Shown here: in pieces, positions 1-64,000 of the stretch
Layout of the letters: every line of letters begins with the position of its first letter
Position numbering within the stretch: position 1 is the stretch's first letter
Source: Pontiella desulfatans
GTDB lineage: Bacteria > Verrucomicrobiota > Kiritimatiellia > Kiritimatiellales > Pontiellaceae
Assembly: GCF_900890425.1 (NCBI RefSeq)
Contig: NZ_CAAHFG010000002.1
Location: 186,001-250,000, forward strand
DNA: 64,000 bases
Direction of reading: 5' to 3'
Made by a program: the position numbers and the translations under genes
The notes under the pieces: model-generated
Seen by the model: the letters and a program-made list of their open reading frames with translations, nothing else
Databases searched by the model: none
Told to the model about the DNA's origin: nothing

Positions 1-35
1 GGTCGTATAAGCGGTCGGTTTAGATCTGGATTCCC

Positions 36-1583
36 ATGCAAAAATTCCATTCAGACAATAGTGTCAAGAGAGTGATGAAGAACGGTTTCTTTACCGCGCT
101 TCGTTTCGGTGTGTATCTGTTGACGGGGATTTTCTTTATTCCCTTTCTCGTTAAGCGGTATGGGAGTGGTGAATATGGCTTGATTGCCTTGGCCGGATTC
201 CTGACCCAATATGTGGGTATGATATCTGGATGCGTAGGGAGCGCAATTGCACGCTACCTAAACATTGCACTAAATAGGAATGACTGGAAAGAGGCCAGTG
301 AGATTTTCACTACAGCCTTGGTCTCCATTGCCGGATTGGTGCTTATCCAATTACCGATTTATATATTTTTCGTTTGGAAGCTCGATTGGTTGATCGATTT
401 CCCATTGGAAGTAGCTTCAGATTTTAGGATACTGGTCATATGCAACATCCTGATTTTCCTCATCAGCACGTTGACAGGTGTGCTTTTCACTCCTTTGGGA
501 GCCGCAAACCGTCTGGACTTGGGGGCAAAGATCGATGTGGTGCGTCAGATTCTCAGGGTTGTTCTTCTTGTTGGCTCGATTCATTTCCTAGGAGCAAGGC
601 TATGGATCATCGGTGTGGTTGATTTAGGGCTAACCCTTGCAAATTCTGTTCTCGGTTTTTGGCTATATCGTAGGTTTGCTAGTCAATTGGAATTCAGGGT
701 CGGACTGTTTTCTAGAAGATGGATACGGCCTGTACTGGATATGGCCGGGTGGTCGCTGGTCTCTATGCTGGGTTTTTCTCTGTTTGTTAAGACGGATGTA
801 TGGATGATCAACCGATTTGTGAGTAAAGAGATGAGCGGGGTATATGCAGCATTGTTGGTTTGGCCAAATTTGGTAAAGCAGGTCGGTGGCATGGTTGGCG
901 GTCTGGTGGCACCGGTTTTTACAATTGACTATGCCAAAGGCAATCTTGATCGCATGCGGAACACCTGTTTGATATCTAGCCAGATCCTTTCATACGCGGT
1001 GGCCTATGGGTGCGGTGTTTTTGTTGTCGGATCGTCGGGATTGATACACTTGTGGCTGGGCAAGGAATTCATCGAATATTCGTTCTGGGTCAAACTGATG
1101 GTAGGGCAATTGGCGTTCACGATTAGTGGATCGATCGTTTGGCATATCTTTGTTACCATTGGTAAGACGAAGTACATGGGGCTGGGAAACCTGATTCCTG
1201 GAACTGTTAATATCATATTATCATTGCTTCTCATCCACATGGGGTATGGAACCCTTGGGGTATTGTGCGGAACACTCGGAGCTGTCTTTCTGAAAGAGAA
1301 CCTGCTTTTTCCTATTTGGATTTCAAAGGAGGTCGGGATTCCATACGCCAAGTTTGTCGCCATATACCTGCGTTCCGGGGTAGTACTTGGACTTGTTTAT
1401 GTGTCGGGAAGGTTTTTTCTTCCTCCCGCTAGTGATTTCTCAATAATCAGGCTGGCAACCGTTGCATTGGTATCCATAGTTGTTATTCTTCCGGCGGTAT
1501 ATCTTATGACCGGTCGCGTAGAGCGTTCAGCAATTTATCAGTTTATAGTAACTCGAATCGGTTCTTGGAAGGTGAGTGCATGA
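36..1583 (+). CDS. Wzx-type oligosaccharide flippase
   Basis: Predicted inner-membrane flippase that moves lipid-linked polysaccharide repeat units to the periplasmic face. The 515-residue product is almost wholly hydrophobic helices separated by short polar loops. Residues about 31-48 (GIFFIPFLVKRYGSGEYG) match the first helix and loop typical of the polysaccharide-transport/MATE-like superfamily, and the length fits the family. The first ATG at 36 is used; another Met lies at codon 14. The stop overlaps the next start as ATGA, so this is the first visible gene of a polysaccharide operon whose promoter is outside the window. Base composition is clearly more AT-rich than genes after 5.5 kb, as is common for flippase/polymerase genes exchanged between strains. 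Substrate cannot be read from sequence. Confidence 0.85.
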   Translation: MQKFHSDNSVKRVMKNGFFTALRFGVYLLTGIFFIPFLVKRYGSGEYGLIALAGFLTQYVGMISGCVGSAIARYLNIALNRNDWKEASEIFTTALVSIAGLVLIQLPIYIFFVWKLDWLIDFPLEVASDFRILVICNILIFLISTLTGVLFTPLGAANRLDLGAKIDVVRQILRVVLLVGSIHFLGARLWIIGVVDLGLTLANSVLGFWLYRRFASQLEFRVGLFSRRWIRPVLDMAGWSLVSMLGFSLFVKTDVWMINRFVSKEMSGVYAALLVWPNLVKQVGGMVGGLVAPVFTIDYAKGNLDRMRNTCLISSQILSYAVAYGCGVFVVGSSGLIHLWLGKEFIEYSFWVKLMVGQLAFTISGSIVWHIFVTIGKTKYMGLGNLIPGTVNIILSLLLIHMGYGTLGVLCGTLGAVFLKENLLFPIWISKEVGIPYAKFVAIYLRSGVVLGLVYVSGRFFLPPASDFSIIRLATVALVSIVVILPAVYLMTGRVERSAIYQFIVTRIGSWKVSA

Positions 1584-2530
1584 AGATAGCAATTTTGGCG
1601 GTATATTTTGGGAACCTTCCTCCGTTCGCCCAATTGTTCCTTGCTTCGTGCGGCAGGAATCCCGATTACGATTTTCTTTTAATCGGTGATGCGTGGAAAG
1701 GGCTTATGCAATCCGATGTACCTGTGAATTGCCGCTTGCTTCCCATGGGGCTTGGACAGCTGAAAGAACTGGTTGTGTGCCGCACTGGCTTCAATCCCCA
1801 TTTCTCTTCCCCATATAAGCTCTGCGATTTCAAACCCGCTTTTGGAGAGATTTTCCAGGATGAGCTGACGGATTATGACTACTGGGGTTTTACTGACATC
1901 GACTTGGTATTAGGGGATCTTCAGGCATTTCTTTCCGGTTTGGGGGAATTCGATGTTTTCAGCACGCGTAAGGAATTTCTTAGTGGGCCGTTTTTCCTGA
2001 TGCGTAACGAAGAATGGATTAACCATTTGTACCGAAACAGTAAGGACGTGCAGATGGTGCTGGAGTCAGAGCAACACTATTGTTTTGACGAATGTAATTT
2101 TGCATGGGTTGAGTTGCGAGATGGAAGAAGCATCTTGGAGTTGGATACCCATATAGAAAGCATGACTGAGGTTTTAGCAAAGGCTATGAACGATGGACTG
2201 TCCGCCCATTTTGAAACCTTGTCTTTGGAACCGCGCAAGGCCTTCGACGGGAGAGTGGAAGTTGCCCGAGGGAAAGTAACAAAGGATGGAAAGGAATTTA
2301 TTCACTACCACCACCACTGGAACAAGGGGCAACCTTTCTATACGTTTCCCGGTTGGCACTGGCACTCCGTTCCTGAACGATTTGAAGTCACGAAATACGG
2401 TGTCTATTCAAAAGATGCAAGCGTGGACTATTCTTGTCGATTTGCGCAGGTTGCCAATTGCTATCAGAGACGGTTTAAAAAGCTTTTCAGCGGTTCTGGG
2501 CAAGATACAAATGCATCAAAGATCTCATAG
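1580..2530 (+). CDS. DUF6625-type putative glycosyltransferase
   Basis: A 316-residue cytosolic protein resembling the DUF6625 family, which sits in capsule and O-antigen loci and looks like a GT-A type glycosyltransferase. The N-terminus MKIAILAVYFGNLPPF and the block around residues 100-113 (YWGFTDIDLVLGDL), holding a D-x-D-like metal/nucleotide-binding motif at 106-108, support this. Start is the ATG at 1580, because it overlaps the flippase stop as ATGA; an upstream in-frame start at 1565 adds only five residues inside the flippase gene. The protein probably adds one sugar to the lipid-linked repeat unit. Family assignment is by recall of motifs; no catalytic activity is established for most members. 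Confidence 0.7.
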   Translation: MKIAILAVYFGNLPPFAQLFLASCGRNPDYDFLLIGDAWKGLMQSDVPVNCRLLPMGLGQLKELVVCRTGFNPHFSSPYKLCDFKPAFGEIFQDELTDYDYWGFTDIDLVLGDLQAFLSGLGEFDVFSTRKEFLSGPFFLMRNEEWINHLYRNSKDVQMVLESEQHYCFDECNFAWVELRDGRSILELDTHIESMTEVLAKAMNDGLSAHFETLSLEPRKAFDGRVEVARGKVTKDGKEFIHYHHHWNKGQPFYTFPGWHWHSVPERFEVTKYGVYSKDASVDYSCRFAQVANCYQRRFKKLFSGSGQDTNASKIS

Positions 2531-2565
2531 GGTCAAATCCTGATCCCCGAGGAAGAGGGATATCG

Positions 2566-3141
2566 ATGATATCATCACGCAAAGACTATTTAGAATACCT
2601 CCGAGCGGATAGTATTGCCAGAAAACGGAACCGGGGCATTTTTTGCATTTCGTTTGACAAGGTCTGGGTGTTCCAGCGCAGGATGCGCCGGCTCGAATAT
2701 CTAACCAACTGCAGAAAAAACCGCGTAGCCAGAATGGTCGCCGCCTATCAATATAACAGGCTGGGAAGGGAGTTAGGCTTCAGTATCCCCATCAATGTGT
2801 TCGGCCCCGGCTTGTCGATTGCGCATCATGGTACCATCGCAATTAACGGTGGTACTTCGGTCGGTTGCAATTGTCGCCTGCATGTATGCGTCAACATTGG
2901 CACTGCGGCCGGAAAACTTAGTGACGCACCCCGGATCGGAGATAACTGCTACATTGCGCCAGGCGTCAAAATGTTTGGAAAAATCGAGATTGGCGACAAC
3001 ACCGTGATTGGTGCGAATGCTGTGGTGAACAAAAGTTTTTCCGAAGGCAATTGCACGATAGGGGGAATCCCTGCCAAGGTGATTTCGAAAAAAAGCTCTG
3101 AGGGGATCATTACCAAGGGATTTAAAAAACCCGATGAGTAG
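2566..3141 (+). CDS. Hexapeptide-repeat O-acetyltransferase (CysE-like)
   Basis: A 191-residue acyltransferase whose C-terminal two thirds form a left-handed beta-helix of hexapeptide repeats (for example IGDNCYIAPGVKMFGKIEIG, then IGDNTVIGANAVV). The motif SIAHHGTIAINGG near residue 85 resembles the catalytic His region of serine acetyltransferases. In this setting it more likely transfers acetyl from acetyl-CoA to a sugar hydroxyl or amine of the repeat unit. A purine-rich stretch (GAGGAAGAGGG) precedes the ATG at 2566. It lies in the polysaccharide operon between two transferase genes. The acceptor is unknown. Confidence 0.8.
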   Translation: MISSRKDYLEYLRADSIARKRNRGIFCISFDKVWVFQRRMRRLEYLTNCRKNRVARMVAAYQYNRLGRELGFSIPINVFGPGLSIAHHGTIAINGGTSVGCNCRLHVCVNIGTAAGKLSDAPRIGDNCYIAPGVKMFGKIEIGDNTVIGANAVVNKSFSEGNCTIGGIPAKVISKKSSEGIITKGFKKPDE

Positions 3142-3150
3142 GAGGTGCTT

Positions 3151-4179
3151 GTGGAGCGACTAAAGGATTGTCGGGGGGCGGGTGATGTCAGGATACACTT
3201 CATGGCGAATCCGGCCACGAACGATGACCTCGCTGATCTCAGGAAATTGCCATGGGAGAAAGGGACGGTAGCCTGCACGGCCCATACCTGGGTATGGGCT
3301 ATTTATCGTCAACTGAAAGACCGTGGATTCAATGTATCCCTCGGCTACGAGCCGGATGCTTCTGCGATAAATGTCGTTCATTGTCAGGTTGCCCGTAGGT
3401 TGTTTGAAAAAAAGGATTTCAGCAAATATTTTCTTATCGGAATCCGGGCGGATTTCCGCCCTTTTCCCTATGGACATTTCGAGATCGTTCAAAACCGCCA
3501 TTCGGAAGGAGGGCGGCGTATCTTCATGCCATTATACTCACAGCCTGGGTTGATCCCCCGTGACCTTTCCCGGAAAAAGATCGAGAACATATGTTTTTCA
3601 GGAAGACTTCAGAATAGTACTGATTTGGCTTGGCTGGAGGAAGAACTCGAAAAGATTGGGTGCCGTTTTGTTTTTAAAGGGGTAGGGCAATGGCAGGAAA
3701 TGTCCGATGTCGATATTTTGTTGGGGATTCGGACTTTTTCCAAGGAGCCTCATCATACTAAACCTGCCACCAAGCTCTACAATGCCTGGTTGGCCGGCAT
3801 TCCGTTTGTTGGCGGGTATGACTCGGCCTATGAGCAAATAGGTGTGCCAGACAAAGACTACCTTCGTGTTGCTTCCGGTAGGGAATTGGTAGATGCGATC
3901 AAGAATCTGGCTGGGGATCCCGCGCTTTTCATGAAAATGGTCGAGAATGGTTGGAGAAAAGGGCAGGAATATCAACCGGAAAGGATTACTGATCAATGGA
4001 TCGATTTCTTCGAGCGGATGGCGGCTCCTGCCTTTAGGAAATGGAGACAGCGACCCTCGTGGGGTTGGCGCTTGAGATGTTTGATTCTCGGTCAGCGGTT
4101 TGCTTTTCGTGAAAGGTTTGTTGCGTGGCTTCTAGTGCTCCTCGGCGTGAGGAGGGGGGCGTGTGGTAATCAGGGTTGA
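3151..4179 (+). CDS. Putative GT-B glycosyltransferase
   Basis: A 342-residue protein not matched to a named family with certainty. The C-terminal half has GT-B-like features: ENICFSGRLQNSTDLAWL, a DVDILLGIRTF strand, and KPATKLYNAWLAGIPFVGG, the donor-binding region seen in family 1/4-like transferases. Start choice: AGGAGG at 3140-3145 is five bases before GTG 3151, whereas the GTG at 3145 overlaps that ribosome-binding site, so 3151 is preferred. It begins 9 bases after the acetyltransferase stop, consistent with one operon. Likely role: transfer of a sugar to the growing repeat unit in the cytosol. Confidence 0.6.
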   Translation: MERLKDCRGAGDVRIHFMANPATNDDLADLRKLPWEKGTVACTAHTWVWAIYRQLKDRGFNVSLGYEPDASAINVVHCQVARRLFEKKDFSKYFLIGIRADFRPFPYGHFEIVQNRHSEGGRRIFMPLYSQPGLIPRDLSRKKIENICFSGRLQNSTDLAWLEEELEKIGCRFVFKGVGQWQEMSDVDILLGIRTFSKEPHHTKPATKLYNAWLAGIPFVGGYDSAYEQIGVPDKDYLRVASGRELVDAIKNLAGDPALFMKMVENGWRKGQEYQPERITDQWIDFFERMAAPAFRKWRQRPSWGWRLRCLILGQRFAFRERFVAWLLVLLGVRRGACGNQG

Positions 4180-4220
4180 AACATCTGGAATTCTCCGGTT
4201 TCTGCCATAAATGATCATTG

Positions 4221-5519
4221 ATGGATTTATTTTCCCTAGTTTTATATGCGGCGATCAATGCGGCTATGGTTGTCTTGCATTTGATGAACAAGAACCGGAT
4301 CTACGAGTTTCCGTTCTGGGCAGGACTCATTGCCTTGGGGTGGTTGCTCCCGCAGGCTGTCGGGGGATACCGGAACATCGATGCCTACCCGGATCAGGCT
4401 TATTCCAGTGCCATGTTGTTTGCATCCTTGTGCACGTTGGCAATGTGGGGTGGCCATGCATGGGGCCTCAATCATGGTTCGGCGGGACGCGCATCCTGGC
4501 TTTCTTCTCCGGTCGAGGTCCGTAGGCTTGTCCCTGCTGGCTCCCTGCTTTGCTTCGCGGGGTTCTTTTTCCAGTGGAAGTTGAATACATTACCAGATGA
4601 ACTAAAAGCGCAAACCCAGTGGTCGGGCGCAACGGTTAAGTATCTATTTCTTGCAAGTGTGTTTCATTTTGGATTCCTTACCTTGTGGCTCGTCTATATC
4701 AGACAGAGGAAGGTATTTGCTCCCCGCTTGCTCCTTTTCATTATTCCCAGCCTATTGCTCCTGCTAAAGACCGCCGTGCTTGGCGGGCGGCGGGCTGGCA
4801 TGATGAATCTGGCGTCATACATGCTGACAAGCCTTTGGTTCGTACGGGGATGGATAATGCCCCGATGGCTCATGGTATCGGGATTGACAGTGGGATTGAT
4901 ACTGGTCAATGCAATTGGCCATTATCGCTCCATTATGGGACAGAAAGATGTTTCCTTGGGCCAGCGTCTGGAAAACGTGGCTAAATCCGACCTCGCAAGC
5001 GAATCCGAGAATGTGATGAAGAGGGGGGGGGCCGAGTTAAACAACTATATCTTTGTCCGGCAGATCTATGCAGAGGAAAAGGGATTCGATTTTGGTGTGT
5101 ATCACTGGAACATGCTCGTCTTCAACTTCGTGCCTGCCCAGATTGTTGGTCGGGCACTTAAGGAGTCCCTGATCTTTCCTTTGAGTAACTATGGTTATTC
5201 GCTTGCTGCCGAACGGTACGGGCACAGGTATTACCGAGGAACCACATCGACCGGTTACAATGACTCTTTTAAATCATTCGGATGGCTTGGGTTCATCAAG
5301 TTTGGAATTATCGGATGGATGATGGGGGTGCTTTATCGGCATGCTGTGGCTGGGGATTTTCTCGGACAGTTGCTATATGCCTACCTCCTGTCCGTCGCCA
5401 TGCATGCGATTTCCCACAGCACCCATGCCATCCTTGTGTCCAAATGGGTTTATTTCTTTCTCTTGGGATTCCCGGCGTTGTGGTGGGCAAAGGTTCGGGT
5501 GGAAGGGTCTGAAGGTTAG
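4221..5519 (+). CDS. O-antigen polymerase-like (Wzy) membrane protein
   Basis: A 432-residue polytopic membrane protein with about ten hydrophobic segments and a longer polar loop in the middle to C-terminal part (roughly residues 240-330), the arrangement of Wzy-type polymerases that join repeat units at the periplasmic face. Primary sequences in this family are very divergent, so the call rests on topology, length and position in the operon beside Wzx and glycosyltransferases. An ATG at 4221 is preferred over the TTG at 4218. Composition is AT-rich like the preceding four genes. A different membrane protein of capsule assembly cannot be excluded. Confidence 0.65.
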   Translation: MDLFSLVLYAAINAAMVVLHLMNKNRIYEFPFWAGLIALGWLLPQAVGGYRNIDAYPDQAYSSAMLFASLCTLAMWGGHAWGLNHGSAGRASWLSSPVEVRRLVPAGSLLCFAGFFFQWKLNTLPDELKAQTQWSGATVKYLFLASVFHFGFLTLWLVYIRQRKVFAPRLLLFIIPSLLLLLKTAVLGGRRAGMMNLASYMLTSLWFVRGWIMPRWLMVSGLTVGLILVNAIGHYRSIMGQKDVSLGQRLENVAKSDLASESENVMKRGGAELNNYIFVRQIYAEEKGFDFGVYHWNMLVFNFVPAQIVGRALKESLIFPLSNYGYSLAAERYGHRYYRGTTSTGYNDSFKSFGWLGFIKFGIIGWMMGVLYRHAVAGDFLGQLLYAYLLSVAMHAISHSTHAILVSKWVYFFLLGFPALWWAKVRVEGSEG

Positions 5520-5540
5520 CAACCATGGTTAGGGGAAAAA

Positions 5541-6728
5541 ATGAAACTTAAGCATGGCGACCCTTTGGTTTTGGTGTGCCAAAGGGGGGCGAGGCATCGC
5601 TATGCCATCCCGTGCCTGCTGGAGGAGTCCGGCATACTAGCGGCGCTATATACGGATTCATGCGCCTACAGCCGGGCCGGCAGGTTGTCTTCGGCTCTGG
5701 TGAAGTCCGGGTTCCACCTGGAGCGTGCGGCTGCCCTTGCCAAGCGGGTGCCGGCAGGCGTACCACGCGCAAAGATTTTTGCATCCGACCTCCCGTTGAT
5801 TGCCAAGGGCAACCGGTTGCCCCGGACTTATGTGCGCTGGGGGCTGAGCGGGGCGGACGCCATCTACAGTATGTATGGCGAAGACATGGCTTTCCTCGAA
5901 TGGGCGAAAGGCGAAGGGGCAGCGGTCATTGTCGATGTATTCGTCCACCCGGGAACCAATCGGATTGTAGGCGATGAGCAGTTTCGAGTGCTCGGGCGAC
6001 GGGAATCTTTCTTTTCCAATGCTGAGGACGACCATTCCCGGCGGGCGTTCGAAATTGCGGACATTTTGCTCTGTCCCTCGGAATGGGTCGCCGACGGTGT
6101 CCGCGAATTTGCTCCTGAATGCGCGGGAAAAGTCTGCGTTTCTCCCTATGGGAGCAGCGTGGTTCCGAACGAGTCGATCAACGAGCCGGTTCCGGGGCGG
6201 ATCCTGTTTGCGGGGCGCGATCCTTTGCGAAAAGGATTGCATCATTTGGCCGAAGCCGCCGCCATGCTCAAGGCGGAGGGCATGGATCTTGATGTGCGCG
6301 TGGCAGGCGTCTCTGCCGAGGAAGTCGGTTGGATGGCGCATCGCGAATGCCTGAATTGTTTGGGTACTGTCCCGATGGAGCAGATGAAGCAGGAATATGC
6401 CCGTACCGACTTGTTTGTTCTTCCCTCCCTCTCGGAAGGCCAGGCCGGAGTCCTGCTCGAGGCGATGGCCTGCGGTTGCGCCGTCATGGCAACGCGGGAG
6501 AGCGGGGTGGATTTCGAGCCGGGATGCGGAGTGACGGTTCCCGTCGGGAATCCAAGGGCGTTGGCCGATGCCATCGGGAAGGTTGTCGCCGATCCGGCCT
6601 ATCGCCGCGACTTGGCGCAGGGCGCCCTGGGGCAGTCGCGGAACTATTCCATGGAGGCTTGGAGGCAGCGGTTGGTCGCATGTGTGCATAACCTCTGCGG
6701 GACAGGCCGGGAGGAGGCGGGGCAATGA
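5541..6728 (+). CDS. Glycosyltransferase family 4
   Basis: A 395-residue GT-B enzyme. The C-terminal donor-binding half carries RILFAGRDPLRKGLHHL (start of the family 1/4 domain) and, near residues 297-315, SLSEGQAGVLLEAMACG, the E-x7-E region that contacts the nucleotide-sugar. Expected to be a retaining transferase acting on the cytosolic face. The ATG at 5541 follows a GGGGAAAAA stretch; the stop overlaps the next ATG (ATGA at 6725-6728). From here the base composition becomes more GC-rich than the first 5.5 kb. Donor and acceptor are not predictable. Confidence 0.85.
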   Translation: MKLKHGDPLVLVCQRGARHRYAIPCLLEESGILAALYTDSCAYSRAGRLSSALVKSGFHLERAAALAKRVPAGVPRAKIFASDLPLIAKGNRLPRTYVRWGLSGADAIYSMYGEDMAFLEWAKGEGAAVIVDVFVHPGTNRIVGDEQFRVLGRRESFFSNAEDDHSRRAFEIADILLCPSEWVADGVREFAPECAGKVCVSPYGSSVVPNESINEPVPGRILFAGRDPLRKGLHHLAEAAAMLKAEGMDLDVRVAGVSAEEVGWMAHRECLNCLGTVPMEQMKQEYARTDLFVLPSLSEGQAGVLLEAMACGCAVMATRESGVDFEPGCGVTVPVGNPRALADAIGKVVADPAYRRDLAQGALGQSRNYSMEAWRQRLVACVHNLCGTGREEAGQ

Positions 6729-7636
6729 ACCAGCCAGGCGTTTCGATTTTCATCATTACCTATCTGGATTCCGAGGAACGATGCCGCGTCCTCGAGGCCA
6801 CCTGCCGCAATGCGCTGGAGCAACGCTATCCGGAATTCGAGGTTGTGGTATCCGATAATGCAGGGAAGATACCAGCTGCGGAAGCGCTGGCGGGAATCGA
6901 CGATCCCAGGCTGAAAATCTTCCGCAATGAAGAAAACCTCGGCATGGCGGGCAACATGAACATGTGCCTCGAGCGCTGCAAATACGATATTTTCAAGTTG
7001 AACTGCGACGACGACCTGCTCCACCCGGATTCCATCGCCCTCTCTGTTCCTTGGGTCGATGACGATACCTTTGTGATCCATGACCGTGAAAAGTTCATCA
7101 TCGGAACCGTGCCCGAAGGAATTGCCCGCGAGGTACCGTCGAAACCTCCGGTGGTGGAACGGTTGCCCGGTTACCGTTCTGATTTCTGGGAACTCGGCTA
7201 CGATGCCCTCCCGGGCGATACACTTTGCACACGGAAACTGTTTTCCGATCTTGGCGGCTACGACCCGGAATCCGATGTTGATGATTGGGATTTCGGGATC
7301 CGGGCGCGCCTGATCCGGAGAATTGTGAACATCAAGTGCGTGCTGTGTTATCAGGGTGTTTGGGATTTCAGCCTGACCGAGAAAATGTTGAAGAACGAGC
7401 CATACTACTTCCCAAAAGCGGGGCTACGTACCTATTTCAAGGTGATGCGTGACGATTCGCTGCGGTGGGGTGATCGTTTGCATTGCAGGGTGACCATTAC
7501 CAAGGACTTTATCTTCGATACGCTAAGGTTTTTTAAATATGCGGGCAGGCCTCAATACAGAAGCGGCTATGCCGACTATCTTAAAGCCCTGTTCCGCGAG
7601 ATATCGCGGAAAGAAAGTCCAGGAACCAGGAAATGA
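6725..7636 (+). CDS. Glycosyltransferase family 2
   Basis: A 303-residue GT-A enzyme. The N-terminus VSIFIITYLDSEERCRVLEATCRNALEQ is the typical nucleotide-binding start. VVSDNAG near residue 40 and NCDDDLL near residue 97 provide the acidic metal-binding residues (the second is the D-x-D equivalent). It overlaps both neighbours by four bases, so it is translationally coupled in the polysaccharide operon. An inverting transfer of one sugar onto the repeat unit is expected; specificity unknown. Confidence 0.85.
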   Translation: MNQPGVSIFIITYLDSEERCRVLEATCRNALEQRYPEFEVVVSDNAGKIPAAEALAGIDDPRLKIFRNEENLGMAGNMNMCLERCKYDIFKLNCDDDLLHPDSIALSVPWVDDDTFVIHDREKFIIGTVPEGIAREVPSKPPVVERLPGYRSDFWELGYDALPGDTLCTRKLFSDLGGYDPESDVDDWDFGIRARLIRRIVNIKCVLCYQGVWDFSLTEKMLKNEPYYFPKAGLRTYFKVMRDDSLRWGDRLHCRVTITKDFIFDTLRFFKYAGRPQYRSGYADYLKALFREISRKESPGTRK

Positions 7637-8733
7637 GGATTCTCCACATTTGCCAGCGCGACACCCCGGATACCGGCGGGTCACTGAGTGTTGCGACCGC
7701 CCTGGTGCAGCAGCAAAGGGCTTCGGGGCATGAGGTCTGGCTCCTGTTCTTGTACGGGGAACCTTCCCATGTCCATGAAGCTCTTGCTCCGCATTCCGTA
7801 TGCCTGGGGCTGGATTCCTCTAAGGAAGCCTTGCGTGGGATCTTTGCTTTGCGATACGAAATCAAGCGCATTGCTCCCGACATCATTCATTCCCACGATG
7901 GAATCCTATGGCCTCGCCTTGCTTTCGTGACCGTGGGCATTCCGATCGTCATGCATTCGCATCTTCCGGTGGATAGCGATGCCGGCATGAAAGACCGGCT
8001 GGGCAAGATCATGGTTAAGGCAACCACGAATTCCCTGATTGGTATCTCTCTCCACACGATAGAAACCTGGGTCCGGGATGGTTATCCTGCCTCGCGAATC
8101 CATTATGTCCCGAATGGGGTGGATTATAGACGGTTTTCAATTTCCGATTCGGAAGAAAAAAAACGTTTGCGCATGGAGTTGGGCCTGCCGGCCGACAAGC
8201 ATGTCCTACTATGGGTGGGTCGCTTGCATCAGGCGGTCAAAGGAACCGAGCGCGTGGAGCGCATCGCTGGATTGCTTCCCGAGGGCATGGTACTGGTTGT
8301 TGCTGGGAACGGTACGGAATACGAACCCATGCTGGAGCGCAGCAAAGGGTTGATCGAATGTGGAAAAATGATCATGGCTGGTTCGGTCAGTAGTCCGGAA
8401 AACTATTACAAGGCGGCGGATTCCTATTTGTTCACTTCCCATCGCGAGGCTTTTGGCCTGGTTATTCTGGAAGCGGCTTTTTGTGGGTTGCCCATCTTGG
8501 CCTTTCCTGTAACCGAAGGAGGAGGAGCTGTCCGGTTATTGAAGGAATTCGAAGTCACCATGCTGGATGACAACGCTTCGGATTCGACGTTGCGGAAAAC
8601 CTTGAAGAATGCGGCCGTTTCCTCGGAACCCGCAATCCGTAACCGTGAAGTGGCGATAGGAAAATATTCCTTGGAGGCCGTCTCTGAAAGAGTGCTGGAA
8701 GTCTACGGCCTTTGCGTCGGGGAGCGACTGTAG
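7633..8733 (+). CDS. Glycosyltransferase family 4
   Basis: A 366-residue GT-B enzyme. The N-terminal acceptor domain has the glycine-rich loop (CQRDTPDTGGSLSVATALV) that opens many family 4 members, and HSHDGILWPRL around residue 90. The donor domain has LLWVGRLHQAVKGTERVERI, and HREAFGLVILEAAFCG near residue 270 gives the E-x7-E motif. The start ATG at 7633 overlaps the previous stop by four bases. Acts in repeat-unit assembly with its neighbours. Confidence 0.85.
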   Translation: MRILHICQRDTPDTGGSLSVATALVQQQRASGHEVWLLFLYGEPSHVHEALAPHSVCLGLDSSKEALRGIFALRYEIKRIAPDIIHSHDGILWPRLAFVTVGIPIVMHSHLPVDSDAGMKDRLGKIMVKATTNSLIGISLHTIETWVRDGYPASRIHYVPNGVDYRRFSISDSEEKKRLRMELGLPADKHVLLWVGRLHQAVKGTERVERIAGLLPEGMVLVVAGNGTEYEPMLERSKGLIECGKMIMAGSVSSPENYYKAADSYLFTSHREAFGLVILEAAFCGLPILAFPVTEGGGAVRLLKEFEVTMLDDNASDSTLRKTLKNAAVSSEPAIRNREVAIGKYSLEAVSERVLEVYGLCVGERL

Positions 8734-8757
8734 CCGGAGGAACGACAGAGCCAGTCA

Positions 8758-9885
8758 ATGAACATCCTGTCCCATATCCATATCCACCGCATCCCGCATC
8801 TGTCCGGAGTCGGCCGGGTGATCGACCGCATGTTGTCCGCCCATGCCCGCTGTTTCCCGGATGCCTGCCACCGCATGTTGGTCTCATCAAAACAGTACAA
8901 CCAGGTCTATCTCGACTTGCCCGATCATTGGAAAATGGCCTCCTATATCCCCCATAAATCATCCACCTCGTTGCAACAGGCCAAATGGGTGTGGCAGCGG
9001 AAACCTGTGGCGGAGCGTTTCTGGAACGATATCGACGTGGTCTATTGCCCCGCGGAATCATATGTGCCGACCAAGCGCGCGAAATTGGTTTGTACGATTC
9101 ATGATGTTGGGGTGTTCGAACCAGACCTTTATCATGCAAGCATGCACCGTAGTTTTCATTGCTACAAGTGGAGGCTTTTGTTTCGCCAAATGGAAAAGTA
9201 CGCCGATGCTGTCGTAACGGTTTCGCAGTTCTCGGCGGAGCGGATACAGGAATTCTTTCCCGGTTTGGCGAGTAAGGTACATGTGATCTACAACGCTCCG
9301 TGCGCTGTGTTTGGAAGCACTTCTTCCGCGGGGCTGCTTGCCGAAGCCCGGGCTCTGGCTTCGGGGCATCCATATATCCTGGTGCCTGGAGGGCTTGCAT
9401 TTCGAAAAAATGCAGACCTCATCCTAAGGGTGGTTCCCCGAATTGAAAAGCTGCTTCCCTGCCTGCGCATTGTGGTGGCTGGAATGAACAGCGAAACCTA
9501 TGTGACGCGCCTCGATTCCCTGGGGGTTTCAAATGTGGTGCTAGCCGGCTACGTCAGCGATGAAATGTTGAATGCTCTCTATCAACAGGCTGCTGCCGTT
9601 TGGTTCCCCTCCCGCTACGAGGGCTTCGGTATGCCTGTGGTGGAGGCAATGGCCAGTGGGGCGCCGGTTGTCGCCAGCCGGGTAGCCTCCATTCCTGAAG
9701 TGGTTGACGATGCCGCATTGCTCTGCGGTGTGGACGACGCAGAAGGGCATGTCGAGGCCCTGCGTTCGATCATTGAGACCTCCTCTGTGCGGCAGGATCT
9801 GTGCGACAGGGGGGGGCGCCGCGCCAAACGGTTCACATGGGATTCCTCGGCCCGGGAACTTGAAAACCTCTTTAAATCCCTCTGA
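8758..9885 (+). CDS. Glycosyltransferase family 4
   Basis: A 375-residue GT-B enzyme similar to mannosyl/rhamnosyltransferase-type family 4 proteins. The acceptor domain contains TIHDVGVFEPDLYH, and HSFHCYKWRLLFRQMEKYAD leads into VVTVSQFSAERI. The donor domain has YILVPGGLAFRKNADLIL, and SRYEGFGMPVVEAMASG near residue 285 supplies E-x7-E. A GGAGG lies about 18 bases before the ATG at 8758, a long spacing. The 24-base gap after the previous gene is one of the few real gaps in this operon. Sugar specificity cannot be assigned. Confidence 0.85.
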   Translation: MNILSHIHIHRIPHLSGVGRVIDRMLSAHARCFPDACHRMLVSSKQYNQVYLDLPDHWKMASYIPHKSSTSLQQAKWVWQRKPVAERFWNDIDVVYCPAESYVPTKRAKLVCTIHDVGVFEPDLYHASMHRSFHCYKWRLLFRQMEKYADAVVTVSQFSAERIQEFFPGLASKVHVIYNAPCAVFGSTSSAGLLAEARALASGHPYILVPGGLAFRKNADLILRVVPRIEKLLPCLRIVVAGMNSETYVTRLDSLGVSNVVLAGYVSDEMLNALYQQAAAVWFPSRYEGFGMPVVEAMASGAPVVASRVASIPEVVDDAALLCGVDDAEGHVEALRSIIETSSVRQDLCDRGGRRAKRFTWDSSARELENLFKSL

Positions 9886-9889
9886 TTCC

Positions 9890-10957
9890 ATGATTGTTGT
9901 TTGCGATATAAACGAAATTTGGCGGAGAAAGCCATTCGCTGCTTTAGCGGAGCGGATCGATGTCCTTGGTGTTGCTCCATTGGACTGGATGGTCGCCCGG
10001 CGGAAGGGAATTCCTTCGTCCGGAAATGATCTGGATGTTCTGCCCGTTGTGCTACCTCCGGGATGGGCGTCGCGCACAGCGAAACTGGGGCAGCGTTTGC
10101 TCTGGAACACGATCGGTTCTGAATGCCGGGAGCGAGGGGTGGAAATCGATGCGGTCGTATGTACCAGTCCCCACTACCTGCCATTGCTGGATCTTGTTCC
10201 GAAACAGGTGGCCGCCATCTACTATGCTTCGGATGACTACAGGAGCTATGACGGCTGGGGACATGTGGCCACGCTGGAAAAGGAGATGGTGCAACGGGTC
10301 GACCATGCCTTCTTTGTTTCCCAGGGACTGATGGAACGTGCGCTTGCTGAATACGGAGTGGATGCGGCCAAGGTCTCGGTTAGCATGAATGCCACCGAGG
10401 AACGTTTCTTTGCCGGGAAGGGGAGTTTTCCGGTCGATCCCCCCACTGGTAGGCTCATGCGCCCGATCGCCGGCGTGGTAGGCGGCATCAACGACCGGCT
10501 CGATTTCGACTTGTTGCTGGAATGCGCATCGCTTCCGGAACTCGGCTCCCTGTTGCTGGTGGGGCCCGTGCCGGAAAATCCTTCGGCCTCGCTTTCCAAG
10601 GTGCTGGAGCATCCCAAATGCGTTGCGGTGGGGCGGCAGCCCCATGAAACCATCCACGAGTGGTTCCAATGCCTGGATGTCGGGCTGGTTCCCTATGTGG
10701 AAACCGAATTCAACCGCATGTGTTCGCCCATGCGTCTATTCGATCATTTGGCCAGTGGGGCACCGGTTGTGGCAACTGCGGCCTGCGACCAGGCCAATGC
10801 GTTCCCGGAACACGTGTCGGTTTGCCATGGCGCGGAAGCGTTCGCCGCATCGCTGAAGGAGCGGCTCGGCGAACCCCGCCGCCATGTGGGCGGCATCGGT
10901 TGGGGCGATCGTGCCGAGGCCATGCTGAAAATCCTGGAGGGGCTGCCCTATGCTTAG
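9890..10957 (+). CDS. TuaH-like family 1 glycosyltransferase
   Basis: A 355-residue GT-B transferase. AAIYYASDDYRSYDG near residues 108-122 and LIVGGINDRLDFDLL-like text resemble the TuaH group of teichuronic-acid transferases, in which a Y-x2-D-D-Y motif is conserved. The donor half ends with SPMRLFDHLASGAPVVATA. The ATG at 9890 follows the previous stop by four bases; a longer frame to 9704 lies inside the preceding gene and is rejected. The end overlaps the next gene by eight bases. It probably works in repeat-unit synthesis; assignment to the TuaH group is moderate. Confidence 0.75.
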   Translation: MIVVCDINEIWRRKPFAALAERIDVLGVAPLDWMVARRKGIPSSGNDLDVLPVVLPPGWASRTAKLGQRLLWNTIGSECRERGVEIDAVVCTSPHYLPLLDLVPKQVAAIYYASDDYRSYDGWGHVATLEKEMVQRVDHAFFVSQGLMERALAEYGVDAAKVSVSMNATEERFFAGKGSFPVDPPTGRLMRPIAGVVGGINDRLDFDLLLECASLPELGSLLLVGPVPENPSASLSKVLEHPKCVAVGRQPHETIHEWFQCLDVGLVPYVETEFNRMCSPMRLFDHLASGAPVVATAACDQANAFPEHVSVCHGAEAFAASLKERLGEPRRHVGGIGWGDRAEAMLKILEGLPYA

Positions 10958-12077
10958 GCTTTGTATTTGGATGAATATCCCATCCCACTACCAGACGGCT
11001 TTCTATGCGGCGCTGGATGCAAGGCCGGATGTCGATTTGAGGGTGGTCTATTTCAACGGGGCTTCCGAGTCCCGGGCGGCCGAGGGGTGGAAGAGCAACC
11101 ACGACCAGAAGCCGTTCGAGTTGTTTGTCGATACCGCCGGCTCTCCCGCCGAATGGGTGGAAACCCTGGACGATTGGCGCGAGCGCGTGCATGTAGTCTG
11201 CGGTTACTTCAGCTCGGAGTTGATCGACTGGTTCTGTACCCACGGCACCCGCTGGTGCCATTGGTCGGAAGCGCCGGGCATTCGCCTTGCCGAGCTGCTG
11301 GGCTACCGCACGCCCCTGTTCCGTTTGCTCAATCCCCTGATGCTGGCCGGAAAGCGTGCGGAGGGGCACCGCATCCAAAAGCATGCCTTGGGAGCTTTTG
11401 GCCAGGGGCACCTGGCCCGGCGCGCGTTTCAGACTATGGGGATTTCGGGTGCAAAGATCGCCGACCTCTACTATGCCCCCAACGGACTCCGGATGGCCGA
11501 ACCCTGCGGGCAAATCCTCTCGTTTGCCAATGGTCGCAAGGTGTTCCTCGCTGTCGGGGCGCTCTGTCGGCGCAAGGGCGTCGATGTCTTGCTCAAGGCC
11601 TTCGCCTCGCTCAAGACCGACGGCTGGTGCGTCGTCCTTTGTGGATTGGACAAGAGTGGCGGCGAATACGAGGAGCTGGCTTCGACGCTCGACATCCAGG
11701 ACAAGGTTCTCTTCCTCGGGGCCTATCCGGTCGAACGGATTGCCGAGGTATACTGCGCGGCGGATGTCTTTGTCCTGCCGTCCCGTTTCGATGGCTGGGG
11801 CGCGGTGCTCAACGAGGCCGCCTCGCTCGGCCTGCCGGTGGTTGGCTCAGACTTGTGCGGTGGCGCATGGCACATGGTGGAGGAGGGTTGTACCGGGTTC
11901 CGGGTGAGGGCGGCATCGGTTCGTTCCTTGTCATCGGCGCTGCGGGCCTATGTCCGGAATCCATCGCTTGCCAGACAGCATGGCCAGGCTGCTCGGCGGC
12001 ACTATAACGGGGGTTTTACTCCGGCATGTAATGCCGAGCGTTTGGCCAAAGCTCTGAACGAGTGGTGTTGCGAATGA
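10950..12077 (+). CDS. Glycosyltransferase family 4
   Basis: A 375-residue GT-B enzyme. The start MLRLCIWMNIPSHYQTAFYAAL is the usual opening of family 4 proteins that act on lipid-linked acceptors. VFLAVGALCRRKGVDVLLKAF opens the donor domain, and PSRFDGWGAVLNEAASLG near residue 278 contains the E-x7-type motif with Asp in the first acidic position. It overlaps the previous gene by eight bases and the next by four (ATGA). Role inferred: one sugar-transfer step of the surface polysaccharide. Confidence 0.85.
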   Translation: MLRLCIWMNIPSHYQTAFYAALDARPDVDLRVVYFNGASESRAAEGWKSNHDQKPFELFVDTAGSPAEWVETLDDWRERVHVVCGYFSSELIDWFCTHGTRWCHWSEAPGIRLAELLGYRTPLFRLLNPLMLAGKRAEGHRIQKHALGAFGQGHLARRAFQTMGISGAKIADLYYAPNGLRMAEPCGQILSFANGRKVFLAVGALCRRKGVDVLLKAFASLKTDGWCVVLCGLDKSGGEYEELASTLDIQDKVLFLGAYPVERIAEVYCAADVFVLPSRFDGWGAVLNEAASLGLPVVGSDLCGGAWHMVEEGCTGFRVRAASVRSLSSALRAYVRNPSLARQHGQAARRHYNGGFTPACNAERLAKALNEWCCE

Positions 12078-13201
12078 ACATCAAGGTACTGACTACCAGT
12101 TCTCGTAAAGCAGGCGGCCTCTTCTATTCCGTGCGTTGGCTCTCCAAGGCGCTTGCGAACGAAGGTTGCCGACCGGAAATACTTAGTCCTCTCGACGAAT
12201 TCTCGCAGGAAGATCTCGGCGTATGGAATCCGATCCCCGTGGAGTTGTTTCGGGGGCATGGCCCCCTGCAAACCTCGTTCCGGTTGCGCGAAAAGCTTGC
12301 GGCTTCCGGTGCTGACCTGATTCATCTGCACGGGATCTGGATGGACAACCAGTGGGCGGCGGCGCAATGGCAGGCGCGCACGGGGCGTCCCGTGGTGGTT
12401 TCGCCGCGTGGGATGCTCGATCCATGGGCGGTGAGCAACTCGGCTTGGAAAAAACGGTTGGTTGAAATCCTCTTCGCAAAAAAAGCATTGCGGAAGGCGA
12501 GTTGCATCCACGCTCTTTGCCGGTCGGAGGTGGAGTCGATTCGTGCCTATGGCCTGGATAATCCGGTCGCATTAATTCCCAATGGTGTCGAACTTCCGGA
12601 GCTTGGACTGCGCGAACCTTCAGGCACTCGGAAAACCCTGCTGTTCCTCGGGCGCATTCATCCGAAAAAAGGCATTACCGAACTGCTAAAGGCCTGGAGC
12701 GGTTTTTCCGGTGGGTGGAAGTTGGTCATTGCAGGGTGGGACGATGGCGGCTACGACGAAGGGCTCAAGGCGTTGGCCTGTGAGTTGGGTTTGCGGCATG
12801 TCGAGTTTGTCGGCCCGCAATATGGGAAGGAAAAAGAACAATTACTACGTAGTGTCGATGCCTTTATTCTCCCTTCGTTTTCGGAAGGATTGCCGATGTC
12901 GGTGTTGGAGGCTTGGTCGTATGGCTTGCCGGTGGTCGTGACGGACTATTGCAACCTACCCGAGGGCTTTAAGGCCAAGGCGGCTTTGCGGATTGCCCCG
13001 GATGCTGAAACGATTGCCAATGGATTGGAAACTCTTGCGTCGATGTCCGGCTCGGAATTGCATGCCATGGGTGCTTGCGGGCGGAAGCTGGTGGAGGATA
13101 AGTTTACATGGCCAAGAATAGCTGCAGATATGCGCCAGGTTTATGAGTGGTGCGTTGGCGGCGGAAACCCACCGGAGTGCATGGAGTTTGCCGATGGATG
13201 A
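12074..13201 (+). CDS. Glycosyltransferase family 4
   Basis: A 375-residue GT-B enzyme. The glycine-rich start VLTTSSRKAGGLFYSVRWLSKAL and HLHGIWMDNQWAAAQW near residue 85 are typical of transferases paired with WcaF-type acetyltransferases, and such an acetyltransferase is the next gene. LLFLGRIHPKKGITELLKAW starts the donor domain; SFSEGLPMSVLEAWSYG near residue 269 has E-x7-E. The ATG at 12074 overlaps the previous stop; an earlier in-frame start at 12062 adds four residues. The end overlaps the acetyltransferase by eight bases. Confidence 0.85.
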   Translation: MNIKVLTTSSRKAGGLFYSVRWLSKALANEGCRPEILSPLDEFSQEDLGVWNPIPVELFRGHGPLQTSFRLREKLAASGADLIHLHGIWMDNQWAAAQWQARTGRPVVVSPRGMLDPWAVSNSAWKKRLVEILFAKKALRKASCIHALCRSEVESIRAYGLDNPVALIPNGVELPELGLREPSGTRKTLLFLGRIHPKKGITELLKAWSGFSGGWKLVIAGWDDGGYDEGLKALACELGLRHVEFVGPQYGKEKEQLLRSVDAFILPSFSEGLPMSVLEAWSYGLPVVVTDYCNLPEGFKAKAALRIAPDAETIANGLETLASMSGSELHAMGACGRKLVEDKFTWPRIAADMRQVYEWCVGGGNPPECMEFADG

Positions 13202-13751
13202 ACTGAATATTGAAGCGAACCGGGCCGCGCGTAAATATCCGTTACGGATTCAGTTCCTCCGGATGGCCTGGTCGGTTGGCAGGATACTATTCCGTATGGT
13301 ACCCCGCCCGTTCTATGCACCGCGCCGGGTGCTCCTTCGCTGCTTCGGGGCCAAGGTCGGGCGCAACGTGAATGTCGCCAACTCGGCAACCATCTATTTC
13401 CCGTGGAACCTGGAAATAGGCGATTGGTCAGCCATTGGCGAAGGAGCGATGGTCTACAATCTGGGGATGATATCCATCGGTGAAAAGGCGACCGTTTCCC
13501 AGGGTGCGCACCTGTGCGCCGGAACGCATGATTTTTCCGATCCGGCAACGCCGCTTCTGACTCCTGCAATCAAGATCGGGAGTCAGGCTTGGATTTGTGC
13601 CGATGCATTTGTCGGTCCCGGCGTGGAAGTGGGAGCGGGGGCAGTGATTGGAGCAAGGGCTGTTGCCGTGAAGGATATCGAACCCTGGACGGTAGTGGCG
13701 GGCAACCCCGCGAAATTTGTGAAGAAACGCGAGATGAAGGGGGTGGCCTGA
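13194..13751 (+). CDS. WcaF-like O-acetyltransferase
   Basis: A 185-residue trimeric left-handed beta-helix acetyltransferase like those of colanic-acid loci (WcaF group). Hexapeptide repeats run from about residue 60 to 160 (IGDWSAIGEGAMVYNLGMIS, VGPGVEVGAGAVIGARAVAV), with the SQGAHLCAGTHDF segment supplying the catalytic His and the family tail PWTVVAGNPAKFVKKR. Start is the ATG at 13194, overlapping the upstream transferase by eight bases; residues encoded further upstream look like out-of-frame translation of that gene. It should O-acetylate a sugar of the repeat unit using acetyl-CoA. Confidence 0.85.
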   Translation: MDELNIEANRAARKYPLRIQFLRMAWSVGRILFRMVPRPFYAPRRVLLRCFGAKVGRNVNVANSATIYFPWNLEIGDWSAIGEGAMVYNLGMISIGEKATVSQGAHLCAGTHDFSDPATPLLTPAIKIGSQAWICADAFVGPGVEVGAGAVIGARAVAVKDIEPWTVVAGNPAKFVKKREMKGVA

Positions 13752-13752
13752 T

Positions 13753-14592
13753 ATGGCTGGCGTATCGGTTCTCATTTTAACCAAGAACGAAGAGACGAAC
13801 ATTGAGCGGTGCATCGACTCCGTTTCATGGTCGGACGACATTGTGGTATACGATTCCCTCAGCGACGACCGCACGGTCGAGCTTGCGGAAAAGCTCGGTG
13901 CCAGGGTCGTTAAGCGCAAGTTCGACAATTGGTCGGCGCACCAGAATTGGGGCGTGGAAAACATCGACTTCAAACATCCGTGGGTCTACTACACCGACGC
14001 AGACGAAACGTGCGACGACCAACTGCGCGCCGAGCTCCAAAACCTGCCGGAAACCGGCGAAGGCTTCTCCGCCTTCCAGGTAAGGCGCAAGGATTATTTC
14101 ATGGGGCGCTGGCTCAAGCGTTCGCAGCTGTATCCGACCTGGATCACCCGCGTTTTCCGCCCGGATAAGATCCGCTATGAACGCTTGGTCAACCCGGTGG
14201 CCGTGGTCGATGGAGCAACCGGCAAGCTCGAAGGGCACATCATCCACTATCCCTTTTCCCACGGGGTGGGGCACTGGTTCGATCGGCATAACAAATACTC
14301 GCAGATGGAAGCGACCGATCTCGTCGAGGAGGTGGCCGCGAAGGTGGGCTTCGGCGATTTCTTTTCCCGCGATGCCGCAACCAAGCGCCGCGCCCTCAAG
14401 ACCATGGCCTACCGCATGCCCGGACGCCCTGTTCTTATGTTCGGCTATCTCTACTTTTTCCGCTTGGGCTTGCTGGATGGTCTGCCCGGGCTGCGCTATT
14501 CCATCATGCGCTCGATGTATGAATACATGATTGATCTCAAGGTGGCGGAGATCCGCTACAAGGAACAAATGAACGAAGGAGAAATGCTTTGA
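13753..14592 (+). CDS. Family 2 glycosyltransferase (WaaE/KdtX type)
   Basis: A 279-residue GT-A enzyme of the lipopolysaccharide-core beta-transferase type. VSVLILTKNEETNIERCIDS opens the nucleotide-binding domain, IVVYDSLSDDRTVELA holds the first acidic pair, and WVYYTDADETCDD near residues 76-88 holds the D-x-D. The following FSAFQVRRKDYFMGRWLK is also characteristic. It starts two bases after the preceding stop and overlaps the TTG start of the next gene by four bases. It probably acts on a membrane-linked acceptor. Confidence 0.85.
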   Translation: MAGVSVLILTKNEETNIERCIDSVSWSDDIVVYDSLSDDRTVELAEKLGARVVKRKFDNWSAHQNWGVENIDFKHPWVYYTDADETCDDQLRAELQNLPETGEGFSAFQVRRKDYFMGRWLKRSQLYPTWITRVFRPDKIRYERLVNPVAVVDGATGKLEGHIIHYPFSHGVGHWFDRHNKYSQMEATDLVEEVAAKVGFGDFFSRDAATKRRALKTMAYRMPGRPVLMFGYLYFFRLGLLDGLPGLRYSIMRSMYEYMIDLKVAEIRYKEQMNEGEML

Positions 14593-15545
14593 AGATTTTG
14601 GTTACAGGAGCCGCAGGGTTCATCGGGTCGCATGTGGCGCATGAGCTACTGGACGATGGGCACGAGGTGGTCGGGCTCGATAATTACAACGGCTACTACC
14701 CGGTGTCGCTCAAGGAGGCGCGCCACGCCAAGCTTGAAGGAAGGGATGGCTATGTGGGGCTGCGGGGCGATCTGGCGGATTTCGAATTTCTGGTTTCTAG
14801 TTTCAAGTCTCATCGCTTCGACCGCGTTTGCCATTTGGCCGCCCAAGCTGGAGTCCGCTATTCATTGCAGAATCCGCACGCCTACGAGCAGTCCAACCTG
14901 GCCGGACACCTGAACATCCTCGAATGCTGCCGTCACAACGAAGTCCCCCGCTTGGTGTACGCGTCGAGTTCGAGTGTCTACGGCGGCAACAAGAAGGTGC
15001 CCTTTTCAGAGGATGATCCGGTTGATCACCCGGTCAGCCTGTATGCCGCGACCAAAAAGGCCAACGAGCTGATGACCCATTCGTACACGCATCTCTATGG
15101 CTTTCAATCCGTCGGTCTACGCTTCTTTACCGTCTACGGCCCGTGGGGCCGGCCGGACATGGCCTACTGGCTATTTTCCGATGCCATGCTCCAGGGCAAA
15201 CCGATCAAGGTTTTCAACCATGGCGATATGAAGCGCGACTTCACCTACATCGACGACATCGTCCAAGGCGTTAAGGCCTCGCTCTTTGCCGATGGACTGG
15301 AACCATACGAAGTATTCAACCTCGGCAACAACCAACCGGAATTGCTCATGGACATGATCCAATACCTAGGTGATGCCTTGGGCATCGAACCACAGATGGA
15401 AATGCTCCCCATGCAGCCCGGCGACGTGCCGATCACGTTTGCCGACATTGAAAAAGCGAAAGCCAAACTCGGCTACCAGCCCTCCACCCATCTCAAGGAA
15501 GGATTGACTCGATTCGTCGAATGGTTCAAGGATTGGAAACACTAG
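14589..15545 (+). CDS. NAD-dependent epimerase, UDP-glucuronate 4-epimerase type
   Basis: A 318-residue extended short-chain dehydrogenase. The Rossmann motif TGAAGFIGSHV lies at residues 6-16, and the catalytic pair is Tyr152/Lys156 (YAATK) with Ser in the preceding SSSSVYGG block. RFFTVYGPWGRPDMAYWLF is the signature seen in UDP-glucuronate 4-epimerases, making UDP-galacturonate the likely product; other UDP-sugar epimerases are possible. Start is TTG at 14589, overlapping the previous stop as TTGA and giving the canonical MKILVTGAAG N-terminus. A UDP-glucose dehydrogenase at 32.6 kb could supply UDP-glucuronate as substrate. Confidence 0.85.
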   Translation: MKILVTGAAGFIGSHVAHELLDDGHEVVGLDNYNGYYPVSLKEARHAKLEGRDGYVGLRGDLADFEFLVSSFKSHRFDRVCHLAAQAGVRYSLQNPHAYEQSNLAGHLNILECCRHNEVPRLVYASSSSVYGGNKKVPFSEDDPVDHPVSLYAATKKANELMTHSYTHLYGFQSVGLRFFTVYGPWGRPDMAYWLFSDAMLQGKPIKVFNHGDMKRDFTYIDDIVQGVKASLFADGLEPYEVFNLGNNQPELLMDMIQYLGDALGIEPQMEMLPMQPGDVPITFADIEKAKAKLGYQPSTHLKEGLTRFVEWFKDWKH

Positions 15546-15549
15546 TCCA

Positions 15550-16329
15550 ATGAAAATCTCGATCATAACCGCAACCTGGAATTCCGAGGCGAGCATTGCC
15601 GATACGCAGCGCTCGCTCGCGGAGCAGGAGTTTCCGCGCGACCGGATCGAGTGGATCGTGGTGGACGGTGCCTCGACCGACCGTACCGTAGAAACAATCA
15701 AGGCCGGCGATTTCCAGCCCGACAAGCTGGTGTCGGAAAAGGACAACGGGATCTATGACGCCCTCAACAAAGGGGTGCGCATGGCCACCGGCGATTTTGT
15801 CGGCTTCCTGCATGCCGATGATTTCCTGGCATCGCCCGGAGTGCTCAATCGCATTTCGTGCGCGTTGGAGAATTCCGGGGCAGACGCGCTCTATGGCGAC
15901 CTGCAATATGTCCGCCCGCAGGCTGATGGCGGTTTTGGCGTGGTGCGGCATTGGGAGAGTGGAATCTACCACCGTCGGAGCTTGGCCCGGGGCTGGATGC
16001 CTCCGCATCCGACGCTCTACCTCAAACGCGAGATCTACGAGCGAACCAAGCTCGAGACCGGCGAATTTTTCAACACGGCATACACCTGTGCGGCCGACTA
16101 CGATTTCATGATGCGCATCCTCGGGAAATACGAGGTCGAGCCGGCCTATCTCCGCATGGTGCTTGTGAAAATGCGGGTGGGCGGCGTGAGCAACCGCAGC
16201 CTGAAGCACATCATCCAGAAATCCCGCGAGGACTGGGAAATCATCAGGAAAAACCAGATTGGCGGCATCCATACCCTCGCGTGGAAAAACCTTGGCAAGC
16301 TCATGCAGTTTGTCGTGCGCAAGCCGTAG
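15550..16329 (+). CDS. Glycosyltransferase family 2
   Basis: A 259-residue GT-A enzyme of the compact WcaA-like group. KISIITATWNSEASIADT opens the protein, WIVVDGASTDRTVE gives the first Asp pair, SEKDNGIYDALNKGV near residue 60 is the family-specific block, and FLHADDFLA near residue 90 is the D-x-D. The next gene (NRPS) begins 26 bases downstream, so the two are probably co-transcribed. Last recognisable glycosyltransferase of the operon before the NRPS-like genes. Confidence 0.85.
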   Translation: MKISIITATWNSEASIADTQRSLAEQEFPRDRIEWIVVDGASTDRTVETIKAGDFQPDKLVSEKDNGIYDALNKGVRMATGDFVGFLHADDFLASPGVLNRISCALENSGADALYGDLQYVRPQADGGFGVVRHWESGIYHRRSLARGWMPPHPTLYLKREIYERTKLETGEFFNTAYTCAADYDFMMRILGKYEVEPAYLRMVLVKMRVGGVSNRSLKHIIQKSREDWEIIRKNQIGGIHTLAWKNLGKLMQFVVRKP

Positions 16330-16355
16330 GTAATCACTCAATTCCAATCTCTGAA

Positions 16356-19013
16356 ATGTCGGTTAAAAATTTCCCATCGAACGATCCCCTGGCGCGGGTT
16401 GATGCACTGGTTTCTCGCATGGCGGCGAACCAGCCGGATCAGCCCGCCGTTTGTTTCGGCTACCAGCGCTTGAGCTACCGCGAGTTGGAGCACCGTGCGA
16501 ACGGCGTGGCGGAGGCCTTGCTCGAACGCGGCGTAAAATCCGGCGATTTGGTCGGCGTCTACATGGAGCGCTCGGCGCTGATGCCGGTCGCGCTGCTTGG
16601 CGTGCTGAAAACCGGCGCGGCCTATGTGCCGATGGATCCGGCCTATCCCGCGCAACGCATCCAATGGATGGTCGAGGATGCAACGATGCACACCATGCTC
16701 ACCGACGCCGTGCACGAGGAGACTGTGCGTGGATTCGGCGTGGAACCGGTCCGCGTTGATGAATTGGCGCCTTCGAAAACATGCCCGGAAGCCAGCACCG
16801 ATCCCGATGGCTTGGCCTATGTCATCTTCACCTCAGGTTCCACCGGTCGCCCAAAGGGCGTTCAAATTCCGCATCGGGCATTGACCAACTTTATTGTGTC
16901 GATGCAGCAAGTGCCCGGCATGACGGCCGACGATGCCTTGCTCGCGGTCACCACCTTGTCGTTCGATATAGCCGGTCTTGAAATGTTTCTTCCTCTCGTT
17001 GCGGGGGGACGTTTGGTCGTTGCTTCCAAGGAGACGGCGATGGATGGCAAGGCGTTGCTGCAGACCATCGAAGCGGAAGCCATTACCATCCTGCAAGCAA
17101 CCCCGGTCACCTGGAAGCTGATGCTGGCCGCTGGCTGGGACGCGTCGCCCAACCTCAACGTGCTCTGCGGCGGCGAGGCCTTCCCGCGCGATCTCGCCAA
17201 CACGCTCGTTCCCAAGGCCGCTTCGGTCTGGAACATGTATGGCCCCACCGAAACCACCATCTGGTCGACCTGCGACCAGGTTGCTGTCGATGAGGGTTCG
17301 GTTAGCATCGGACTCCCGATCGCCAACACCACCGTCCATATCGTTGATGAAGCCATGAAGCCGGTGCAGGATGGGACGGAGGGTGAATTGGTCATTGGTG
17401 GCGACGGACTGGCCATCGGTTATTTGAACAATCCGGAAATGACCGCCGAAAAATTCACGACGCTCTCCGGCTCCGTAGAGCGTATCTACCGGACGGGCGA
17501 CCTCGCCCGCTACTTGCCCGATGGCCGGCTCGAATGCCTTGGCCGCATCGACCACCAGGTTAAGCTGCGTGGCTTTCGCATCGAACTCGGCGAAATCGAA
17601 TCCGCCCTGCGCGCCCACGAGGCGGTGGCCGATGCCGCCGTGGCTTTGTACGACAACGACGGCAACCCGCGTCTCGTCGCCTACCTCATCCTTTCCGGCG
17701 GGCAGGCCATCGATCTTTCCTCGTCCATCCACTCCTGGCTGGTTGACCGGCTCCCGGCCTACATGGTTCCATCGGGTTTCACCTTGCTCGATGAATTTCC
17801 TCTCACGCCCAACGGAAAGCTCGACCGCAAGGCCTTGCCCGAGCCGGTCGGCGCCATTCCGCTGCAGCCCGGCGGCGATGTTGACTACCAGTCCGAAACC
17901 GAATCGCGCCTGGCCGGCATCTGGCGCGAGCTGCTTGGATACGACGCCGTCCCGCGCGACATCGATTTCTTCGAACTCGGCGGCGACTCCATCCGCGCCG
18001 CGCAAATGTTCGTTGGAATCAAGGAGCGTTTCGGCCTCGACCTGACGCTGGCGGTGCTGGTGCAGGCCTCCACCATCGAATCGCTCGCGAAGCGCATCGA
18101 CTCCGGCGGCGCGGACGACCTGGCCGAGTATCGCTCGCTCAAGCGCATCCAGTCCGGTTCCGAAGGCACCGTGCCCATGTTCTGGGTGCACGGCGGCGAT
18201 GGCCATGTTTTGATCTTCCGCTTCTTTGCCGAAAACCTCGGCGCCGATGTGCCGGTCTATGCCTTCCAATGGACGGGCATGGACGGCGGGCGCGGCGAGG
18301 CCTCCATCATGGAAATGGCCCAGGCCTACTGCGCCGAGCTCCTGCGTTTCCTGCCGGCCGATGCCCGCACGATCCGTCTCGGCGGCTTCTGCGTCGGCGG
18401 TTTGGTGGCGGTTGAGCTGGCCAAGTTGCTCAAGGCCGCGGGTGTCGAGGTACTCGATCCGCTCGTCATTGTCGGCGCGCCCAACCACGGGGCCAAGTGC
18501 CACATCAAGTCCGAGCCGGAGCAATCCCCGCAGGAGTTCAAGCGCATGCTCGAACAAATGGAAAAACTGAAGGTTGTGGCCGAGGCCGAGGTGCCTTGGG
18601 AATACATCCGCCCGGATCATGGCGGCGGCCTCAAGGGCGCCATCAAGCAGAGCGCGCCCTATGCCATGGCGCGCCGCCTTCGCACCGAGAAGCGGCTCCG
18701 GCAGATCGACCGCGAAGCCGCCGCCGGGCAGGGGGTCGATCCCGCCACGCGCCAGTGGTATTGTGGACAGACGGCGGTTGTGGCCATGATCCACCACCGC
18801 AACCAATCCTACGACGGCGACATCCTCTATTTCCGCTCCGGCGTCTGCCACGGCGAAGCCATGGGGCTCTGGGGTTGGTGGAACAGTCCCTACATGGGCT
18901 TCGAGGAATTGTGCAACGGCCACTTCGAAGGCGTGGTGATCGGCGGTGCGCACGAGGATGTCCTGCGCCGTCCCGAAACGGCCAACAAGGTGCGGGAAAG
19001 GTTCAATGCCTGA
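16356..19013 (+). CDS. Stand-alone NRPS protein 1: adenylation-carrier-thioesterase
   Basis: An 885-residue single-module synthetase without a condensation domain. Adenylation domain, about residues 1-500: core motifs YVIFTSGSTGRPKGV (A3), NMYGPTETTIW (A5), GRIDHQVKLRGFRIELGEIE (A8) and NGKLDRKALP (A10). The Asp that binds the substrate amino group is kept (SFDIAGLE). My reading of the pocket code, D-I-L-Q-L-G-M-I-W-K, is close to glycine codes. Carrier domain: phosphopantetheine Ser545 in LGGDS. Thioesterase domain, about 610-885: nucleophile elbow GGFCVGG with Cys679 in place of Ser, and a C-terminal GGAH (His866). Start is the ATG at 16356; the long upstream open frame overlaps the glycosyltransferase and is rejected. 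The end overlaps the next synthetase by eight bases. Product unknown; location implies aminoacylation linked to the polysaccharide. Confidence 0.85.
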   Translation: MSVKNFPSNDPLARVDALVSRMAANQPDQPAVCFGYQRLSYRELEHRANGVAEALLERGVKSGDLVGVYMERSALMPVALLGVLKTGAAYVPMDPAYPAQRIQWMVEDATMHTMLTDAVHEETVRGFGVEPVRVDELAPSKTCPEASTDPDGLAYVIFTSGSTGRPKGVQIPHRALTNFIVSMQQVPGMTADDALLAVTTLSFDIAGLEMFLPLVAGGRLVVASKETAMDGKALLQTIEAEAITILQATPVTWKLMLAAGWDASPNLNVLCGGEAFPRDLANTLVPKAASVWNMYGPTETTIWSTCDQVAVDEGSVSIGLPIANTTVHIVDEAMKPVQDGTEGELVIGGDGLAIGYLNNPEMTAEKFTTLSGSVERIYRTGDLARYLPDGRLECLGRIDHQVKLRGFRIELGEIESALRAHEAVADAAVALYDNDGNPRLVAYLILSGGQAIDLSSSIHSWLVDRLPAYMVPSGFTLLDEFPLTPNGKLDRKALPEPVGAIPLQPGGDVDYQSETESRLAGIWRELLGYDAVPRDIDFFELGGDSIRAAQMFVGIKERFGLDLTLAVLVQASTIESLAKRIDSGGADDLAEYRSLKRIQSGSEGTVPMFWVHGGDGHVLIFRFFAENLGADVPVYAFQWTGMDGGRGEASIMEMAQAYCAELLRFLPADARTIRLGGFCVGGLVAVELAKLLKAAGVEVLDPLVIVGAPNHGAKCHIKSEPEQSPQEFKRMLEQMEKLKVVAEAEVPWEYIRPDHGGGLKGAIKQSAPYAMARRLRTEKRLRQIDREAAAGQGVDPATRQWYCGQTAVVAMIHHRNQSYDGDILYFRSGVCHGEAMGLWGWWNSPYMGFEELCNGHFEGVVIGGAHEDVLRRPETANKVRERFNA

Positions 19014-21624
19014 TCACGCTTCGTATCCCGAAACCTGCGCCCACCGGCTTTTCGAGGAGCAGGTGGAAAGCAACCCGGATGCGGTTGCGCTGATGTTCGG
19101 AGCGGAGCGGATGTCCTATGCCGCGCTCAACGCCCGCGCCAACCGGATTGCGCACGGCCTTGTGGCAAAGGGCGCGAAGCCGGGACAATGCGTTGCGATG
19201 TTGCTCGAACGTAGCTTCGACCAGGTCGCCGTGGCCCTGGCCATTCTCAAGGCGGGCGCGGCCTATGTTCCGCTCGACCCAACCCTTCCGCCGGAGCGCA
19301 TCGCGCAGATGGTCGATGATGTCCAACCGCCGGTGGTGGTATCCGCTGACTCCTTCGATGATTTGTTGACGGACAACGAAGAAAACCCGGGCATTGAAGT
19401 TGATCTGGAATCCCTCGCCTATGTGATCTTCACCTCCGGGTCGACCGGTCGACCGAAGGGCGTCGAGATGCCGCACCGCGGGTTGGTGCGCCTGGTGAAA
19501 AGTGCGCAGGATTATATCCGGCTCGACCGCAACAGCGTGCTGCTTCAGATGGCCTCCATCTCGTTCGATGTCTCCGTCTTCGAAATCTGGGGCATGCTGC
19601 TCAACGGTGGAGCACTGGCGCTCTGCCCCCACAAGGTGCCGACCATGGAGCAGGTCGGTAGGCTGCTTGCGGAGCACCGCGTCAATATTCTGCTGATGAC
19701 CGCCGCCTTCTTCCATCTCGTGGTGAAGGAGGACCCGCACATCTACGACCCGTTGGAGTATTTGATGGTGGGCGGAGAGGCGCTCTCGGCCTGGCATGTT
19801 GGCGAGGCGTTGCGCGAGCTGCCGAACCTCTGCCTCATGAACGCCTACGGTCCCACCGAAAACTCGGTCAACTCCACCGTGCACGTCTTCGACCGCGCCA
19901 CCTTCGATCCCGCCGCGCCGGTGCCCATCGGTCGCCCGGTGGCCAACACCACCGCCTACATCCTCGACCGCCACCAAGGTCCGGTGCCCGTCGGCGTGAC
20001 CGGTGAGCTGGTGGTGGGCGGCGACGGCGTGGCGCGCGGCTATGCCGCCCGCCCCGACTTGACCGCCGAACGCTTCCTGCCCGATCCCTTCAGCAAGCAA
20101 CCTGGCGCACGCATGTACCGCACCGGCGACCAGGCCTGTTGGAATCCGAAAGGGGAGATCGAATTCATTGGCCGGTTGGACAACCAGGTCAAGCTACGCG
20201 GCTTCCGCATGGAGCTGGGCGAGATCGAGGCCTCCCTCGCGGAGCATCCCGAGGTGGAGCAGGCCGTGGTGGTGCTCTACGAGGACGATGCGCGCGGCAA
20301 GTGGCTGTGTGGTTTTATACAGGTCGAAGATCCCGCGTCCTTTTCCGCCGATGGTCTGAAAGAATTCGCCCGTTCGAAGCTGCCGGAATATATGGTGCCC
20401 TCCGCTTTGGTTCCGCTGAAGGAGTGGCGCTTCACGCCCAATGGCAAGATCGATCGCAAGGCACTACCCAAACCGGACGTTGCGCATTCGCAGGAAGAGG
20501 TGGCCTATGAAAGCGCTACCGAGGAGGCGATGGCGGAACTATGGAAAGAGCTGCTTGGGCTCAACGCCGTTCCGCGCAATGTGGGCTTCTTCGAACTCGG
20601 CGGCGACTCGCTGCTGGCCGTGAACCTCTTCCTCAAGATCCACCAGCGCTTCGGGCGCGACTATACGCTTTCAACCTTGCTGGAGGCCCCGACCCTCGCC
20701 GCGCTTGCGCGCGAAATCGACGGAGGGGATGAAGGCGGCGGACAAAAGTCGCTCAAGCTGATCCGCCAGGGCGATGCTTCGCTGCCGCCCCTGTTCTGGT
20801 TCCACGGCGGCGACGGGCACGTGCTGCTCTTCAAGCACTTCGCCGAAAACTACGAGACGAACCAGACGATCTATGCCTTCCAGTATGCCGGGCTCGATGG
20901 CCGCCCCGGCGAGCCTTCGGTGGAGGAGATGGCGCAAGCCTATCTCGCCGAGCTGCTGGAGGTTCATCCCCGCGGCAAGGTGCGGCTTGGCGGCTACTGC
21001 ATCGGCGGCTATGTCGTGATGGAGGTTGCCCGCTTGCTGAAGGCCACGGAGGTCGAGGTGCTCGACCCGCTCGTGGTGGCGGGGTCGCCCAATGTGCGCG
21101 CACGCAGCTTCCATCCGCGCGAACCCGAATCCTCGGCCCAATCGCTGGTGGCCTTCCGCGCCATGTGCGATGCCATGGAGGCGCAAAAGGTGGTTGCCGA
21201 TGCGCCGATGCACCGCACCTATGATGCGCCCAACCATGGCTGGCTGAAGCAAACGCAACTCTATGCCCATGCCCGCCGCATGCGCACCTGGAACCGCCTG
21301 ATGAAGATGACCCAGGCCGCGCGCAACGGCGAGCCGATCGAGCCGGCATCGCGCGGATGGTATTGCGGCAACATCACGACGCTGGCGGGCGAGCGGCACC
21401 GGAGCCGGGGCTATGACGGCGACATCCTGTATTTCCGCAGCGGCGTCTGCCATGGGTCGGCCATGAATTTCCGCGGGTGGTGGTCGAGCCTCTTCATGGG
21501 GTTCGAGGAGCTGTGCCGCGGCAACTTCGAGGGCATCGTGGTGGGCGGCCTGCACGAGGACATGCTCAAACGCCCCGAGGTGGCGGCGATGGTTAAAGAT
21601 AGGTTTGATGCCAATGACGAATGA
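19006..21624 (+). CDS. Stand-alone NRPS protein 2: adenylation-carrier-thioesterase
   Basis: An 872-residue paralogue of its neighbour with the same order. Adenylation: YVIFTSGSTGRPKGV, NAYGPTENSVNST, GRLDNQVKLRGFRMELGEIE, NGKIDRKALP. The amino-group Asp is present (SFDVSVFE); my pocket reading D-V-F-L-M-G-A-V-N-K matches no substrate I recognise. Carrier Ser535 in LGGDS. Thioesterase elbow GGYCIGG with Cys665 as nucleophile and His850 in GGLH. At the place where the acidic triad member usually follows a strand, the text is VVAGSPN, without Asp. Start is the ATG at 19006, overlapping the previous gene by eight bases. The close similarity of the three proteins indicates duplication followed by divergence of substrate pockets. 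Confidence 0.85.
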   Translation: MPDHASYPETCAHRLFEEQVESNPDAVALMFGAERMSYAALNARANRIAHGLVAKGAKPGQCVAMLLERSFDQVAVALAILKAGAAYVPLDPTLPPERIAQMVDDVQPPVVVSADSFDDLLTDNEENPGIEVDLESLAYVIFTSGSTGRPKGVEMPHRGLVRLVKSAQDYIRLDRNSVLLQMASISFDVSVFEIWGMLLNGGALALCPHKVPTMEQVGRLLAEHRVNILLMTAAFFHLVVKEDPHIYDPLEYLMVGGEALSAWHVGEALRELPNLCLMNAYGPTENSVNSTVHVFDRATFDPAAPVPIGRPVANTTAYILDRHQGPVPVGVTGELVVGGDGVARGYAARPDLTAERFLPDPFSKQPGARMYRTGDQACWNPKGEIEFIGRLDNQVKLRGFRMELGEIEASLAEHPEVEQAVVVLYEDDARGKWLCGFIQVEDPASFSADGLKEFARSKLPEYMVPSALVPLKEWRFTPNGKIDRKALPKPDVAHSQEEVAYESATEEAMAELWKELLGLNAVPRNVGFFELGGDSLLAVNLFLKIHQRFGRDYTLSTLLEAPTLAALAREIDGGDEGGGQKSLKLIRQGDASLPPLFWFHGGDGHVLLFKHFAENYETNQTIYAFQYAGLDGRPGEPSVEEMAQAYLAELLEVHPRGKVRLGGYCIGGYVVMEVARLLKATEVEVLDPLVVAGSPNVRARSFHPREPESSAQSLVAFRAMCDAMEAQKVVADAPMHRTYDAPNHGWLKQTQLYAHARRMRTWNRLMKMTQAARNGEPIEPASRGWYCGNITTLAGERHRSRGYDGDILYFRSGVCHGSAMNFRGWWSSLFMGFEELCRGNFEGIVVGGLHEDMLKRPEVAAMVKDRFDANDE

Positions 21625-24253
21625 TACAGTCAACCAATGGCTTGCGCACGGCGCGGCCGCAAACGCAGGCAACCCGGCGCTCGTGTTTGGCGAAGCCTCG
21701 CTGACCTATGCCGAACTCGATGCCCTTTCGAACCGTATTAAGAACCACCTGGCGCGGGCCGGGGCGGGGCGCGGCGGGAAGGTGGGGTTATGCCTCGACC
21801 GCTCCATCGAAATGGTCGCCGTGCTGCTGGGCATCCTCAAGGCGGGCGCGGCGTATGTCCCGCTCGATCCGGCCTATCCGGCCGAGCGCCTCGGCATGAT
21901 GGCCGAGGATGCGCGGCTTCAGTGCACGGTTGCGCACGCAGCCCATGTCGATCGCCTCGGAAAGATTGATTCGAAGATTCTGGTGTGGGAAGAGATGGCC
22001 GATGCCGTTGCTTCGGAACCGGATGCTGGCCCGGTTGTTGATGTTGATCCCGAAGACAACGCCTACATCATTTTCACCTCCGGCTCGACCGGGCGGCCGA
22101 AAGGGATCGAGATGCCGCACCGGGCCTTGGCGAACCTGGTCGAGTGGCAACTGCTGCGCAAGACCTTCAAGCCGGGCGCGCGGGTGCTGCAATATTCGAG
22201 CATCAGCTTCGATGTCTCCTTCCAGGAGATCGCCACCACCTTCGCATCGGGGGGGACGCTCCATCTCGTTTCCAACGACGACCGCAAGGATCCGCGCAAG
22301 CTGCTGAAGCAGCTCATCGACCAAAAGATCGGTCGCCTGTTCCTGCCCTATGTCGCGATGCGCAGCATCATCGAGGCGGCGCACATGAACGGCACCTACC
22401 CGCTGGAACTGAAAGAGACCATCACCGCCGGCGAACAACTTCGCGTCGATGGCGTCGTGCGCGACTATTTTTCGCGGATCGAAGGCGCCTCGCTCGACAA
22501 CCAGTATGGCCCGTCGGAGACGCACGTCATCACCGCCCATCTACTGGAGGGCGATCCTGCCGCGTGGCCGGACCTGCCGAGCATTGGCAAGGCCATCGAC
22601 CATTGTGAAACATTCATTTTCGACGAGGCCATGGAGCCTGTTCCGGCTGGGGAGGAGGGCGAGCTCTACCTCGGTGGCCGCAACCTGGCGCATGGCTACA
22701 TCGGCCGCGAGGATTTGACGAAGCAGGCCTTTGTCGAGGTTGACGGGCATTCCGTGCTCTACCGGACCGGCGACCTTGCGGCGTTCAATCCCGATGGCTC
22801 CATCGAGTTCCGCGGGCGGCGCGACCACCAGATCAAGGTGCTCGGCCACCGCGTTGAACCGGGCGAGATCAACAATGCCGCCTCGCAGTTCCCGGGCATT
22901 GGCCAGTGCCTCACCCACGCCTTCAAGAGCGACGACGGCGTGACGCGCCTTGCGGCCTACTACACGGTCAAGCCGGGCGAGGCGGTGGCCTACGTTGCCC
23001 TGCGCGAACACCTCGATGCCCGCCTGCCCGACTACATGGTGCCGGCCTTCCTGATCGAACTGGATGAAATTCCCTACACCCCGAGCGGCAAGGTGGATCT
23101 GAAGTCGTTGCCGAAACCGTCGATCGCCAACAGCCGCTATGCCGGCGAGGCGGGCGGCTATGAATCGCCAACCGAAGAGCGGCTGGCGGAGATCTGGGGC
23201 GAACTGCTGGGGCTCGACGGCATCCCGCGCTCGGCCGATTTTTTCGAACTCGGCGGCGACTCGCTGCGCGCGGTGACGCTGTTCCTGAAGATCGAAAAAC
23301 AGTTCGGATGCGACCTGCCGTTGGCAACCCTGCTGCGGGCTTCGACCATCGAGGCGCTGGCGCGGCACATCGACGAAGGCGCGGACGACGGCTTTGCGGA
23401 TTGCCGTTCGCTGAAGCTGCTGCAGCGCGGCCAGCCGGGCGTTGCGCCGCTCTTCCTGGCGCATGGCGGCGCGGGCAACATCCTGTGCTTTTCAACGTTT
23501 GCAAAAAACCTGGGTTCCGGCCAGCCGGTCTATGCCTTCCAGTGGTCGGGCTGGGATGGCGGGCGTGGCGAGACGACCATCGAGGCGATGGCGCAGGCCT
23601 ATCGCGACGAGCTGCTGAAGCATTTCCCGGATACGCCGGTGCGCATCGGCGGCTACTGCATTGGCGGCTACATTGCAATCGAGCTGGCCCGGCTGCTTCG
23701 CGAGGCCGGGGTGGAGGTGCTCGGCCCGTTGGTGGTGTTCGATTCGCCGAACCTGCGTTCGAAGGCGTACCGCCGCAAGGAGCCGGCCGGGGAGGCGGAA
23801 TACCGGCGCGTCCAATCGGCGCTGGCCGAAAAGAAGCTTTGCACCGACGCCATCAATCTGCACCAGCCGCCGGCCCCGTTGCCGTGGCTTAAGCGTACGC
23901 CGCCCTATGCGCTGATGCGCATCCTGCGGACGCGCAAGCGGCTCGAGGGCTACGACCGCATGGCCGCCGAGGGCAAGGTGGTTCCGGTGGACGCGCGCAA
24001 CTGGTATTGCGCGCAGACCCAGAAGGCGGCGGTTCGGCGCCACCGCTGCCGGGGGACGGATATGCCGGTGCTCTACCTGCGCTCCGAATGCCAGGGGGAG
24101 GAAATGATGCTGCCGGGCTGGTGGAGCACGATGTTCATGGGGTTCGACGAAGTGTGCAACGGCGGTTTCGCCGCGCACGTCATTGGCGGTGGCCACGGCG
24201 AAATCCTGGAGCACCCCAAGGTGGCCGAGTTGGTCGGCGAGGCGTTCGGGTGA
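21614..24253 (+). CDS. Stand-alone NRPS protein 3: adenylation-carrier-thioesterase
   Basis: An 879-residue third paralogue. Adenylation: YIIFTSGSTGRPKGI, NQYGPSETHVIT, GRRDHQIKVLGHRVEPGEIN, SGKVDLKSLP. The Asp is kept in SFDVSFQE; the pocket reading D-V-Q-F-I-A-Q-V-I-K resembles proline-type codes (D-V-Q-x-I-A-H-V-V-K) with Gln for His. Carrier Ser550 in LGGDS. Thioesterase elbow GGYCIGG with Cys682, His861 in GGGH, and unlike the other two an Asp at the canonical acid position (VVFDSPN). Starts at 21608 or 21614 are possible; 21614 gives an 11-base overlap, closer to the 8-base overlap between the first two. The stop overlaps the next GTG as GTGA. Confidence 0.85.
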   Translation: MTNDTVNQWLAHGAAANAGNPALVFGEASLTYAELDALSNRIKNHLARAGAGRGGKVGLCLDRSIEMVAVLLGILKAGAAYVPLDPAYPAERLGMMAEDARLQCTVAHAAHVDRLGKIDSKILVWEEMADAVASEPDAGPVVDVDPEDNAYIIFTSGSTGRPKGIEMPHRALANLVEWQLLRKTFKPGARVLQYSSISFDVSFQEIATTFASGGTLHLVSNDDRKDPRKLLKQLIDQKIGRLFLPYVAMRSIIEAAHMNGTYPLELKETITAGEQLRVDGVVRDYFSRIEGASLDNQYGPSETHVITAHLLEGDPAAWPDLPSIGKAIDHCETFIFDEAMEPVPAGEEGELYLGGRNLAHGYIGREDLTKQAFVEVDGHSVLYRTGDLAAFNPDGSIEFRGRRDHQIKVLGHRVEPGEINNAASQFPGIGQCLTHAFKSDDGVTRLAAYYTVKPGEAVAYVALREHLDARLPDYMVPAFLIELDEIPYTPSGKVDLKSLPKPSIANSRYAGEAGGYESPTEERLAEIWGELLGLDGIPRSADFFELGGDSLRAVTLFLKIEKQFGCDLPLATLLRASTIEALARHIDEGADDGFADCRSLKLLQRGQPGVAPLFLAHGGAGNILCFSTFAKNLGSGQPVYAFQWSGWDGGRGETTIEAMAQAYRDELLKHFPDTPVRIGGYCIGGYIAIELARLLREAGVEVLGPLVVFDSPNLRSKAYRRKEPAGEAEYRRVQSALAEKKLCTDAINLHQPPAPLPWLKRTPPYALMRILRTRKRLEGYDRMAAEGKVVPVDARNWYCAQTQKAAVRRHRCRGTDMPVLYLRSECQGEEMMLPGWWSTMFMGFDEVCNGGFAAHVIGGGHGEILEHPKVAELVGEAFG

Positions 24254-25290
24254 AGGTCGTTTTCCGCTTGGCGTTGGCAGTCTACCTGCTGGCCATTGCC
24301 TTTTTTGCGTTCCGTCCGTTCCAGCCCATCCATGGCCGAACCTATCCGGATGCCGCTCCCGCAACCAACGGTGTTGTCTGTGCCGGGGCTGCGCTTGAGG
24401 ATATGGAGGGTTCAAGGCTACTGCGGGAATCGTTGGCCAAGACCGGTCGGATGTCGTTGGAGGTTTTGCTGAAATCAGATGCACTGGGGCAGGGCGGCCC
24501 TGCCCGGGTCATCTCGCTTTCACTACATACCATGTGCCGTAATTTCACGCTGGGGCAGGACGGTAACGGGTTGGCGTTCCGGTTGCGTACCTCGGAAACC
24601 GATGGTAACGGAATGTATCCCAGCTTGCTGGTACCCCAGGTGTTTGATGAAAACAGATTCCAGCATTTCGTGGTTACGTATGATGGCGGGCTGGTTCAGC
24701 TCTTTGTCGATGGCGTGCTCCATCCTCAATCCGTGGAACTGCAGGGCGATTTCTCAAACTGGGGAAAAAACCATTTGCTCACGGTGGGCGATGAACCGAG
24801 CGGGGTTCGGCCATGGAAGGGACGGGTCGCCCATTTTTCCGTCTATGATCGGGCGTTGGAATCCCGCGAGGTCGAACTACTGAAGGCGGGTGGGGATGTG
24901 CCTGGGGCAGTCTATTCCTTTCCCGTCCCGAACGCCATGCGCCCGTTGCGCTACCGCAACCTGTTTGTCAATACCGATCCATTCTTCAATCTGGGCGATT
25001 GCGTGGCCAACATTGTTGCGTTCGTTCCGCTTGCGCCATTGTTGTGCGTTGTGTTCTTGGCGCGGCTCCGGAAGCCAGTGGCGGTTGTTGCCGTGCCGCT
25101 GGTCGCAGGATTCCTGATTAGTGGGGTGATTGAGTTGCTGCAGCGCGGAATCATGGGGCGCGTACCGTGTTTGGCTGATCTGGCCTACAACGTGCTTGGT
25201 ACGTTGATCGGCTGTGGTTTGTTATGGCTGGGATTGAAGCATCGCGGTGTTTCGGCGATGATGCGAACGGAACAGGGAGACATGGAATGA
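24250..25290 (+). CDS. VanZ-type membrane protein with inserted LamG domain
   Basis: A 346-residue membrane protein. Residues 1-22 ([22 protein letters not shown]) form the first helix of a VanZ-like protein; the remaining VanZ helices are at the C-terminus, with [20 protein letters not shown] near residue 245 and [10 protein letters not shown]...[19 protein letters not shown] after it. Between them, about residues 60-220, is a LamG/concanavalin-like jelly-roll ([40 protein letters not shown]), expected to face the periplasm and bind glycan. GTG start at 24250 overlaps the upstream synthetase stop (GTGA) and the stop overlaps rfbF (ATGA), so it is coupled to both. Function unknown; a glycan-sensing or surface-attachment role is an inference. 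Confidence 0.75.
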
Positions 25291-26066
25291 AAGCGGTAAT
25301 CTTGGCAGGTGGATATGGTACGCGGATCAGCGAGGAAAGCTCGGTGCGACCGAAGCCGATGGTGGAGATCGGGCCGGAGCCGATCCTCTGGCATATCATG
25401 AAGATCTATGCCGCGCACGGCATCACCGATTTCATTGTGGCCTGCGGCTACAAGGGCAACATGATCAAGGAATATTTTTCCAAGATGTTCATCAACGAGT
25501 CGGATGTGACGTTTGATCTCGTGGGCAACACGCTGGAAGTCCACCATTCCCGGGTTGAGCCTTGGCGGGTCACCTGCGTGGATACCGGGGAGAAAAGCAT
25601 GACGGGCGGGCGGTTGCGGCGTGTCCGGCAGTATCTGGACGAGGAAACCTTCTGCATGACCTATGGCGATGGGGTGTGCGATATCAATATCACGAACGAG
25701 CTGGCCTTCCACAAGCGGTCGGGGCTGCTCGCCACCATGGGCGCCATCAGGCCGCCGGGACGCTTCGGCGCATTCACCCTGGAGCCGGGCGAACAAACCG
25801 TGTCCGACTTTTGCGAGAAGCCCGACGGCGATGGCGCGTGGATCAACGGTGGTTTCTTTGTGCTGGAGCCGGGGGTGTTCGGCTATATTCCCGACGACCA
25901 GACCTCGTGGGAGCTGGAGCCGTTGCAGGGCTTGGCCCACGATGGCCAGCTCGGCGCGTTCCGCCACTCCGGCTTCTGGCAGCCGATGGATACGCTGCGC
26001 GACAAGCATGTGCTTGAGGAATTGTGGGAGTCCGGCGAAGCCCCCTGGAAAGTGTGGAACGATTAA
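25287..26066 (+). CDS. rfbF: Glucose-1-phosphate cytidylyltransferase
   Basis: A 259-residue nucleotidyltransferase making CDP-glucose from CTP and glucose 1-phosphate. [29 protein letters not shown] spans the nucleotide-binding loop and catalytic Lys; [20 protein letters not shown] and the [10 protein letters not shown] block match RfbF/DdhA closely, as does the length. The ATG at 25287 overlaps the previous stop. CDP-glucose normally feeds 3,6-dideoxyhexose or related branched-sugar pathways via CDP-glucose 4,6-dehydratase (RfbG), which is not in this window, so the remaining steps are elsewhere or the downstream methyltransferase and epimerase act on another product. Confidence 0.9.
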
Positions 26067-26088
26067 AAAACAAACCGAGGATCATAAG

Positions 26089-27021
26089 ATGGCAGTGAAA
26101 CTGCAAGAACCAGAATTTGTCTACATGAACGGCAAGCTGACGAAGTGGGCCGATGCCACGCTCCACATCGGTACCGAGGCCGTTACGCGGAGCCTGAACG
26201 TGTTCGAGGGGCTCAAGGGCTATTGGCAGAAGGACGGGAGCTTCGGCATCGTCTTCATGCGCCGCCACTACGAGCGCCTGTTGCGTTCCGCCAAGCTGAT
26301 GCACCTGCCATGCCCATGGAGCTACGGGGAATATGAATCCGCCGTCCACGAGCTGCTCGGTGCATTGCTGACCAAGGAGCAGGACATGTGGGCGCGCGTC
26401 ACCCTCTTCGGTGTCGAGGGCCACTGGGGGGTCGGCACAAAATCCGATATGGTCGTCACCGCATACAACCAGCGCAAGGAGCAGCCCGCGCCGATCAAGA
26501 TCGGCATCAGCACCTGGCAACGGAGCGGCGACAACGCGCTGCCGTATCGGGTGAAAGCGGGCGCCAACTACGAGGTCGGCCGTCTCGCCCGGATCGAGGG
26601 GGCGCGCCTGGGTTATTCCGATATGATTCTCTTGAACTCCGCCGGGCGCGTTTCCGAGGCCACGGCCTCGTGCGTGGTGATGGTGCGCGATGGCGTGGTC
26701 TACACCACGCCGCACTACGAAGGTTCGCTCGAAAGCGTCACCCTCGATTTTGTCGCGGAGATCGCCAAGTCGCTCGGCTATGAGTTCGTCGTCCGCCCGA
26801 TCGACCGCACCGAACTCATGATCGCCGACGAGCTGGCGCTGGTCGGCTCGCTTGCCGAGCTGGTGCCGGTGGAGGAGGTCGATGGTTTCCAGCTCAATCC
26901 CAACGGGAAAATCATTACGGCCATCCGTAAAAGGTTTTTCGCGATCGTCCGCGGTGAAGACAACTCCCTCGATGCCGAATTCTCCTTCGTCCCCAACGAC
27001 CAAATCCGCAGCTTGGATTAA
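26089..27021 (+). CDS. Class IV aminotransferase, branched-chain type
   Basis: A 310-residue PLP enzyme of the BCAT/D-amino-acid aminotransferase fold. The PLP Lys is in YRVKAGANYEVGRLA near residue 157, followed by DMILLNSAGRVSEATASCVVMV (the segment that differs between branched-chain and D-amino-acid enzymes) and VVYTTPHYEGSLESVTLD. A 22-base gap separates it from rfbF; start ATG at 26089 follows CCGAGGATCATAAG. Sugar aminotransferases in such loci are normally fold-type I, so this enzyme more likely handles an amino or keto acid, perhaps supplying a substrate for the three NRPS-like proteins. It could instead be an ordinary ilvE. Confidence 0.8.
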   Translation: MAVKLQEPEFVYMNGKLTKWADATLHIGTEAVTRSLNVFEGLKGYWQKDGSFGIVFMRRHYERLLRSAKLMHLPCPWSYGEYESAVHELLGALLTKEQDMWARVTLFGVEGHWGVGTKSDMVVTAYNQRKEQPAPIKIGISTWQRSGDNALPYRVKAGANYEVGRLARIEGARLGYSDMILLNSAGRVSEATASCVVMVRDGVVYTTPHYEGSLESVTLDFVAEIAKSLGYEFVVRPIDRTELMIADELALVGSLAELVPVEEVDGFQLNPNGKIITAIRKRFFAIVRGEDNSLDAEFSFVPNDQIRSLD

Positions 27022-27031
27022 ACAACGGATG

Positions 27032-27111
27032 ATTTTCACCACAGAGGACACAGAGGCACAGAGGAATATGCTCCGAGTCTCTGTGTCTCTAGCGAAGCGG
27101 GTGGTTAAAAA
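27032..27111 (+). repeat. Palindromic intergenic repeat, family A copy 1
   Basis: Imperfect inverted repeat ACCACAGAGGACACAGAGGC ... ending in GCGAAGCGGGTGGT. The same layout recurs at 46315-46400 and 60867-60974, and one arm is found inside the coding sequence at 41258-41310. It ends directly at the start of the DUF4910 gene, leaving that gene without an obvious ribosome-binding site. Repeats of this text are scattered between genes in many environmental genomes; the mechanism of spread is unknown. Confidence 0.75.
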
Positions 27112-27116
27112 TAGTC

Positions 27117-28406
27117 ATGTCAAAGGCAACTGAAATGGTGGATATGTTTGGTTTGGTGGAGCGGTTGTATCCGATCTGCCGCAGCATCACCGGCGACGGT
27201 GTGCGCGAGACGCTGCGGGTGGTCGGCGAACACATTCCGCTCGACCTCCACGAAGTACCCACCGGCTCGCCGGCGTTCGACTGGAAAGTGCCCGACGAAT
27301 GGAACATCCGCGATGGCTGGATCAAGAATCCGGCGGGTGAAAAGATCGTCGATTTCCAACAGCTCAACCTCCACGTGCTTAACTATTCCGAGCCGGTGCA
27401 CAAAACCGTTTCGCTTGAAGAACTAAAGCAACATGTTTTCACGCTGCCCGAACAGCCCGGCTGGGTTCCGTACCGCACCTCCTACCACAACCGTAACTGG
27501 GGCTTCTGCATGGCGCATCGCCAATTCGAGGCGTTGGGGGAGGGCGACTACGAGGTGTTCATCGACTCCTCCCTCGAACCGGGGTCGCTGACCTACGGCG
27601 AGCTGCTGGTTCCCGGTGCGTCGGAAAAGGAAGTGCTGTTTGTCACGCACGTCTGCCATCCGTCGCTCTGCAACGACAACCTAAGCGGCATCGCCGTCGC
27701 CACCGCGCTCGCGCAAAAGCTGGCGGCGATGGAAACCAACCAGTCATACCGCTTCCTGTTCCTGCCCGCCACCATTGGTGCCATCACCTGGCTCAGTCGC
27801 AACCAGGACAAGCTCGATCGCATCAAGCACGGCCTCGTGCTTTGCCTGCTGGGCGACAACGGCAAATTCCACTACAAAAAGAGCCGCGACGGCAATGCCG
27901 GAATCGACCGCATCGTGCCGCGCGTCCTAAAGCAGTCTGTCAACGATTTTGAAACGATGGAGTTTTATCCCTACGGCTACGACGAACGCCAGTTTTGCTC
28001 CCCGGCCTTCGATCTGCCGGTCGGTCGCCTCAGCCGCGCCGTGCACGGCGAGTTTCCCGAATACCACTCCTCCGCCGACAACCTCGACTTCGTCAGCGAA
28101 GTCGCCATGCAGGAGTCGTTGGATGTGTTGCAACAGGTGGTCGAATCCATCGAAGGCGCGGAAACCTACATCAACCTCAAGCCCGAATGCGAACCGCAGC
28201 TCGGCCGCCGCGGCCTCTTCAAGCCCATCGGCGGGCAGGCCGAAACCAAGGACTACCAAATGGCCCTGCTCTGGATCCTTAGCCTCTCCGACGGCCACCA
28301 CTCCCTCGAAGACATCGCCGAACAATCCGGCCTAAGCCTGGACATCCTCCGCAAGGCCGTCGATGAACTGTTGAAAACCGATCTGTTGGCGCTTGCTTCT
28401 GCGTAG
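27117..28406 (+). CDS. DUF4910 aminopeptidase-like protein
   Basis: A 429-residue cytosolic protein of the DUF2172/DUF4910 group, found in polysaccharide loci. It has an M28-like zinc-peptidase core: VTHVCHPSLCNDNLSG near residues 175-190 supplies His and Asp ligands, and EFPEYHSSADNLDFV near residue 312 supplies a further His/Asp pair. The last 70 residues form a winged-helix (LLWILSLSDGHHSLEDIAEQSGLSLDILRKAVDELL). Start ATG at 27117 has no clear ribosome-binding site because repeat family A abuts it; Met at 27132 is an alternative. The substrate is unknown. Beside the aminoacyl-activating proteins, action on an amide-linked amino acid of the glycan is conceivable. Confidence 0.8.
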   Translation: MSKATEMVDMFGLVERLYPICRSITGDGVRETLRVVGEHIPLDLHEVPTGSPAFDWKVPDEWNIRDGWIKNPAGEKIVDFQQLNLHVLNYSEPVHKTVSLEELKQHVFTLPEQPGWVPYRTSYHNRNWGFCMAHRQFEALGEGDYEVFIDSSLEPGSLTYGELLVPGASEKEVLFVTHVCHPSLCNDNLSGIAVATALAQKLAAMETNQSYRFLFLPATIGAITWLSRNQDKLDRIKHGLVLCLLGDNGKFHYKKSRDGNAGIDRIVPRVLKQSVNDFETMEFYPYGYDERQFCSPAFDLPVGRLSRAVHGEFPEYHSSADNLDFVSEVAMQESLDVLQQVVESIEGAETYINLKPECEPQLGRRGLFKPIGGQAETKDYQMALLWILSLSDGHHSLEDIAEQSGLSLDILRKAVDELLKTDLLALASA

Positions 28407-28472
28407 GTTTCATATGAGGAGGCGAGATAAACCGAAAGCATTATTTTACAGGACTACCTCGCATTCGAGAAA

Positions 28473-28847
28473 ATGAAAATGTGGATACAACAACACGACT
28501 TCACATCTGAAGAAGTTGATGGGGCAACCAAAGAGCAGGCAAAGAAAGCTTTGGCAACATTTGATTGGCAGAGTGAAATTCTGAAAGAAAAAGAATCAAA
28601 AGAAGAAACATGTCCTTCAGGGCTCGGCCTTATTTCAGATTCAAATGAAATTCTCCACATTTGCCCGAGAGCATCAGAGTCGTGTTTAGTTCATTACCAT
28701 TACTCTACACAGAAGAAATTATTGGGATTTATTCCAGTGAAGAATCAAGGCAGCCATTTTGTTGAATCATGCTCAATCGCCAAAGCAATGGATTTGATCG
28801 ATCATCATTTTGATGGAAATCAGGAAGAAATACTTAAGATAAATTAA
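28473..28847 (+). CDS. Hypothetical protein, AT-rich insert
   Basis: A 124-residue soluble protein that I do not recognise. It has no signal peptide or membrane segment, three Cys residues (ETCPSGLG, HICPRASESCLVHYH) and an acidic/lysine-rich N-terminal third. It is much more AT-rich than the polysaccharide genes around it and begins the 28.4-30.1 kb insert that also carries toxin-antitoxin genes, so horizontal origin is likely. Two Met codons (28473 and 28479) could start it and neither has a good ribosome-binding site. Confidence 0.45.
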   Translation: MKMWIQQHDFTSEEVDGATKEQAKKALATFDWQSEILKEKESKEETCPSGLGLISDSNEILHICPRASESCLVHYHYSTQKKLLGFIPVKNQGSHFVESCSIAKAMDLIDHHFDGNQEEILKIN

Positions 28848-28923
28848 TTCACACACCATTAACCATGAGCAAGGTCTAAGGGCAGTCCGGTGAAATAATT
28901 CCGAAGGGAAAGGGAAGAAACAA

Positions 28924-28983
28924 ATGAAGTGCCACCATTGTAAAACCGAGTTGGAACATGTGTTCCTGGATCTGGGGTTTGCC
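28924..28983 (+). pseudogene. Duplicated 5' fragment of the methyltransferase gene
   Basis: Sixty bases identical to the first sixty coding bases (30148-30207) of the intact C-methyltransferase, encoding MKCHHCKTELEHVFLDLGFA up to its last codon. After 28983 similarity falls off quickly, though a short shared TTCGAATTC follows in both, so an older and longer match may have decayed. The fragment and the intact gene bracket the HicB-like and Phd/ParE genes, as expected if that segment was inserted by a recombination event that duplicated the gene start. Confidence 0.85.
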
Positions 28984-29043
28984 TCACATTCGAATTCATC
29001 TGTGACTTCCGATGCATTGCGCTGTAGGCGCAACACAATTTAG

Positions 29044-29126
29044 CCTTGGGCAACGCCCAAGGAACCAAAACCCGATGCAATAGGTCTTGTCCTGTAGGGA
29101 CAACACAAACGGAACCTTGTGTTGTC
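29044..29126. repeat. Paired hairpins upstream of hicB-like gene
   Basis: Two perfect inverted repeats: CCTTGGGC-AAC-GCCCAAGG (29044-29062, 8-bp stem) and GACAACACAA-N8-TTGTGTTGTC (29099-29126, 10-bp stem). They lie between the methyltransferase fragment and the HicB-like gene and could be transcription terminators, repeat elements or operator DNA. No T-run follows either stem on the + strand. Confidence 0.6.
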
Positions 29127-29154
29127 AGGTCAACTCCGTAATCGGAGATGCAGT

Positions 29155-29322
29155 ATGAGCAAAGAATTTAATGTGGTAATCGAACGGGATGAAGATGGAT
29201 ATTATGTTGCATCGGTTCCCGCATTGCGCGGATGCCACACGCAGGCCAAATCCCTTGACGTGCTTATGCGCCGTGTTCAGGAAGCCATTTCCCTGTGCCT
29301 TGAGGTCGAAAACCCCCTTTAA
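29155..29322 (+). CDS. Orphan HicB-like antitoxin domain protein
   Basis: A 55-residue protein matching the N-terminal fold of HicB antitoxins: FNVVIERDEDGYYVASVPALRGCHTQAKSL..., then RRVQEAISLCLEVE. Typical members are about 70 residues or more; this one ends right after the helix, so it may be a short member or 3'-truncated. No HicA-like toxin (small basic double-stranded-RNA-binding-domain protein) is found within the insert. ATG at 29155 is used. It sits upstream of a Phd/ParE pair in the AT-rich insert. Confidence 0.65.
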   Translation: MSKEFNVVIERDEDGYYVASVPALRGCHTQAKSLDVLMRRVQEAISLCLEVENPL

Positions 29323-29457
29323 TCTGAATATTCCGAAATTCAAAAAGGAAAGCAGGATTGGGCGCAGAAAGCTATCCGCCTCATATATATCCCAAATGCA
29401 GAATCGACAATTGTACATTATGTGATACGTTTTTGTGTACGCATAAGGAGTAAGACC

Positions 29458-29739
29458 ATGCAGAGATTGATTCTAGATCAAGATATTAAACCGATGTCTG
29501 AATTCAGAGCGCATACCGCCGCCTGCATTCAGCAAGTTCAGAAATCAAAGCGTCCTGTGGTGATTACACAACACGGTAAAAGTGCTGCTGTTTTGATTGA
29601 TGTTTCAGAATTTGAAGCCATGGCTCAACGGTTAGAGCTTTTAGAGGATATTGCCTTGGGAGAATCCATGATTGATGAAGGAAAAGGCGTTCCCCACGAC
29701 AAGGCCAAAGAAATGATTCTGAAGAGCATTCCCAGATGA
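29458..29739 (+). CDS. Phd/YefM-family antitoxin
   Basis: A 93-residue antitoxin. MSEFRAHTAACIQQVQKSKRPVVITQHGKSAAVLIDVSEFEAM is the Phd/YefM DNA-binding and dimerisation domain; the C-terminal third (EDIALGESMIDEGKGVPHDKAKEMIL) is the toxin-binding tail. ATG 29458 is preceded by AAGGAG. The stop overlaps the toxin start (ATGA), the usual translational coupling. It is expected to bind its own promoter; a GTACA...TGTAC inverted repeat spanning about 29413-29440 is a candidate operator. Confidence 0.9.
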   Translation: MQRLILDQDIKPMSEFRAHTAACIQQVQKSKRPVVITQHGKSAAVLIDVSEFEAMAQRLELLEDIALGESMIDEGKGVPHDKAKEMILKSIPR

Positions 29740-30053
29740 AGATCCAGTGGTCGCCCCTCTCAATTGATCGTATCAGTGAGATTTCAGACTACATTGCCCA
29801 AGATAGCCCCATGGCCGCAGAGCGTTGGGTACACGCAATTTTTGACAGGGTAGAACAGGTCAAAGATTTTTCAAAAAGCGGACAACCAGTCCCGGAAATA
29901 AACAGAAAAGACCTTCGGCAATTAGTCATTGCGAACTACCGAATCATTTATCGAATCGAGTCAACGATCATTTCCATTTTGACCGTTAGGCATTGTCGGC
30001 AAATTCTTCCAGATGAAGATATTGACAATGCGGGGGACGGGGGGAAGCCCTGA
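29736..30053 (+). CDS. RelE/ParE-family toxin
   Basis: A 105-residue toxin. IQWSPLSIDRISEISDYIAQDSPMAAERWVHAIFDRVEQL-like N-terminus, the middle motif SGQPVPEINRKDLRQLVIANYRIIYRIE and the final ISILTVRHCRQIL match ParE-type toxins, which typically act on DNA gyrase (RelE relatives cleave mRNA). It overlaps the Phd antitoxin by four bases. The pair probably stabilises the insert that interrupts the polysaccharide operon. Confidence 0.9.
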   Translation: MKIQWSPLSIDRISEISDYIAQDSPMAAERWVHAIFDRVEQVKDFSKSGQPVPEINRKDLRQLVIANYRIIYRIESTIISILTVRHCRQILPDEDIDNAGDGGKP

Positions 30054-30147
30054 ATGGAACTAGGTTAAGGCTTGTTTCCGCGGTTTGAATAGCCAATCGG
30101 ATCAAAATGTTCTGCATCGCCATCACAAATTTCATAGGAGAAACCGA

Positions 30148-31371
30148 ATGAAGTGCCACCATTGTAAAACCGAGTTGGAACATGTGTTCCTGGATCTGGG
30201 GTTTGCCCCGCCTTCGAATTCCTATTTGACCGCCGAGCAGCTGCGGCAGTCGGAAAAGACCTATCCGTTGAAACTGCTGGTCTGTGAGAATTGCTGGCTG
30301 GTGCAGACGGTGGACAACGAGAGCGGCGAGCAGTTGTTCCACGACGACTATGCCTATTTCTCTTCCGTTTCGAAAATGCTGCTCGACCATGCAAAAACCT
30401 ATTGCGGCATGATCACGGATCGGCTTGGCCTGACGGAGGAGAGCTATGTGGTTGAGGTGGCGTCGAACGACGGCTACCTGCTGCGCAATTTTGTGGAATC
30501 GGGCGTTCCCTGCCTGGGCATCGAGCCGACCGCCGGGACGGCGGAGGTGGCGGCGGGGTTGGGTATTCCGCAGCTCGGTGAATTTTTTGGCGAGGAGCTG
30601 GGCAAGCGCTTGGCCGCCGAGGGCAAGCAGGCCGACCTGATGATCGGCAACAATGTCTATGCCCACGTGCCGGACATCAACGATTTCACGCGCGGCTTCA
30701 AGCAGGCGCTCAAGCCGGAGGGCACGGTTACGCTGGAATTCCCGCACTTGCTTTCGACGATGGTGTTCAACCAGTTCGACACGGTCTACCACGAGCACTA
30801 TTCCTACCTCTCGCTCAACGCCGTGTCGAAAATTTTCGAAGCGGCGGGGTTGCGCGTCTACGACGTGGAGGAGATCCCGACGCACGGCGGAAGCCTGCGC
30901 GTCTACGGCTGCCACGCCGAAAGCTCCATCGAAACCTGCGGCAATGTTGCGGCCATCTTGCAGAAGGAGGCCGATGCCGGATTGACCGACATGGCGACCT
31001 ACCTGGCCTATCAGGCGCAAGTGGACAAGACGAAGGACGACATGGTGGCGTTTCTTATCGAACAGAAACGCGCGGGCAAGAAGGTGGCGGGCTACGGCGC
31101 GGCCGCCAAGGCCAGCACGTTGCTGAACTATGCCGGCGTGCGCCCCGATCTGTTGGCGTTCATTTCCGATGCCGCGCCATCGAAGCAAAACAAGTTTTTG
31201 CCGGGGTGCCACGTGCCGGTCTTGCCACCGGATGCATTGGTGGAGCACAAGCCCGACTGGGTGGTGGTCTTTGCCTGGAACATTGCCAAGGAAATCATGG
31301 AAACGCAGAGCCATGTGAAGGAATGGGGCGGCCGCTTCATTGTCTTCATCCCTGAACTGAAGGAACTGTGA
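30148..31371 (+). CDS. Sugar-nucleotide C-methyltransferase
   Basis: A 407-residue SAM-dependent methyltransferase of the NovU/EvaC/TylC3 type, which C-methylates keto-deoxysugar nucleotides. N-terminal zinc domain: Cys3, Cys6, Cys46 and Cys49. SAM motif I is VVEVASNDGYLLRNF near residues 100-114. A C-terminal domain (about 250-407) includes KKVAGYGAAAKASTLLNYAG and GGRFIVFIPEL. ATG 30148 is preceded by ATAGGAG. The 60-bp duplicate of its start at 28924 shows that the gene was once closer to upstream operon genes. Product likely a branched sugar in the surface polysaccharide. Confidence 0.85.
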   Translation: MKCHHCKTELEHVFLDLGFAPPSNSYLTAEQLRQSEKTYPLKLLVCENCWLVQTVDNESGEQLFHDDYAYFSSVSKMLLDHAKTYCGMITDRLGLTEESYVVEVASNDGYLLRNFVESGVPCLGIEPTAGTAEVAAGLGIPQLGEFFGEELGKRLAAEGKQADLMIGNNVYAHVPDINDFTRGFKQALKPEGTVTLEFPHLLSTMVFNQFDTVYHEHYSYLSLNAVSKIFEAAGLRVYDVEEIPTHGGSLRVYGCHAESSIETCGNVAAILQKEADAGLTDMATYLAYQAQVDKTKDDMVAFLIEQKRAGKKVAGYGAAAKASTLLNYAGVRPDLLAFISDAAPSKQNKFLPGCHVPVLPPDALVEHKPDWVVVFAWNIAKEIMETQSHVKEWGGRFIVFIPELKEL

Positions 31372-31378
31372 TGTTTGT

Positions 31379-31461
31379 AACCGCGAAAGAACGCAAGGAA
31401 CGTAAAGACTGGTTTCTGGTTGAAGTGAATCCTTGCGTTCTCTGCGTTCCTTCGCGGTTAA
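31379..31461 (+). repeat. Palindromic intergenic repeat, family B
   Basis: Inverted repeat with arms AACCGCGAAAGAACGCAAGG and its near-complement CCTTGCGTTCTCTGCGTTCC...TTCGCGGTTAA, fully occupying the gap between the methyltransferase and the epimerase. It can fold into a long hairpin in the transcript. This text is distinct from family A. Confidence 0.7.
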
Positions 31462-31488
31462 TCAATTTAAGTGGAGAGAGGTGTTGAG

Positions 31489-32601
31489 ATGAAAAATGCG
31501 ACGGACGTGATCCAGGCCGACCTGGACTATATTTGCGAAAAGCTGGTGGGCGACATGGATCGGCTTTCGGGGAAACGGCTGCTGGTGACCGGCGGCGCGG
31601 GTTTTCTGGGCTACTATTTGGTGCAGGCGCCGCTCCATTGGAACAAGCGCAACCCGGAAGCCGCACCGATCTCGGTGGTGGTGTGGGACAACTTCATGCG
31701 CGGCGTGCCGGAATGGCTGACGGCGCTGGAGTCCGATCCCCATCTTTCGACGCGCAAGTATGACGTGATCGATCCGCTTCCGGCCGATATGGGCGACTTT
31801 GATTTCATCATCCATGCCGCAACGATCGCGTCGCCGATCTACTACCGCCTGCATCCGATCGAAACGATGGATGCGAACATTACCGGCCTGCGCAACCTGC
31901 TCGACTATGCCATGGCGCAAAAAGCCAAGGGTACTCCGGTCGAGGCCTTCCTCTACTATTCAACCAGCGAGATCTACGGCGACCCTTCTCCGGAAAACAT
32001 TCCGACACCGGAAACCTACCGCGGCAATGTTTCCTGCACGGGGCCGCGCGCCTGCTACGACGAGGCGAAGCGCTACGGCGAAACGCTGGTCGTCAACTTT
32101 GCGCAGCAGCACGACCTCAATGTCCGGACGGCGCGCCCGTTCAACAACTATGGCCCCGGCCTGAAGATCACCGACCGCCGCGCGCTGCCGGACTTTGCGC
32201 GCAACGTGCTGGCCGGCGAGGACATTGTGCTGCTTTCCGACGGCGCGCCGACGCGCACGTTCTGCTATGTGGCCGATGCGGTGGTCGGGTACTACAAGGT
32301 GATGCTGCGCGGCCGCAACGGCGAGCCCTACAACATTGGTTTGGCCAAACCGGAAATCTCGATTCGCCAACTCGCCGAACAGGTGATTGAGATGTCGAAG
32401 GAACTCTTCGGCTACGAAGGCAAGTTGGTTTGCGAGGAGAGCGACGACAAGCACTACCTGACCGACAACCCGAACCGCCGTTGCCCAATCATCGACAAGG
32501 CGATGGCCGAGCTGGATTATGATCCGACCATCCAGCTGGAGGACGGGCTGCGCCGCAGTCTGCTGTGGTATGCCGACAACCGCGAAGCGGAGGATTTGTA
32601 A
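31489..32601 (+). CDS. NAD-dependent epimerase/decarboxylase, UDP-xylose synthase-like
   Basis: A 370-residue extended short-chain dehydrogenase. An N-terminal 25-residue extension precedes LLVTGGAGFLGYYLVQ; the catalytic pair is Tyr190/Lys194 in CYDEAKRYGE, and RPFNNYGPGLKITDRRALPDF matches UDP-glucuronate decarboxylase (UXS) and dTDP-glucose dehydratase relatives. A larger-than-usual loop follows the Rossmann motif (HWNKRNPEAAPISVVVW). ATG 31489 is used because the family-typical region and a purine-rich GGAGAGAGG precede it. It overlaps ugd by one base (TAATG), supporting a UDP-glucose to UDP-glucuronate to UDP-xylose route, though exact product is uncertain. Confidence 0.8.
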   Translation: MKNATDVIQADLDYICEKLVGDMDRLSGKRLLVTGGAGFLGYYLVQAPLHWNKRNPEAAPISVVVWDNFMRGVPEWLTALESDPHLSTRKYDVIDPLPADMGDFDFIIHAATIASPIYYRLHPIETMDANITGLRNLLDYAMAQKAKGTPVEAFLYYSTSEIYGDPSPENIPTPETYRGNVSCTGPRACYDEAKRYGETLVVNFAQQHDLNVRTARPFNNYGPGLKITDRRALPDFARNVLAGEDIVLLSDGAPTRTFCYVADAVVGYYKVMLRGRNGEPYNIGLAKPEISIRQLAEQVIEMSKELFGYEGKLVCEESDDKHYLTDNPNRRCPIIDKAMAELDYDPTIQLEDGLRRSLLWYADNREAEDL

Positions 32602-33938
32602 TGAAGATTTCGGTGGTGGGAACGGGCTATGTTGGCCTCGTCTCCGGCGTTTGCCTGGCGGACGTGGGGCACGAGGTGGTCTGCATCGACAACAACGCGG
32701 CGAAGGTCGAACAGATCAACGCCGGCAAAAGCCCGATCTATGAGAAGGGGCTCGATGAGCTGTTGCAGAAGCACATCGGCACAACGTTGCTGGCTTCCAC
32801 CGATCTGTCGAAGGCGGTCGTTGAATCCGACCTGACGCTCATTGCCGTGGGTACGCCGTTCGATGGCGACCTGATCGACCTTCAATATGTAAAACAGGTT
32901 TCGAGGGAGATCGGCACCGCGTTGAAAAACAAGGACGGCTACCACGTGGTGGTCGTGAAAAGCACGGTGGTTCCGGGCACGACCGACGAGGTGGTGCTGC
33001 CGCTCCTTGAAGAGCATTCCGGCAAGAAGGCGGGCGCTGGTTTCGGGGTAGGCATGAACCCGGAGTTCCTGCGCGAGGGCGAGGCCATCGGCGACTTCCA
33101 GAATCCCGACCGCATCGTGCTCGGCGGCATCGACGATGCCACCCGCGCAAAACTGGCCGAGGTCTATGCGCCGTTCCCGGAGACCGACAAGGTGATGGTG
33201 AACAACAAGACGGCGGAGATGATCAAGTATGCCTCCAACTCGCTGCTGGCCACGCTCATCTCCTTCTCGAACGAGATTGGCAACCTCTGTTCTTCCATCG
33301 GTGGCATCGACGCGCTGGACGTGATGAACGGGGTGCACCTCGACAAACGCTTTTCGCCGATTCTCGAAACCGGCGAGCGCATCAAGCCGGTCATGACGAC
33401 CTACCTCGAAGCCGGGTGCGGTTTTGGCGGCAGCTGCTTCCCGAAGGATGTGAAGGCGCTGATTGCGCACGGTGTGAATGTCGGCGAGCCGATGAGCCTG
33501 CTCAAGTCGGTGATCGACATCAACAAACACCAGCCGATGCAGGTGATGGATCGGCTACGCAAGCACTTCCCGGAGCTGGAAGGAAAGAAGGTGGCCGTGC
33601 TTGGCCTGGCCTTCAAGCCGGGTACCGACGACATGCGCGAATCGCCCGCCATCCCGATCGTGAATGAGCTAGTCGCGGCCAAGGCCGTGGTGACGGCCTT
33701 CGACCCGGTGGCGCAGGAAGAGGCGCAGAAGATTTTCACCGAGGGCCGAGTCGTCTATTGCGACAGCATCGAGCAGACCGTTTCCGGAGTGGATGCCATC
33801 CTGTTGCTGACCCGTTGGCCGGAGTTTAAGGCGCTTCCCGAAATCCTGAAAGGGCAGGGCGCTTCGCCGCTGCTGGTGGATGGTCGCCGTTTGCTGCCCA
33901 AAGACTGCGTCGAGACCTACGAAGGCATCGGCATCTAG
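32601..33938 (+). CDS. ugd: UDP-glucose 6-dehydrogenase
   Basis: A 445-residue enzyme that oxidises UDP-glucose to UDP-glucuronate with two NAD. KISVVGTGYVGLVSGVCLAD is the N-terminal Rossmann motif; the catalytic Cys is Cys279 in GFGGSCFPKDVKAL; the C-terminal domain has VLGLAFKPGTDDMRESPAI. Length and motif order are standard. The start shares a base with the previous stop. Its product can feed the UXS-like enzyme just upstream and the epimerase at 14.6 kb. It is the last gene of the polysaccharide operon and is followed by a strong terminator. Confidence 0.95.
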   Translation: MKISVVGTGYVGLVSGVCLADVGHEVVCIDNNAAKVEQINAGKSPIYEKGLDELLQKHIGTTLLASTDLSKAVVESDLTLIAVGTPFDGDLIDLQYVKQVSREIGTALKNKDGYHVVVVKSTVVPGTTDEVVLPLLEEHSGKKAGAGFGVGMNPEFLREGEAIGDFQNPDRIVLGGIDDATRAKLAEVYAPFPETDKVMVNNKTAEMIKYASNSLLATLISFSNEIGNLCSSIGGIDALDVMNGVHLDKRFSPILETGERIKPVMTTYLEAGCGFGGSCFPKDVKALIAHGVNVGEPMSLLKSVIDINKHQPMQVMDRLRKHFPELEGKKVAVLGLAFKPGTDDMRESPAIPIVNELVAAKAVVTAFDPVAQEEAQKIFTEGRVVYCDSIEQTVSGVDAILLLTRWPEFKALPEILKGQGASPLLVDGRRLLPKDCVETYEGIGI

Positions 33939-33961
33939 CCGTTTCCATATTGGAAAAAGAG

Positions 33962-33990
33962 AAGGCGGGGCTTCGGCTCCGTCTTTTTTT
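33962..33990. terminator. Rho-independent terminator between ugd and rex
   Basis: AAGGCGGGGC-TTCG-GCTCCGTCTT forms a 10-bp stem (two G-T pairs) with a UUCG tetraloop, followed by seven T on the + strand. It ends the polysaccharide operon. The last bases overlap the rex stop codon, so it may also limit read-through from the convergent rex gene. Confidence 0.9.
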
Positions 33991-34642
33991 ATGCCTTCGT
34001 GCGGCCGCCTTCGATCAGGAGCCGGTGCGAGAGCACGGCCAGGCTGGAGGCGAGTTCCTCGCGCTGCAGGATGACGTGGTCGGGGACATCGAGGTTGGTG
34101 GGCGTGAAGTTCCAGATGGCCCGGATGCCGCCTTCGATCATGGCATTGGCCACGTCCTGCGCAACGGAGGCGGTGACGGTCATGACGCCGATCTGCACAT
34201 GCATGCGCTTGGCCAGCTCGGGCATCTTGGCAATATCGAGCACGGTTTTGCCGTTCACGGTGGTGCCGATGATTTCCGGGTCGCTATCAAATGCGGCGAC
34301 AATACGCATGCCATGCTGCTCGATGCCCTTGTAGCCCAGCAGGGCGGCGCCGAGGTTGCCGACTCCAACGAGGATGGCATCGGTGGTGTTCGACCAACCG
34401 AGGAATTCCTCGATGGCTTCGATGATCTCGTCCATGGGGAAGCCCAGGCGCGGCCGCCCAACGGCGCCGGTGATGGCCAGATCCTTGCGTACGACAATCG
34501 GGTCGAGCCCCAATTCCTTGGCAACGACGGTGCCGGAGGCATATTCCTCGCCATCTTCCTTCATTTTGCGCAACAGCCTAAGATACAGCGGCAGACGCTT
34601 GAGCGTCGGCACTCCGGCTGTTTTGCGTTCCAATTGACTCAT
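33989..34642 (-). CDS. rex: Redox-sensing transcriptional repressor Rex
   Basis: A 217-residue NADH/NAD-sensing repressor. N-terminal winged helix (LKRLPLYLRLLRKMKEDGEEYASGTVVAKELGLDPIVVRKDLA) with the Rex-typical GAVGRPRLGFP turn, then a Rossmann fold: ILVGVGNLGAALLGY, AAFDSDPEIIGTTVNG, and the C-terminal swapped helix. Rex represses fermentation and hydrogen genes when NAD is abundant and is released by NADH. It is divergent from pflB, and a TCGAT-N8-ATCGA palindrome lies 42 bases before its start, consistent with autoregulation and control of pflB. Its length matches the family. Confidence 0.95.
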   Translation of the reverse strand: MSQLERKTAGVPTLKRLPLYLRLLRKMKEDGEEYASGTVVAKELGLDPIVVRKDLAITGAVGRPRLGFPMDEIIEAIEEFLGWSNTTDAILVGVGNLGAALLGYKGIEQHGMRIVAAFDSDPEIIGTTVNGKTVLDIAKMPELAKRMHVQIGVMTVTASVAQDVANAMIEGGIRAIWNFTPTNLDVPDHVILQREELASSLAVLSHRLLIEGGRTKA

Positions 34643-34684
34643 TTGAAAAATCTCCAGTAATTGGTGAAACCGTACCAGTCTAGG

Positions 34685-34702
34685 TCGATATACGTCAATC
34701 GA
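34685..34702. promoter_or_regulatory. Candidate Rex operator between rex and pflB
   Basis: TCGAT-ATACGTCA-ATCGA, perfect 5-bp arms with an 8-base spacer. On the minus strand the right half reads TCGATTGACG, so a TTGACG -35-like box for rex is inside the site. The same arms and spacing occur at four other places, all upstream of fermentation/hydrogenase genes. It differs from the classic Rex consensus TTGTGAA-N4-TTCACAA, so the link to Rex is an inference from position. Confidence 0.7.
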
Positions 34703-34807
34703 TACATGGAGTTCGATTTCCCGTGGGAAGTGGATTCTCCGTTTAAGTCGTTGACCGTCCCGCCCCGCCTAACGATGATACCGTACTTTACCAGAGGAGA
34801 AATGAAG

Positions 34808-37039
34808 ATGGCTGACAAGGCGTGGGACGGCTTCGAGGGGAAGCAATGGCGGAAAACGATCGACGTTCGCGATTTTATCCAGAGCAACTACACGCCATAC
34901 GAGGGCGATTCCTCCTTCCTCGAAGCCGCAACGGCATCCACCTCCCGCCTATGGGAAACCGTATCCGGCCTGATGAAGCAGGAGCTGGGCAAGGGCGTGC
35001 TCGATGCCGATACCGCCGTGCCGTCCACCATCGTTTCCCACGCGCCGGGCTACATCGACCAACCGCTCGAAAAGATTGTCGGCCTGCAGACCGATGCGCC
35101 GCTTAAGCGGGCGATCATGCCCAATGGCGGCCGCCGCATGGTGGAGGTTGGGCTCGATGCCTACGGCTATGCGTTCGATGAGCAGATCAACGATTTCTAC
35201 AAGAAGTTCCGCAAGACCCATAACGATGGGGTGTTCGATGCCTACACGCCGGACATGCGCGCGGCGCGCTCCGCCGGCATCGTTACCGGCCTGCCGGATG
35301 CCTATGGCCGCGGGCGCATCATTGGCGACTACCGCCGCGTTGCCCTCTACGGCATTGATTTGCTGATGGCCGACAAGCTGAAGCAAAAAGCGCACTCCGA
35401 CCAGTCGCCAATGACCGAGGACGTGATCCGCGCCCGCGAAGAATATTCCGAACAGTTGCGCGCGTTGGAGGAGCTCAAGACGATGGGCGAGTCCTATGGC
35501 TTCGACCTTTCGCGCCCCGCCGGAAATGCGCAGGAGGCCATCCAATGGACCTATCTGGCCTACCTCGCCGCCACCAAGGAGCAGAATGGTGCCGCCATGT
35601 CGCTCGGCCGCGTTTCCTCCTTCTTCGATATCTACCTCGAGCGCGACCTCGCCGCCGGAATCCTTGCGGAGAGCGAGGCGCAGGAGCTGGTTGACCATTT
35701 CGTGATGAAGCTGCGCATGATCCGCTTCCTGCGCACCCCGGCCTACGACGAACTTTTTTCCGGCGACCCGACCTGGGTAACCGAATGCATCGGGGGCATG
35801 GGGGCCGACGGGCGTCCGCTCTGCACGAAAAGCAGCATGCGTTTCCTGCATACGGTCTACAACCTCGGCCCGGCGCCGGAGCCGAACCTGACCGTGCTCT
35901 GGTCGGAACAGCTTCCGGAAAACTTCAAGAAGTTCTGCGCCAGGGTTTCGATCGATACCAGCACCATCCAGTATGAGAGCGACGATTTGATGCGTCCGAA
36001 ATTCGGCGACGACTACGGCATTGCCTGCTGCGTTTCCGCCATGCCGATCGGAAAGCAGATGCAGTTTTTCGGTGCGCGCTGCAACCTCGCCAAGGCCTTG
36101 CTCTACGCGATCAACGGCGGTGTCGACGACATTTCCGGCGAGCAGGTCGGCCCGGACGTGGGCATCATTACCTCCGACTATCTGGACTATGGCCGCGTGA
36201 TGGCGAAGTTCAAGCTGGTGCAGGCCTGGTTGGCCGGGCTCTACCTCAATACGCTCAACGTCATCCACTACATGCACGACAAGTATGCCTACGAGCGCAT
36301 CCAGATGGCGCTGCACGATGCCGAGGTGCACCGCACCCTGGCCGGCGGAATTGCCGGGCTTTCCGTGGTGGCCGATGCCTTTTCCGCCATGAAGCACGCC
36401 AAGGTCAGGGTTATCCGCAATGAGCGGGGGCTGGCGGTCGATTATCAGATCGAAGGCGAATATCCGGCCTTCGGCAACAACGACGACCGGGTCGATTCCA
36501 TCGCCTGCGAGCTGGTGCGCGGGTTCATGGCGGAGCTGCGCAGGCACAAGGCCTATCGCGGCGCCGAGCCAACCATGTCGATCCTCACCATCACCTCCAA
36601 CGTGGTTTATGGCAAGAAGACCGGCAACACGCCGGATGGCCGCAAGGCCGGCGAACCCTTCGCTCCCGGCGCCAACCCGATGCACGGGCGCGATGTCCGC
36701 GGCTCCGTTGCCTCCATGGCTTCCGTCGCCAAGCTTCCGTACGACGATGCCGAGGACGGCATCTCCTACACGTTCTCGATTGTGCCGAAGGCGCTGGGCA
36801 AGACGGAGGAGGCGCGTGCCGGCATGCTCGTGAGCATGCTCGATGCCTACTTCCTCGAAGGCGGCCAGCACATCAACGTCAACGTGTTCGACCGCGCCAT
36901 GCTCGAAGACGCCATGGAGCACCCGGAACTTTATCCGCAGCTCACCATCCGCGTCTCCGGCTATGCCGTCAACTTCACCCGCCTGACCCGCGAGCAGCAG
37001 CTCGACGTCATCAACCGCACCTTCCACCAGAGGATGTAG
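34808..37039 (+). CDS. pflB: Formate C-acetyltransferase (pyruvate formate-lyase)
   Basis: A 743-residue glycyl-radical enzyme converting pyruvate and CoA to acetyl-CoA and formate. Catalytic Cys407-Cys408 in [20 protein letters not shown], and radical Gly718 in [13 protein letters not shown] near the C-terminus, matching E. coli C418/C419/G734 allowing for a shorter N-terminus. Start choice: AGAGGAG at 34793-34799 is eight bases before ATG 34808 but only two before ATG 34802; longer upstream starts run through the rex-pflB control region. The activating enzyme is next. Regulation by Rex is likely through the operator at 34685. Confidence 0.95.
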
Positions 37040-37040
37040 G

Positions 37041-37158
37041 AAATTAAGAATGTAGATTTAAGAATGAAGAATGGTCGGTCTGAGACAGCTTCTGATTACA
37101 AAAGGCCAACGCCGCTTGAGTTCCACAATTCTTAATTCTACATTCTGAAATCTTAATT
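37041..37158 (+). repeat. Palindromic intergenic repeat, family C copy 1
   Basis: About 118 bases filling the pflB-pflA gap: AATTAAGAATGTAGATTTAA near the left end and a complementary ATTCTTAATTCTACATTCTG at the right, around a core containing ATGGTCGGTCTG and AAAGGCCAACGCCG. A near copy is at 51091-51208. It would fold into a long hairpin between pflB and pflA in the shared transcript and could tune the ratio of the two proteins; it also replaces any clear ribosome-binding site for pflA. Confidence 0.8.
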
Positions 37159-37911
37159 ATGACTATTGAGGAAGCTAGGGAAGTGCGGGGGCGGGTCGGC
37201 GCCTATGAGAGCTGCGGGACGGTCGATGGGCCGGGGCTGCGCTTCATTGTATTCTTCCAGGGGTGCCCGATGCGCTGTCTCTATTGCCATAATCCCGAAT
37301 CGTGGGATTTCAGTGCGGGCGAGGAGGTCACGGCGGGCGAGGTTTTCGGGGAGATCCGCAAATACAAGAACTTCATGCGCACCTCCGGCGGTGGCGTCAC
37401 CTTTTCCGGCGGTGAGCCGCTGAGCCGCCCGCGCTTCCTTGAGGCGCTGCTGACGCTCTGCAAGGAGGAGGGGATTCACACGGTGGTCGACACCAGCGGT
37501 TTCACGCAGTTGACCGATACGGTGAAGCGGATCGTGGAGCTAACGGATCTTTTCCTGCTCGACGTGAAGTGCGTCAACGCCAACATGCACCAGATCATAA
37601 CCGGCGAAACCAACTCCAAGACCTTTGCGTTTGCCGAACTGCTCGCCGAATGGGGCAAGCCGGTCATCCTTCGCTATGTTTTCGTTCCCCAGCTCAACGA
37701 TCGCGTGCACCTCATGCGCAAGCTGGCCAAGTGGGCCGTGGATTTGGGAAACATCGAGAAGGTCGAGCTGTTGCCTTTCCACAAGATGGGCGAGTGGAAG
37801 TGGAAGAAACATGGCTTGCCCTACCGCCTGTCCGAAACCCGTGTCCCCGAGCCCGAAGAGATCGAACACTTCGCCGACATCTTCCGGAAATACGGCCTGA
37901 CCGTGGAGTAG
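37159..37911 (+). CDS. pflA: Pyruvate formate-lyase activating enzyme
   Basis: A 250-residue radical-SAM enzyme that installs the glycyl radical on PflB. The [4Fe-4S] Cys cluster is GCPMRCLYCHNPESW (C-x3-C-x2-C) near residues 37-46; SGGGVTFSGGEPL binds SAM, and the C-terminal VELLPFHKMGEWKWKKHG is typical of PflA. GRVGAYESCGTVDGPGLRF aligns with the E. coli N-terminus. ATG 37159 lacks a Shine-Dalgarno sequence because repeat family C abuts it; GTG 37180, preceded by AGGGAA, is a plausible alternative that keeps all motifs. Confidence 0.95.
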   Translation: MTIEEAREVRGRVGAYESCGTVDGPGLRFIVFFQGCPMRCLYCHNPESWDFSAGEEVTAGEVFGEIRKYKNFMRTSGGGVTFSGGEPLSRPRFLEALLTLCKEEGIHTVVDTSGFTQLTDTVKRIVELTDLFLLDVKCVNANMHQIITGETNSKTFAFAELLAEWGKPVILRYVFVPQLNDRVHLMRKLAKWAVDLGNIEKVELLPFHKMGEWKWKKHGLPYRLSETRVPEPEEIEHFADIFRKYGLTVE

Positions 37912-37933
37912 CGCGGATATCAGCTCCGCGTTT
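37912..37933 (+). terminator. Weak stem-loop after pflA
   Basis: CGCGGA-TATCAGC-TCCGCG followed by TTT starts right after the pflA stop. The stem is six base pairs with a short T-run, so termination is possible but weaker than the larger hairpin that follows at 37955-37996. Confidence 0.5.
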
Positions 37934-37954
37934 CCCGCTCCGGTACAGCCTCCG

Positions 37955-37996
37955 GAAAAAAACGGCGCGGAGCGGCTTTCGCCGCCCCGCGCCGTT
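37955..37996 (-). terminator. Terminator of the minus-strand hydrogenase gene set
   Basis: AACGGCGCGG at 37961-37970 pairs with CCGCGCCGTT at 37987-37996, with an inner GCGGC-TTTC-GCCGC stem. Reading the minus strand, the hairpin is followed by a run of seven T (the A-run at 37955-37961), so it fits an intrinsic terminator for the ferredoxin gene that ends at 38033. Confidence 0.8.
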
Positions 37997-38032
37997 GGTT
38001 GTTGGAACAGGAGGAGTAATGGAGCGGGACGG

Positions 38033-38278
38033 CTAGGTCGCCGCTAAAACGGCTTGCCTGACCTGGGCGAGGGTGGCGCGGCTGAAAACCTGGTTGTTCA
38101 CTTTCACGCGTGGTGCGTTCGCCGTGTCGGACGTGCATCGGTGCTCGCAGTTGCCGCAACTCACGTGAACCACCGATCTCATCTTCGGGCTCAGAATCTG
38201 GTCGAACTGTTTCAGCCACGTGGCCTGGGTTTGGTTGCAATCGGCACCGGTGCAAATCGTCACATCTACTTTTTTCAT
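38033..38278 (-). CDS. Small thioredoxin-like [2Fe-2S] ferredoxin
   Basis: An 81-residue protein starting MKKVDVTICTGADCNQTQ. It has the thioredoxin-like [2Fe-2S] fold of NuoE C-termini and related small ferredoxins: Cys9 and Cys14 in CTGADC, then CGNCEHRC about 40 residues later. Compared with usual members the second pair is embedded in three closely spaced Cys. ATG 38278 is preferred over a longer frame starting at 38326. Two relatives are in the same gene set (39829 and 43128). It may carry electrons for the hydrogenase system. Two TCGAT-N8-ATCGA sites lie just upstream. Confidence 0.7.
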   Translation of the reverse strand: MKKVDVTICTGADCNQTQATWLKQFDQILSPKMRSVVHVSCGNCEHRCTSDTANAPRVKVNNQVFSRATLAQVRQAVLAAT

Positions 38279-38332
38279 TTCTGGTCTCTCCATCCATTCC
38301 GTTTGGGAATGCGCGGAATAGATCAAAAAGTA

Positions 38333-38350
38333 TCGATATGGGTCAATCGA
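38333..38350. promoter_or_regulatory. Candidate Rex operator, proximal copy
   Basis: TCGAT-ATGGGTCA-ATCGA, 55 bases upstream of the minus-strand ferredoxin start. On the minus strand its right half contains TTGACC, usable as a -35 element, followed after 16-18 bases by a GATCTATT region. The sequence matches the arms and spacing of the sites at 34685, 43428 and 43508. Confidence 0.7.
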
Positions 38351-38354
38351 ATAA

Positions 38355-38372
38355 TCGATATATTTTCATCGA
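38355..38372. promoter_or_regulatory. Candidate Rex operator, distal copy
   Basis: TCGAT-ATATTTTC-ATCGA, four bases beyond the proximal site, giving a tandem pair centred 22 bases apart, i.e. about two helical turns, which could allow cooperative binding on one DNA face. It lies between the 3' end of the hydrogenase gene and the ferredoxin promoter. Confidence 0.65.
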
Positions 38373-38379
38373 AATGTGT

Positions 38380-39825
38380 TTAGGCCTTTAACGACGGGCT
38401 TTCTTCGACCAATTTCTTTAGTTGGCGGAGGGCGATTTTGGGGTTTCCGAGGGTTCCGGGGCCGGCGATGCAACCGCCTTCGCACGACATCATCTCAACA
38501 AAGTTTCCGGTACAGGCCTTATTCGCCCAGAGCCGCATCTGGTTGATCGCCTTGCGGTCGATGCCATCGACGAGCACGGGGTGCAGGGCCGCATTGGCGG
38601 GCGCGAGCGATTGTACGGCGGTCGTTACGCCGCCACTGGCGGCAAAGCCGCGCCCCTCGCCGTGGACGTTTGCGCCAAGGGGGATTTCTTCGCATTCGAG
38701 CACATCGATTCCGGCGCCGACGAGCATGGCGCCGAGCTCCTCGAAGGTGAGCACCAAATCGACGTCCGGATTGCGGGTTGCTTCGACCCGCTTGGCGATG
38801 CACGGGCCAATGAAGACGGTCGCGGATTCGGGGTTTTTCGACCGGATGTGCGCCGCCGTGAAGGCCATCGGCGTTGGCGTGCCGGAAACATAGGGCTTCA
38901 TTTCGGGCAGATGCTTTTCGACGGTTTCCATATAGGCCGGGCAGCAGGAAGTGGTCATGAAGCGCGCGCCTTCGCCCATCTTTTCCATCCACTCCGCGCT
39001 TTCGTGCCGCGTGGTTTCGTCGGCGCCTTCGGCCACCTCGGCAACGGCGGCAAAGCCGAGTTGCTTCAGCGCCGACACGAGCTGGGGCAGGGTGCCGGGC
39101 AACTGCCCGACCACGGAGGGGGCAACCATGGCCACGGCGGTGCCGGTCTGCAACTGCTTCAAGACATCGACCATCTGCGACATATCCGAAATCGCTGCGA
39201 AGGGGCACTCGCGCAGGCATTTGCCGCAGTAGGTGCACTTCGCATGGTCGATCACCTCGCGGCCGGTTGCCTCGTCCTTGCTGATGGCGCCGACGGGGCA
39301 GGCCTCCTCGCAGGGGATCGGGACGCGGATGATGGCGTGGTAGGGGCAGGCCTTCATGCAGAGGCCGCAGTTAACGCATTTGTCCGGGTTCAGCTCCGCC
39401 TTGCCTTTGCGGAACTCGATGGCGTCCTTGGGGCAGACGGCTTCGCAGGAGCGCGCGATGCAGCCCTTGCAGGCGTCGGTGGCGCTGTAGCGCGAGGTGA
39501 CGCAGGCGCTGCAAGCCACATCGATGACCGTGAGTTTTGGATCGGCCGGAGCTTCGCGTTGCAGGGCGTCGTCGTAGTAGGCGCTGATGGGCTTGAGCTC
39601 GTCGGATTCGTTTTCAACGCCGAATCCGAGCGCGGCCATGGCGCGGTATTTGAGCACGGCACGATCCTTGTAGATGCAGCAACGCGAGGAATCGTTGGCG
39701 TTCTTCGGGCGCATTGCCAGCGGAATGCGGTTGAGCGCGTCGGCGGGTTGTTCGGTGAAAAAGGCGCGGGCAACCCGGACGAGGATTTCCTTGCGGAGAC
39801 GGTTGGCTTTGTTGTCGTGGAACAT
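38380..39825 (-). CDS. Group B-type monomeric [FeFe] hydrogenase
   Basis: A 481-residue iron hydrogenase. N-terminus MFHDNKANRLRKEILVRVAR and RCCIYKDRAVLKYR are typical of group B enzymes. Ferredoxin-like Cys clusters follow (CKGCIARSCEAVCP, CVNCGLCMKACP, CTYCGKCLRECP; about residues 118-225). H-cluster motifs: TSCCPAY near 290, FIGPCIAKR near 339 and MSCEGGCIAGPG near 446. It should interconvert protons and H2 with ferredoxin-type electrons in the cytosol. It lies four bases after the small ferredoxin gene at 39829. H-cluster maturases HydEFG are not in the window. Group B enzymes are little studied, so direction of catalysis is uncertain. Confidence 0.9.
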   Translation of the reverse strand: MFHDNKANRLRKEILVRVARAFFTEQPADALNRIPLAMRPKNANDSSRCCIYKDRAVLKYRAMAALGFGVENESDELKPISAYYDDALQREAPADPKLTVIDVACSACVTSRYSATDACKGCIARSCEAVCPKDAIEFRKGKAELNPDKCVNCGLCMKACPYHAIIRVPIPCEEACPVGAISKDEATGREVIDHAKCTYCGKCLRECPFAAISDMSQMVDVLKQLQTGTAVAMVAPSVVGQLPGTLPQLVSALKQLGFAAVAEVAEGADETTRHESAEWMEKMGEGARFMTTSCCPAYMETVEKHLPEMKPYVSGTPTPMAFTAAHIRSKNPESATVFIGPCIAKRVEATRNPDVDLVLTFEELGAMLVGAGIDVLECEEIPLGANVHGEGRGFAASGGVTTAVQSLAPANAALHPVLVDGIDRKAINQMRLWANKACTGNFVEMMSCEGGCIAGPGTLGNPKIALRQLKKLVEESPSLKA

Positions 39826-39828
39826 GGT

Positions 39829-40089
39829 TTAGGCCTCCACTTCCAGGATGTCCCGCACGGCATCGAGCACCTTGGTCAGGTTGGCGTCGGAGATCACACG
39901 GTCGTCCACCATCACGAACGGCGCCCGGCCGTGGGCTTCGTCGTTGCACAGGCCGAGGCAGTGCGCCCCGGAAACCTCCACGAGTTCGCGCACATAGGGA
40001 TCGAGCACTTCGTCGAGCGCAAGCAGGTGGGCGGCTCCCATCAGATAGCAGGTGGTGCCGGTACAGATGGACACGTTGACTTTTTTCAT
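39829..40089 (-). CDS. NuoE-like [2Fe-2S] ferredoxin
   Basis: An 86-residue thioredoxin-fold [2Fe-2S] protein: Cys9 and Cys14 in CTGTTC and a second pair in AHCLGLC, followed by PFVMVDDRVISDANLTKVLD. This is the C-terminal electron-transfer domain of NuoE/HydC type subunits standing alone. It overlaps the phosphatase gene upstream by four bases and lies four bases before the hydrogenase, so it is probably that enzyme's electron partner. Start ATG 40089. Confidence 0.85.
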   Translation of the reverse strand: MKKVNVSICTGTTCYLMGAAHLLALDEVLDPYVRELVEVSGAHCLGLCNDEAHGRAPFVMVDDRVISDANLTKVLDAVRDILEVEA

Positions 40090-41357
40090 ATGAACTCCAG
40101 TTTAACTTCCTTGAAATAGGTTGTTTCGAGAACGGTGGCGATGCGGCGCATCAGGCTTCGGCGGATTTCAAGCTCCACCGGCAGGTTGGGATCCTGGTGT
40201 GCCTGGTTGATCTTGGTGCCGACGAGGATTTGGATGACGTCGGAGTCGAGCAGCTGGTCGGCCAGCAAGACGGCGGCGTTTTCCTGCGCAGGCCGAGGCT
40301 TGCCGTCCAGCAGATTCAGGGTTTCCGTAAGTGTCAGGATGCCCTCGGTCACGAGATCAACGCCCTCGATGCGCGATACGGGCGGCAGGGTGGAGCGCCG
40401 GAAACGGAACAGGTCGGTTTCGATTTTTGCATTGAGTTCGCGCGCGACAATCTCAGCCGAGGTGCCGCCGCTGACGATGGTATGTCCGTCGAACGAACGG
40501 ATGGTTTCGGCATAGTCGGCATCGCGCTTTTCCGAGAAGGGTGGCCCCGATGCGAGCAGGGTGCGGCGCGGCGTGCGGAAATAGAGCACGCCGCAGGTGA
40601 TGTCGTCGTAGGCCTTGCGCTCGGGTTCCTTCTGCAGCGCGCCGCGCACCACCTGTTCGGCCAGCGTGCGGGCCGACATGCGCGGGTCGGCGCCAACCAG
40701 CTTCTGTGTGAACTCGGCGCAGCCCTGGATGCGCCAGCCGAGCGGATAGGTGGCCGAGCCCATGCCCGATTCCGTGACGCCGTCGCTGAAAAAGACAATG
40801 CGGTCTTCGGGGTGTGCATCGAAGCGGTAGACGCGCAGCCTGCGGTAGTCGCCCTGCGTGCTTCCATATTCCCGGCAATCGATTTCGATCGGCTCGCCGC
40901 CGCGCAGCAGGATGAACGGCGGGTTGCCCTGTTCAACGATTTGGACGCTGCCGTCGGGGCGGCAGTCGACCACGGTGAAGGTGGCATAGGCAATCTTGCG
41001 CACCTTGCAGACCGGCAGCGAATTCATGATGACTTTGGCATAATGCACAAAGTCGGTATCGGACTCCGCAAACTTGATCGCCATGCGTGCGGTCATGTTG
41101 GCTAGAATGTTGGCTTTCACGCCGCTGCCAAGCCCGTCGGAAAGCACCGTCAGCAGGCGGTTGTTCCTGGAATCCTTATGCACCATGAACGCATCGCCCG
41201 CCGTGTGCTGCGAATGCTTCCGCACCTGGTGGAATTCCAGTTCCTTGAACAGGTTTGTTTTACCCCCCGCTTCGCTGGAGGCACGGAAGCACGGAGAGGT
41301 TTCGGTTGCTCCGAGTCGTAGCGTCCCCGCGGTGGAATATTCTCTGTTGCTAGACAT
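40086..41357 (-). CDS. SpoIIE-type PP2C phosphatase
   Basis: A 423-residue serine/threonine phosphatase of the SpoIIE type. The catalytic domain starts near residue 35 (LFKELEFHQVRKHSQHTAGDAFMV); VLSDGLGSGVKANILANMTARM and VFFSDGVTESGMG provide the metal-binding Asp-Gly motifs. Such phosphatases regularly accompany PAS-containing sensory [FeFe] hydrogenases and are thought to relay their signal. ATG 41357 overlaps the sensory hydrogenase stop by eight bases. Residues about 11-34 (GTLRLGATETSPCFRASSEA...) are encoded by a copy of palindromic repeat family A and have no counterpart in the family, so the N-terminus is a repeat-derived extension. Confidence 0.85.
   Translation of the reverse strand: MSSNREYSTAGTLRLGATETSPCFRASSEAGGKTNLFKELEFHQVRKHSQHTAGDAFMVHKDSRNNRLLTVLSDGLGSGVKANILANMTARMAIKFAESDTDFVHYAKVIMNSLPVCKVRKIAYATFTVVDCRPDGSVQIVEQGNPPFILLRGGEPIEIDCREYGSTQGDYRRLRVYRFDAHPEDRIVFFSDGVTESGMGSATYPLGWRIQGCAEFTQKLVGADPRMSARTLAEQVVRGALQKEPERKAYDDITCGVLYFRTPRRTLLASGPPFSEKRDADYAETIRSFDGHTIVSGGTSAEIVARELNAKIETDLFRFRRSTLPPVSRIEGVDLVTEGILTLTETLNLLDGKPRPAQENAAVLLADQLLDSDVIQILVGTKINQAHQDPNLPVELEIRRSLMRRIATVLETTYFKEVKLEFI
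41258..41330. repeat. Repeat family A arm inside the phosphatase coding sequence
   Basis: On the + strand TTTTACCCCCCGCTTCGCTG then GAGGCACGGAAGCACGGAGA, followed by TGCTCCGAG, matches the reverse complement of the repeat at 27032-27111 (AACCACCCGCTTCGCTAGAG then ACACAGAGACTCGGAG). Here it is in frame within the phosphatase gene near its 5' end. The outer boundary at 41330 is approximate. Confidence 0.7.
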
Positions 41358-43059
41358 TGGTTTTGTCCGTGGTTGAATCGGCATAGTCGTCGGCGATGGA
41401 GCGGAGGAGGATTTCGGTGTCGGCCATGTGCTCGCCGAGTTTGCAGGCGATGTCCTGTACGGTGGCCATGTTTTTATCGATCACCTCGCGCGCCTTTTGG
41501 GCAATCAGCTCGCGCCGGTTTTCCGTTTGGGTAACGTCGAGGATGATCCCGCCGACGGTCTTGCCGGTTTCGATCGGGAAGATGGTCACATTGAGCAGGC
41601 GGTCTTCTTCGCGCAGGGTGTCGGTGCGGAATTCGCGGCCGGTGCGGTTGACCTGTTCGAAGAGGTCGGCGAACGCGAGGATCTTGCGCAGGTCGGCGCC
41701 TTCGAGCCCGGGCTTGGCAGTATAGCCCAGCAAGGTGTCGGCCCCGGCGGTGCGCGCAAAGTTTTCGTTGCACTCGACGATGTGCAGCGTGTCGTCGACA
41801 ATCACGACGCCCGACGGCATGCAGCGCAGCAGCGCATTGGCCTTTTTTTGCGCGAGCTTGCGCAGGTGCGAGAGGCACATGTCTGGCTCGGCCTTCTGGG
41901 TGAGCAACGCCTGTGCAAAGGTCCGGCAGGTTTCGTAGCCGCATCCGCCACAGTTGAGCTCGTCCTCGGCCTTGTGCTTGCCCACGCGCCGGAGCGCTTC
42001 GCGGATGAGGGGTTCGTCCTGCACATCGAGATATTGCGGGGCCGGGGCAAACCGGTGCGCAACCGCTTTGGCCGGCAGGGTGCCGGGGGGGTGCGCATGT
42101 GCGCGTCTGCGCACCGCGAGCTCCCCGGAGAGGATCGGTTGCTTTCTGTTGGTTTGCGGCCCGCCAATGCAGCCGCCGGGGCAGGCGAGCGCCTCCAGGA
42201 AGACCGGCTCTGGAAGGGTTGATGGATCGAGGTTTTCAAGCGTTTGGAAAACCGCGTCCATGCCGCTGGTCGCAATCAGTTGCACGTTGTGTAGCTTATA
42301 GTCTTCGAGCGTGCGGTTCATGCCGCCGGCCACGGGATACAGCGCGCCGTGCGCGGCGTTGGCTGGTTCAAATTCATGGGCGGGGGCAAGCGATGGATCG
42401 ACCTGCTCGTCCTCCAGCCATTGGGCCAGGTCGCGGAAGGTGAGGGCAATGTCGGTGAAGCCCTCAACGTCATCGCACTCGCACTTTTTGGCGATGCACG
42501 GGCCGAAGAAGACGACGGCGCAATCGCCGCCGTAGTGTTGCTTCAGCATGCGGGCATGCGACTGCATCGGGCTGAGCATGGGCGTCAGGTTGGCCGTGAA
42601 CTCCGGCTGGTATTTGCGGATGTGGTCGACCACCACCGGGCAGGCGGTTGAAATATGCAGCCCGGGCCGCGCATGCCGCAAACTTTCGGAGAGGGCGAGG
42701 GTGACGGACTCCGCCCCAAGGGCGGTTTCGCTGACGGCATGGAAGCCGAGTTGTTTGAGCGCACCGGCCATGGACGTGGATTCAACCTCCGGCCACGCGC
42801 CGGCAAACGAAGGGGCCAGCGATGCAACCACCCTCCGATTGCGCTTCAGCAGGCTCTTGGCCCGAACCAGGTCGTTCCTCACTTTTTTGGCGCCGGCCGG
42901 GCAGGTGTGCACGCAAATGCCGCAGGCGATGCAGCGCTCGGGAATGACAGCCGCGCGGCCATTCTCGATCTTGATGGCCTTAACAGGGCAACGCCGTACG
43001 CACTTGTAGCAGTCGCGGCAGTCCGTCTTTTCGGTGTAAATGGGGTAACTTCGGTTCAT
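41350..43059 (-). CDS. PAS-containing sensory [FeFe] hydrogenase (group C, HydS-like)
   Basis: A 569-residue protein. Two [4Fe-4S] motifs at the N-terminus (CRDCYKCVRRCP, CIACGICVHTCP), then an H-cluster domain with divergent motifs: STACPVV near 135 (Cys-Pro without the usual double Cys), FFGPCIAKK near 182 and LACPGGCIGGP near 290. A further Cys cluster (CGGCGYETCRTF...DMC, about 372-392) and a PAS domain (MPSGVVIVDDTLHIVECNENFART, about 410-500) follow. This is the group C putative H2-sensing architecture. Start: Met 43059 begins the conserved part; a GTG at 43131 overlaps the upstream stop (GTGA) but would add 24 unlikely residues. Likely signals to the phosphatase downstream. Confidence 0.9.
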   Translation of the reverse strand: MNRSYPIYTEKTDCRDCYKCVRRCPVKAIKIENGRAAVIPERCIACGICVHTCPAGAKKVRNDLVRAKSLLKRNRRVVASLAPSFAGAWPEVESTSMAGALKQLGFHAVSETALGAESVTLALSESLRHARPGLHISTACPVVVDHIRKYQPEFTANLTPMLSPMQSHARMLKQHYGGDCAVVFFGPCIAKKCECDDVEGFTDIALTFRDLAQWLEDEQVDPSLAPAHEFEPANAAHGALYPVAGGMNRTLEDYKLHNVQLIATSGMDAVFQTLENLDPSTLPEPVFLEALACPGGCIGGPQTNRKQPILSGELAVRRRAHAHPPGTLPAKAVAHRFAPAPQYLDVQDEPLIREALRRVGKHKAEDELNCGGCGYETCRTFAQALLTQKAEPDMCLSHLRKLAQKKANALLRCMPSGVVIVDDTLHIVECNENFARTAGADTLLGYTAKPGLEGADLRKILAFADLFEQVNRTGREFRTDTLREEDRLLNVTIFPIETGKTVGGIILDVTQTENRRELIAQKAREVIDKNMATVQDIACKLGEHMADTEILLRSIADDYADSTTDKTNV

Positions 43060-43127
43060 GGGTTCTTTCGTGATGAGTGACGGTTGAGTCGTGATCTGGT
43101 TGGGCTTCGAGTCGATGTGCTCACGTC

Positions 43128-43385
43128 TCACGTTTCAATCGTCACGCCGGAAAAGTGGAACTCGAGGAGGTCGAGCAGGGTGCCGGTATCGACCTCGTGG
43201 TAAAGGTTTCCATTGATTTCCAGATTAGGGCCGCGCCCGCATTCGCCCCGGCAACGGCAGCCGGAAAACCGGACCTCCGCATCGATACGGTTGCCGTGCA
43301 GATAGTTTTCAATCAGCTCCAAATGGTCCCGGTTTCCGCGGGCGAAACAGGAGCTTCCCATACAAATTACAATCATCTTTTCCAT
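43128..43385 (-). CDS. Small [2Fe-2S] ferredoxin, first gene of the hydrogenase set
   Basis: An 85-residue thioredoxin-like ferredoxin: MEKMIVICMGSSCFARGNRDHLELI with Cys8 and Cys13, then VRFSGCRCRGECGRGPNLEING, which has the second Cys pair plus one extra Cys. It is the promoter-proximal gene of the minus-strand set; a candidate Rex site overlaps its -35 region. Probably an electron carrier for the sensory or catalytic hydrogenase. Confidence 0.8.
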   Translation of the reverse strand: MEKMIVICMGSSCFARGNRDHLELIENYLHGNRIDAEVRFSGCRCRGECGRGPNLEINGNLYHEVDTGTLLDLLEFHFSGVTIET

Positions 43386-43413
43386 GCCACGCCTCTCGAA
43401 ATAATGCCGCCAA

Positions 43414-43445
43414 AAGATAGATTGGTATCGATAGTAGTCAATCGA
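43414..43445 (-). promoter_or_regulatory. Promoter and candidate Rex operator of the hydrogenase set
   Basis: Minus strand: TTGACT (43441-43436), 16-base spacer, TATCTT (43419-43414), a good sigma70-like promoter 30 bases before the ferredoxin ATG. The operator TCGAT-AGTAGTCA-ATCGA at 43428-43445 covers the -35 box and half the spacer, so a bound repressor would block polymerase. Confidence 0.75.
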
Positions 43446-43466
43446 TAAAAAAATATTTATTTAGGA

Positions 43467-43495
43467 TTGCGCTGGTTTTTCGGGGGGCGTATACA
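43467..43495 (+). promoter_or_regulatory. adhE promoter
   Basis: TTGCGC (43467-43472), 17-base spacer, TATACA (43490-43495). Predicted start of transcription is near 43502, a few bases before the operator at 43508, leaving a roughly 90-base leader before adhE. Confidence 0.7.
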
Positions 43496-43507
43496 AGGCG
43501 GCTCAAT

Positions 43508-43525
43508 TCGATATTCATTTATCGA
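43508..43525. promoter_or_regulatory. Candidate Rex operator at adhE
   Basis: TCGAT-ATTCATTT-ATCGA, extended to 7-bp arms ATTCGAT...ATCGAAT (43506-43527). It begins just after the predicted adhE transcription start, the classical place for a repressor. This copy lacks the TCA spacer end found where the site overlaps a -35 box, which suggests that the arms are the recognised part. Confidence 0.75.
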
Positions 43526-43592
43526 ATGAAGACCTAAATTTGAATAAATCCCCCATTTTCGGGGTAAAACAGCAACCAGGAGATAAGGAAAA

Positions 43593-46166
43593 ATGACAAC
43601 TGTACAGAACGATCAGTTGGAGGAAATGGTGGCCCGCGTGAAGGCGGCCCAGATGGAATATGCGGAATACCCGCAGGATAAGGTGGATGCCATTTTCCGC
43701 AAAGCGGCGATCGCGGCCAACGTGGCGCGCATCGACCTTGCGAAAAAGGCCGTTGCCGAAACCGGCATGGGCATCGTGGAGGACAAGGTGACCAAAAACC
43801 ACTTTGCGTCCGAATTCATCTACAACAAATACAAGGACATGAAAACCTGCGGCGTGCTGGAGCACGACGAAACCTACGGGATCACGAAAATCGCCGAGCC
43901 GATCGGGATCATTGCCGGCGTCGTCCCGACCACCAACCCAACCTCCACCGCCATCTTCAAGGCGTTGATCTCGCTGAAAACGCGCAACGGTATCATCTTT
44001 TCGCCGCATCCCCGCGCCAAGGACTGCACGGCGGAAGCCGCCGCGATTGTGCGCGAAGCCGCCGAGGAGGCCGGCGCACCGGCTGGGCTGATCGCCTGCA
44101 TCGAAGCGCCGTCGGTGGCACTGAGCAACGCGCTGATGAGCCACCCGGACATTGCGCTGATCCTCGCAACGGGCGGCCCCGGCATGGTGAAGGCGGCCTA
44201 TAGCTCCGGCAAGCCGGCACTCGGGGTGGGGGCGGGGAATACCCCGGCGGTGATCGACGAAACCGCCTGCATCAAAACGGCCGTCAACAGCATCCTGATC
44301 TCCAAGACCTTCGACAACGGCGTCATCTGCGCCTCCGAACAGAGTGTGGTCGTCGTGGATTCCGTCTACGAAGAGGTGAAGGACGAGTTCGCGAAACGCG
44401 GTGCCACAATCCTGACCGCTGCGCAAAAAAAGAAGGTTGGCGAAACCATCATGGTCGATGGCCACCTTAACGCGAAAATCGTCGGTCAACCGGCCTCCGC
44501 GATTGCCGAGCTTGCGGGCATCAAGGTCAAGGAAGCCACCAAGGTGCTCATTGGCGAAGCCACGAAAGTCGGGCCGGACGAGCCGTTCTCCTATGAAAAA
44601 CTCAGTCCCGTGCTGGGGCTCTACAAGGCCGCGGACTTTGCCGATGCCTTGGATCGGGCCGAAGCGCTCGTGGCGGCCGGCGGGATTGGCCACACGTCGG
44701 TGCTTTATACCGATCCGCTCAACCAGGATCGCATCCGCGACTTTGGCGCCATGATGAAGACGGGCCGCATCCTGGTGAACACGCCGAGTTCGCAGGGGGC
44801 GATCGGCGATCTCTACAACTTTAAACTCGAGCCTTCCCTGACGCTGGGTTGCGGAAGCTGGGGCGGTAACTCGGTCAGCGAAAACGTGGGAGTGAAACAC
44901 CTGATGAATGTCAAAACGGTCGCGGAGCGCCGCGAAAACACCCTTTGGTTCAATGTGCCGAAGAATATCTACTTCAAGTATGGCTGCCTGCCGCTGGCGC
45001 TGAAGGATCTGTGCGGAAGCAAACGCGCCATGATCGTGACCGACAAGCCGCTGATGGAGCTGGGGCTGGTGGATAAGGTAACCGATGCGCTTCAGGCCAT
45101 CGGCATGGATTATGAAATCTTCTACGAGGTGAAGCCGGATCCCGATCTGAGTACCGTCAAGGCCGGACTTAAAATGATGAACGGCTACAAACCCGATGTC
45201 ATCATTGCGCTCGGCGGCGGCTCGCCGATGGACGCGGCCAAGATCATGTGGCTGATGTATGAAAGCCCGGAAACCAAGTTCGAGGACTTGGCGATGCGTT
45301 TCATGGACATCAAAAAACGCATCTGCACCTTCCCCGAACTGGGCAAGAAAGCCAAGATGGTCTGTATTCCGACCACGAGCGGAACCGGCTCGGAAGTCAC
45401 TCCGTTCGCCGTCGTTACCGACGACGAAACCGGCGCAAAATATCCAATTGCCGACTATGCCCTCACGCCGGACATGGCCATCTGCGATCCGGAACTGGTG
45501 ATGGGCATGCCGAAGTCGTTGACGGCGTTTGGCGGAATTGATGCGGTGACCCACGCCCTTGAGGCGATGGTCAGCATCGTCAGTTCCGAGTTCACCAACC
45601 CGCAGGCGCTCGAAGCGCTGCGCTTGCTGTTCAAGTATCTGCCGGAGTCCTATGCAACGGGCGACCGCAAGGCGCGCGAAAAGGTGCACTATGCCGCCAC
45701 GCTCGCCGGCATGAGCTTTGCGAACGCCTTCCTGGGCATCTGCCACTCGCTGGCGCACAAGCTCGGCGCGGCCTACCACCTGCCGCACGGCATGGCCAAT
45801 GCGCTGATGATCAACGAGGTGATCAGGTTCAACGCCACGGACAACCCGATCAAGCAGGCCGCCTTTTCGCAATATAGCTGGCCAACCGCCAAGGAGCGTT
45901 ATGCCCGCGTGGCCGACTACCTCGGTCTTGGTGGAACCACCAACGACCAAAAGGTGAAGTTGCTGATCAAGGCGATCGACGAGTTGAAGGCCAAGCTTGG
46001 CATTCCGAAAAGCATCAAGCAGGCCGGTGTGGACGAAAAGGATTTCTACGCCAACCTCGACAAGCTGTCCGAAAATGCATTCGACGACCAGTGCACCGGC
46101 GCCAACCCGCGCTACCCGCTGATCAGCGAGCTCAAGGAACTCTACATCAAGGCGTATAACGCCTAA
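43593..46166 (+). CDS. adhE: Bifunctional aldehyde-alcohol dehydrogenase
   Basis: An 857-residue fusion that reduces acetyl-CoA to ethanol, regenerating two NAD. N-terminal aldehyde dehydrogenase (about 1-440): GIIAGVVPTTNPTSTAIFKAL and catalytic Cys in FDNGVICASEQSVVV near residue 246. C-terminal iron alcohol dehydrogenase (about 455-857): GGGSPMDAAKIMW, GTGSEVTPFAVVTD, and metal-binding His residues in GICHSLAHKLGAAYHLPHG. Length is typical. ATG 43593 follows AGGAGATAAGG. Together with PflB it forms the mixed-acid/ethanol branch; the operator at 43508 suggests Rex control. The family forms spirosomes; nothing here argues against that. Confidence 0.95.
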   Translation: MTTVQNDQLEEMVARVKAAQMEYAEYPQDKVDAIFRKAAIAANVARIDLAKKAVAETGMGIVEDKVTKNHFASEFIYNKYKDMKTCGVLEHDETYGITKIAEPIGIIAGVVPTTNPTSTAIFKALISLKTRNGIIFSPHPRAKDCTAEAAAIVREAAEEAGAPAGLIACIEAPSVALSNALMSHPDIALILATGGPGMVKAAYSSGKPALGVGAGNTPAVIDETACIKTAVNSILISKTFDNGVICASEQSVVVVDSVYEEVKDEFAKRGATILTAAQKKKVGETIMVDGHLNAKIVGQPASAIAELAGIKVKEATKVLIGEATKVGPDEPFSYEKLSPVLGLYKAADFADALDRAEALVAAGGIGHTSVLYTDPLNQDRIRDFGAMMKTGRILVNTPSSQGAIGDLYNFKLEPSLTLGCGSWGGNSVSENVGVKHLMNVKTVAERRENTLWFNVPKNIYFKYGCLPLALKDLCGSKRAMIVTDKPLMELGLVDKVTDALQAIGMDYEIFYEVKPDPDLSTVKAGLKMMNGYKPDVIIALGGGSPMDAAKIMWLMYESPETKFEDLAMRFMDIKKRICTFPELGKKAKMVCIPTTSGTGSEVTPFAVVTDDETGAKYPIADYALTPDMAICDPELVMGMPKSLTAFGGIDAVTHALEAMVSIVSSEFTNPQALEALRLLFKYLPESYATGDRKAREKVHYAATLAGMSFANAFLGICHSLAHKLGAAYHLPHGMANALMINEVIRFNATDNPIKQAAFSQYSWPTAKERYARVADYLGLGGTTNDQKVKLLIKAIDELKAKLGIPKSIKQAGVDEKDFYANLDKLSENAFDDQCTGANPRYPLISELKELYIKAYNA

Positions 46167-46314
46167 ATAATCCTAAGCACGAAAGACCCAAACCCTAAAC
46201 AAGATCCAATCCCAAAATGAGAAATCGAAAACGTCCTCGTTTGGGAATTCGGATTTAAAGGTTGGCGGTCTGTTTAGTCCCTCTCTATTCAAATCCTATC
46301 ATGTTTGCGACGGA

Positions 46315-46400
46315 TTTTTTACCACAGAGGACACGGAGGCACAGAGGAATGGGATCTCTCTGTGTCTCGGTGATCTCTAGCGTAGCGGGTGGTAAAATTT
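46315..46400 (+). repeat. Palindromic intergenic repeat, family A copy 2
   Basis: ACCACAGAGGACACGGAGGC at the left and AGCGTAGCGGGTGGTAAAAT at the right, with CTCTGTGTCTC in between, matching the 27032 copy in order and orientation. Confidence 0.8.
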
Positions 46401-46507
46401 GGTTCCGGCTCCGTCGGGTTAGGATTTAGAGATTCGGTTTACGTTTTCCGGCGCTTGCGCCGGTCGTTCTCCTCCGGCGGGACGTTTGCGCGTTCCGCTT
46501 CCTCCGC

Positions 46508-46543
46508 CCCTCCCCGGATTCCCGTTCCGGGGAGGGGTTTTTG
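46508..46543 (+). terminator. Strong intrinsic terminator
   Basis: CCCCTCCCCGGA-TTCCCGT-TCCGGGGAGGGG is a perfect 12-bp stem followed by five T. It could end read-through from adhE about 340 bases upstream. Confidence 0.85.
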
Positions 46544-46548
46544 TTTTA

Positions 46549-46590
46549 CCCCACGGAAAAATTCACGATCGTGAATTTTTCCGTGGGGTC
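46549..46590. repeat. Perfect 42-bp palindrome
   Basis: Twenty-base arms ACCCCACGGAAAAATTCACG and their exact complement meet at a central AT. No T-run follows. It immediately precedes the PPTase gene and partly overlaps its likely promoter region. Confidence 0.9.
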
Positions 46591-46634
46591 CTGGATAGGA
46601 TTCGCGGTTGCCTGTTGCTTGGTTTTCAATAAGA

Positions 46635-47405
46635 ATGCGTTGGATGGAAACCATTGAAGACATTGGGCAGCTCCCTGAACTGGACAACGATACGATCCAT
46701 ATCTGGGGTGTGCATGTACCCGGGGTGCTGGATCGGCTGGAGGCGCTGCAGGCCGGGCTCTGTGTCGCCGAACGGGAAAAAGCCGCGCGGTTCCTTCGTG
46801 AGAGCGACCGGCAGTCGTCCATTGCCTCGCGTGGCGCGCTCCGGGTTTTGCTTTCGGTCTACACCGGAGTTCCCTCCAACGAGATTGCGTTTGGATATTC
46901 GGATAACGGGAAGCCGTATCTGGAATATGGCGCAGGCTTTCCTGCCTGCGCCGGGCAGGCTGGAAAGCCTGCCCCACATAGTAAATGTCCTCCCTCAGAG
47001 GTGGCTTTCAACGTCTCCCATTCCGGCGAATGGGTGGTACTGGCTTTCGGACGGAACCGCCAGATTGGTGTTGATGTTGAAAAGATTCGTCGGGAAATGG
47101 ATGTGATGGCTATTGCATCGCGTTATTTCACGCCGGAGGAGTGTGCCGGGATCGAGGGCGCGGAAGATATCCATGCGGCCTTTTTCCACTATTGGTCGCG
47201 CAAGGAGGCCTACATCAAGGCCTGTGGTTCTGCGCTCTTCCGCGAACTCAGCACCTTCGCCGTTCCGTGCGAGGATGGCGAGAAGGGCGGCTGGCATTTC
47301 CGGCGATTGGACGCCGGCTCGAACTATGCATCGGCCGTCGTCTCGGACCGTCCCCTTGGCAACCTGCCGTGTTATGACTTCAGCCTGCTGGAATGGCGAA
47401 TGTGA
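46635..47405 (+). CDS. Sfp-type 4'-phosphopantetheinyl transferase
   Basis: A 256-residue enzyme that transfers phosphopantetheine from CoA to carrier-protein Ser residues. Family motifs: GKPYLE (P1) near residue 95, VAFNVSHSGEWVVLAFG (P2), IGVDVEKIR with the Mg-binding Asp, and FFHYWSRKEAYIKACG (P3). It is the only such enzyme in the window and probably activates the three NRPS carrier domains at 16-24 kb. Between P1 and P2 is an extra 20-25 residues (GAGFPACAGQAGKPAPHSK...) encoded by two back-to-back palindromes; related enzymes have a short loop there. ATG 46635 is chosen over a TTG at 46608. Its ribosome-binding site is weak. Confidence 0.9.
   Translation: MRWMETIEDIGQLPELDNDTIHIWGVHVPGVLDRLEALQAGLCVAEREKAARFLRESDRQSSIASRGALRVLLSVYTGVPSNEIAFGYSDNGKPYLEYGAGFPACAGQAGKPAPHSKCPPSEVAFNVSHSGEWVVLAFGRNRQIGVDVEKIRREMDVMAIASRYFTPEECAGIEGAEDIHAAFFHYWSRKEAYIKACGSALFRELSTFAVPCEDGEKGGWHFRRLDAGSNYASAVVSDRPLGNLPCYDFSLLEWRM
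46929..46974. repeat. Double palindrome inside the PPTase coding sequence
   Basis: GGCGCAGGC-N6-GCCTGCGCC (46929-46952) is directly followed by GGGCAGGCT-GGAA-AGCCTGCCC (46953-46974). The two hairpins are also complementary to each other (AGGCTTTCC with GGAAAGCCT). The whole is in frame and encodes the extra loop of the enzyme. Confidence 0.85.
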
Positions 47406-47424
47406 ACCATCCGACGCGATGCCG

Positions 47425-48378
47425 CTACGACAATCCCCATTTGTCGGCAATGTAGCCTTTCTGGGTGGTGAGCAGATTCATGTAAAGCATTTCGAGGTCT
47501 CGGGCGCTTTCGTCGTTGGTGCGCATCCATTCGGCCAGCCATCCGTAGCGGATGGCTATTACCAGGTCGATGAACCATTCCCACGATTCCGGTGAAAAGA
47601 TCGCGGCCGCGCTGGTTTTCTTGATTAATGTACCCGTGAAGTCGCCTATGAGTGCGTCCGGATTATCGAACCCTATGCATCCGACCAGCAGGGCGGCATC
47701 GTAGGCTTCCGGCTTCAGTCCACAGAATTCCCAGTCGATCACCGACTGGATCGATTTTTCTCCCCAAATGATATTCAACGGGTGGAAGTCGCCGTGGCAG
47801 AAGCTGGTCGGCGCTTTTCCGAGTTTTGGGAAAAGGTTTTTTTCGAGGTTGTTAAAGACCGGTTCGAGGGCTTCCGCAAGTTCGTTCCGATGTTTACGGA
47901 AGACCTCCGTCCGGCGTTTCACAAAGTCGGCGATGGAAAACAGCGGGCCTACATTCTGCAACGGGGACGGTTCTGAGATGAGTTGCATTTTAATCAGGTG
48001 GTGTGCCATGGCCTCGGCCCGCCAGCTTTCCTCCAGCCAATTCTTCCGGTTTAGTGGAATTCCGGCAACATGCGGGCGTAGCATGCACAGGCGTCCGGCA
48101 TAGCAGGTGATCAGCTGGCCGAGCGTATTGCGTTCATAGGGATGGATGCCGTCGAGTCCGCGGGTCTTGAGCGTTTCCATGGTTTCCGCGATGGCCAGTT
48201 TGCGTGAGTAGCTTTCTTCCGCAACTTCTTCCAGAACCCATCGTCGGCCTTCCGTGTCGGTTATGGCCTTTCGGGAAACGGTTCTTTCCGGGCTTCCAGG
48301 AAGCTCGACTGCATCCTGCGTATCGGCCGGTTCCAGCCTCCAGTTCCGGAGTATTTTCGTATAGTGACCAAGTTCCAT
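47425..48378 (-). CDS. APH-family phosphotransferase
   Basis: A 317-residue kinase-like protein of the aminoglycoside phosphotransferase/choline kinase fold. The Brenner motif FCHGDFHPLNIIWG near residue 193 and the metal-binding VIDWEFCG near 213 are intact; the N-terminal lobe has KAITDTEGRRWVLEEV. Resistance is only one possible role; many members phosphorylate sugars, choline or homoserine. It is convergent with the PPTase gene and its promoter faces the tRNA. Start ATG 48378. Substrate unknown. Confidence 0.8.
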   Translation of the reverse strand: MELGHYTKILRNWRLEPADTQDAVELPGSPERTVSRKAITDTEGRRWVLEEVAEESYSRKLAIAETMETLKTRGLDGIHPYERNTLGQLITCYAGRLCMLRPHVAGIPLNRKNWLEESWRAEAMAHHLIKMQLISEPSPLQNVGPLFSIADFVKRRTEVFRKHRNELAEALEPVFNNLEKNLFPKLGKAPTSFCHGDFHPLNIIWGEKSIQSVIDWEFCGLKPEAYDAALLVGCIGFDNPDALIGDFTGTLIKKTSAAAIFSPESWEWFIDLVIAIRYGWLAEWMRTNDESARDLEMLYMNLLTTQKGYIADKWGLS

Positions 48379-48454
48379 TTGCTAGTACTTTTTACTAAAA
48401 TCCGGGTTAAATCAAGCTCCGGAAGATTCCGTGTTTTTTTTTGAATCAATTCGG

Positions 48455-48482
48455 TTGACGCTTTAGGACCGATCCGTATACT
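48455..48482 (+). promoter_or_regulatory. Promoter of tRNA-Phe
   Basis: TTGACG (48455-48460), 16-base spacer, TATACT (48477-48482), ending 22 bases before the tRNA: a near-consensus sigma70 promoter. Confidence 0.8.
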
Positions 48483-48504
48483 ACGCGCTTCCTTTTTACA
48501 GGAA

Positions 48505-48580
48505 GGCGACTTAGCTCAGTTGGTAGAGCAGCGGATTGAAAATCCGCGTGTCCCCAGTTCAACTCTGGGAGTCGCCACCA
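48505..48580 (+). tRNA. tRNA-Phe (GAA)
   Basis: 76-nt cloverleaf with encoded CCA. Acceptor GGCGACT pairs with AGTCGCC; D-arm region TAGCTCAGTTGGTAGAGC; anticodon stem GCGGA/TCCGC around loop TTGAAAA, anticodon GAA at 48538-48540; T-arm CTGGG-type stem with GTTCAA. A promoter precedes it and an intrinsic terminator follows. Confidence 0.98.
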
Positions 48581-48584
48581 CCTT

Positions 48585-48618
48585 AAACCCCTAATTCATA
48601 ACGAGTTAGGGGTTTTTT
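48585..48618 (+). terminator. Terminator of tRNA-Phe
   Basis: AAACCCCTAA pairs with TTAGGGGTTT (48606-48615) across an 11-base loop, followed by a T-run. Confidence 0.9.
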
Positions 48619-48680
48619 ATTTTACCTGCCTGTGAATGCCCCAACTCTGCAAAAAAGGCGAGAATTGCAGGGTTTGGCAC

Positions 48681-48914
48681 CTAAAACTTTGCAACAAGTC
48701 TGCAACGAGATTCCCTGGAGGACGTCGTCGCTCTTATTTTTTTCGCTCTCCCCAAAAGGCTCTCCACCAAATACGGGGCAAGGGCGCTTTCTGATTCCCC
48801 GACCATGCTGAACAAACAGGGAGCAAGACGTTCGTAGAGTCGATATGCCGTTATCGCAACGTTGGAGGGTGAGAGGTTAAGGGTTCCGTCCATTCGAAGG
48901 TGTCGGACGTTCAC
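48681..48914 (-). CDS. Possible small hypothetical protein
   Basis: An open frame of 77 residues beginning MNVRHLRMDGTLNLSPSNVA and continuing with a mixed hydrophobic stretch (ITAYRLYERLAPCLFSMVGES) and a basic tail. I do not recognise it and see no ribosome-binding site. It lies in the decayed segment downstream of tRNA-Phe. It may be a remnant of a mobile-element gene or a chance frame. Confidence 0.25.
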   Translation of the reverse strand: MNVRHLRMDGTLNLSPSNVAITAYRLYERLAPCLFSMVGESESALAPYLVESLLGRAKKIRATTSSRESRCRLVAKF

Positions 48915-49219
48915 AACGTCGTTCGTTCAACGTCTGAAAGACGAACGTCCATGGGATCAGGCAACGTATGGAGTTCAGTTCGGCGTACGCAAATCGTATC
49001 GTTTCATATCGTCTGAAGAGGCGGATATAGAACGCGTATGTAGGCAGGGGGATAGTTGGCGGTTTCGTTCGCGCGTGCGCGTGCGCGCGAGAGACTGAAG
49101 TCGAGTACAGGACGGAAGTTCATGCGTTGACGCATGATTTGAACTATTCGACTGACGTACTGGATAACGACGTTGCGAAAACATGGCACTCATACGCTTG
49201 GGTGCGAGTCATGAAGTAA
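48915..49219. other. Unassigned segment with frame remnants
   Basis: No supportable gene. On the + strand one frame reads ...YRFISSEEADIERV and, after a shift near 49095, another reads EVEYRTEVHALTHDLNYSTD... to a stop at 49219, which could be a frameshifted gene remnant. Between them lies an alternating purine-pyrimidine run (about 49072-49090, CGCGCGTGCGCGTGCGCGCG). Several short ACGTC/GACGT inverted repeats occur at 48908-48950. Confidence 0.35.
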
Positions 49220-49838
49220 CGACGTTTGTTGCATCGCCCTGAGTTAAGGGATATGACGTCGTATGGGAACAAGATGGATAGTTGGTACACCCGCAGAACT
49301 CGCCTTTGGAACCCTTTTTGACGCAAAGGTAACCCCGTCTGCAGGTCGGGCATATGGCGATTTCCCCCGGGTTGTTGAAGTATTTCGAGTAATCGCAAAG
49401 CGGGTAGTTCTCGCAGGTGACGAAGTCGTGGTCGCCATTGTTCTTAATGAAAATCTTCCCATGGCAATCCGGGCAAGTGGCCAGGTCGGATGTGGTGTCC
49501 TCCAGTTCCCGAACAAAAGATGACGCCTTCTGCCGATCCGACAGGATGAATACCTTGTGTCTGGCGCGGGTGACGGCCACGTAAAACAGTCGTCGTTCCT
49601 CGGCGTTGGGGAAACGTTCCTTGTCGGAAAGCACCACTTCCAATACGGGGTCGTCAGCGGTATTGCCGTGGCCAAGGCTGTAAAGGTCGGAGGCGGGCAA
49701 CTCCGGAGTCTGGTGGTTAAGGCCGGTGGTGATAGGCTGTTGACCGGAGGCGCACGTGTTGGCGGTAAGTTTGTAAAAGGTGCTGGTTGGTGGCTGGCCA
49801 TCGGCCTGACTGCGGCTGATCTCATTGACCACAGGCAC
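49209..49838 (-). pseudogene. Truncated UvrD/HelD-type helicase, C-terminal fragment
   Basis: The fragment keeps helicase motif VI (NAEERRLFYVAVTRARHKVFIL) and two topoisomerase-type C4 zinc ribbons: CPDC...CENYPLC and CPTC...CTNYPSC. The N-terminal ATPase and most of superfamily 1 helicase core (roughly 500 or more residues in complete proteins) are missing: the adjacent upstream DNA carries an unrelated + strand gene remnant instead. Residues before about position 45 of the open frame look like non-coding translation. A rearrangement near 49,700 probably joined two broken genes. Confidence 0.75.
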
Positions 49839-50009
49839 ACCGTCAGCGTTAACCGCCCGGTGCTTGAGCGCAGCCTGAACGAATATCTCGATGAGTTGGT
49901 CCAGTTAACTCTGTATGACTCGCAAACAGGTATCGTGCCTGTTATCGACGGTGTTCAGCGCGATGTTCTCAGCCGGATTGAAGCCAAGGACGAAAGTGAA
50001 AGGAGATAG
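49707..50009 (+). pseudogene. C-terminal fragment of unknown protein
   Basis: The frame ending at 50009 has protein-like text in its last 90 or so residues: a glycine-rich hydrophobic segment (GGKFVKGAGWWLAIGLTAADLI) then DHRHTVSVNRPVLERSLNEYLDEL and a polar tail. Upstream of about 49707 it runs antisense to the helicase fragment and loses protein character, so the gene is 5'-truncated. I do not recognise the family. It is one base from the next gene, so both came from one operon. Confidence 0.45.
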
Positions 50010-50010
50010 C

Positions 50011-50667
50011 GTGAAGGTTATTCAAATGAAAAATGGAGGTCGGGGTGATCCTGACTTCCACCGCATGCGCTCTTTGCTTGCGTGTGCCGGAAAAGACAAA
50101 ATGCGTCCAGAACTCCATTATATCCTCGTTGAAAAGACGAAGGGCGGGGTGTATGCGGTTGGTTGCGATGGACTGCGGCTCCGTCGGGATCTGTTCAGGA
50201 TCAAGGCGGAGCCCGGCCTGTATGAGATTAAGGTAAACAACAGCCGGGAGATCCGGCTTGTGCCCAGTCCGGTGAAGGTACGCTATCCAGAATACCGTAA
50301 AATCATCCCGAGTCATGAATCTGAATCCACGTATAGTACCGTAGGCAAAAGCTCGCGGTTTGCCATGTGGGTCGGGGCGGCGTTGGGGTGTTATGTTGAT
50401 CCAAAGCTAGTACCTATTGCGCATGATGAATACGGTGAGATTCATGTCCAGAAGACAGACGGTGGTATCATGCCTCTGGTGTTCCAGAATGACCACACTC
50501 TGGTTGTGGTCATGCCGATGAAGCTGGATGGCCATGTCGGGGAGCAACTCGATCGAATGCAATTAGACCGGTTACGCCGACAACGGAAAATGAAAGTGAC
50601 TAAATCCAGTAACAAAAAAGAACCCACCCCATGGTGGACAACGTTGGTAAGGCGCAAGGCGGCCTAG
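50011..50667 (+). CDS. Hypothetical protein, possibly sliding-clamp-like
   Basis: A 218-residue soluble protein. GTG 50011 is preceded by AAAGGAG, giving MKVIQMKNGGRGDPDFHRMR. The segment YILVEKTKGGVYAVGCDGLRLRRDLF resembles the repeated strand-turn unit of DNA polymerase beta-clamp domains (ending in A-x-D-G-x-R-L), but I see only one convincing unit, so this is a suggestion. The C-terminus is rich in Arg/Lys (RRQRKMKVTKSSNKK). Position beside a truncated gene and the helicase fragment suggests a phage or integrative-element origin. Confidence 0.5.
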   Translation: MKVIQMKNGGRGDPDFHRMRSLLACAGKDKMRPELHYILVEKTKGGVYAVGCDGLRLRRDLFRIKAEPGLYEIKVNNSREIRLVPSPVKVRYPEYRKIIPSHESESTYSTVGKSSRFAMWVGAALGCYVDPKLVPIAHDEYGEIHVQKTDGGIMPLVFQNDHTLVVVMPMKLDGHVGEQLDRMQLDRLRRQRKMKVTKSSNKKEPTPWWTTLVRRKAA

Positions 50668-50710
50668 GCCGCCGGGAAGAAGGCGGTGGAATACCCATCC
50701 CTTCTTTTTT
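50658..50710 (+). terminator. Stem-loops after the clamp-like gene
   Basis: A perfect 16-bp palindrome GGCGGCCTAGGCCGCC (50658-50673) includes the stop codon; it is followed by AAGAAGG...CCTTCTT with six T (50677-50710), an intrinsic terminator. Confidence 0.7.
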
Positions 50711-51330
50711 GCTGACGAAAAATGGACTATGGGGTTGTAGGCACCCTAAGTTCAAATCCAACCGGGCCGACCAGCATTCGGGATAGCGATGCAAAAAGCA
50801 AAAAGCGGGACAACTGGTCTCATGTTCTGGTGAGTATTTTGCAACATGCTGAAGGGGTGAGGTTTAACCTCGCGGAGAAAAGGTTCGCATTGCCATAGCG
50901 ATCGGTACCTTACTGGATGGAGAGTCGTTTTTAGAAGGTTCGCATCGCTGTCCAACCGGGCCGACCAGGTACTTCATGTTTAGGCGCTGGGACATCCAGT
51001 TCGCGAAGCGATGACGCAAATTCTACCACTGGACTGTTTAGATTCTTAAATTTACAGCGTATTCATATCTAATGCGGCTACACAGCAGTTAATTAAGAAT
51101 GGAGATTTAAGAATTAAGAATGGTCGGTCTGTGACAGCTTCAAATAGAAAAAAGGCCAACGCCGACTGAGTTCCACCATTCTTAATTCTACATTCTTAAC
51201 TCTTCATTGGGTTGATGTTGCAATAGACGTTGTTGGTTTAGGAACGCAAAATGGATAGAAGTGAGAATGGAAGGAACTAATGCAAGGGGAGTCGCGCGAA
51301 GGTGAGTTTAATTTTTACAAAGGAGCTGAA
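50711..51330. other. Gene-free segment with tRNA-like direct repeats and family C repeat
   Basis: No gene is supportable in these 620 bases. The 18-mer TCCAACCGGGCCGACCAG occurs at 50757-50774 and 50951-50968, 194 bases apart; it resembles the 3' end of a tRNA gene (acceptor strand plus CCA, with GTTCAAATC just before the first copy). TTCGCATCGCTG- and ATAGCGATGC-like words recur between them. Repeat family C follows at 51091-51208, then the sulfatase leader. Confidence 0.6.
51091..51208 (+). repeat. Palindromic intergenic repeat, family C copy 2
   Basis: Same order as the 37041 copy: AATTAAGAATGGAGATTTAA, ATGGTCGGTCTGTGACAGCT, AAAAGGCCAACGCCG, then CCATTCTTAATTCTACATTC. The two copies differ at scattered positions. 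Confidence 0.8.
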
Positions 51331-52788
51331 ATGAGAAAATATCTATGGGGATTTGGGAGTCTGCTTTTGTTTGTGGTGGCCGTACATGCGGGCCGGGCGC
51401 CGAATATAATTTATATTTTAACCGATGATCTGGGGTATGGAGATCTGAGCTGTAACGGGCAGACGCACTTTCAGACGCCGAATATTGACCGTCTGGCCGC
51501 TGAAGGGATGACCTTTACGGATCACTATTCCGGGGCCACGGTCTGTGCGCCGTCGCGTTGTGCGCTGTTGACCGGTAAGCATACCGGACATGCGGTCGTA
51601 CGGGGCAACTCCGAATTTCTGCCGGAGGGGCAGCAGCCGATGCCGGCCGACACCTACACGATGGCGCACATGCTGCAAAAGGCGGGCTACTCCACCGGGC
51701 TGTTCGGCAAATGGGGACTGGGTGCACCGGGAACCGCCAGCGAGCCGCTGAAAATGGGCTTCGATCGTTTCTACGGCTATAACTGCCAGCGTCAGGCCCA
51801 CCATTATTATCCCTATTTCCTGTGGGACGATGATCAGCGTGAAATGCTGTGGGGCAATTTCGGCCTGGAAACAGAAGATTATGCGCCGACGCTCATTCAC
51901 GATGAGGTCATGGAATTTATCGAGGAGAACAAGGATCAGCCGTTCTATTGTTTCTATGCTGTGGTTCAGCCGCACGCCGAAATGTTCGCTCCCGAGGAAT
52001 ACATGGAAAAATATCGTGGTAAGTTTCTGCCCGAAAGTTCCTATGAAGGGACGGATGACGGCCCGAACTTCCGTAAATATGCCTATGGGTCTCAGCCGGA
52101 AGCCCACGCCGCCTTTGCGGCAATGGTGCACAATATCGATGATTATGTCGGCGATATTACCGCCAAGCTGACGGAGCTGGGCATTGCTGACGATACTCTG
52201 ATCGTTTTTACGTCCGACAACGGGCCGCATCAGGAAGGCGGTCATGATCCGGCCTACTTTAATTCCAACGGTTCGCAGCGCGGCTTCAAGCGCGATCTAT
52301 ACGAGGGCGGTATTCATGTGCCGATGATTGCATGGTGGCCGGGCAAGGTTGCAGCCGCCTCCAGTACGGACCATCTCTCCGCATTCTGGGATATGATGCC
52401 GACCGCCGCCGAAATGGCGGGTGTGGGGGCGCCGGACAACATTGACGGTGTGTCCTTCCTACCCACCCTGATGGGGAATAAGGAGCAGAAGGAGCACGAA
52501 TACCTCTACTGGGAATTCCACGAAAAGAAAGGGCGCGTTGCGATCCGTAAGGGGAATTGGAAGGGTGTGCGCTATGACGTAGCCGTGGATGCAAATTCAC
52601 CACTGGAGCTTTACGACCTCGCTTCCGATCCACAGGAAGCAAACAACGTGGCGGGGCAGCATCCTGAGGTGGTGGCTGAGCTCGATGCACTGATTAAAGG
52701 AGCGCGTACCGTTTCGCCGGTGGAAAAATTTAACTTTCCGCTGAAACGGAATTCCGGCAATGCCGCCCGCGCGCATGAAAAGAAATAA
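51331..52788 (+). CDS. Exported sulfatase (arylsulfatase family S1)
   Basis: A 485-residue sulfatase hydrolysing sulfate esters, probably on algal or other marine glycans. Residues 1-20 form a signal peptide (MRKYLWGFGSLLLFVVAVHA). NIIYILTDDLGYGDLSCNG carries the calcium-binding Asp pair; Cys72 in CAPSRCALLTGKHTGH is the formylglycine site and needs a maturase (the anaerobic radical-SAM anSME in such bacteria; not in the window). FTSDNGPHQEGG is the second metal-ligand region. ATG 51331 is preceded by AAGGAG. A GH27-like galactosidase follows with an 11-base gap, so desulfation and galactoside cleavage may be consecutive steps. Confidence 0.93.
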   Translation: MRKYLWGFGSLLLFVVAVHAGRAPNIIYILTDDLGYGDLSCNGQTHFQTPNIDRLAAEGMTFTDHYSGATVCAPSRCALLTGKHTGHAVVRGNSEFLPEGQQPMPADTYTMAHMLQKAGYSTGLFGKWGLGAPGTASEPLKMGFDRFYGYNCQRQAHHYYPYFLWDDDQREMLWGNFGLETEDYAPTLIHDEVMEFIEENKDQPFYCFYAVVQPHAEMFAPEEYMEKYRGKFLPESSYEGTDDGPNFRKYAYGSQPEAHAAFAAMVHNIDDYVGDITAKLTELGIADDTLIVFTSDNGPHQEGGHDPAYFNSNGSQRGFKRDLYEGGIHVPMIAWWPGKVAAASSTDHLSAFWDMMPTAAEMAGVGAPDNIDGVSFLPTLMGNKEQKEHEYLYWEFHEKKGRVAIRKGNWKGVRYDVAVDANSPLELYDLASDPQEANNVAGQHPEVVAELDALIKGARTVSPVEKFNFPLKRNSGNAARAHEKK

Positions 52789-52798
52789 GGAACAGAAA

Positions 52799-54187
52799 AT
52801 GAAAAAATATATGCTCACTGCAATGCTTGTTATGGGTGCTGTGTCGGTCATGGCGATGGGCCGTCCGGTTCAGGAAACGCTGGCGCAGACGCCGCCGATG
52901 GGTTGGAACAGTTTCGACAGCTATGGGGTCTACCTGCACGAAGAAGCGGCTTTTGCAAACCTCGAGGCGATGGCGGAGAAACTAAAACCGCATGGTTATG
53001 AATATTTCGTTATTGATAATGGCTGGTTCGGGGAATACACGCTGCAGGAAGGTACGATCTTCCCTGCGGAAAAGCATGCGCACGATATTCGGATCAACGA
53101 ATATGGACACTTCCAACCTTCGGAAGTTTATTTTCCGGGAGGACTAAAACCGATCGCCGACCGTGCTCATGAGTTGGGCCTGAAATTCGGCGTCCATCTG
53201 ATGCGCGGAATCCCGCGTAAAGCGGTGGAACAGAATCTGCCGATCAAAGGAACAAAATATACGGCGCGCGATATCGCCAATACGGATCCGGAGGAAAACT
53301 GCGTCTGGTGTCACTATTGTTATGCGGTCGATATGAGCAAGCCGGGCGCGCAGGAATGGTATGACGGCCTGATTCAGCATATCGCCGACATGGGCGTGGA
53401 TATGATTAAATACGACGATATCGTGCCGCACCCCGACGAGGTTGAAGCGGTCGCCAAAGCGATTAAAAAGACCGGCAAACCGATGCTGCTAAGCCTTTCA
53501 CCGGGCGGAACGGTGGATCCGGAAGCCATCGACTTTTTCCGCATGGGCAACATGCTGCGGGTCACGCCCGATGTCTGGGACGAGCAGAAGTATATCGACC
53601 TCTGTTTTGCGGCCTGGCGCAAATGGCAGGGCAAGGAGCAACCCGGTTTCTGGATTGATATGGATATGATTCCGTTCGGTCAGCTGCAGCTGATGTCTCC
53701 GCCGAGTACAGATGGAAAGAAGACGGTGATGGATAAGGGCGACGTTGCGTTGGCCGGCAAAGGCGTGCATCGTCAATGCCAGCTGACGAAACCGCAGATG
53801 AAAACCTTTATCACCATGCGGGCGATGGCCGCGTCGCCCCTGATGATGGGCGGGGATCTGCCGACGCTAGACGACTTTTCGTTGATGCTGATCACCGATC
53901 CCGACATGCTCGCCTGCAACCAGAATGGCGTGATGGGATCATTGATGTTGGAAAAGGATGGCCTGGAAACCTGGAAAGCGGATAAAAAGGGCACGAATGG
54001 AGAAGGCTGGATCGGGATCTTCAACCGTCAGGACAAGAAGGTCGAATTTGAACTGAATGCGGAACGCCTCGGTTTGCATGGTGCGGATTACACGCTCATG
54101 GAAGTCTGGAGCGATGATGAAAAGAGTCTGGGCCAGAAGATCAAGTTGAATCCAAACGGCGTGCTATTTGTTAAGTTCAGCCGTTAG
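52799..54187 (+). CDS. Exported GH27-like alpha-galactosidase
   Basis: A 462-residue clan D glycoside hydrolase. Signal peptide at residues 1-20; LAQTPPMGWNSFDSYG is the family 27/36 opening. The nucleophile Asp lies in MIKYDDIVPH near residue 204, and the acid/base region near RVTPDVWDEQ about residue 258. A small beta-sandwich domain (about 390-462; WIGIFNRQDKKVEFELNAERLGL) ends the protein. It probably releases alpha-linked galactose (or a related sugar) from oligosaccharides after sulfate removal by its neighbour. Start ATG 52799 follows AAGGAACAG. It is terminated by a strong hairpin. Confidence 0.88.
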   Translation: MKKYMLTAMLVMGAVSVMAMGRPVQETLAQTPPMGWNSFDSYGVYLHEEAAFANLEAMAEKLKPHGYEYFVIDNGWFGEYTLQEGTIFPAEKHAHDIRINEYGHFQPSEVYFPGGLKPIADRAHELGLKFGVHLMRGIPRKAVEQNLPIKGTKYTARDIANTDPEENCVWCHYCYAVDMSKPGAQEWYDGLIQHIADMGVDMIKYDDIVPHPDEVEAVAKAIKKTGKPMLLSLSPGGTVDPEAIDFFRMGNMLRVTPDVWDEQKYIDLCFAAWRKWQGKEQPGFWIDMDMIPFGQLQLMSPPSTDGKKTVMDKGDVALAGKGVHRQCQLTKPQMKTFITMRAMAASPLMMGGDLPTLDDFSLMLITDPDMLACNQNGVMGSLMLEKDGLETWKADKKGTNGEGWIGIFNRQDKKVEFELNAERLGLHGADYTLMEVWSDDEKSLGQKIKLNPNGVLFVKFSR

Positions 54188-54217
54188 GCTGACTGTATAA
54201 AATTTTCACGTTTCACG

Positions 54218-54253
54218 CGGCACACTTTCGTTAAGACGGTGTGCCGTTTTTTT
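54218..54253 (+). terminator. Terminator after the galactosidase gene
   Basis: CGGCACAC (54218-54225) pairs with GTGTGCCG (54239-54246), followed by seven T. Confidence 0.9.
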
Positions 54254-54284
54254 ATGCACCTGTTTAGGTATGTGATTTTTATTC

Positions 54285-54316
54285 GTTTAGCTGTTTAGCT
54301 GTTTAGCTGTTTAGGT
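54285..54316 (+). repeat. Short tandem repeat at the leader start
   Basis: The 9-mer GTTTAGCTG-type unit is repeated about three times (CGTTTAGCTGTTTAGCTGTT...) immediately before the conserved leader; the second leader copy has only a single unit. Confidence 0.75.
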
Positions 54317-54418
54317 GCATTCCTGACGTTCGTATTAGAAAATAGATCAGGCGATTTCGGGAAAACCGGGAGACCGGCGGAGTGGTTTGATAAACTAAGA
54401 GCGGAGGACGAAAGCATG
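54306..54418 (+). promoter_or_regulatory. Conserved leader element, copy 1
   Basis: From GCTGTTTAGGTGCATTCCTG to an ATG at 54416. It aligns over its full length to 57404-57517. Shared features: GACGTTCGTATTAGAA, a CCTGA...TCAGG long-range stem, a GAAA(A)CCGG-GAGA-CCGG hairpin with GNRA-type loop (54366-54377), TTGATAAA and GCGGAGGA before ATGCA. In this copy the ATG opens only a 27-codon frame, and the sulfatase begins 163 bases later. Candidate structured RNA leader or mobile regulatory DNA. Confidence 0.65.
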
Positions 54419-54499
54419 CAATATTTCATGGTTAGCAATCATTATGCAGTCGGCGAACAAGAGCAGCGCTTTATTCAGCTCGAGGTCGAACAGTTCTAG
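54416..54499 (+). pseudogene. Short frame after leader copy 1
   Basis: ATGCAATAT... encodes MQYFMVSNHYAVGEQEQRFI and seven more residues, then stops. It is preceded by GCGGAGGA, a proper ribosome-binding site carried by the leader. It could be a leader peptide or the stump of a lost gene once expressed from this leader. Confidence 0.4.
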
Positions 54500-54578
54500 G
54501 CTGAAACCATTGTTAAGATCTCGTGGTTGGTGTCGTATAAATAATTTTTGAACAATGAATACTTAACCGGGGTTTTTT

Positions 54579-56075
54579 ATGAAGAAGAGATTGTTGCTGC
54601 TGTCTGTGTTATGTGTGGCTGGCGTTGCCGCGGCCGAGAGGCCGAATGTGCTGTTTATTTCGGTGGACGACCTGAACGATTGGGTGGGCGTGTTTGGCGG
54701 GCATCCGCAGTGCAAGACACCTCATATTGACCGGTTTGCGGAAGAGGCGATGGTTTTCCGGAACGCGAGCTGCGCGGGGCCGGTTTGCGGGCCGTCGCGT
54801 TCGGCCTTGCTTTCGGGCTTTATGCCGGCAACCACCGGCCTCTATGGAAACAGCAACAATATGCTGGATTCGGAGATTGTGCAGAAGAACACCACGTTGC
54901 CGGAATACTTTTCCAAAAACGGCTACCTGACGATTTCGCGCGGGAAAATCTTCCACCATCATACGACGGAAAACGGGTCAGACGCCGGGCACTGGGCATT
55001 CGATGTCTGGGAGAAGGCAAAGGGGAGCGGCAAGCCCGATCCGGCTCAGCTCAACTTTCGCGATAAAGGTATTGTGAACGGGAAGAAGCTGGAAAATCCA
55101 AAGTATACCTCCAGCGGAGGGTCGGGTTTTGCTTTCGGGCCGCTGCTTGGCGGCAAGGAAGGGACGAGGGACTATGAAACCGCCAGATGGTTCGGGCAAA
55201 AACTGCAGGAGGACTACGATAAACCCTTCTTCATGGCCGTTGGAATCTCCAAGCCGCATCTGCCGTTTCATGCCCCTCAGGAATATTTCGACCTCTATCC
55301 GCTGGAGTCCGTGAAGGTGCCTGAATTCCGGATGGATGACCTCGATGACATTCTCGATGCCAACGGGAAAAAGGCCTTTAAGCCACATGTGGATTTTCTG
55401 TGGTGCCAGGAATACGGGGTGATGAAGGAGGCCGTTCAAGCCTATCTGGCGACCATCAGCTATGCTGATGAATGTGTAGGCGTGGTGCTGGATGCTTTGG
55501 CCAAGAGTAAATATGCCGATAATACGATCGTGGTCATTTGGGGCGATCACGGTTGGCACCTGGGCGAAAAGCTCAAGTTCCGCAAGGCCTCGCTCTGGCG
55601 GGAATCCACCCAGTTGCCGCTGATCATTAAAACGCCGGGAATGAAAAAACGACAGGATTGCATGCGCAACGTCAACCTGATCGATCTCTATCCCTCCCTG
55701 GTCGACCTGTGCGGGCTGCCGGAAAAGGAACTGGACGGAAAAACGATCCGGCCGTTGCTGGAGAATCCTGAAAAAGAGTGGGAACCGACCGTCACGACGC
55801 AGGGCAAGGGAAACCATTCTGTTATTTCCGAAAAGTGGCATTACATGACCTATGCGAGGGGGTTCGAGGAGTTGTATGACCTTGAAAATGATCCGATGGA
55901 GTGGACGAATCTGGTGCAGTCGAATCCCGAGAAGGCAAAGGCGGTCATTGCGAAGCTGAAGCCCTACCTGCCAAAGCACGATGCGAACGAAATCCCGAAA
56001 AGCACCCAGAACAAGTCGATCAAGCAAATGGACGTGACCATCAAACCTCGCCGTGATTTAATGAAACTGAAATAA
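54579..56075 (+). CDS. Exported sulfatase (iduronate-2-sulfatase-like)
   Basis: A 498-residue sulfatase. Signal peptide MKKRLLLLSVLCVAGVAAAE; RPNVLFISVDDLNDWVGVFGG is the opening characteristic of iduronate-2-sulfatase-like members. Cys70 in CGPSRSALLSG is the formylglycine site. GISKPHLPFHAPQEYFDLYP and VVIWGDHGWHLGEKLKFRKASLW, also typical of this subgroup, follow. ATG 54579 lies after a CCGGGGTTTTTT stretch without a clear Shine-Dalgarno sequence. It may be expressed from leader copy 1. The natural substrate is not established by sequence. Confidence 0.93.
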   Translation: MKKRLLLLSVLCVAGVAAAERPNVLFISVDDLNDWVGVFGGHPQCKTPHIDRFAEEAMVFRNASCAGPVCGPSRSALLSGFMPATTGLYGNSNNMLDSEIVQKNTTLPEYFSKNGYLTISRGKIFHHHTTENGSDAGHWAFDVWEKAKGSGKPDPAQLNFRDKGIVNGKKLENPKYTSSGGSGFAFGPLLGGKEGTRDYETARWFGQKLQEDYDKPFFMAVGISKPHLPFHAPQEYFDLYPLESVKVPEFRMDDLDDILDANGKKAFKPHVDFLWCQEYGVMKEAVQAYLATISYADECVGVVLDALAKSKYADNTIVVIWGDHGWHLGEKLKFRKASLWRESTQLPLIIKTPGMKKRQDCMRNVNLIDLYPSLVDLCGLPEKELDGKTIRPLLENPEKEWEPTVTTQGKGNHSVISEKWHYMTYARGFEELYDLENDPMEWTNLVQSNPEKAKAVIAKLKPYLPKHDANEIPKSTQNKSIKQMDVTIKPRRDLMKLK

Positions 56076-56202
56076 AGAAACTGATCAGGACAAAGATATT
56101 CACCACATCCGCGCGGATGTCGGCAAAGTCTATGCCGGCGGACAGACCATTGAGATGGATGTTACGCTCGAACGGCTCCCATATTTTACTGCCGTACAAT
56201 AA
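56071..56202 (+). pseudogene. C-terminal gene fragment downstream of sulfatase
   Basis: A frame open from 56071 to a TAA at 56200-56202 reads DKDIHHIRADVGKVYAGGQT then IEMDVTLERLPYFTAVQ and stop, with protein-like composition but no start codon or upstream part. Probably the tail of a deleted gene. I cannot name the family. Confidence 0.4.
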
Positions 56203-56267
56203 ACTTAATATTTCCATCGGTCTGTTAAGGAGCATGTTCCGCATTCGTATAAGTATTTCCACCGAAT

Positions 56268-56288
56268 GAACGGGAGATCATCCCGTTC
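56268..56288. promoter_or_regulatory. Inverted repeat upstream of the AraC-type gene
   Basis: GAACGGGA-GATCA-TCCCGTTC, perfect 8-bp arms, ending 27 bases before the regulator's start. No T-run follows. Candidate operator or mRNA hairpin; AraC proteins usually bind direct repeats, so the binder may be another protein. Confidence 0.45.
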
Positions 56289-56315
56289 GTTCGGGTTGGA
56301 TTGGAATGCGGAATT

Positions 56316-57227
56316 ATGTCTTTGATCAGATCCAGTGAGTTGTTTGTTGAGCATGCCTTCCCGATCGCGGTGGAGCGGGTGGCACAGCGTTCGCTATTGA
56401 AGCGGGAACTGCACCGGCATGAATATTTTGAAATACTCTTTGTGGAGCAGGGTACCCTTGTCAACTGTTTCAGAAACGAGGAAATCAGTTTGTATCCCGG
56501 CGATATGCTTATCATGAAGCCGTATGTTCTCCACGCGCTTTCCGATACGACCGGTCAGGATAGAACGGCGTACTGTTGCAGCTTCCTGCCCCGGGCCGTG
56601 GACAGCGGAATCCAATCGTTGGAAAGCCTCCAAACCTCCCTGTCGCCGAACCGATATTTCTTCCAGTCCCTGTTTCCTTTGGGGGAGGACGCGGTCGGTG
56701 CAATCCGAATCAAGGTGGATGGGGAGCGGAAAGACCAAATGGACACGCTGTTCCGCCAGTTAAGGGATGAAACACACGATGCCTCAGAACGGGCAAAAGC
56801 CCGCGTACGTCTGCTTTTTCTTGAACTTCTGCTTTTGCTCGCCCATGAATCCCGGAAGGATGATCTGCATACTGAAACGGTACATTTGCAGATGGGGGAT
56901 TCCGCGTCGCGCTATCAGGCCGGGATCCGAAAAACCCTGAACTACATCCACGACCATTTCAGCGAAGCGCTGCGGTATTCCGACCTGGTCGCCATGAGTG
57001 GTGCTTCGGAAACCTATTTCAGCCGACTGTTTAAGCACGAGACTGGTATGACGTACCAGAATTATGTTAACTGCTTGCGCATTGAGGAGGCGTGTGCGCT
57101 GCTCCGGGAGACTGGCGATAGTGCCCTCGATATCTGCTATGCGGTTGGATTCAACGATTATACCCATTTTCGCCGCCGGTTCAAAAAGTACGCCGGCATG
57201 ACGCCGATCCAGTTCAGAAAACAGTAA
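56316..57227 (+). CDS. AraC-family transcriptional regulator
   Basis: A 303-residue regulator. N-terminal cupin-like sensor (about 25-130): HRHEYFEILFVEQGTLVNCF and LYPGDMLIMKPYVLHAL, expected to bind a sugar. C-terminal double helix-turn-helix (about 205-303): DLVAMSGASETYFSRLFKHETGMTYQNYV and DICYAVGFNDYTHFRRRFKKYAGMTP. ATG 56316 is used; a TTG at 56301 is possible. Located among sulfatase and glycoside hydrolase genes, it probably activates some of them in response to a breakdown product. Confidence 0.92.
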   Translation: MSLIRSSELFVEHAFPIAVERVAQRSLLKRELHRHEYFEILFVEQGTLVNCFRNEEISLYPGDMLIMKPYVLHALSDTTGQDRTAYCCSFLPRAVDSGIQSLESLQTSLSPNRYFFQSLFPLGEDAVGAIRIKVDGERKDQMDTLFRQLRDETHDASERAKARVRLLFLELLLLLAHESRKDDLHTETVHLQMGDSASRYQAGIRKTLNYIHDHFSEALRYSDLVAMSGASETYFSRLFKHETGMTYQNYVNCLRIEEACALLRETGDSALDICYAVGFNDYTHFRRRFKKYAGMTPIQFRKQ

Positions 57228-57403
57228 TTTGTGCAATACGGGCCCATTTTTATGGGGCAATGGCTCTCCCGGTAATGGCTGGCAAGGTGTACAACTATTT
57301 CAAATCGCTGATAGGTCTGCACAGGATGCGAAGGTGAGTGCCTGAATGCGGGAAATCAAATTGAATTTGGTACGCTGAGCATAAAACCACATTTTTTTGT
57401 TTT

Positions 57404-57517
57404 GCTGTTTAGGTGCATCCCTGACGTTCGTATTAGAAGAACATACAGGGCGATTTATGGGAAGCCGGGAGACCGGCCAAGCGGATCGATAAATTAAATA
57501 CGGAGGAAGAAATAATG
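57404..57517 (+). promoter_or_regulatory. Conserved leader element, copy 2
   Basis: GCTGTTTAGGTGCATCCCTG to the ATG at 57515. Contains CCCTG...CAGGG (long-range stem, with a base-pair change relative to copy 1), GCCGG-GAGA-CCGGC (57464-57477) and ACGGAGGA before ATGCA. Here it directly precedes an intact exported-protein gene, so it likely contains that gene's untranslated leader. Confidence 0.65.
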
Positions 57518-59881
57518 CAAAAAAGCAGGATAGGCATCATTGCAACGACCATCGTGGCCCTTTCGGCCATGACCGCTTCGGCGGTGACGAAGTGGAATGT
57601 AAACAGCGATGGAAACTGGACCAATGCGGCGAACTGGGATGCAGGACTTCCGGATGCGACCGACGTTACCTCGAGTACCAAACCCTATACCATTAGAGTG
57701 GACAGCACGGCGGATGCTTTAAAATTCTGGAACGGTAATGATAGTGAGGTGTCGAGTCTCGATATCCAGACAAACGGCAACCTGTCTGTCGTCCAGGATG
57801 TGAACATTAATGAATTCTCCAATGCGACCTATAAGTATGCCGGGCTGCAGCTTAATGACGGTTCGCTAAGCGCAGACAACCTGAATGTTGCGGCGAGACC
57901 CACCTCGCACGGTGAGGGCTCGCTGGTCATGAACAGCGGTTCCATCGACCTCTCCGACTCCTTCAATATCGGCAAGAGCCTGAATGGCTGGGAAGCGCAT
58001 GGTGTTGCCACGATGTTTGATGGCAGCTTTGATGTCGGCAACAACTTCCATGTCGGCGGCGCGGTGAATGAACGGGGTACGGGGGTGCTCAATGTGCATG
58101 GCGGTACGTTCAGTGCCACCAACGGTTTTGTTTACGTGGGTGGTTACGAAAATCCGGCCAGTTATACCAATCGGGGTTCCGGTACCATTAATGTCTATGG
58201 CGGCGCAGTCAACCTGGGTGGCAATGTGGTGAATATCAGCCGGGCAGGTTCTTCAGACGGCACCATCAATATGTATGGTGGTCTGCTGACAGCCTCGGCC
58301 AATGTGCAGATGGATTCCGACACCGATATCGGAGGCCGGGCGGAGATCAATCTCTATGGCGGCGAATTCCTTGCGGAAGCTGGCCTGGATATTAATCATG
58401 ATTCGGGGATTCACGTTGCAGGAGGCATTCTGACCTGGGCCGGTACCGACGGCATTGCGGAAATAACCAACCAGGTAAACTTGGGTAGAATCACATGGGC
58501 AAACGGCCTGACCAACATGCTGACCGAAAGCTGGGATGCAAGCTTTACGAATACCGTAACAACCGACTATGGCTATTGGACGAACACACAGACCAGTGCG
58601 CTGTTTGTGGACTACGACGATGTGAGTGCCGGCGATGCCACCGTCTGGGCCTATAACCTGACACCGACCCCGGGCCTGCCCGAAGATACGGATGGTCCGA
58701 CCACCAACAAGTTCACCAATAACGGAGGCGATCAGCTTTGGACTACCGCCGCTAACTGGGACATCGGCACGGCACCGACCGGCCTGGATCGGGTGGAGTT
58801 TAGTTGGGACGGCAATCCCAGCACACTGGTTGTGGCTTCAGAAGTTGAGGCCTTGGATCTGTTGACCGGCCACAACAACACCGCTTCAGTCGCCGTGGTT
58901 TCAGGGGGCAGCCTGACGGTGGGCAACGATGTGGAAATTGCCAGCAGCGGCTCTACCGGTGTTGGCAAACTGATTGTGGATGGCGGCGATGTGGCCATTG
59001 GAAACGATGTCTACTTCGGCCGGTGGGGAACCTCGCGCCACGGCATTGGCGAGTTGAATTCGGGAAGTATTACGGTTGACGGCCTCACGCATATTGGCGG
59101 TGGCAATGCCGGTGCGACCGGAATGTTAACCATCGCGGAGGGAACCTATACGGGAGAAAGCGATTTTTTCGAAGTCGGCCGCACGGGCAACGGCACGCTG
59201 AACATGAATGGCGGATTGCTCAAACTGGAAACGGATGGCGCCGCATGGAAGCCGCTCAAGGTCGGAACCGAAACGGGAGACGGCACGATTAACCTGAACG
59301 GTGGCACGATCCATACCCACAAAGTCGAGGTGGAGTTTGAAGATACCGATGCCGGCACCGGCACGATCAACCTGAACGGCGGCCTCCTTCGGATTGAGGC
59401 CGGTTTCGCCGCCGGGCTGCGCGTGGAAGATGATGGGCAAGTGGTGTTCGGGAAAGGCGTGCTACAGTGGAAGGCAGACCGAATCGACAATTTCACGGCT
59501 TTGGTTGATGGAGGATTTATTGATTGGGCTGATGGCCAGACCAACATGCTGACCGAAAGCTGGGATGCCAGTTGGACCAACGGTGCCGATATCCTCTATG
59601 CCGACTACGATGATGCCAATCCCGGCTACACGACCGTCTGGGCCTACACCCCGCCGGTTCCGACTGATCCGCCGGTTATGCTGATTGCCGCCGGTGCCGG
59701 TAGCAGTGTGGATGTGACCGCGACCAACCTGAACGCCGGCGCATCGTACGACCTGATGGGTTCCGACTCGTTGACTGCAACAAACTGGTCCTCTGCCGGA
59801 ACGTGCAGCGGCGTAGTCGAAAAAACCTGGAATGTACCGGCGTCGGGTCCCGCCCGGTTCTTCCGGGTTGAAGAGCAGTAG
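57515..59881 (+). CDS. Large exported beta-repeat protein
   Basis: A 788-residue secreted protein. Signal peptide at 1-23 (IGIIATTIVALSAMTASA); TKWNVNSDGNWTNAANWDAG is the opening of autotransporter-like/PEP-CTERM-associated beta-solenoid proteins in this phylum. Repeats of the type GxxNVxGGxxNLGGN or GTINLNGGxxHxH recur through residues 60-360 and 430-660, indicating two parallel beta-helix blocks. Each block ends with TNMLTESWDAS-TN...DYDD...TVWAY, so the gene contains an internal duplication. The last 70 residues end SGPARFFRVEEQ, a tail form common in this group. No enzyme motif seen; surface or scaffold role inferred. Confidence 0.7.
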   Translation: MQKSRIGIIATTIVALSAMTASAVTKWNVNSDGNWTNAANWDAGLPDATDVTSSTKPYTIRVDSTADALKFWNGNDSEVSSLDIQTNGNLSVVQDVNINEFSNATYKYAGLQLNDGSLSADNLNVAARPTSHGEGSLVMNSGSIDLSDSFNIGKSLNGWEAHGVATMFDGSFDVGNNFHVGGAVNERGTGVLNVHGGTFSATNGFVYVGGYENPASYTNRGSGTINVYGGAVNLGGNVVNISRAGSSDGTINMYGGLLTASANVQMDSDTDIGGRAEINLYGGEFLAEAGLDINHDSGIHVAGGILTWAGTDGIAEITNQVNLGRITWANGLTNMLTESWDASFTNTVTTDYGYWTNTQTSALFVDYDDVSAGDATVWAYNLTPTPGLPEDTDGPTTNKFTNNGGDQLWTTAANWDIGTAPTGLDRVEFSWDGNPSTLVVASEVEALDLLTGHNNTASVAVVSGGSLTVGNDVEIASSGSTGVGKLIVDGGDVAIGNDVYFGRWGTSRHGIGELNSGSITVDGLTHIGGGNAGATGMLTIAEGTYTGESDFFEVGRTGNGTLNMNGGLLKLETDGAAWKPLKVGTETGDGTINLNGGTIHTHKVEVEFEDTDAGTGTINLNGGLLRIEAGFAAGLRVEDDGQVVFGKGVLQWKADRIDNFTALVDGGFIDWADGQTNMLTESWDASWTNGADILYADYDDANPGYTTVWAYTPPVPTDPPVMLIAAGAGSSVDVTATNLNAGASYDLMGSDSLTATNWSSAGTCSGVVEKTWNVPASGPARFFRVEEQ

Positions 59882-59906
59882 ATCGGTTAGTTGTGATTCT
59901 CAAGGG

Positions 59907-59932
59907 GGCCGCATCCACCGGGTGCGGCCTTT
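59907..59932 (+). terminator. Terminator after the beta-repeat protein
   Basis: GGCCGCATCC-ACC-GGGTGCGGCC, a perfect 10-bp stem, followed by TTT. Confidence 0.85.
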
Positions 59933-59975
59933 CGTTGAAAGACGAAATAAGAAAACCCAACACAAGGAAAATACC

Positions 59976-60827
59976 ATGACAAAAAAAAGGATCAGATCAG
60001 TAGCCATCGCGGGGGTCGCGATGGCTTGCGGAGTGCTGAACAGCGATGCGGTCGTGATCAACTTTACGGCGGCTGAGGGGTATGTAGACGGAAATTTAGG
60101 CGCCCATGCCGACTGGAACGAATCGGCAGCAGGGACCTATGTGGTTAATGCGACCACCGGTACCGCTGCCGTAAAGGGGCCCTCCGGGACTTTCAAGAAT
60201 GCTAAATATGTCGGCAGCGGCGGAACGTTGACCAACAATAATTATGTAATGGAAAGTACATTTGCACTTGATGTGACCGGTGCCAATCTTGACCCAGGGA
60301 CAGGGAATGTGATTCTTAACCGTACCGGGTATGAGGGCGGCGGGTCGCTGTTTGTCTCGCTTCGCCAGAAGAATGGAGCGAATGGCACGTTCGACTTGTG
60401 GATGTGGAGCGATATCACCGGTGCATCGGTCAACGACTCCGGTGCGGCTCTCACTGCTGCAGCCATCGGACTTGCTCATGATGGTTCAGTCTGGACCGAT
60501 ATGGCTTCGGATCAGCTCAAGATCATACACTCTGCGCAGTACGACAGCGATGCGGGAACCTGGACACAATCGTCGGAGTTGTGGAACTTGGCTGGTGAAG
60601 GCACGCTGCTCACCAGCCTGAGCAGAGAAATCACGGAAAACGATGGTTCATTCCTTACTGCGGACAACACAGCCCGCATCGACTCTGGGCGTCTGGATCT
60701 GCAGCCTAATATGACCTATTCGTATGACCGTATTCAGATCGATCAGGTTCCTGAGCCTGCCACACTGGGACTGATTGCGCTGAGCGGTGGTGGCCTGCTG
60801 TGGGTTCGACATTTTATGGTACTGTAA
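59976..60827 (+). CDS. PEP-CTERM surface protein
   Basis: A 283-residue exported protein. Signal peptide near MTKKRIRSVAIAGVAMACGV; a beta-rich middle (VINFTAAEGYVDGNLGAHAD...) without recognised catalytic residues; and a C-terminal sorting signal PEPATLGLIALSGGGLLWVRHF, i.e. PEP motif, hydrophobic helix and Arg. Such proteins are processed by exosortase and are known to co-occur with exopolysaccharide loci like the one at the start of the window. No exosortase gene is seen here. ATG 59976 follows CACAAGGA; longer upstream frames overlap the preceding gene. Confidence 0.85.
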   Translation: MTKKRIRSVAIAGVAMACGVLNSDAVVINFTAAEGYVDGNLGAHADWNESAAGTYVVNATTGTAAVKGPSGTFKNAKYVGSGGTLTNNNYVMESTFALDVTGANLDPGTGNVILNRTGYEGGGSLFVSLRQKNGANGTFDLWMWSDITGASVNDSGAALTAAAIGLAHDGSVWTDMASDQLKIIHSAQYDSDAGTWTQSSELWNLAGEGTLLTSLSREITENDGSFLTADNTARIDSGRLDLQPNMTYSYDRIQIDQVPEPATLGLIALSGGGLLWVRHFMVL

Positions 60828-60866
60828 ATTTAACGACCAGAATCATCGTATCCTAGAGATAATATT

Positions 60867-60974
60867 AACCACCCGGTTGTCTTACAGACTCGCTTCGCGT
60901 CGCTAAAGGGCACTGAGGCACAGAGAAATACGCGATTTGCAAGTTCTGTGTCTCTGCGCTCTCTCGGTGGTAAA
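60867..60974 (+). repeat. Palindromic intergenic repeat, family A copy 3
   Basis: AACCACCCGG...CTCGCTTCGCG at the left, CACTGAGGCACAGAGAAATA in the middle, and CTGTGTCTCTGCG...CGGTGGTAAAT at the right. It is longer and less regular than the 27032 and 46315 copies. Confidence 0.7.
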
Positions 60975-61024
60975 TGACGATATTTATTTCATAACGATGT
61001 ACAAGAGGCGAAAAGAGGAAAAAA

Positions 61025-64000
61025 ATGAGTAGCAGAAGAAGAATAGTTTTTATGCTGGCGTTTTTTATCTTCAGCCTTGCGGCGGTTGCGCAGGATTATT
61101 CGGTTGATTTTCGCGATGAGGTTTCGTTCCCGTCTGAAATGCTTCCGGCGGGGGATCTGACTTCCGGGGATCTGACGCTGACGAATGTGGCTGGTGAGCA
61201 GGTGATGGCGGTCGACCTTTCCGGTGTGACCAGTGATTTCGGCTCCAAGTTCACCATCGAAGGGCTGAACCAACCGGTGGACGACGACGGGCCACTGCGT
61301 CTCATGTTCCACTACAAACCCGCCACGCTCAAGGCCGCCGGGGGCATCCTCAACTTCCGCCTGGAGCTAACGATTAATGGCACTAAAACCACGTGGAATG
61401 CAGCAACTCAATCCGGTGTCATCAATGCCGACTGGCCGCTGGACGCATCCGGCTGGTGGCTGGCCTCCATCGACATGCAGCCCCTGGTCGACCATTGGCG
61501 GGAGCAGACGGGGTCGACCAATGATATGTTTGTCGAAAAGATTCACATCGGTCCCGGCGCAATCGGCAACACCAGTGAGCAATATCGGGAAACGCTCTAT
61601 TTCCGTGGCTTCCGTTTGGGTTCATCGCTGCTGAATGTGGGCATCGGCGGCAATATGCTGATCAATGGTGATTTTTCCAGTGGACTCACCGGTTGGAGTC
61701 CGCAGGAGACTGCTCCCGCGGAAGGAACGGCATCGGTATCGACGGTTGCCAATTATGAATATCATGCGGATATCACCAATGACGACGGGGTCAATTGGCA
61801 CCTTCAGCTTCGGCAGGACAACCTGACGCTGGTGAACGGGCAGGAATATGTTTTGACGTATGATGCACGTGCGGAGTCAGCCCGGGCCATCGACGTGCAG
61901 TTTAAAGGCGGCAATGTTAGTTATGCTTTTTTGAGTAATCTGCCGGTGGGTGAAACCATGCAACGCTACACCAATACATTTACGGTTAGTGAGGCAACCG
62001 TAAATGATGCCCGCCTCATGGTCTTTATCGGCGAGCATGGTGCTAATGATATCTGGCTGGATAACGTTTGTCTCGAATCGATATCGAATCCGGGGGTGAA
62101 CCTGCTTTCCAATGGCGATTTTTCCAATGGAACAACGGACTGGATATTCGCCAATACCAGTCCATCGACCGGCAGCGCTGCCGTCGTCGTTGACCCGGAC
62201 GGTGCGGCCAGTGAACTGTTTTTTAATGTACTTTCCGATGACGGTGTAAACTGGCATCTGCGCCTCAGGCAGGAAGGCCTGGCGTTGAGCTCCGGGAAAA
62301 CCTATCGTGTGAGTTTCGATGCGTGGGCCGAATCGAACCGCACCTTCCGGGCAAATATAAAAAGCGTCAGCCAAGGCGATGCCCTGAATTATGACGTGTC
62401 GCTCAGCACGAATAGGACTATCTATGCGAGGGAATTTTCGGTGAGCCAACCCACCGCGGACGATTTCCGCCTCTCGTTCTTTTTCGGTGCCGCGGGCGAC
62501 AACGATGTCTGGCTGGATAACGTATCCCTGGTAGAGGTCGATGCGAAGGGCGATCCAAACTGGATTCTGCAGGGCAGTGCCTTTTCCCTGCAGCCGGAGA
62601 GAGGCGGCACGGTTTACCTGACCCGCTACCGCCTGCCCCTGATGAACTATGTGGACGCAGCCACCCGTATGTTCGATGTAGCCGAGTTCGCGTCGCACGC
62701 AGTGGTTGCGCAGGCCGTTTCCGCTGGGCAGTCCTGTTCAATCAATACCGTCGGCCTGCTTCCCGGTTCCTACGACCTGGTGCTGGTCGACAACGGTATC
62801 GTCGAGGCGGTGCATTCGTTCCATATGGCGTTCACTTCTCCGCCGGTGTCGCCGCACTATGCGGTGTCGGTGGAGGTCTCCGGACAGACGACTGACCTCT
62901 CGACCTTTTATTCCTGCCGTCGGGCGGAATACATCCAGGACTGGGGGCTGGACGGGAAGAATTACGAAATTAAAACCTACGGGCCGAATACGAAGCAACC
63001 GGTCAATGCCCATTCCTGGGCGGGGGTTTCGACGGATGCCTATCCCATTACGGTGCGCGTCAAGGTGCTGCCTGCGGCCGAAGATGATCACATCGACGGC
63101 TCTCCGGGGATCACGCTGCCGCTCACGAGCGCCCATGTGCTGCCGTCTTCATACGAAATTCCCTGCTGGATCGAAGGAGCCGATACCATTGCCTTCACGC
63201 TGGATCGCCCGGAAAAGGTGATGGTGGTGCCCAACTATCACGATGCGATGTCGGTCTTCACCAATCAGGCGGTCGGGCATGTTCCGCTTCAGTCCTTTGA
63301 GGATACCTACACCGCCTCGACCATTCCGGACGATTTTAATGCTAACCAAGTTGTGGATCATCTGTCTGAAGGGTTCAAAAACCCGTTGGTCTTTCTGGGG
63401 CGCGGTCCGGAATCCTTTGTCTCCGAACTCGGGTTGAATAAAACCGATCCCGGCACGTTGGTCATCTCGCCCGGTGAACGCCCGACGCAGGCAGCGCTTT
63501 CGGCGGCAGACACCGTCTGGTTCGAGCCGGGCGGGCACGACCTGTCTCGCCTGGGCATGCGCCCGAATTACCGCACCTACATCAATGCGGGTCAAACCTA
63601 CTATCTGGAAGAAGGGGCCTATGTTGCCGCCGGGTTCAAGAAGAATGAAGCCTCAGGAACCGCCGATTGCCGCTTGGTCGGTCGGGGCACGGTTTCGGGC
63701 GTTAACCATTTCTGGGGCGGAGGCTCATACGATGAAAACAGCCTGGCAGTGGAAATTGATGTGATCGATGGTCTCGATTTTGTAGAGCGCGAGGGTTGGG
63801 GCATCAATGGCGGCGATTTGATCAGCGATATTTCCCTGCTGGGTGCGTGGCACGGCAACTGCGATGGCCTTGATTCGCTGGATCATTGCACCGTGCTCAA
63901 CAGTTTTATTGCCGCGCACGATGACAACCTGAAGCTGAACGATCACACGGTGGCTGAACATCTGGTGATCCATATGCTGGGGGTGAATGCGCATCCGATT
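61025..64000 (+). CDS. Exported multidomain beta-helix glycoside hydrolase, 3' end missing
   Basis: 992 codons are visible and the frame is still open at the window end. Signal peptide at 1-22 (IVFMLAFFIFSLAAVAQ). Two carbohydrate-binding-like jelly-rolls follow, each starting with LLSNGDFS or MLINGDFS (about 215-355 and 358-500) and ending NDIWLDNV or NDVWLDNV. After a linker, a pectate-lyase-type right-handed beta-helix begins near residue 850 (YYLEEGAYVAAGFKKNEASG, LVGRGTVSG), with acidic pairs in HGNCDGLDSLDH and AHDDNLKLND, as in GH28/GH49-type enzymes. Exact family and bond specificity are uncertain. ATG 61025 follows GAGGAAAAAA. Confidence 0.75.
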   Translation, partial: MSSRRRIVFMLAFFIFSLAAVAQDYSVDFRDEVSFPSEMLPAGDLTSGDLTLTNVAGEQVMAVDLSGVTSDFGSKFTIEGLNQPVDDDGPLRLMFHYKPATLKAAGGILNFRLELTINGTKTTWNAATQSGVINADWPLDASGWWLASIDMQPLVDHWREQTGSTNDMFVEKIHIGPGAIGNTSEQYRETLYFRGFRLGSSLLNVGIGGNMLINGDFSSGLTGWSPQETAPAEGTASVSTVANYEYHADITNDDGVNWHLQLRQDNLTLVNGQEYVLTYDARAESARAIDVQFKGGNVSYAFLSNLPVGETMQRYTNTFTVSEATVNDARLMVFIGEHGANDIWLDNVCLESISNPGVNLLSNGDFSNGTTDWIFANTSPSTGSAAVVVDPDGAASELFFNVLSDDGVNWHLRLRQEGLALSSGKTYRVSFDAWAESNRTFRANIKSVSQGDALNYDVSLSTNRTIYAREFSVSQPTADDFRLSFFFGAAGDNDVWLDNVSLVEVDAKGDPNWILQGSAFSLQPERGGTVYLTRYRLPLMNYVDAATRMFDVAEFASHAVVAQAVSAGQSCSINTVGLLPGSYDLVLVDNGIVEAVHSFHMAFTSPPVSPHYAVSVEVSGQTTDLSTFYSCRRAEYIQDWGLDGKNYEIKTYGPNTKQPVNAHSWAGVSTDAYPITVRVKVLPAAEDDHIDGSPGITLPLTSAHVLPSSYEIPCWIEGADTIAFTLDRPEKVMVVPNYHDAMSVFTNQAVGHVPLQSFEDTYTASTIPDDFNANQVVDHLSEGFKNPLVFLGRGPESFVSELGLNKTDPGTLVISPGERPTQAALSAADTVWFEPGGHDLSRLGMRPNYRTYINAGQTYYLEEGAYVAAGFKKNEASGTADCRLVGRGTVSGVNHFWGGGSYDENSLAVEIDVIDGLDFVEREGWGINGGDLISDISLLGAWHGNCDGLDSLDHCTVLNSFIAAHDDNLKLNDHTVAEHLVIHMLGVNAHPI

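Follow-up and report, generated by a model that had tools for sequence, protein, structure and literature searches.

Three A-T-TE genes in a polysaccharide locus

The window, a stretch of 64,000 nucleotides corresponding to C2:186001-250000 of the 8.66-Mb genome (window G+C 56.6%), carries three adjacent genes whose products combine an adenylation (A), a carrier (T) and a thioesterase (TE) domain in this order:

16356..19013, + strand: A-T-TE 1, 885 aa (Pfam domains, pocket code, active-site residues)
19006..21624, + strand: A-T-TE 2, 872 aa (Pfam domains, pocket code, code of the sister clade)
21614..24253, + strand: A-T-TE 3, 879 aa (Pfam domains, pocket code, active-site residues)

The initial annotation had described three such neighbouring genes, with complete adenylation motifs (A3/A5/A8/A10), an LGGDS carrier site and no condensation domain, lying amid glycosyltransferase and sugar-nucleotide genes, and each of these points was borne out. 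Specifically, open reading frames of 885, 872 and 879 codons' worth of residues are found at the positions listed above, the first two overlapping by 8 bases and the last two by 11, and a Pfam search of the three proteins returned AMP-binding (E-values from 1e-88 to 1e-71), AMP-binding_C, PP-binding and Thioesterase above the cut-offs in every one of them, and a Condensation domain in none. The architecture is therefore that of NRPS-like A-T-TE enzymes. The carrier serine lies within an ELGGDS motif (Ser545, Ser535 and Ser550 in A-T-TE 1, 2 and 3, respectively), the A10 lysine is present in all three proteins, and signal or clear membrane segments are absent. Pairwise identities are 38-40% for the A domains, 44-56% for the carrier region and 45-54% for the thioesterases.

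Pfam matches on the neighbouring genes place this set within a polysaccharide locus, the closest members of which are the following:

14589..15545, + strand: SDR of the UDP-glucuronate-epimerase type (Pfam), a conserved upstream neighbour, with 77-87% identical orthologues in most loci
15550..16329, + strand: GT2 glycosyltransferase (GT2_15550), the upstream edge of the A-T-TE slot
24247..25290, + strand: LamG-VanZ membrane protein (Pfam, hydropathy), overlapping A-T-TE 3 by 7 bases
25284..26066, + strand: glucose-1-phosphate cytidylyltransferase (RfbF, CDP-glucose), TIGR02623 above cut-off
26086..27021, + strand: class-IV aminotransferase resembling ilvE, with a score under the equivalog cut-off, which occurs in the three loci of greatest similarity
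27117..28406, + strand: DUF4910/DUF2172/HTH_47 protein (Pfam), in the same three loci as the aminotransferase

Further glycosyltransferases, hexapeptide transferases and a UDP-glucose dehydrogenase were recognised in the locus by Pfam, and Wza-like and Wzc-like genes, read from their translations, lie just upstream of the window. The genes at 36-1583 and 4218-5519 have no Pfam match; both are multi-spanning by hydropathy and stand at the sites expected for a flippase and a polymerase. The gene usually found downstream of A-T-TE 3 is that at 24247-25290, whose product fuses a LamG domain to a VanZ membrane domain. We considered, and dropped, a connection of the ilvE-like aminotransferase with A-T-TE 2, since in B1224 (L001) the aminotransferase is accompanied by A-T-TE 3 alone.

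To the right of these genes, the stretch 28473-30053, between the DUF4910 and C-methyltransferase genes, holds genes for a ParE toxin and for two antitoxins, one HicB-like and one of the Phd/YefM type; in L001 and L004 the DUF4910 and C-methyltransferase genes stand side by side. Some 100 bases from the beginning of the methyltransferase gene recur at its left (28913-29012 versus 30137-30236, 88% identical), and this adjoining duplication suggests that the toxin-antitoxin stretch is an insertion.

By comparing the loci of the genus, a recurrent order appears: GT4 genes, hexapeptide transferase, GT2, SDR, GT2_15550, one to three A-T-TE genes, and then LamG-VanZ or sugar-nucleotide genes. GT2_15550 is present in 17 of the 28 genus genomes, namely all 15 that carry A-T-TE genes and two that do not, and A-T-TE genes are absent from all 11 genomes without it (Fisher's exact p = 3.6e-6, in a test that ignores shared ancestry and incomplete genomes). 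The slot can also be empty: in G019 GT2_15550 is followed directly by the glucose-1-phosphate cytidylyltransferase gene, which thus also occurs in a locus without A-T-TE, and in G015 by a VanZ-like gene. G007 has a gene of this kind too, between GT2_15550 and its first A-T-TE gene. The number of copies at the slot ranges from 0 to 3, single enzymes being common.

Predicted substrates and cysteine thioesterases

The pocket codes of the A domains were read off an alignment anchored at A4, A5 and A10. The code of A-T-TE 1, DILQLGMIWK, exactly matches a code reported for Gly domains (PMC12283262). That of A-T-TE 2, DVFLMGAVNK, has no exact match and is branched-chain-like, the nearest code being the Ile-type DAYLTGLMNK; its sister clade (P. 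sulfatireligans and relatives) shows DAFWLGGTFK, an exact match to a code listed as Val. The A-T-TE 3 code, DVQFIAQVIK, is Pro-like, differing by two conservative changes from DVQFVAQVVK, which is listed as a Pro code (PMC9113097), and is identical in nearly all A-T-TE 3 orthologues, the one from Chloroflexota included. All together, these codes predict loading of Gly by A-T-TE 1, of a branched-chain amino acid by A-T-TE 2 and of Pro by A-T-TE 3. In addition, Asp235, the amino-acid-binding residue, was found in 20 of the 20 A domains read, and Lys517 in every domain reaching that far, which argues against keto-acid substrates.

The thioesterase nucleophile, a feature absent from the initial annotation, is Cys and not Ser in all 19 distinct thioesterases from the window and its relatives, each within a GxCxG motif as in Cys thioesterases and aminoacyl transferases. 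The residues concerned are C679 in A-T-TE 1, C665 in A-T-TE 2 and C682 in A-T-TE 3, and the corresponding histidines are His866, His850 and His861; both Cys and His are invariant across the thioesterase alignment (16 rows). The Asp after beta6 is kept in A-T-TE 3 (FDSPN) and in the type-3 copies (DSPN) and is missing in A-T-TE 1 (VGAPN) and A-T-TE 2 (AGSPN), in which part of the triad is thus altered. Both the alpha/beta-hydrolase fold and the sequence signature assign these domains to the type-I thioesterase family PF00975. An AlphaFold2 model of a type-3 thioesterase domain (pLDDT 89.9) gave Z scores of 19-24 against known thioesterases, the closest structure being AB3403 (4zxh; Z 23.6, 2.7 A over 211 residues), which, ObiF1 and SulM aside, is the only NRPS thioesterase of known structure to have a Cys nucleophile (PMC11298585). 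Thioesterases with Cys withstand attack by water and prefer other nucleophiles: the substitution C1146S turns ObiF to hydrolysis (PMC6668435), and C2818S does likewise in SulM (PMC11298585). By analogy with these enzymes, the Cys nucleophile of the A-T-TE thioesterases is consistent with transfer to a nucleophile that is not water, rather than with hydrolysis.

Genomic context, distribution and origin

A profile search of the whole 8.66-Mb genome found no condensation domain (PF00668), and none was found in 14 relatives carrying A-T-TE genes, where only stumps below the cut-off were seen; the same search was positive in control genomes. The genome therefore offers a condensation domain neither in cis nor in trans, as a canonical NRPS assembly line would have, and the arrangement that the initial annotation had named as counter-evidence, in which A-T-TE genes usually lie beside condensation-domain NRPS genes, did not emerge in this genome or in those relatives. 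MbtH was looked for and not found. Among the other large A-domain ORFs, the two examined are MFS-acyltransferase-AMP fusions. The carriers can be primed, because the window encodes a PF01648-type enzyme:

46608..47405, + strand: 4'-phosphopantetheinyl transferase, Sfp/HetI-like, the only PF01648 match of the genome

A phosphopantetheinyl transferase dedicated to the A-T-TE cluster was considered and dropped: as the sole match in the genome, this one probably serves the fatty acid ACP too, and presumably primes both.

The relatives of the window belong to the Pontiellaceae (Kiritimatiellota). Within the order, full-length thioesterase matches were restricted to the genus itself, in 15 of its 28 genomes, and among 388 Verrucomicrobiota genomes matches at E <= 1e-35 were again found in this genus only. 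A search of 400 Chloroflexota genomes returned a single copy, the one already known (G414), and the remaining phyla were covered by one contig scan, which finds close relatives only. Viral contigs held no A-T-TE relative, and plasmids only weak or partial matches to NRPS thioesterases. The Chloroflexota protein (L009, G414:C12:30416-33247) is of type 3, with the same Pro-like code, in a G+C-rich genome (G+C uniform at about 0.7); either inter-phylum transfer or independent use is suggested. No glycan gene was recognisable on its 35-kb contig, so that the link between A-T-TE enzymes and glycans is not universal.

Type-2 relatives of 1058, 1111 and 751 residues keep an N-terminal condensation-domain stump. 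Its matches are weak and confined to the C-terminal half of the profile (positions 253-276, 298-342 and 414-455 of 456), the catalytic N-terminal lobe being gone. Since relatives of A-T-TE 2 retain this stump, the A-T-TE enzymes appear to derive from C-A-T-TE modules in which condensation was lost. Moreover, the A domains form three deep groups in their tree and are more divergent among the copies than the thioesterases, which stay closer (38-40% versus 45-54%), and this suggests exchange of A domains in front of one thioesterase family. Between species the proteins are 53-75% identical, with motifs and pocket codes conserved. Two variant arrangements were also observed: in G011 (L030:6231-9466) separate genes encode an adenylation protein of 751 aa, which has a condensation stump, and a Cys thioesterase of 315 aa, and in L002 a carrier-thioesterase protein of 397 aa lacks an A domain.

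Proposed glycan aminoacylation, its alternatives and known systems

In conclusion, the A-T-TE genes form a genuine and conserved set whose products, free of condensation domains, are predicted to activate amino acids, with a known architecture and an apparently new role. As to that role, we consider it probable that A-T-TE 1 to 3 are stand-alone enzymes which activate and transfer aminoacyl groups, decorating the repeat unit of the Pontiella exopolysaccharide. The A domain would load Gly (A-T-TE 1), a branched-chain amino acid (A-T-TE 2) or Pro (A-T-TE 3) onto the phosphopantetheine arm; the thioesterase Cys would take the aminoacyl group from the carrier as a thioester and pass it on in the cytoplasm, before export, the acceptor being an amine or a hydroxyl group on either a sugar nucleotide or the lipid-linked oligosaccharide. 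Each type of copy would thereby bring its own amino acid to a similar acceptor, making the locus a modular decoration cassette with 0 to 3 enzymes. Acceptor, bond type and product are in this scheme what we infer, and it is the locus that points to a sugar as the acceptor. The initial annotation had proposed that the set activates amino acids and transfers them to a glycan, a sugar or each other: activation with transfer to a glycan is the best reading, strengthened by the conserved slot, the genome without condensation domains and the Cys nucleophile, while transfer to each other is less favoured.

The strain most probably in question produces exopolymers that are N-sulfated and glycosaminoglycan-like (PMC7356697), which implies sugar amines in them. 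No amino acid has been reported in the exopolymer, and no gene in the slot points to an amine or to a hydroxyl as the acceptor. The Chloroflexota orthologue without glycan genes and the loss of the usual Asp in A-T-TE 1 and 2 count against glycan decoration, and the thioesterases could also do no more than hydrolyse, or could yield a small product in free form.

Synthesis of a small molecule is an unlikely alternative in which the thioesterases would join aminoacyl groups into a short peptide, a diketopiperazine or another diffusible product, the position in the locus being incidental. A-T-TE enzymes elsewhere, such as the fungal quinone synthetases, do make dimeric small molecules, the Chloroflexota orthologue stands alone, and three distinct codes would suit a tripeptide; however, a fixed tripeptide does not account for a copy number of 0 to 3, often one, and the strict conservation of the slot in the genus and the lack of condensation domains in the genome also speak against it. 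We regard as slightly more improbable that the aminoacyl group is handed to another carrier, or modified while tethered as in CmaA-CmaE-CmaD, and then enters a sugar precursor, with the class-IV aminotransferase and the DUF4910 protein as part of the route. Precedents exist in aminoacyl shuttles like CmaE/SyrC (PMC8748450), and the A-less protein of L002 and the split pair of G011 would be in keeping with such a route, but the aminotransferase and DUF4910 genes occur in three loci only, and neither a free-standing carrier nor an oxygenase for tethered amino acids was recognised beside the A-T-TE genes. Dimerisation of keto acids, as by atromentin synthetase or RalA, has the shared domain order and the nearby aminotransferase gene in its favour and is very improbable in view of Asp235, Lys517 and codes of Gly, Pro and Val type that differ among the three enzymes. 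Hardly credible is a set of decayed, functionless NRPS remnants: condensation stumps and truncated or split versions do exist in relatives, but the frames are open, the motifs intact and the codes kept between species whose proteins are 53-75% identical, for A-T-TE 3 even between phyla.

Returning to glycan aminoacylation, a more specific proposal, for which we see about even chances, is that an NRPS-derived, condensation-free cassette of 0-3 A-T-TE enzymes, with similar Cys-thioesterases and exchangeable A domains, determines which amino acids are placed on the sulfated, glycosaminoglycan-like exopolymer of Pontiellaceae. For bacterial surface glycans, the way in which amino acids are attached is often not known. 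No A-T-TE or NRPS-like enzyme described in a polysaccharide locus was found in the part of the literature covered, outside which lie most subscription journals, and a role in glycan decoration is apparently undescribed. A culturable genus seems to reuse condensation-stripped NRPS modules as single-amino-acid transferases for its polysaccharide, and natural variation in enzyme number (0 to 3) and code (Gly, Val or Pro) among loci that are otherwise alike opens the idea to direct testing. If it is true, such stand-alone transferases, with a Cys thioesterase and A domains that can be exchanged, would be useful glycan-modifying tools.

Among known systems, the atromentin and polyporic acid synthetases and RalA have the same A-T-TE order in a single module without a condensation domain. 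They activate and dimerise aromatic alpha-keto acids, with an A domain lacking the amino-binding Asp at position 235, whereas amino-acid codes, a Cys nucleophile and a glycan locus are found here. From the likeness to atromentin synthetase and RalA drawn in the initial annotation, the domain order can thus be retained, and the keto-acid substrate, given Asp235, Lys517 and the amino-acid codes, cannot. ObiF1, SulM and AB3403 have the Cys nucleophile in common with the A-T-TE thioesterases, and AB3403 retains the Asp after beta6, as does A-T-TE 3. However, ObiF1 and SulM end condensation-domain NRPSs and release cyclised peptides, whereas the A-T-TE family is confined to one genus and one outlier; AB3403, unlike those two, is uncharacterised. 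In the CmaE/SyrC shuttles, which use Cys, an acyltransferase-like enzyme moves a single aminoacyl group from a carrier, as proposed here, and the A-T-TE0 protein PacP shares its layout with the Pontiella enzymes; these proteins feed natural-product assembly lines, whereas the Pontiella genome has no assembly line. The best understood carrier-thioester route for amino acids on surface glycans is, to our knowledge, the Dlt system (DltA-DltC-DltB/DltD), which D-alanylates teichoic acids. Dlt works like the scheme proposed for the A-T-TE enzymes, in that an amino acid reaches a surface polymer by way of adenylation and a carrier thioester, but it does so with separate small proteins (DltA, DltC) and membrane transfer by the MBOAT protein DltB, whereas in Pontiella adenylation, carrier and thioesterase domains are fused in one protein that ends in a Cys thioesterase.
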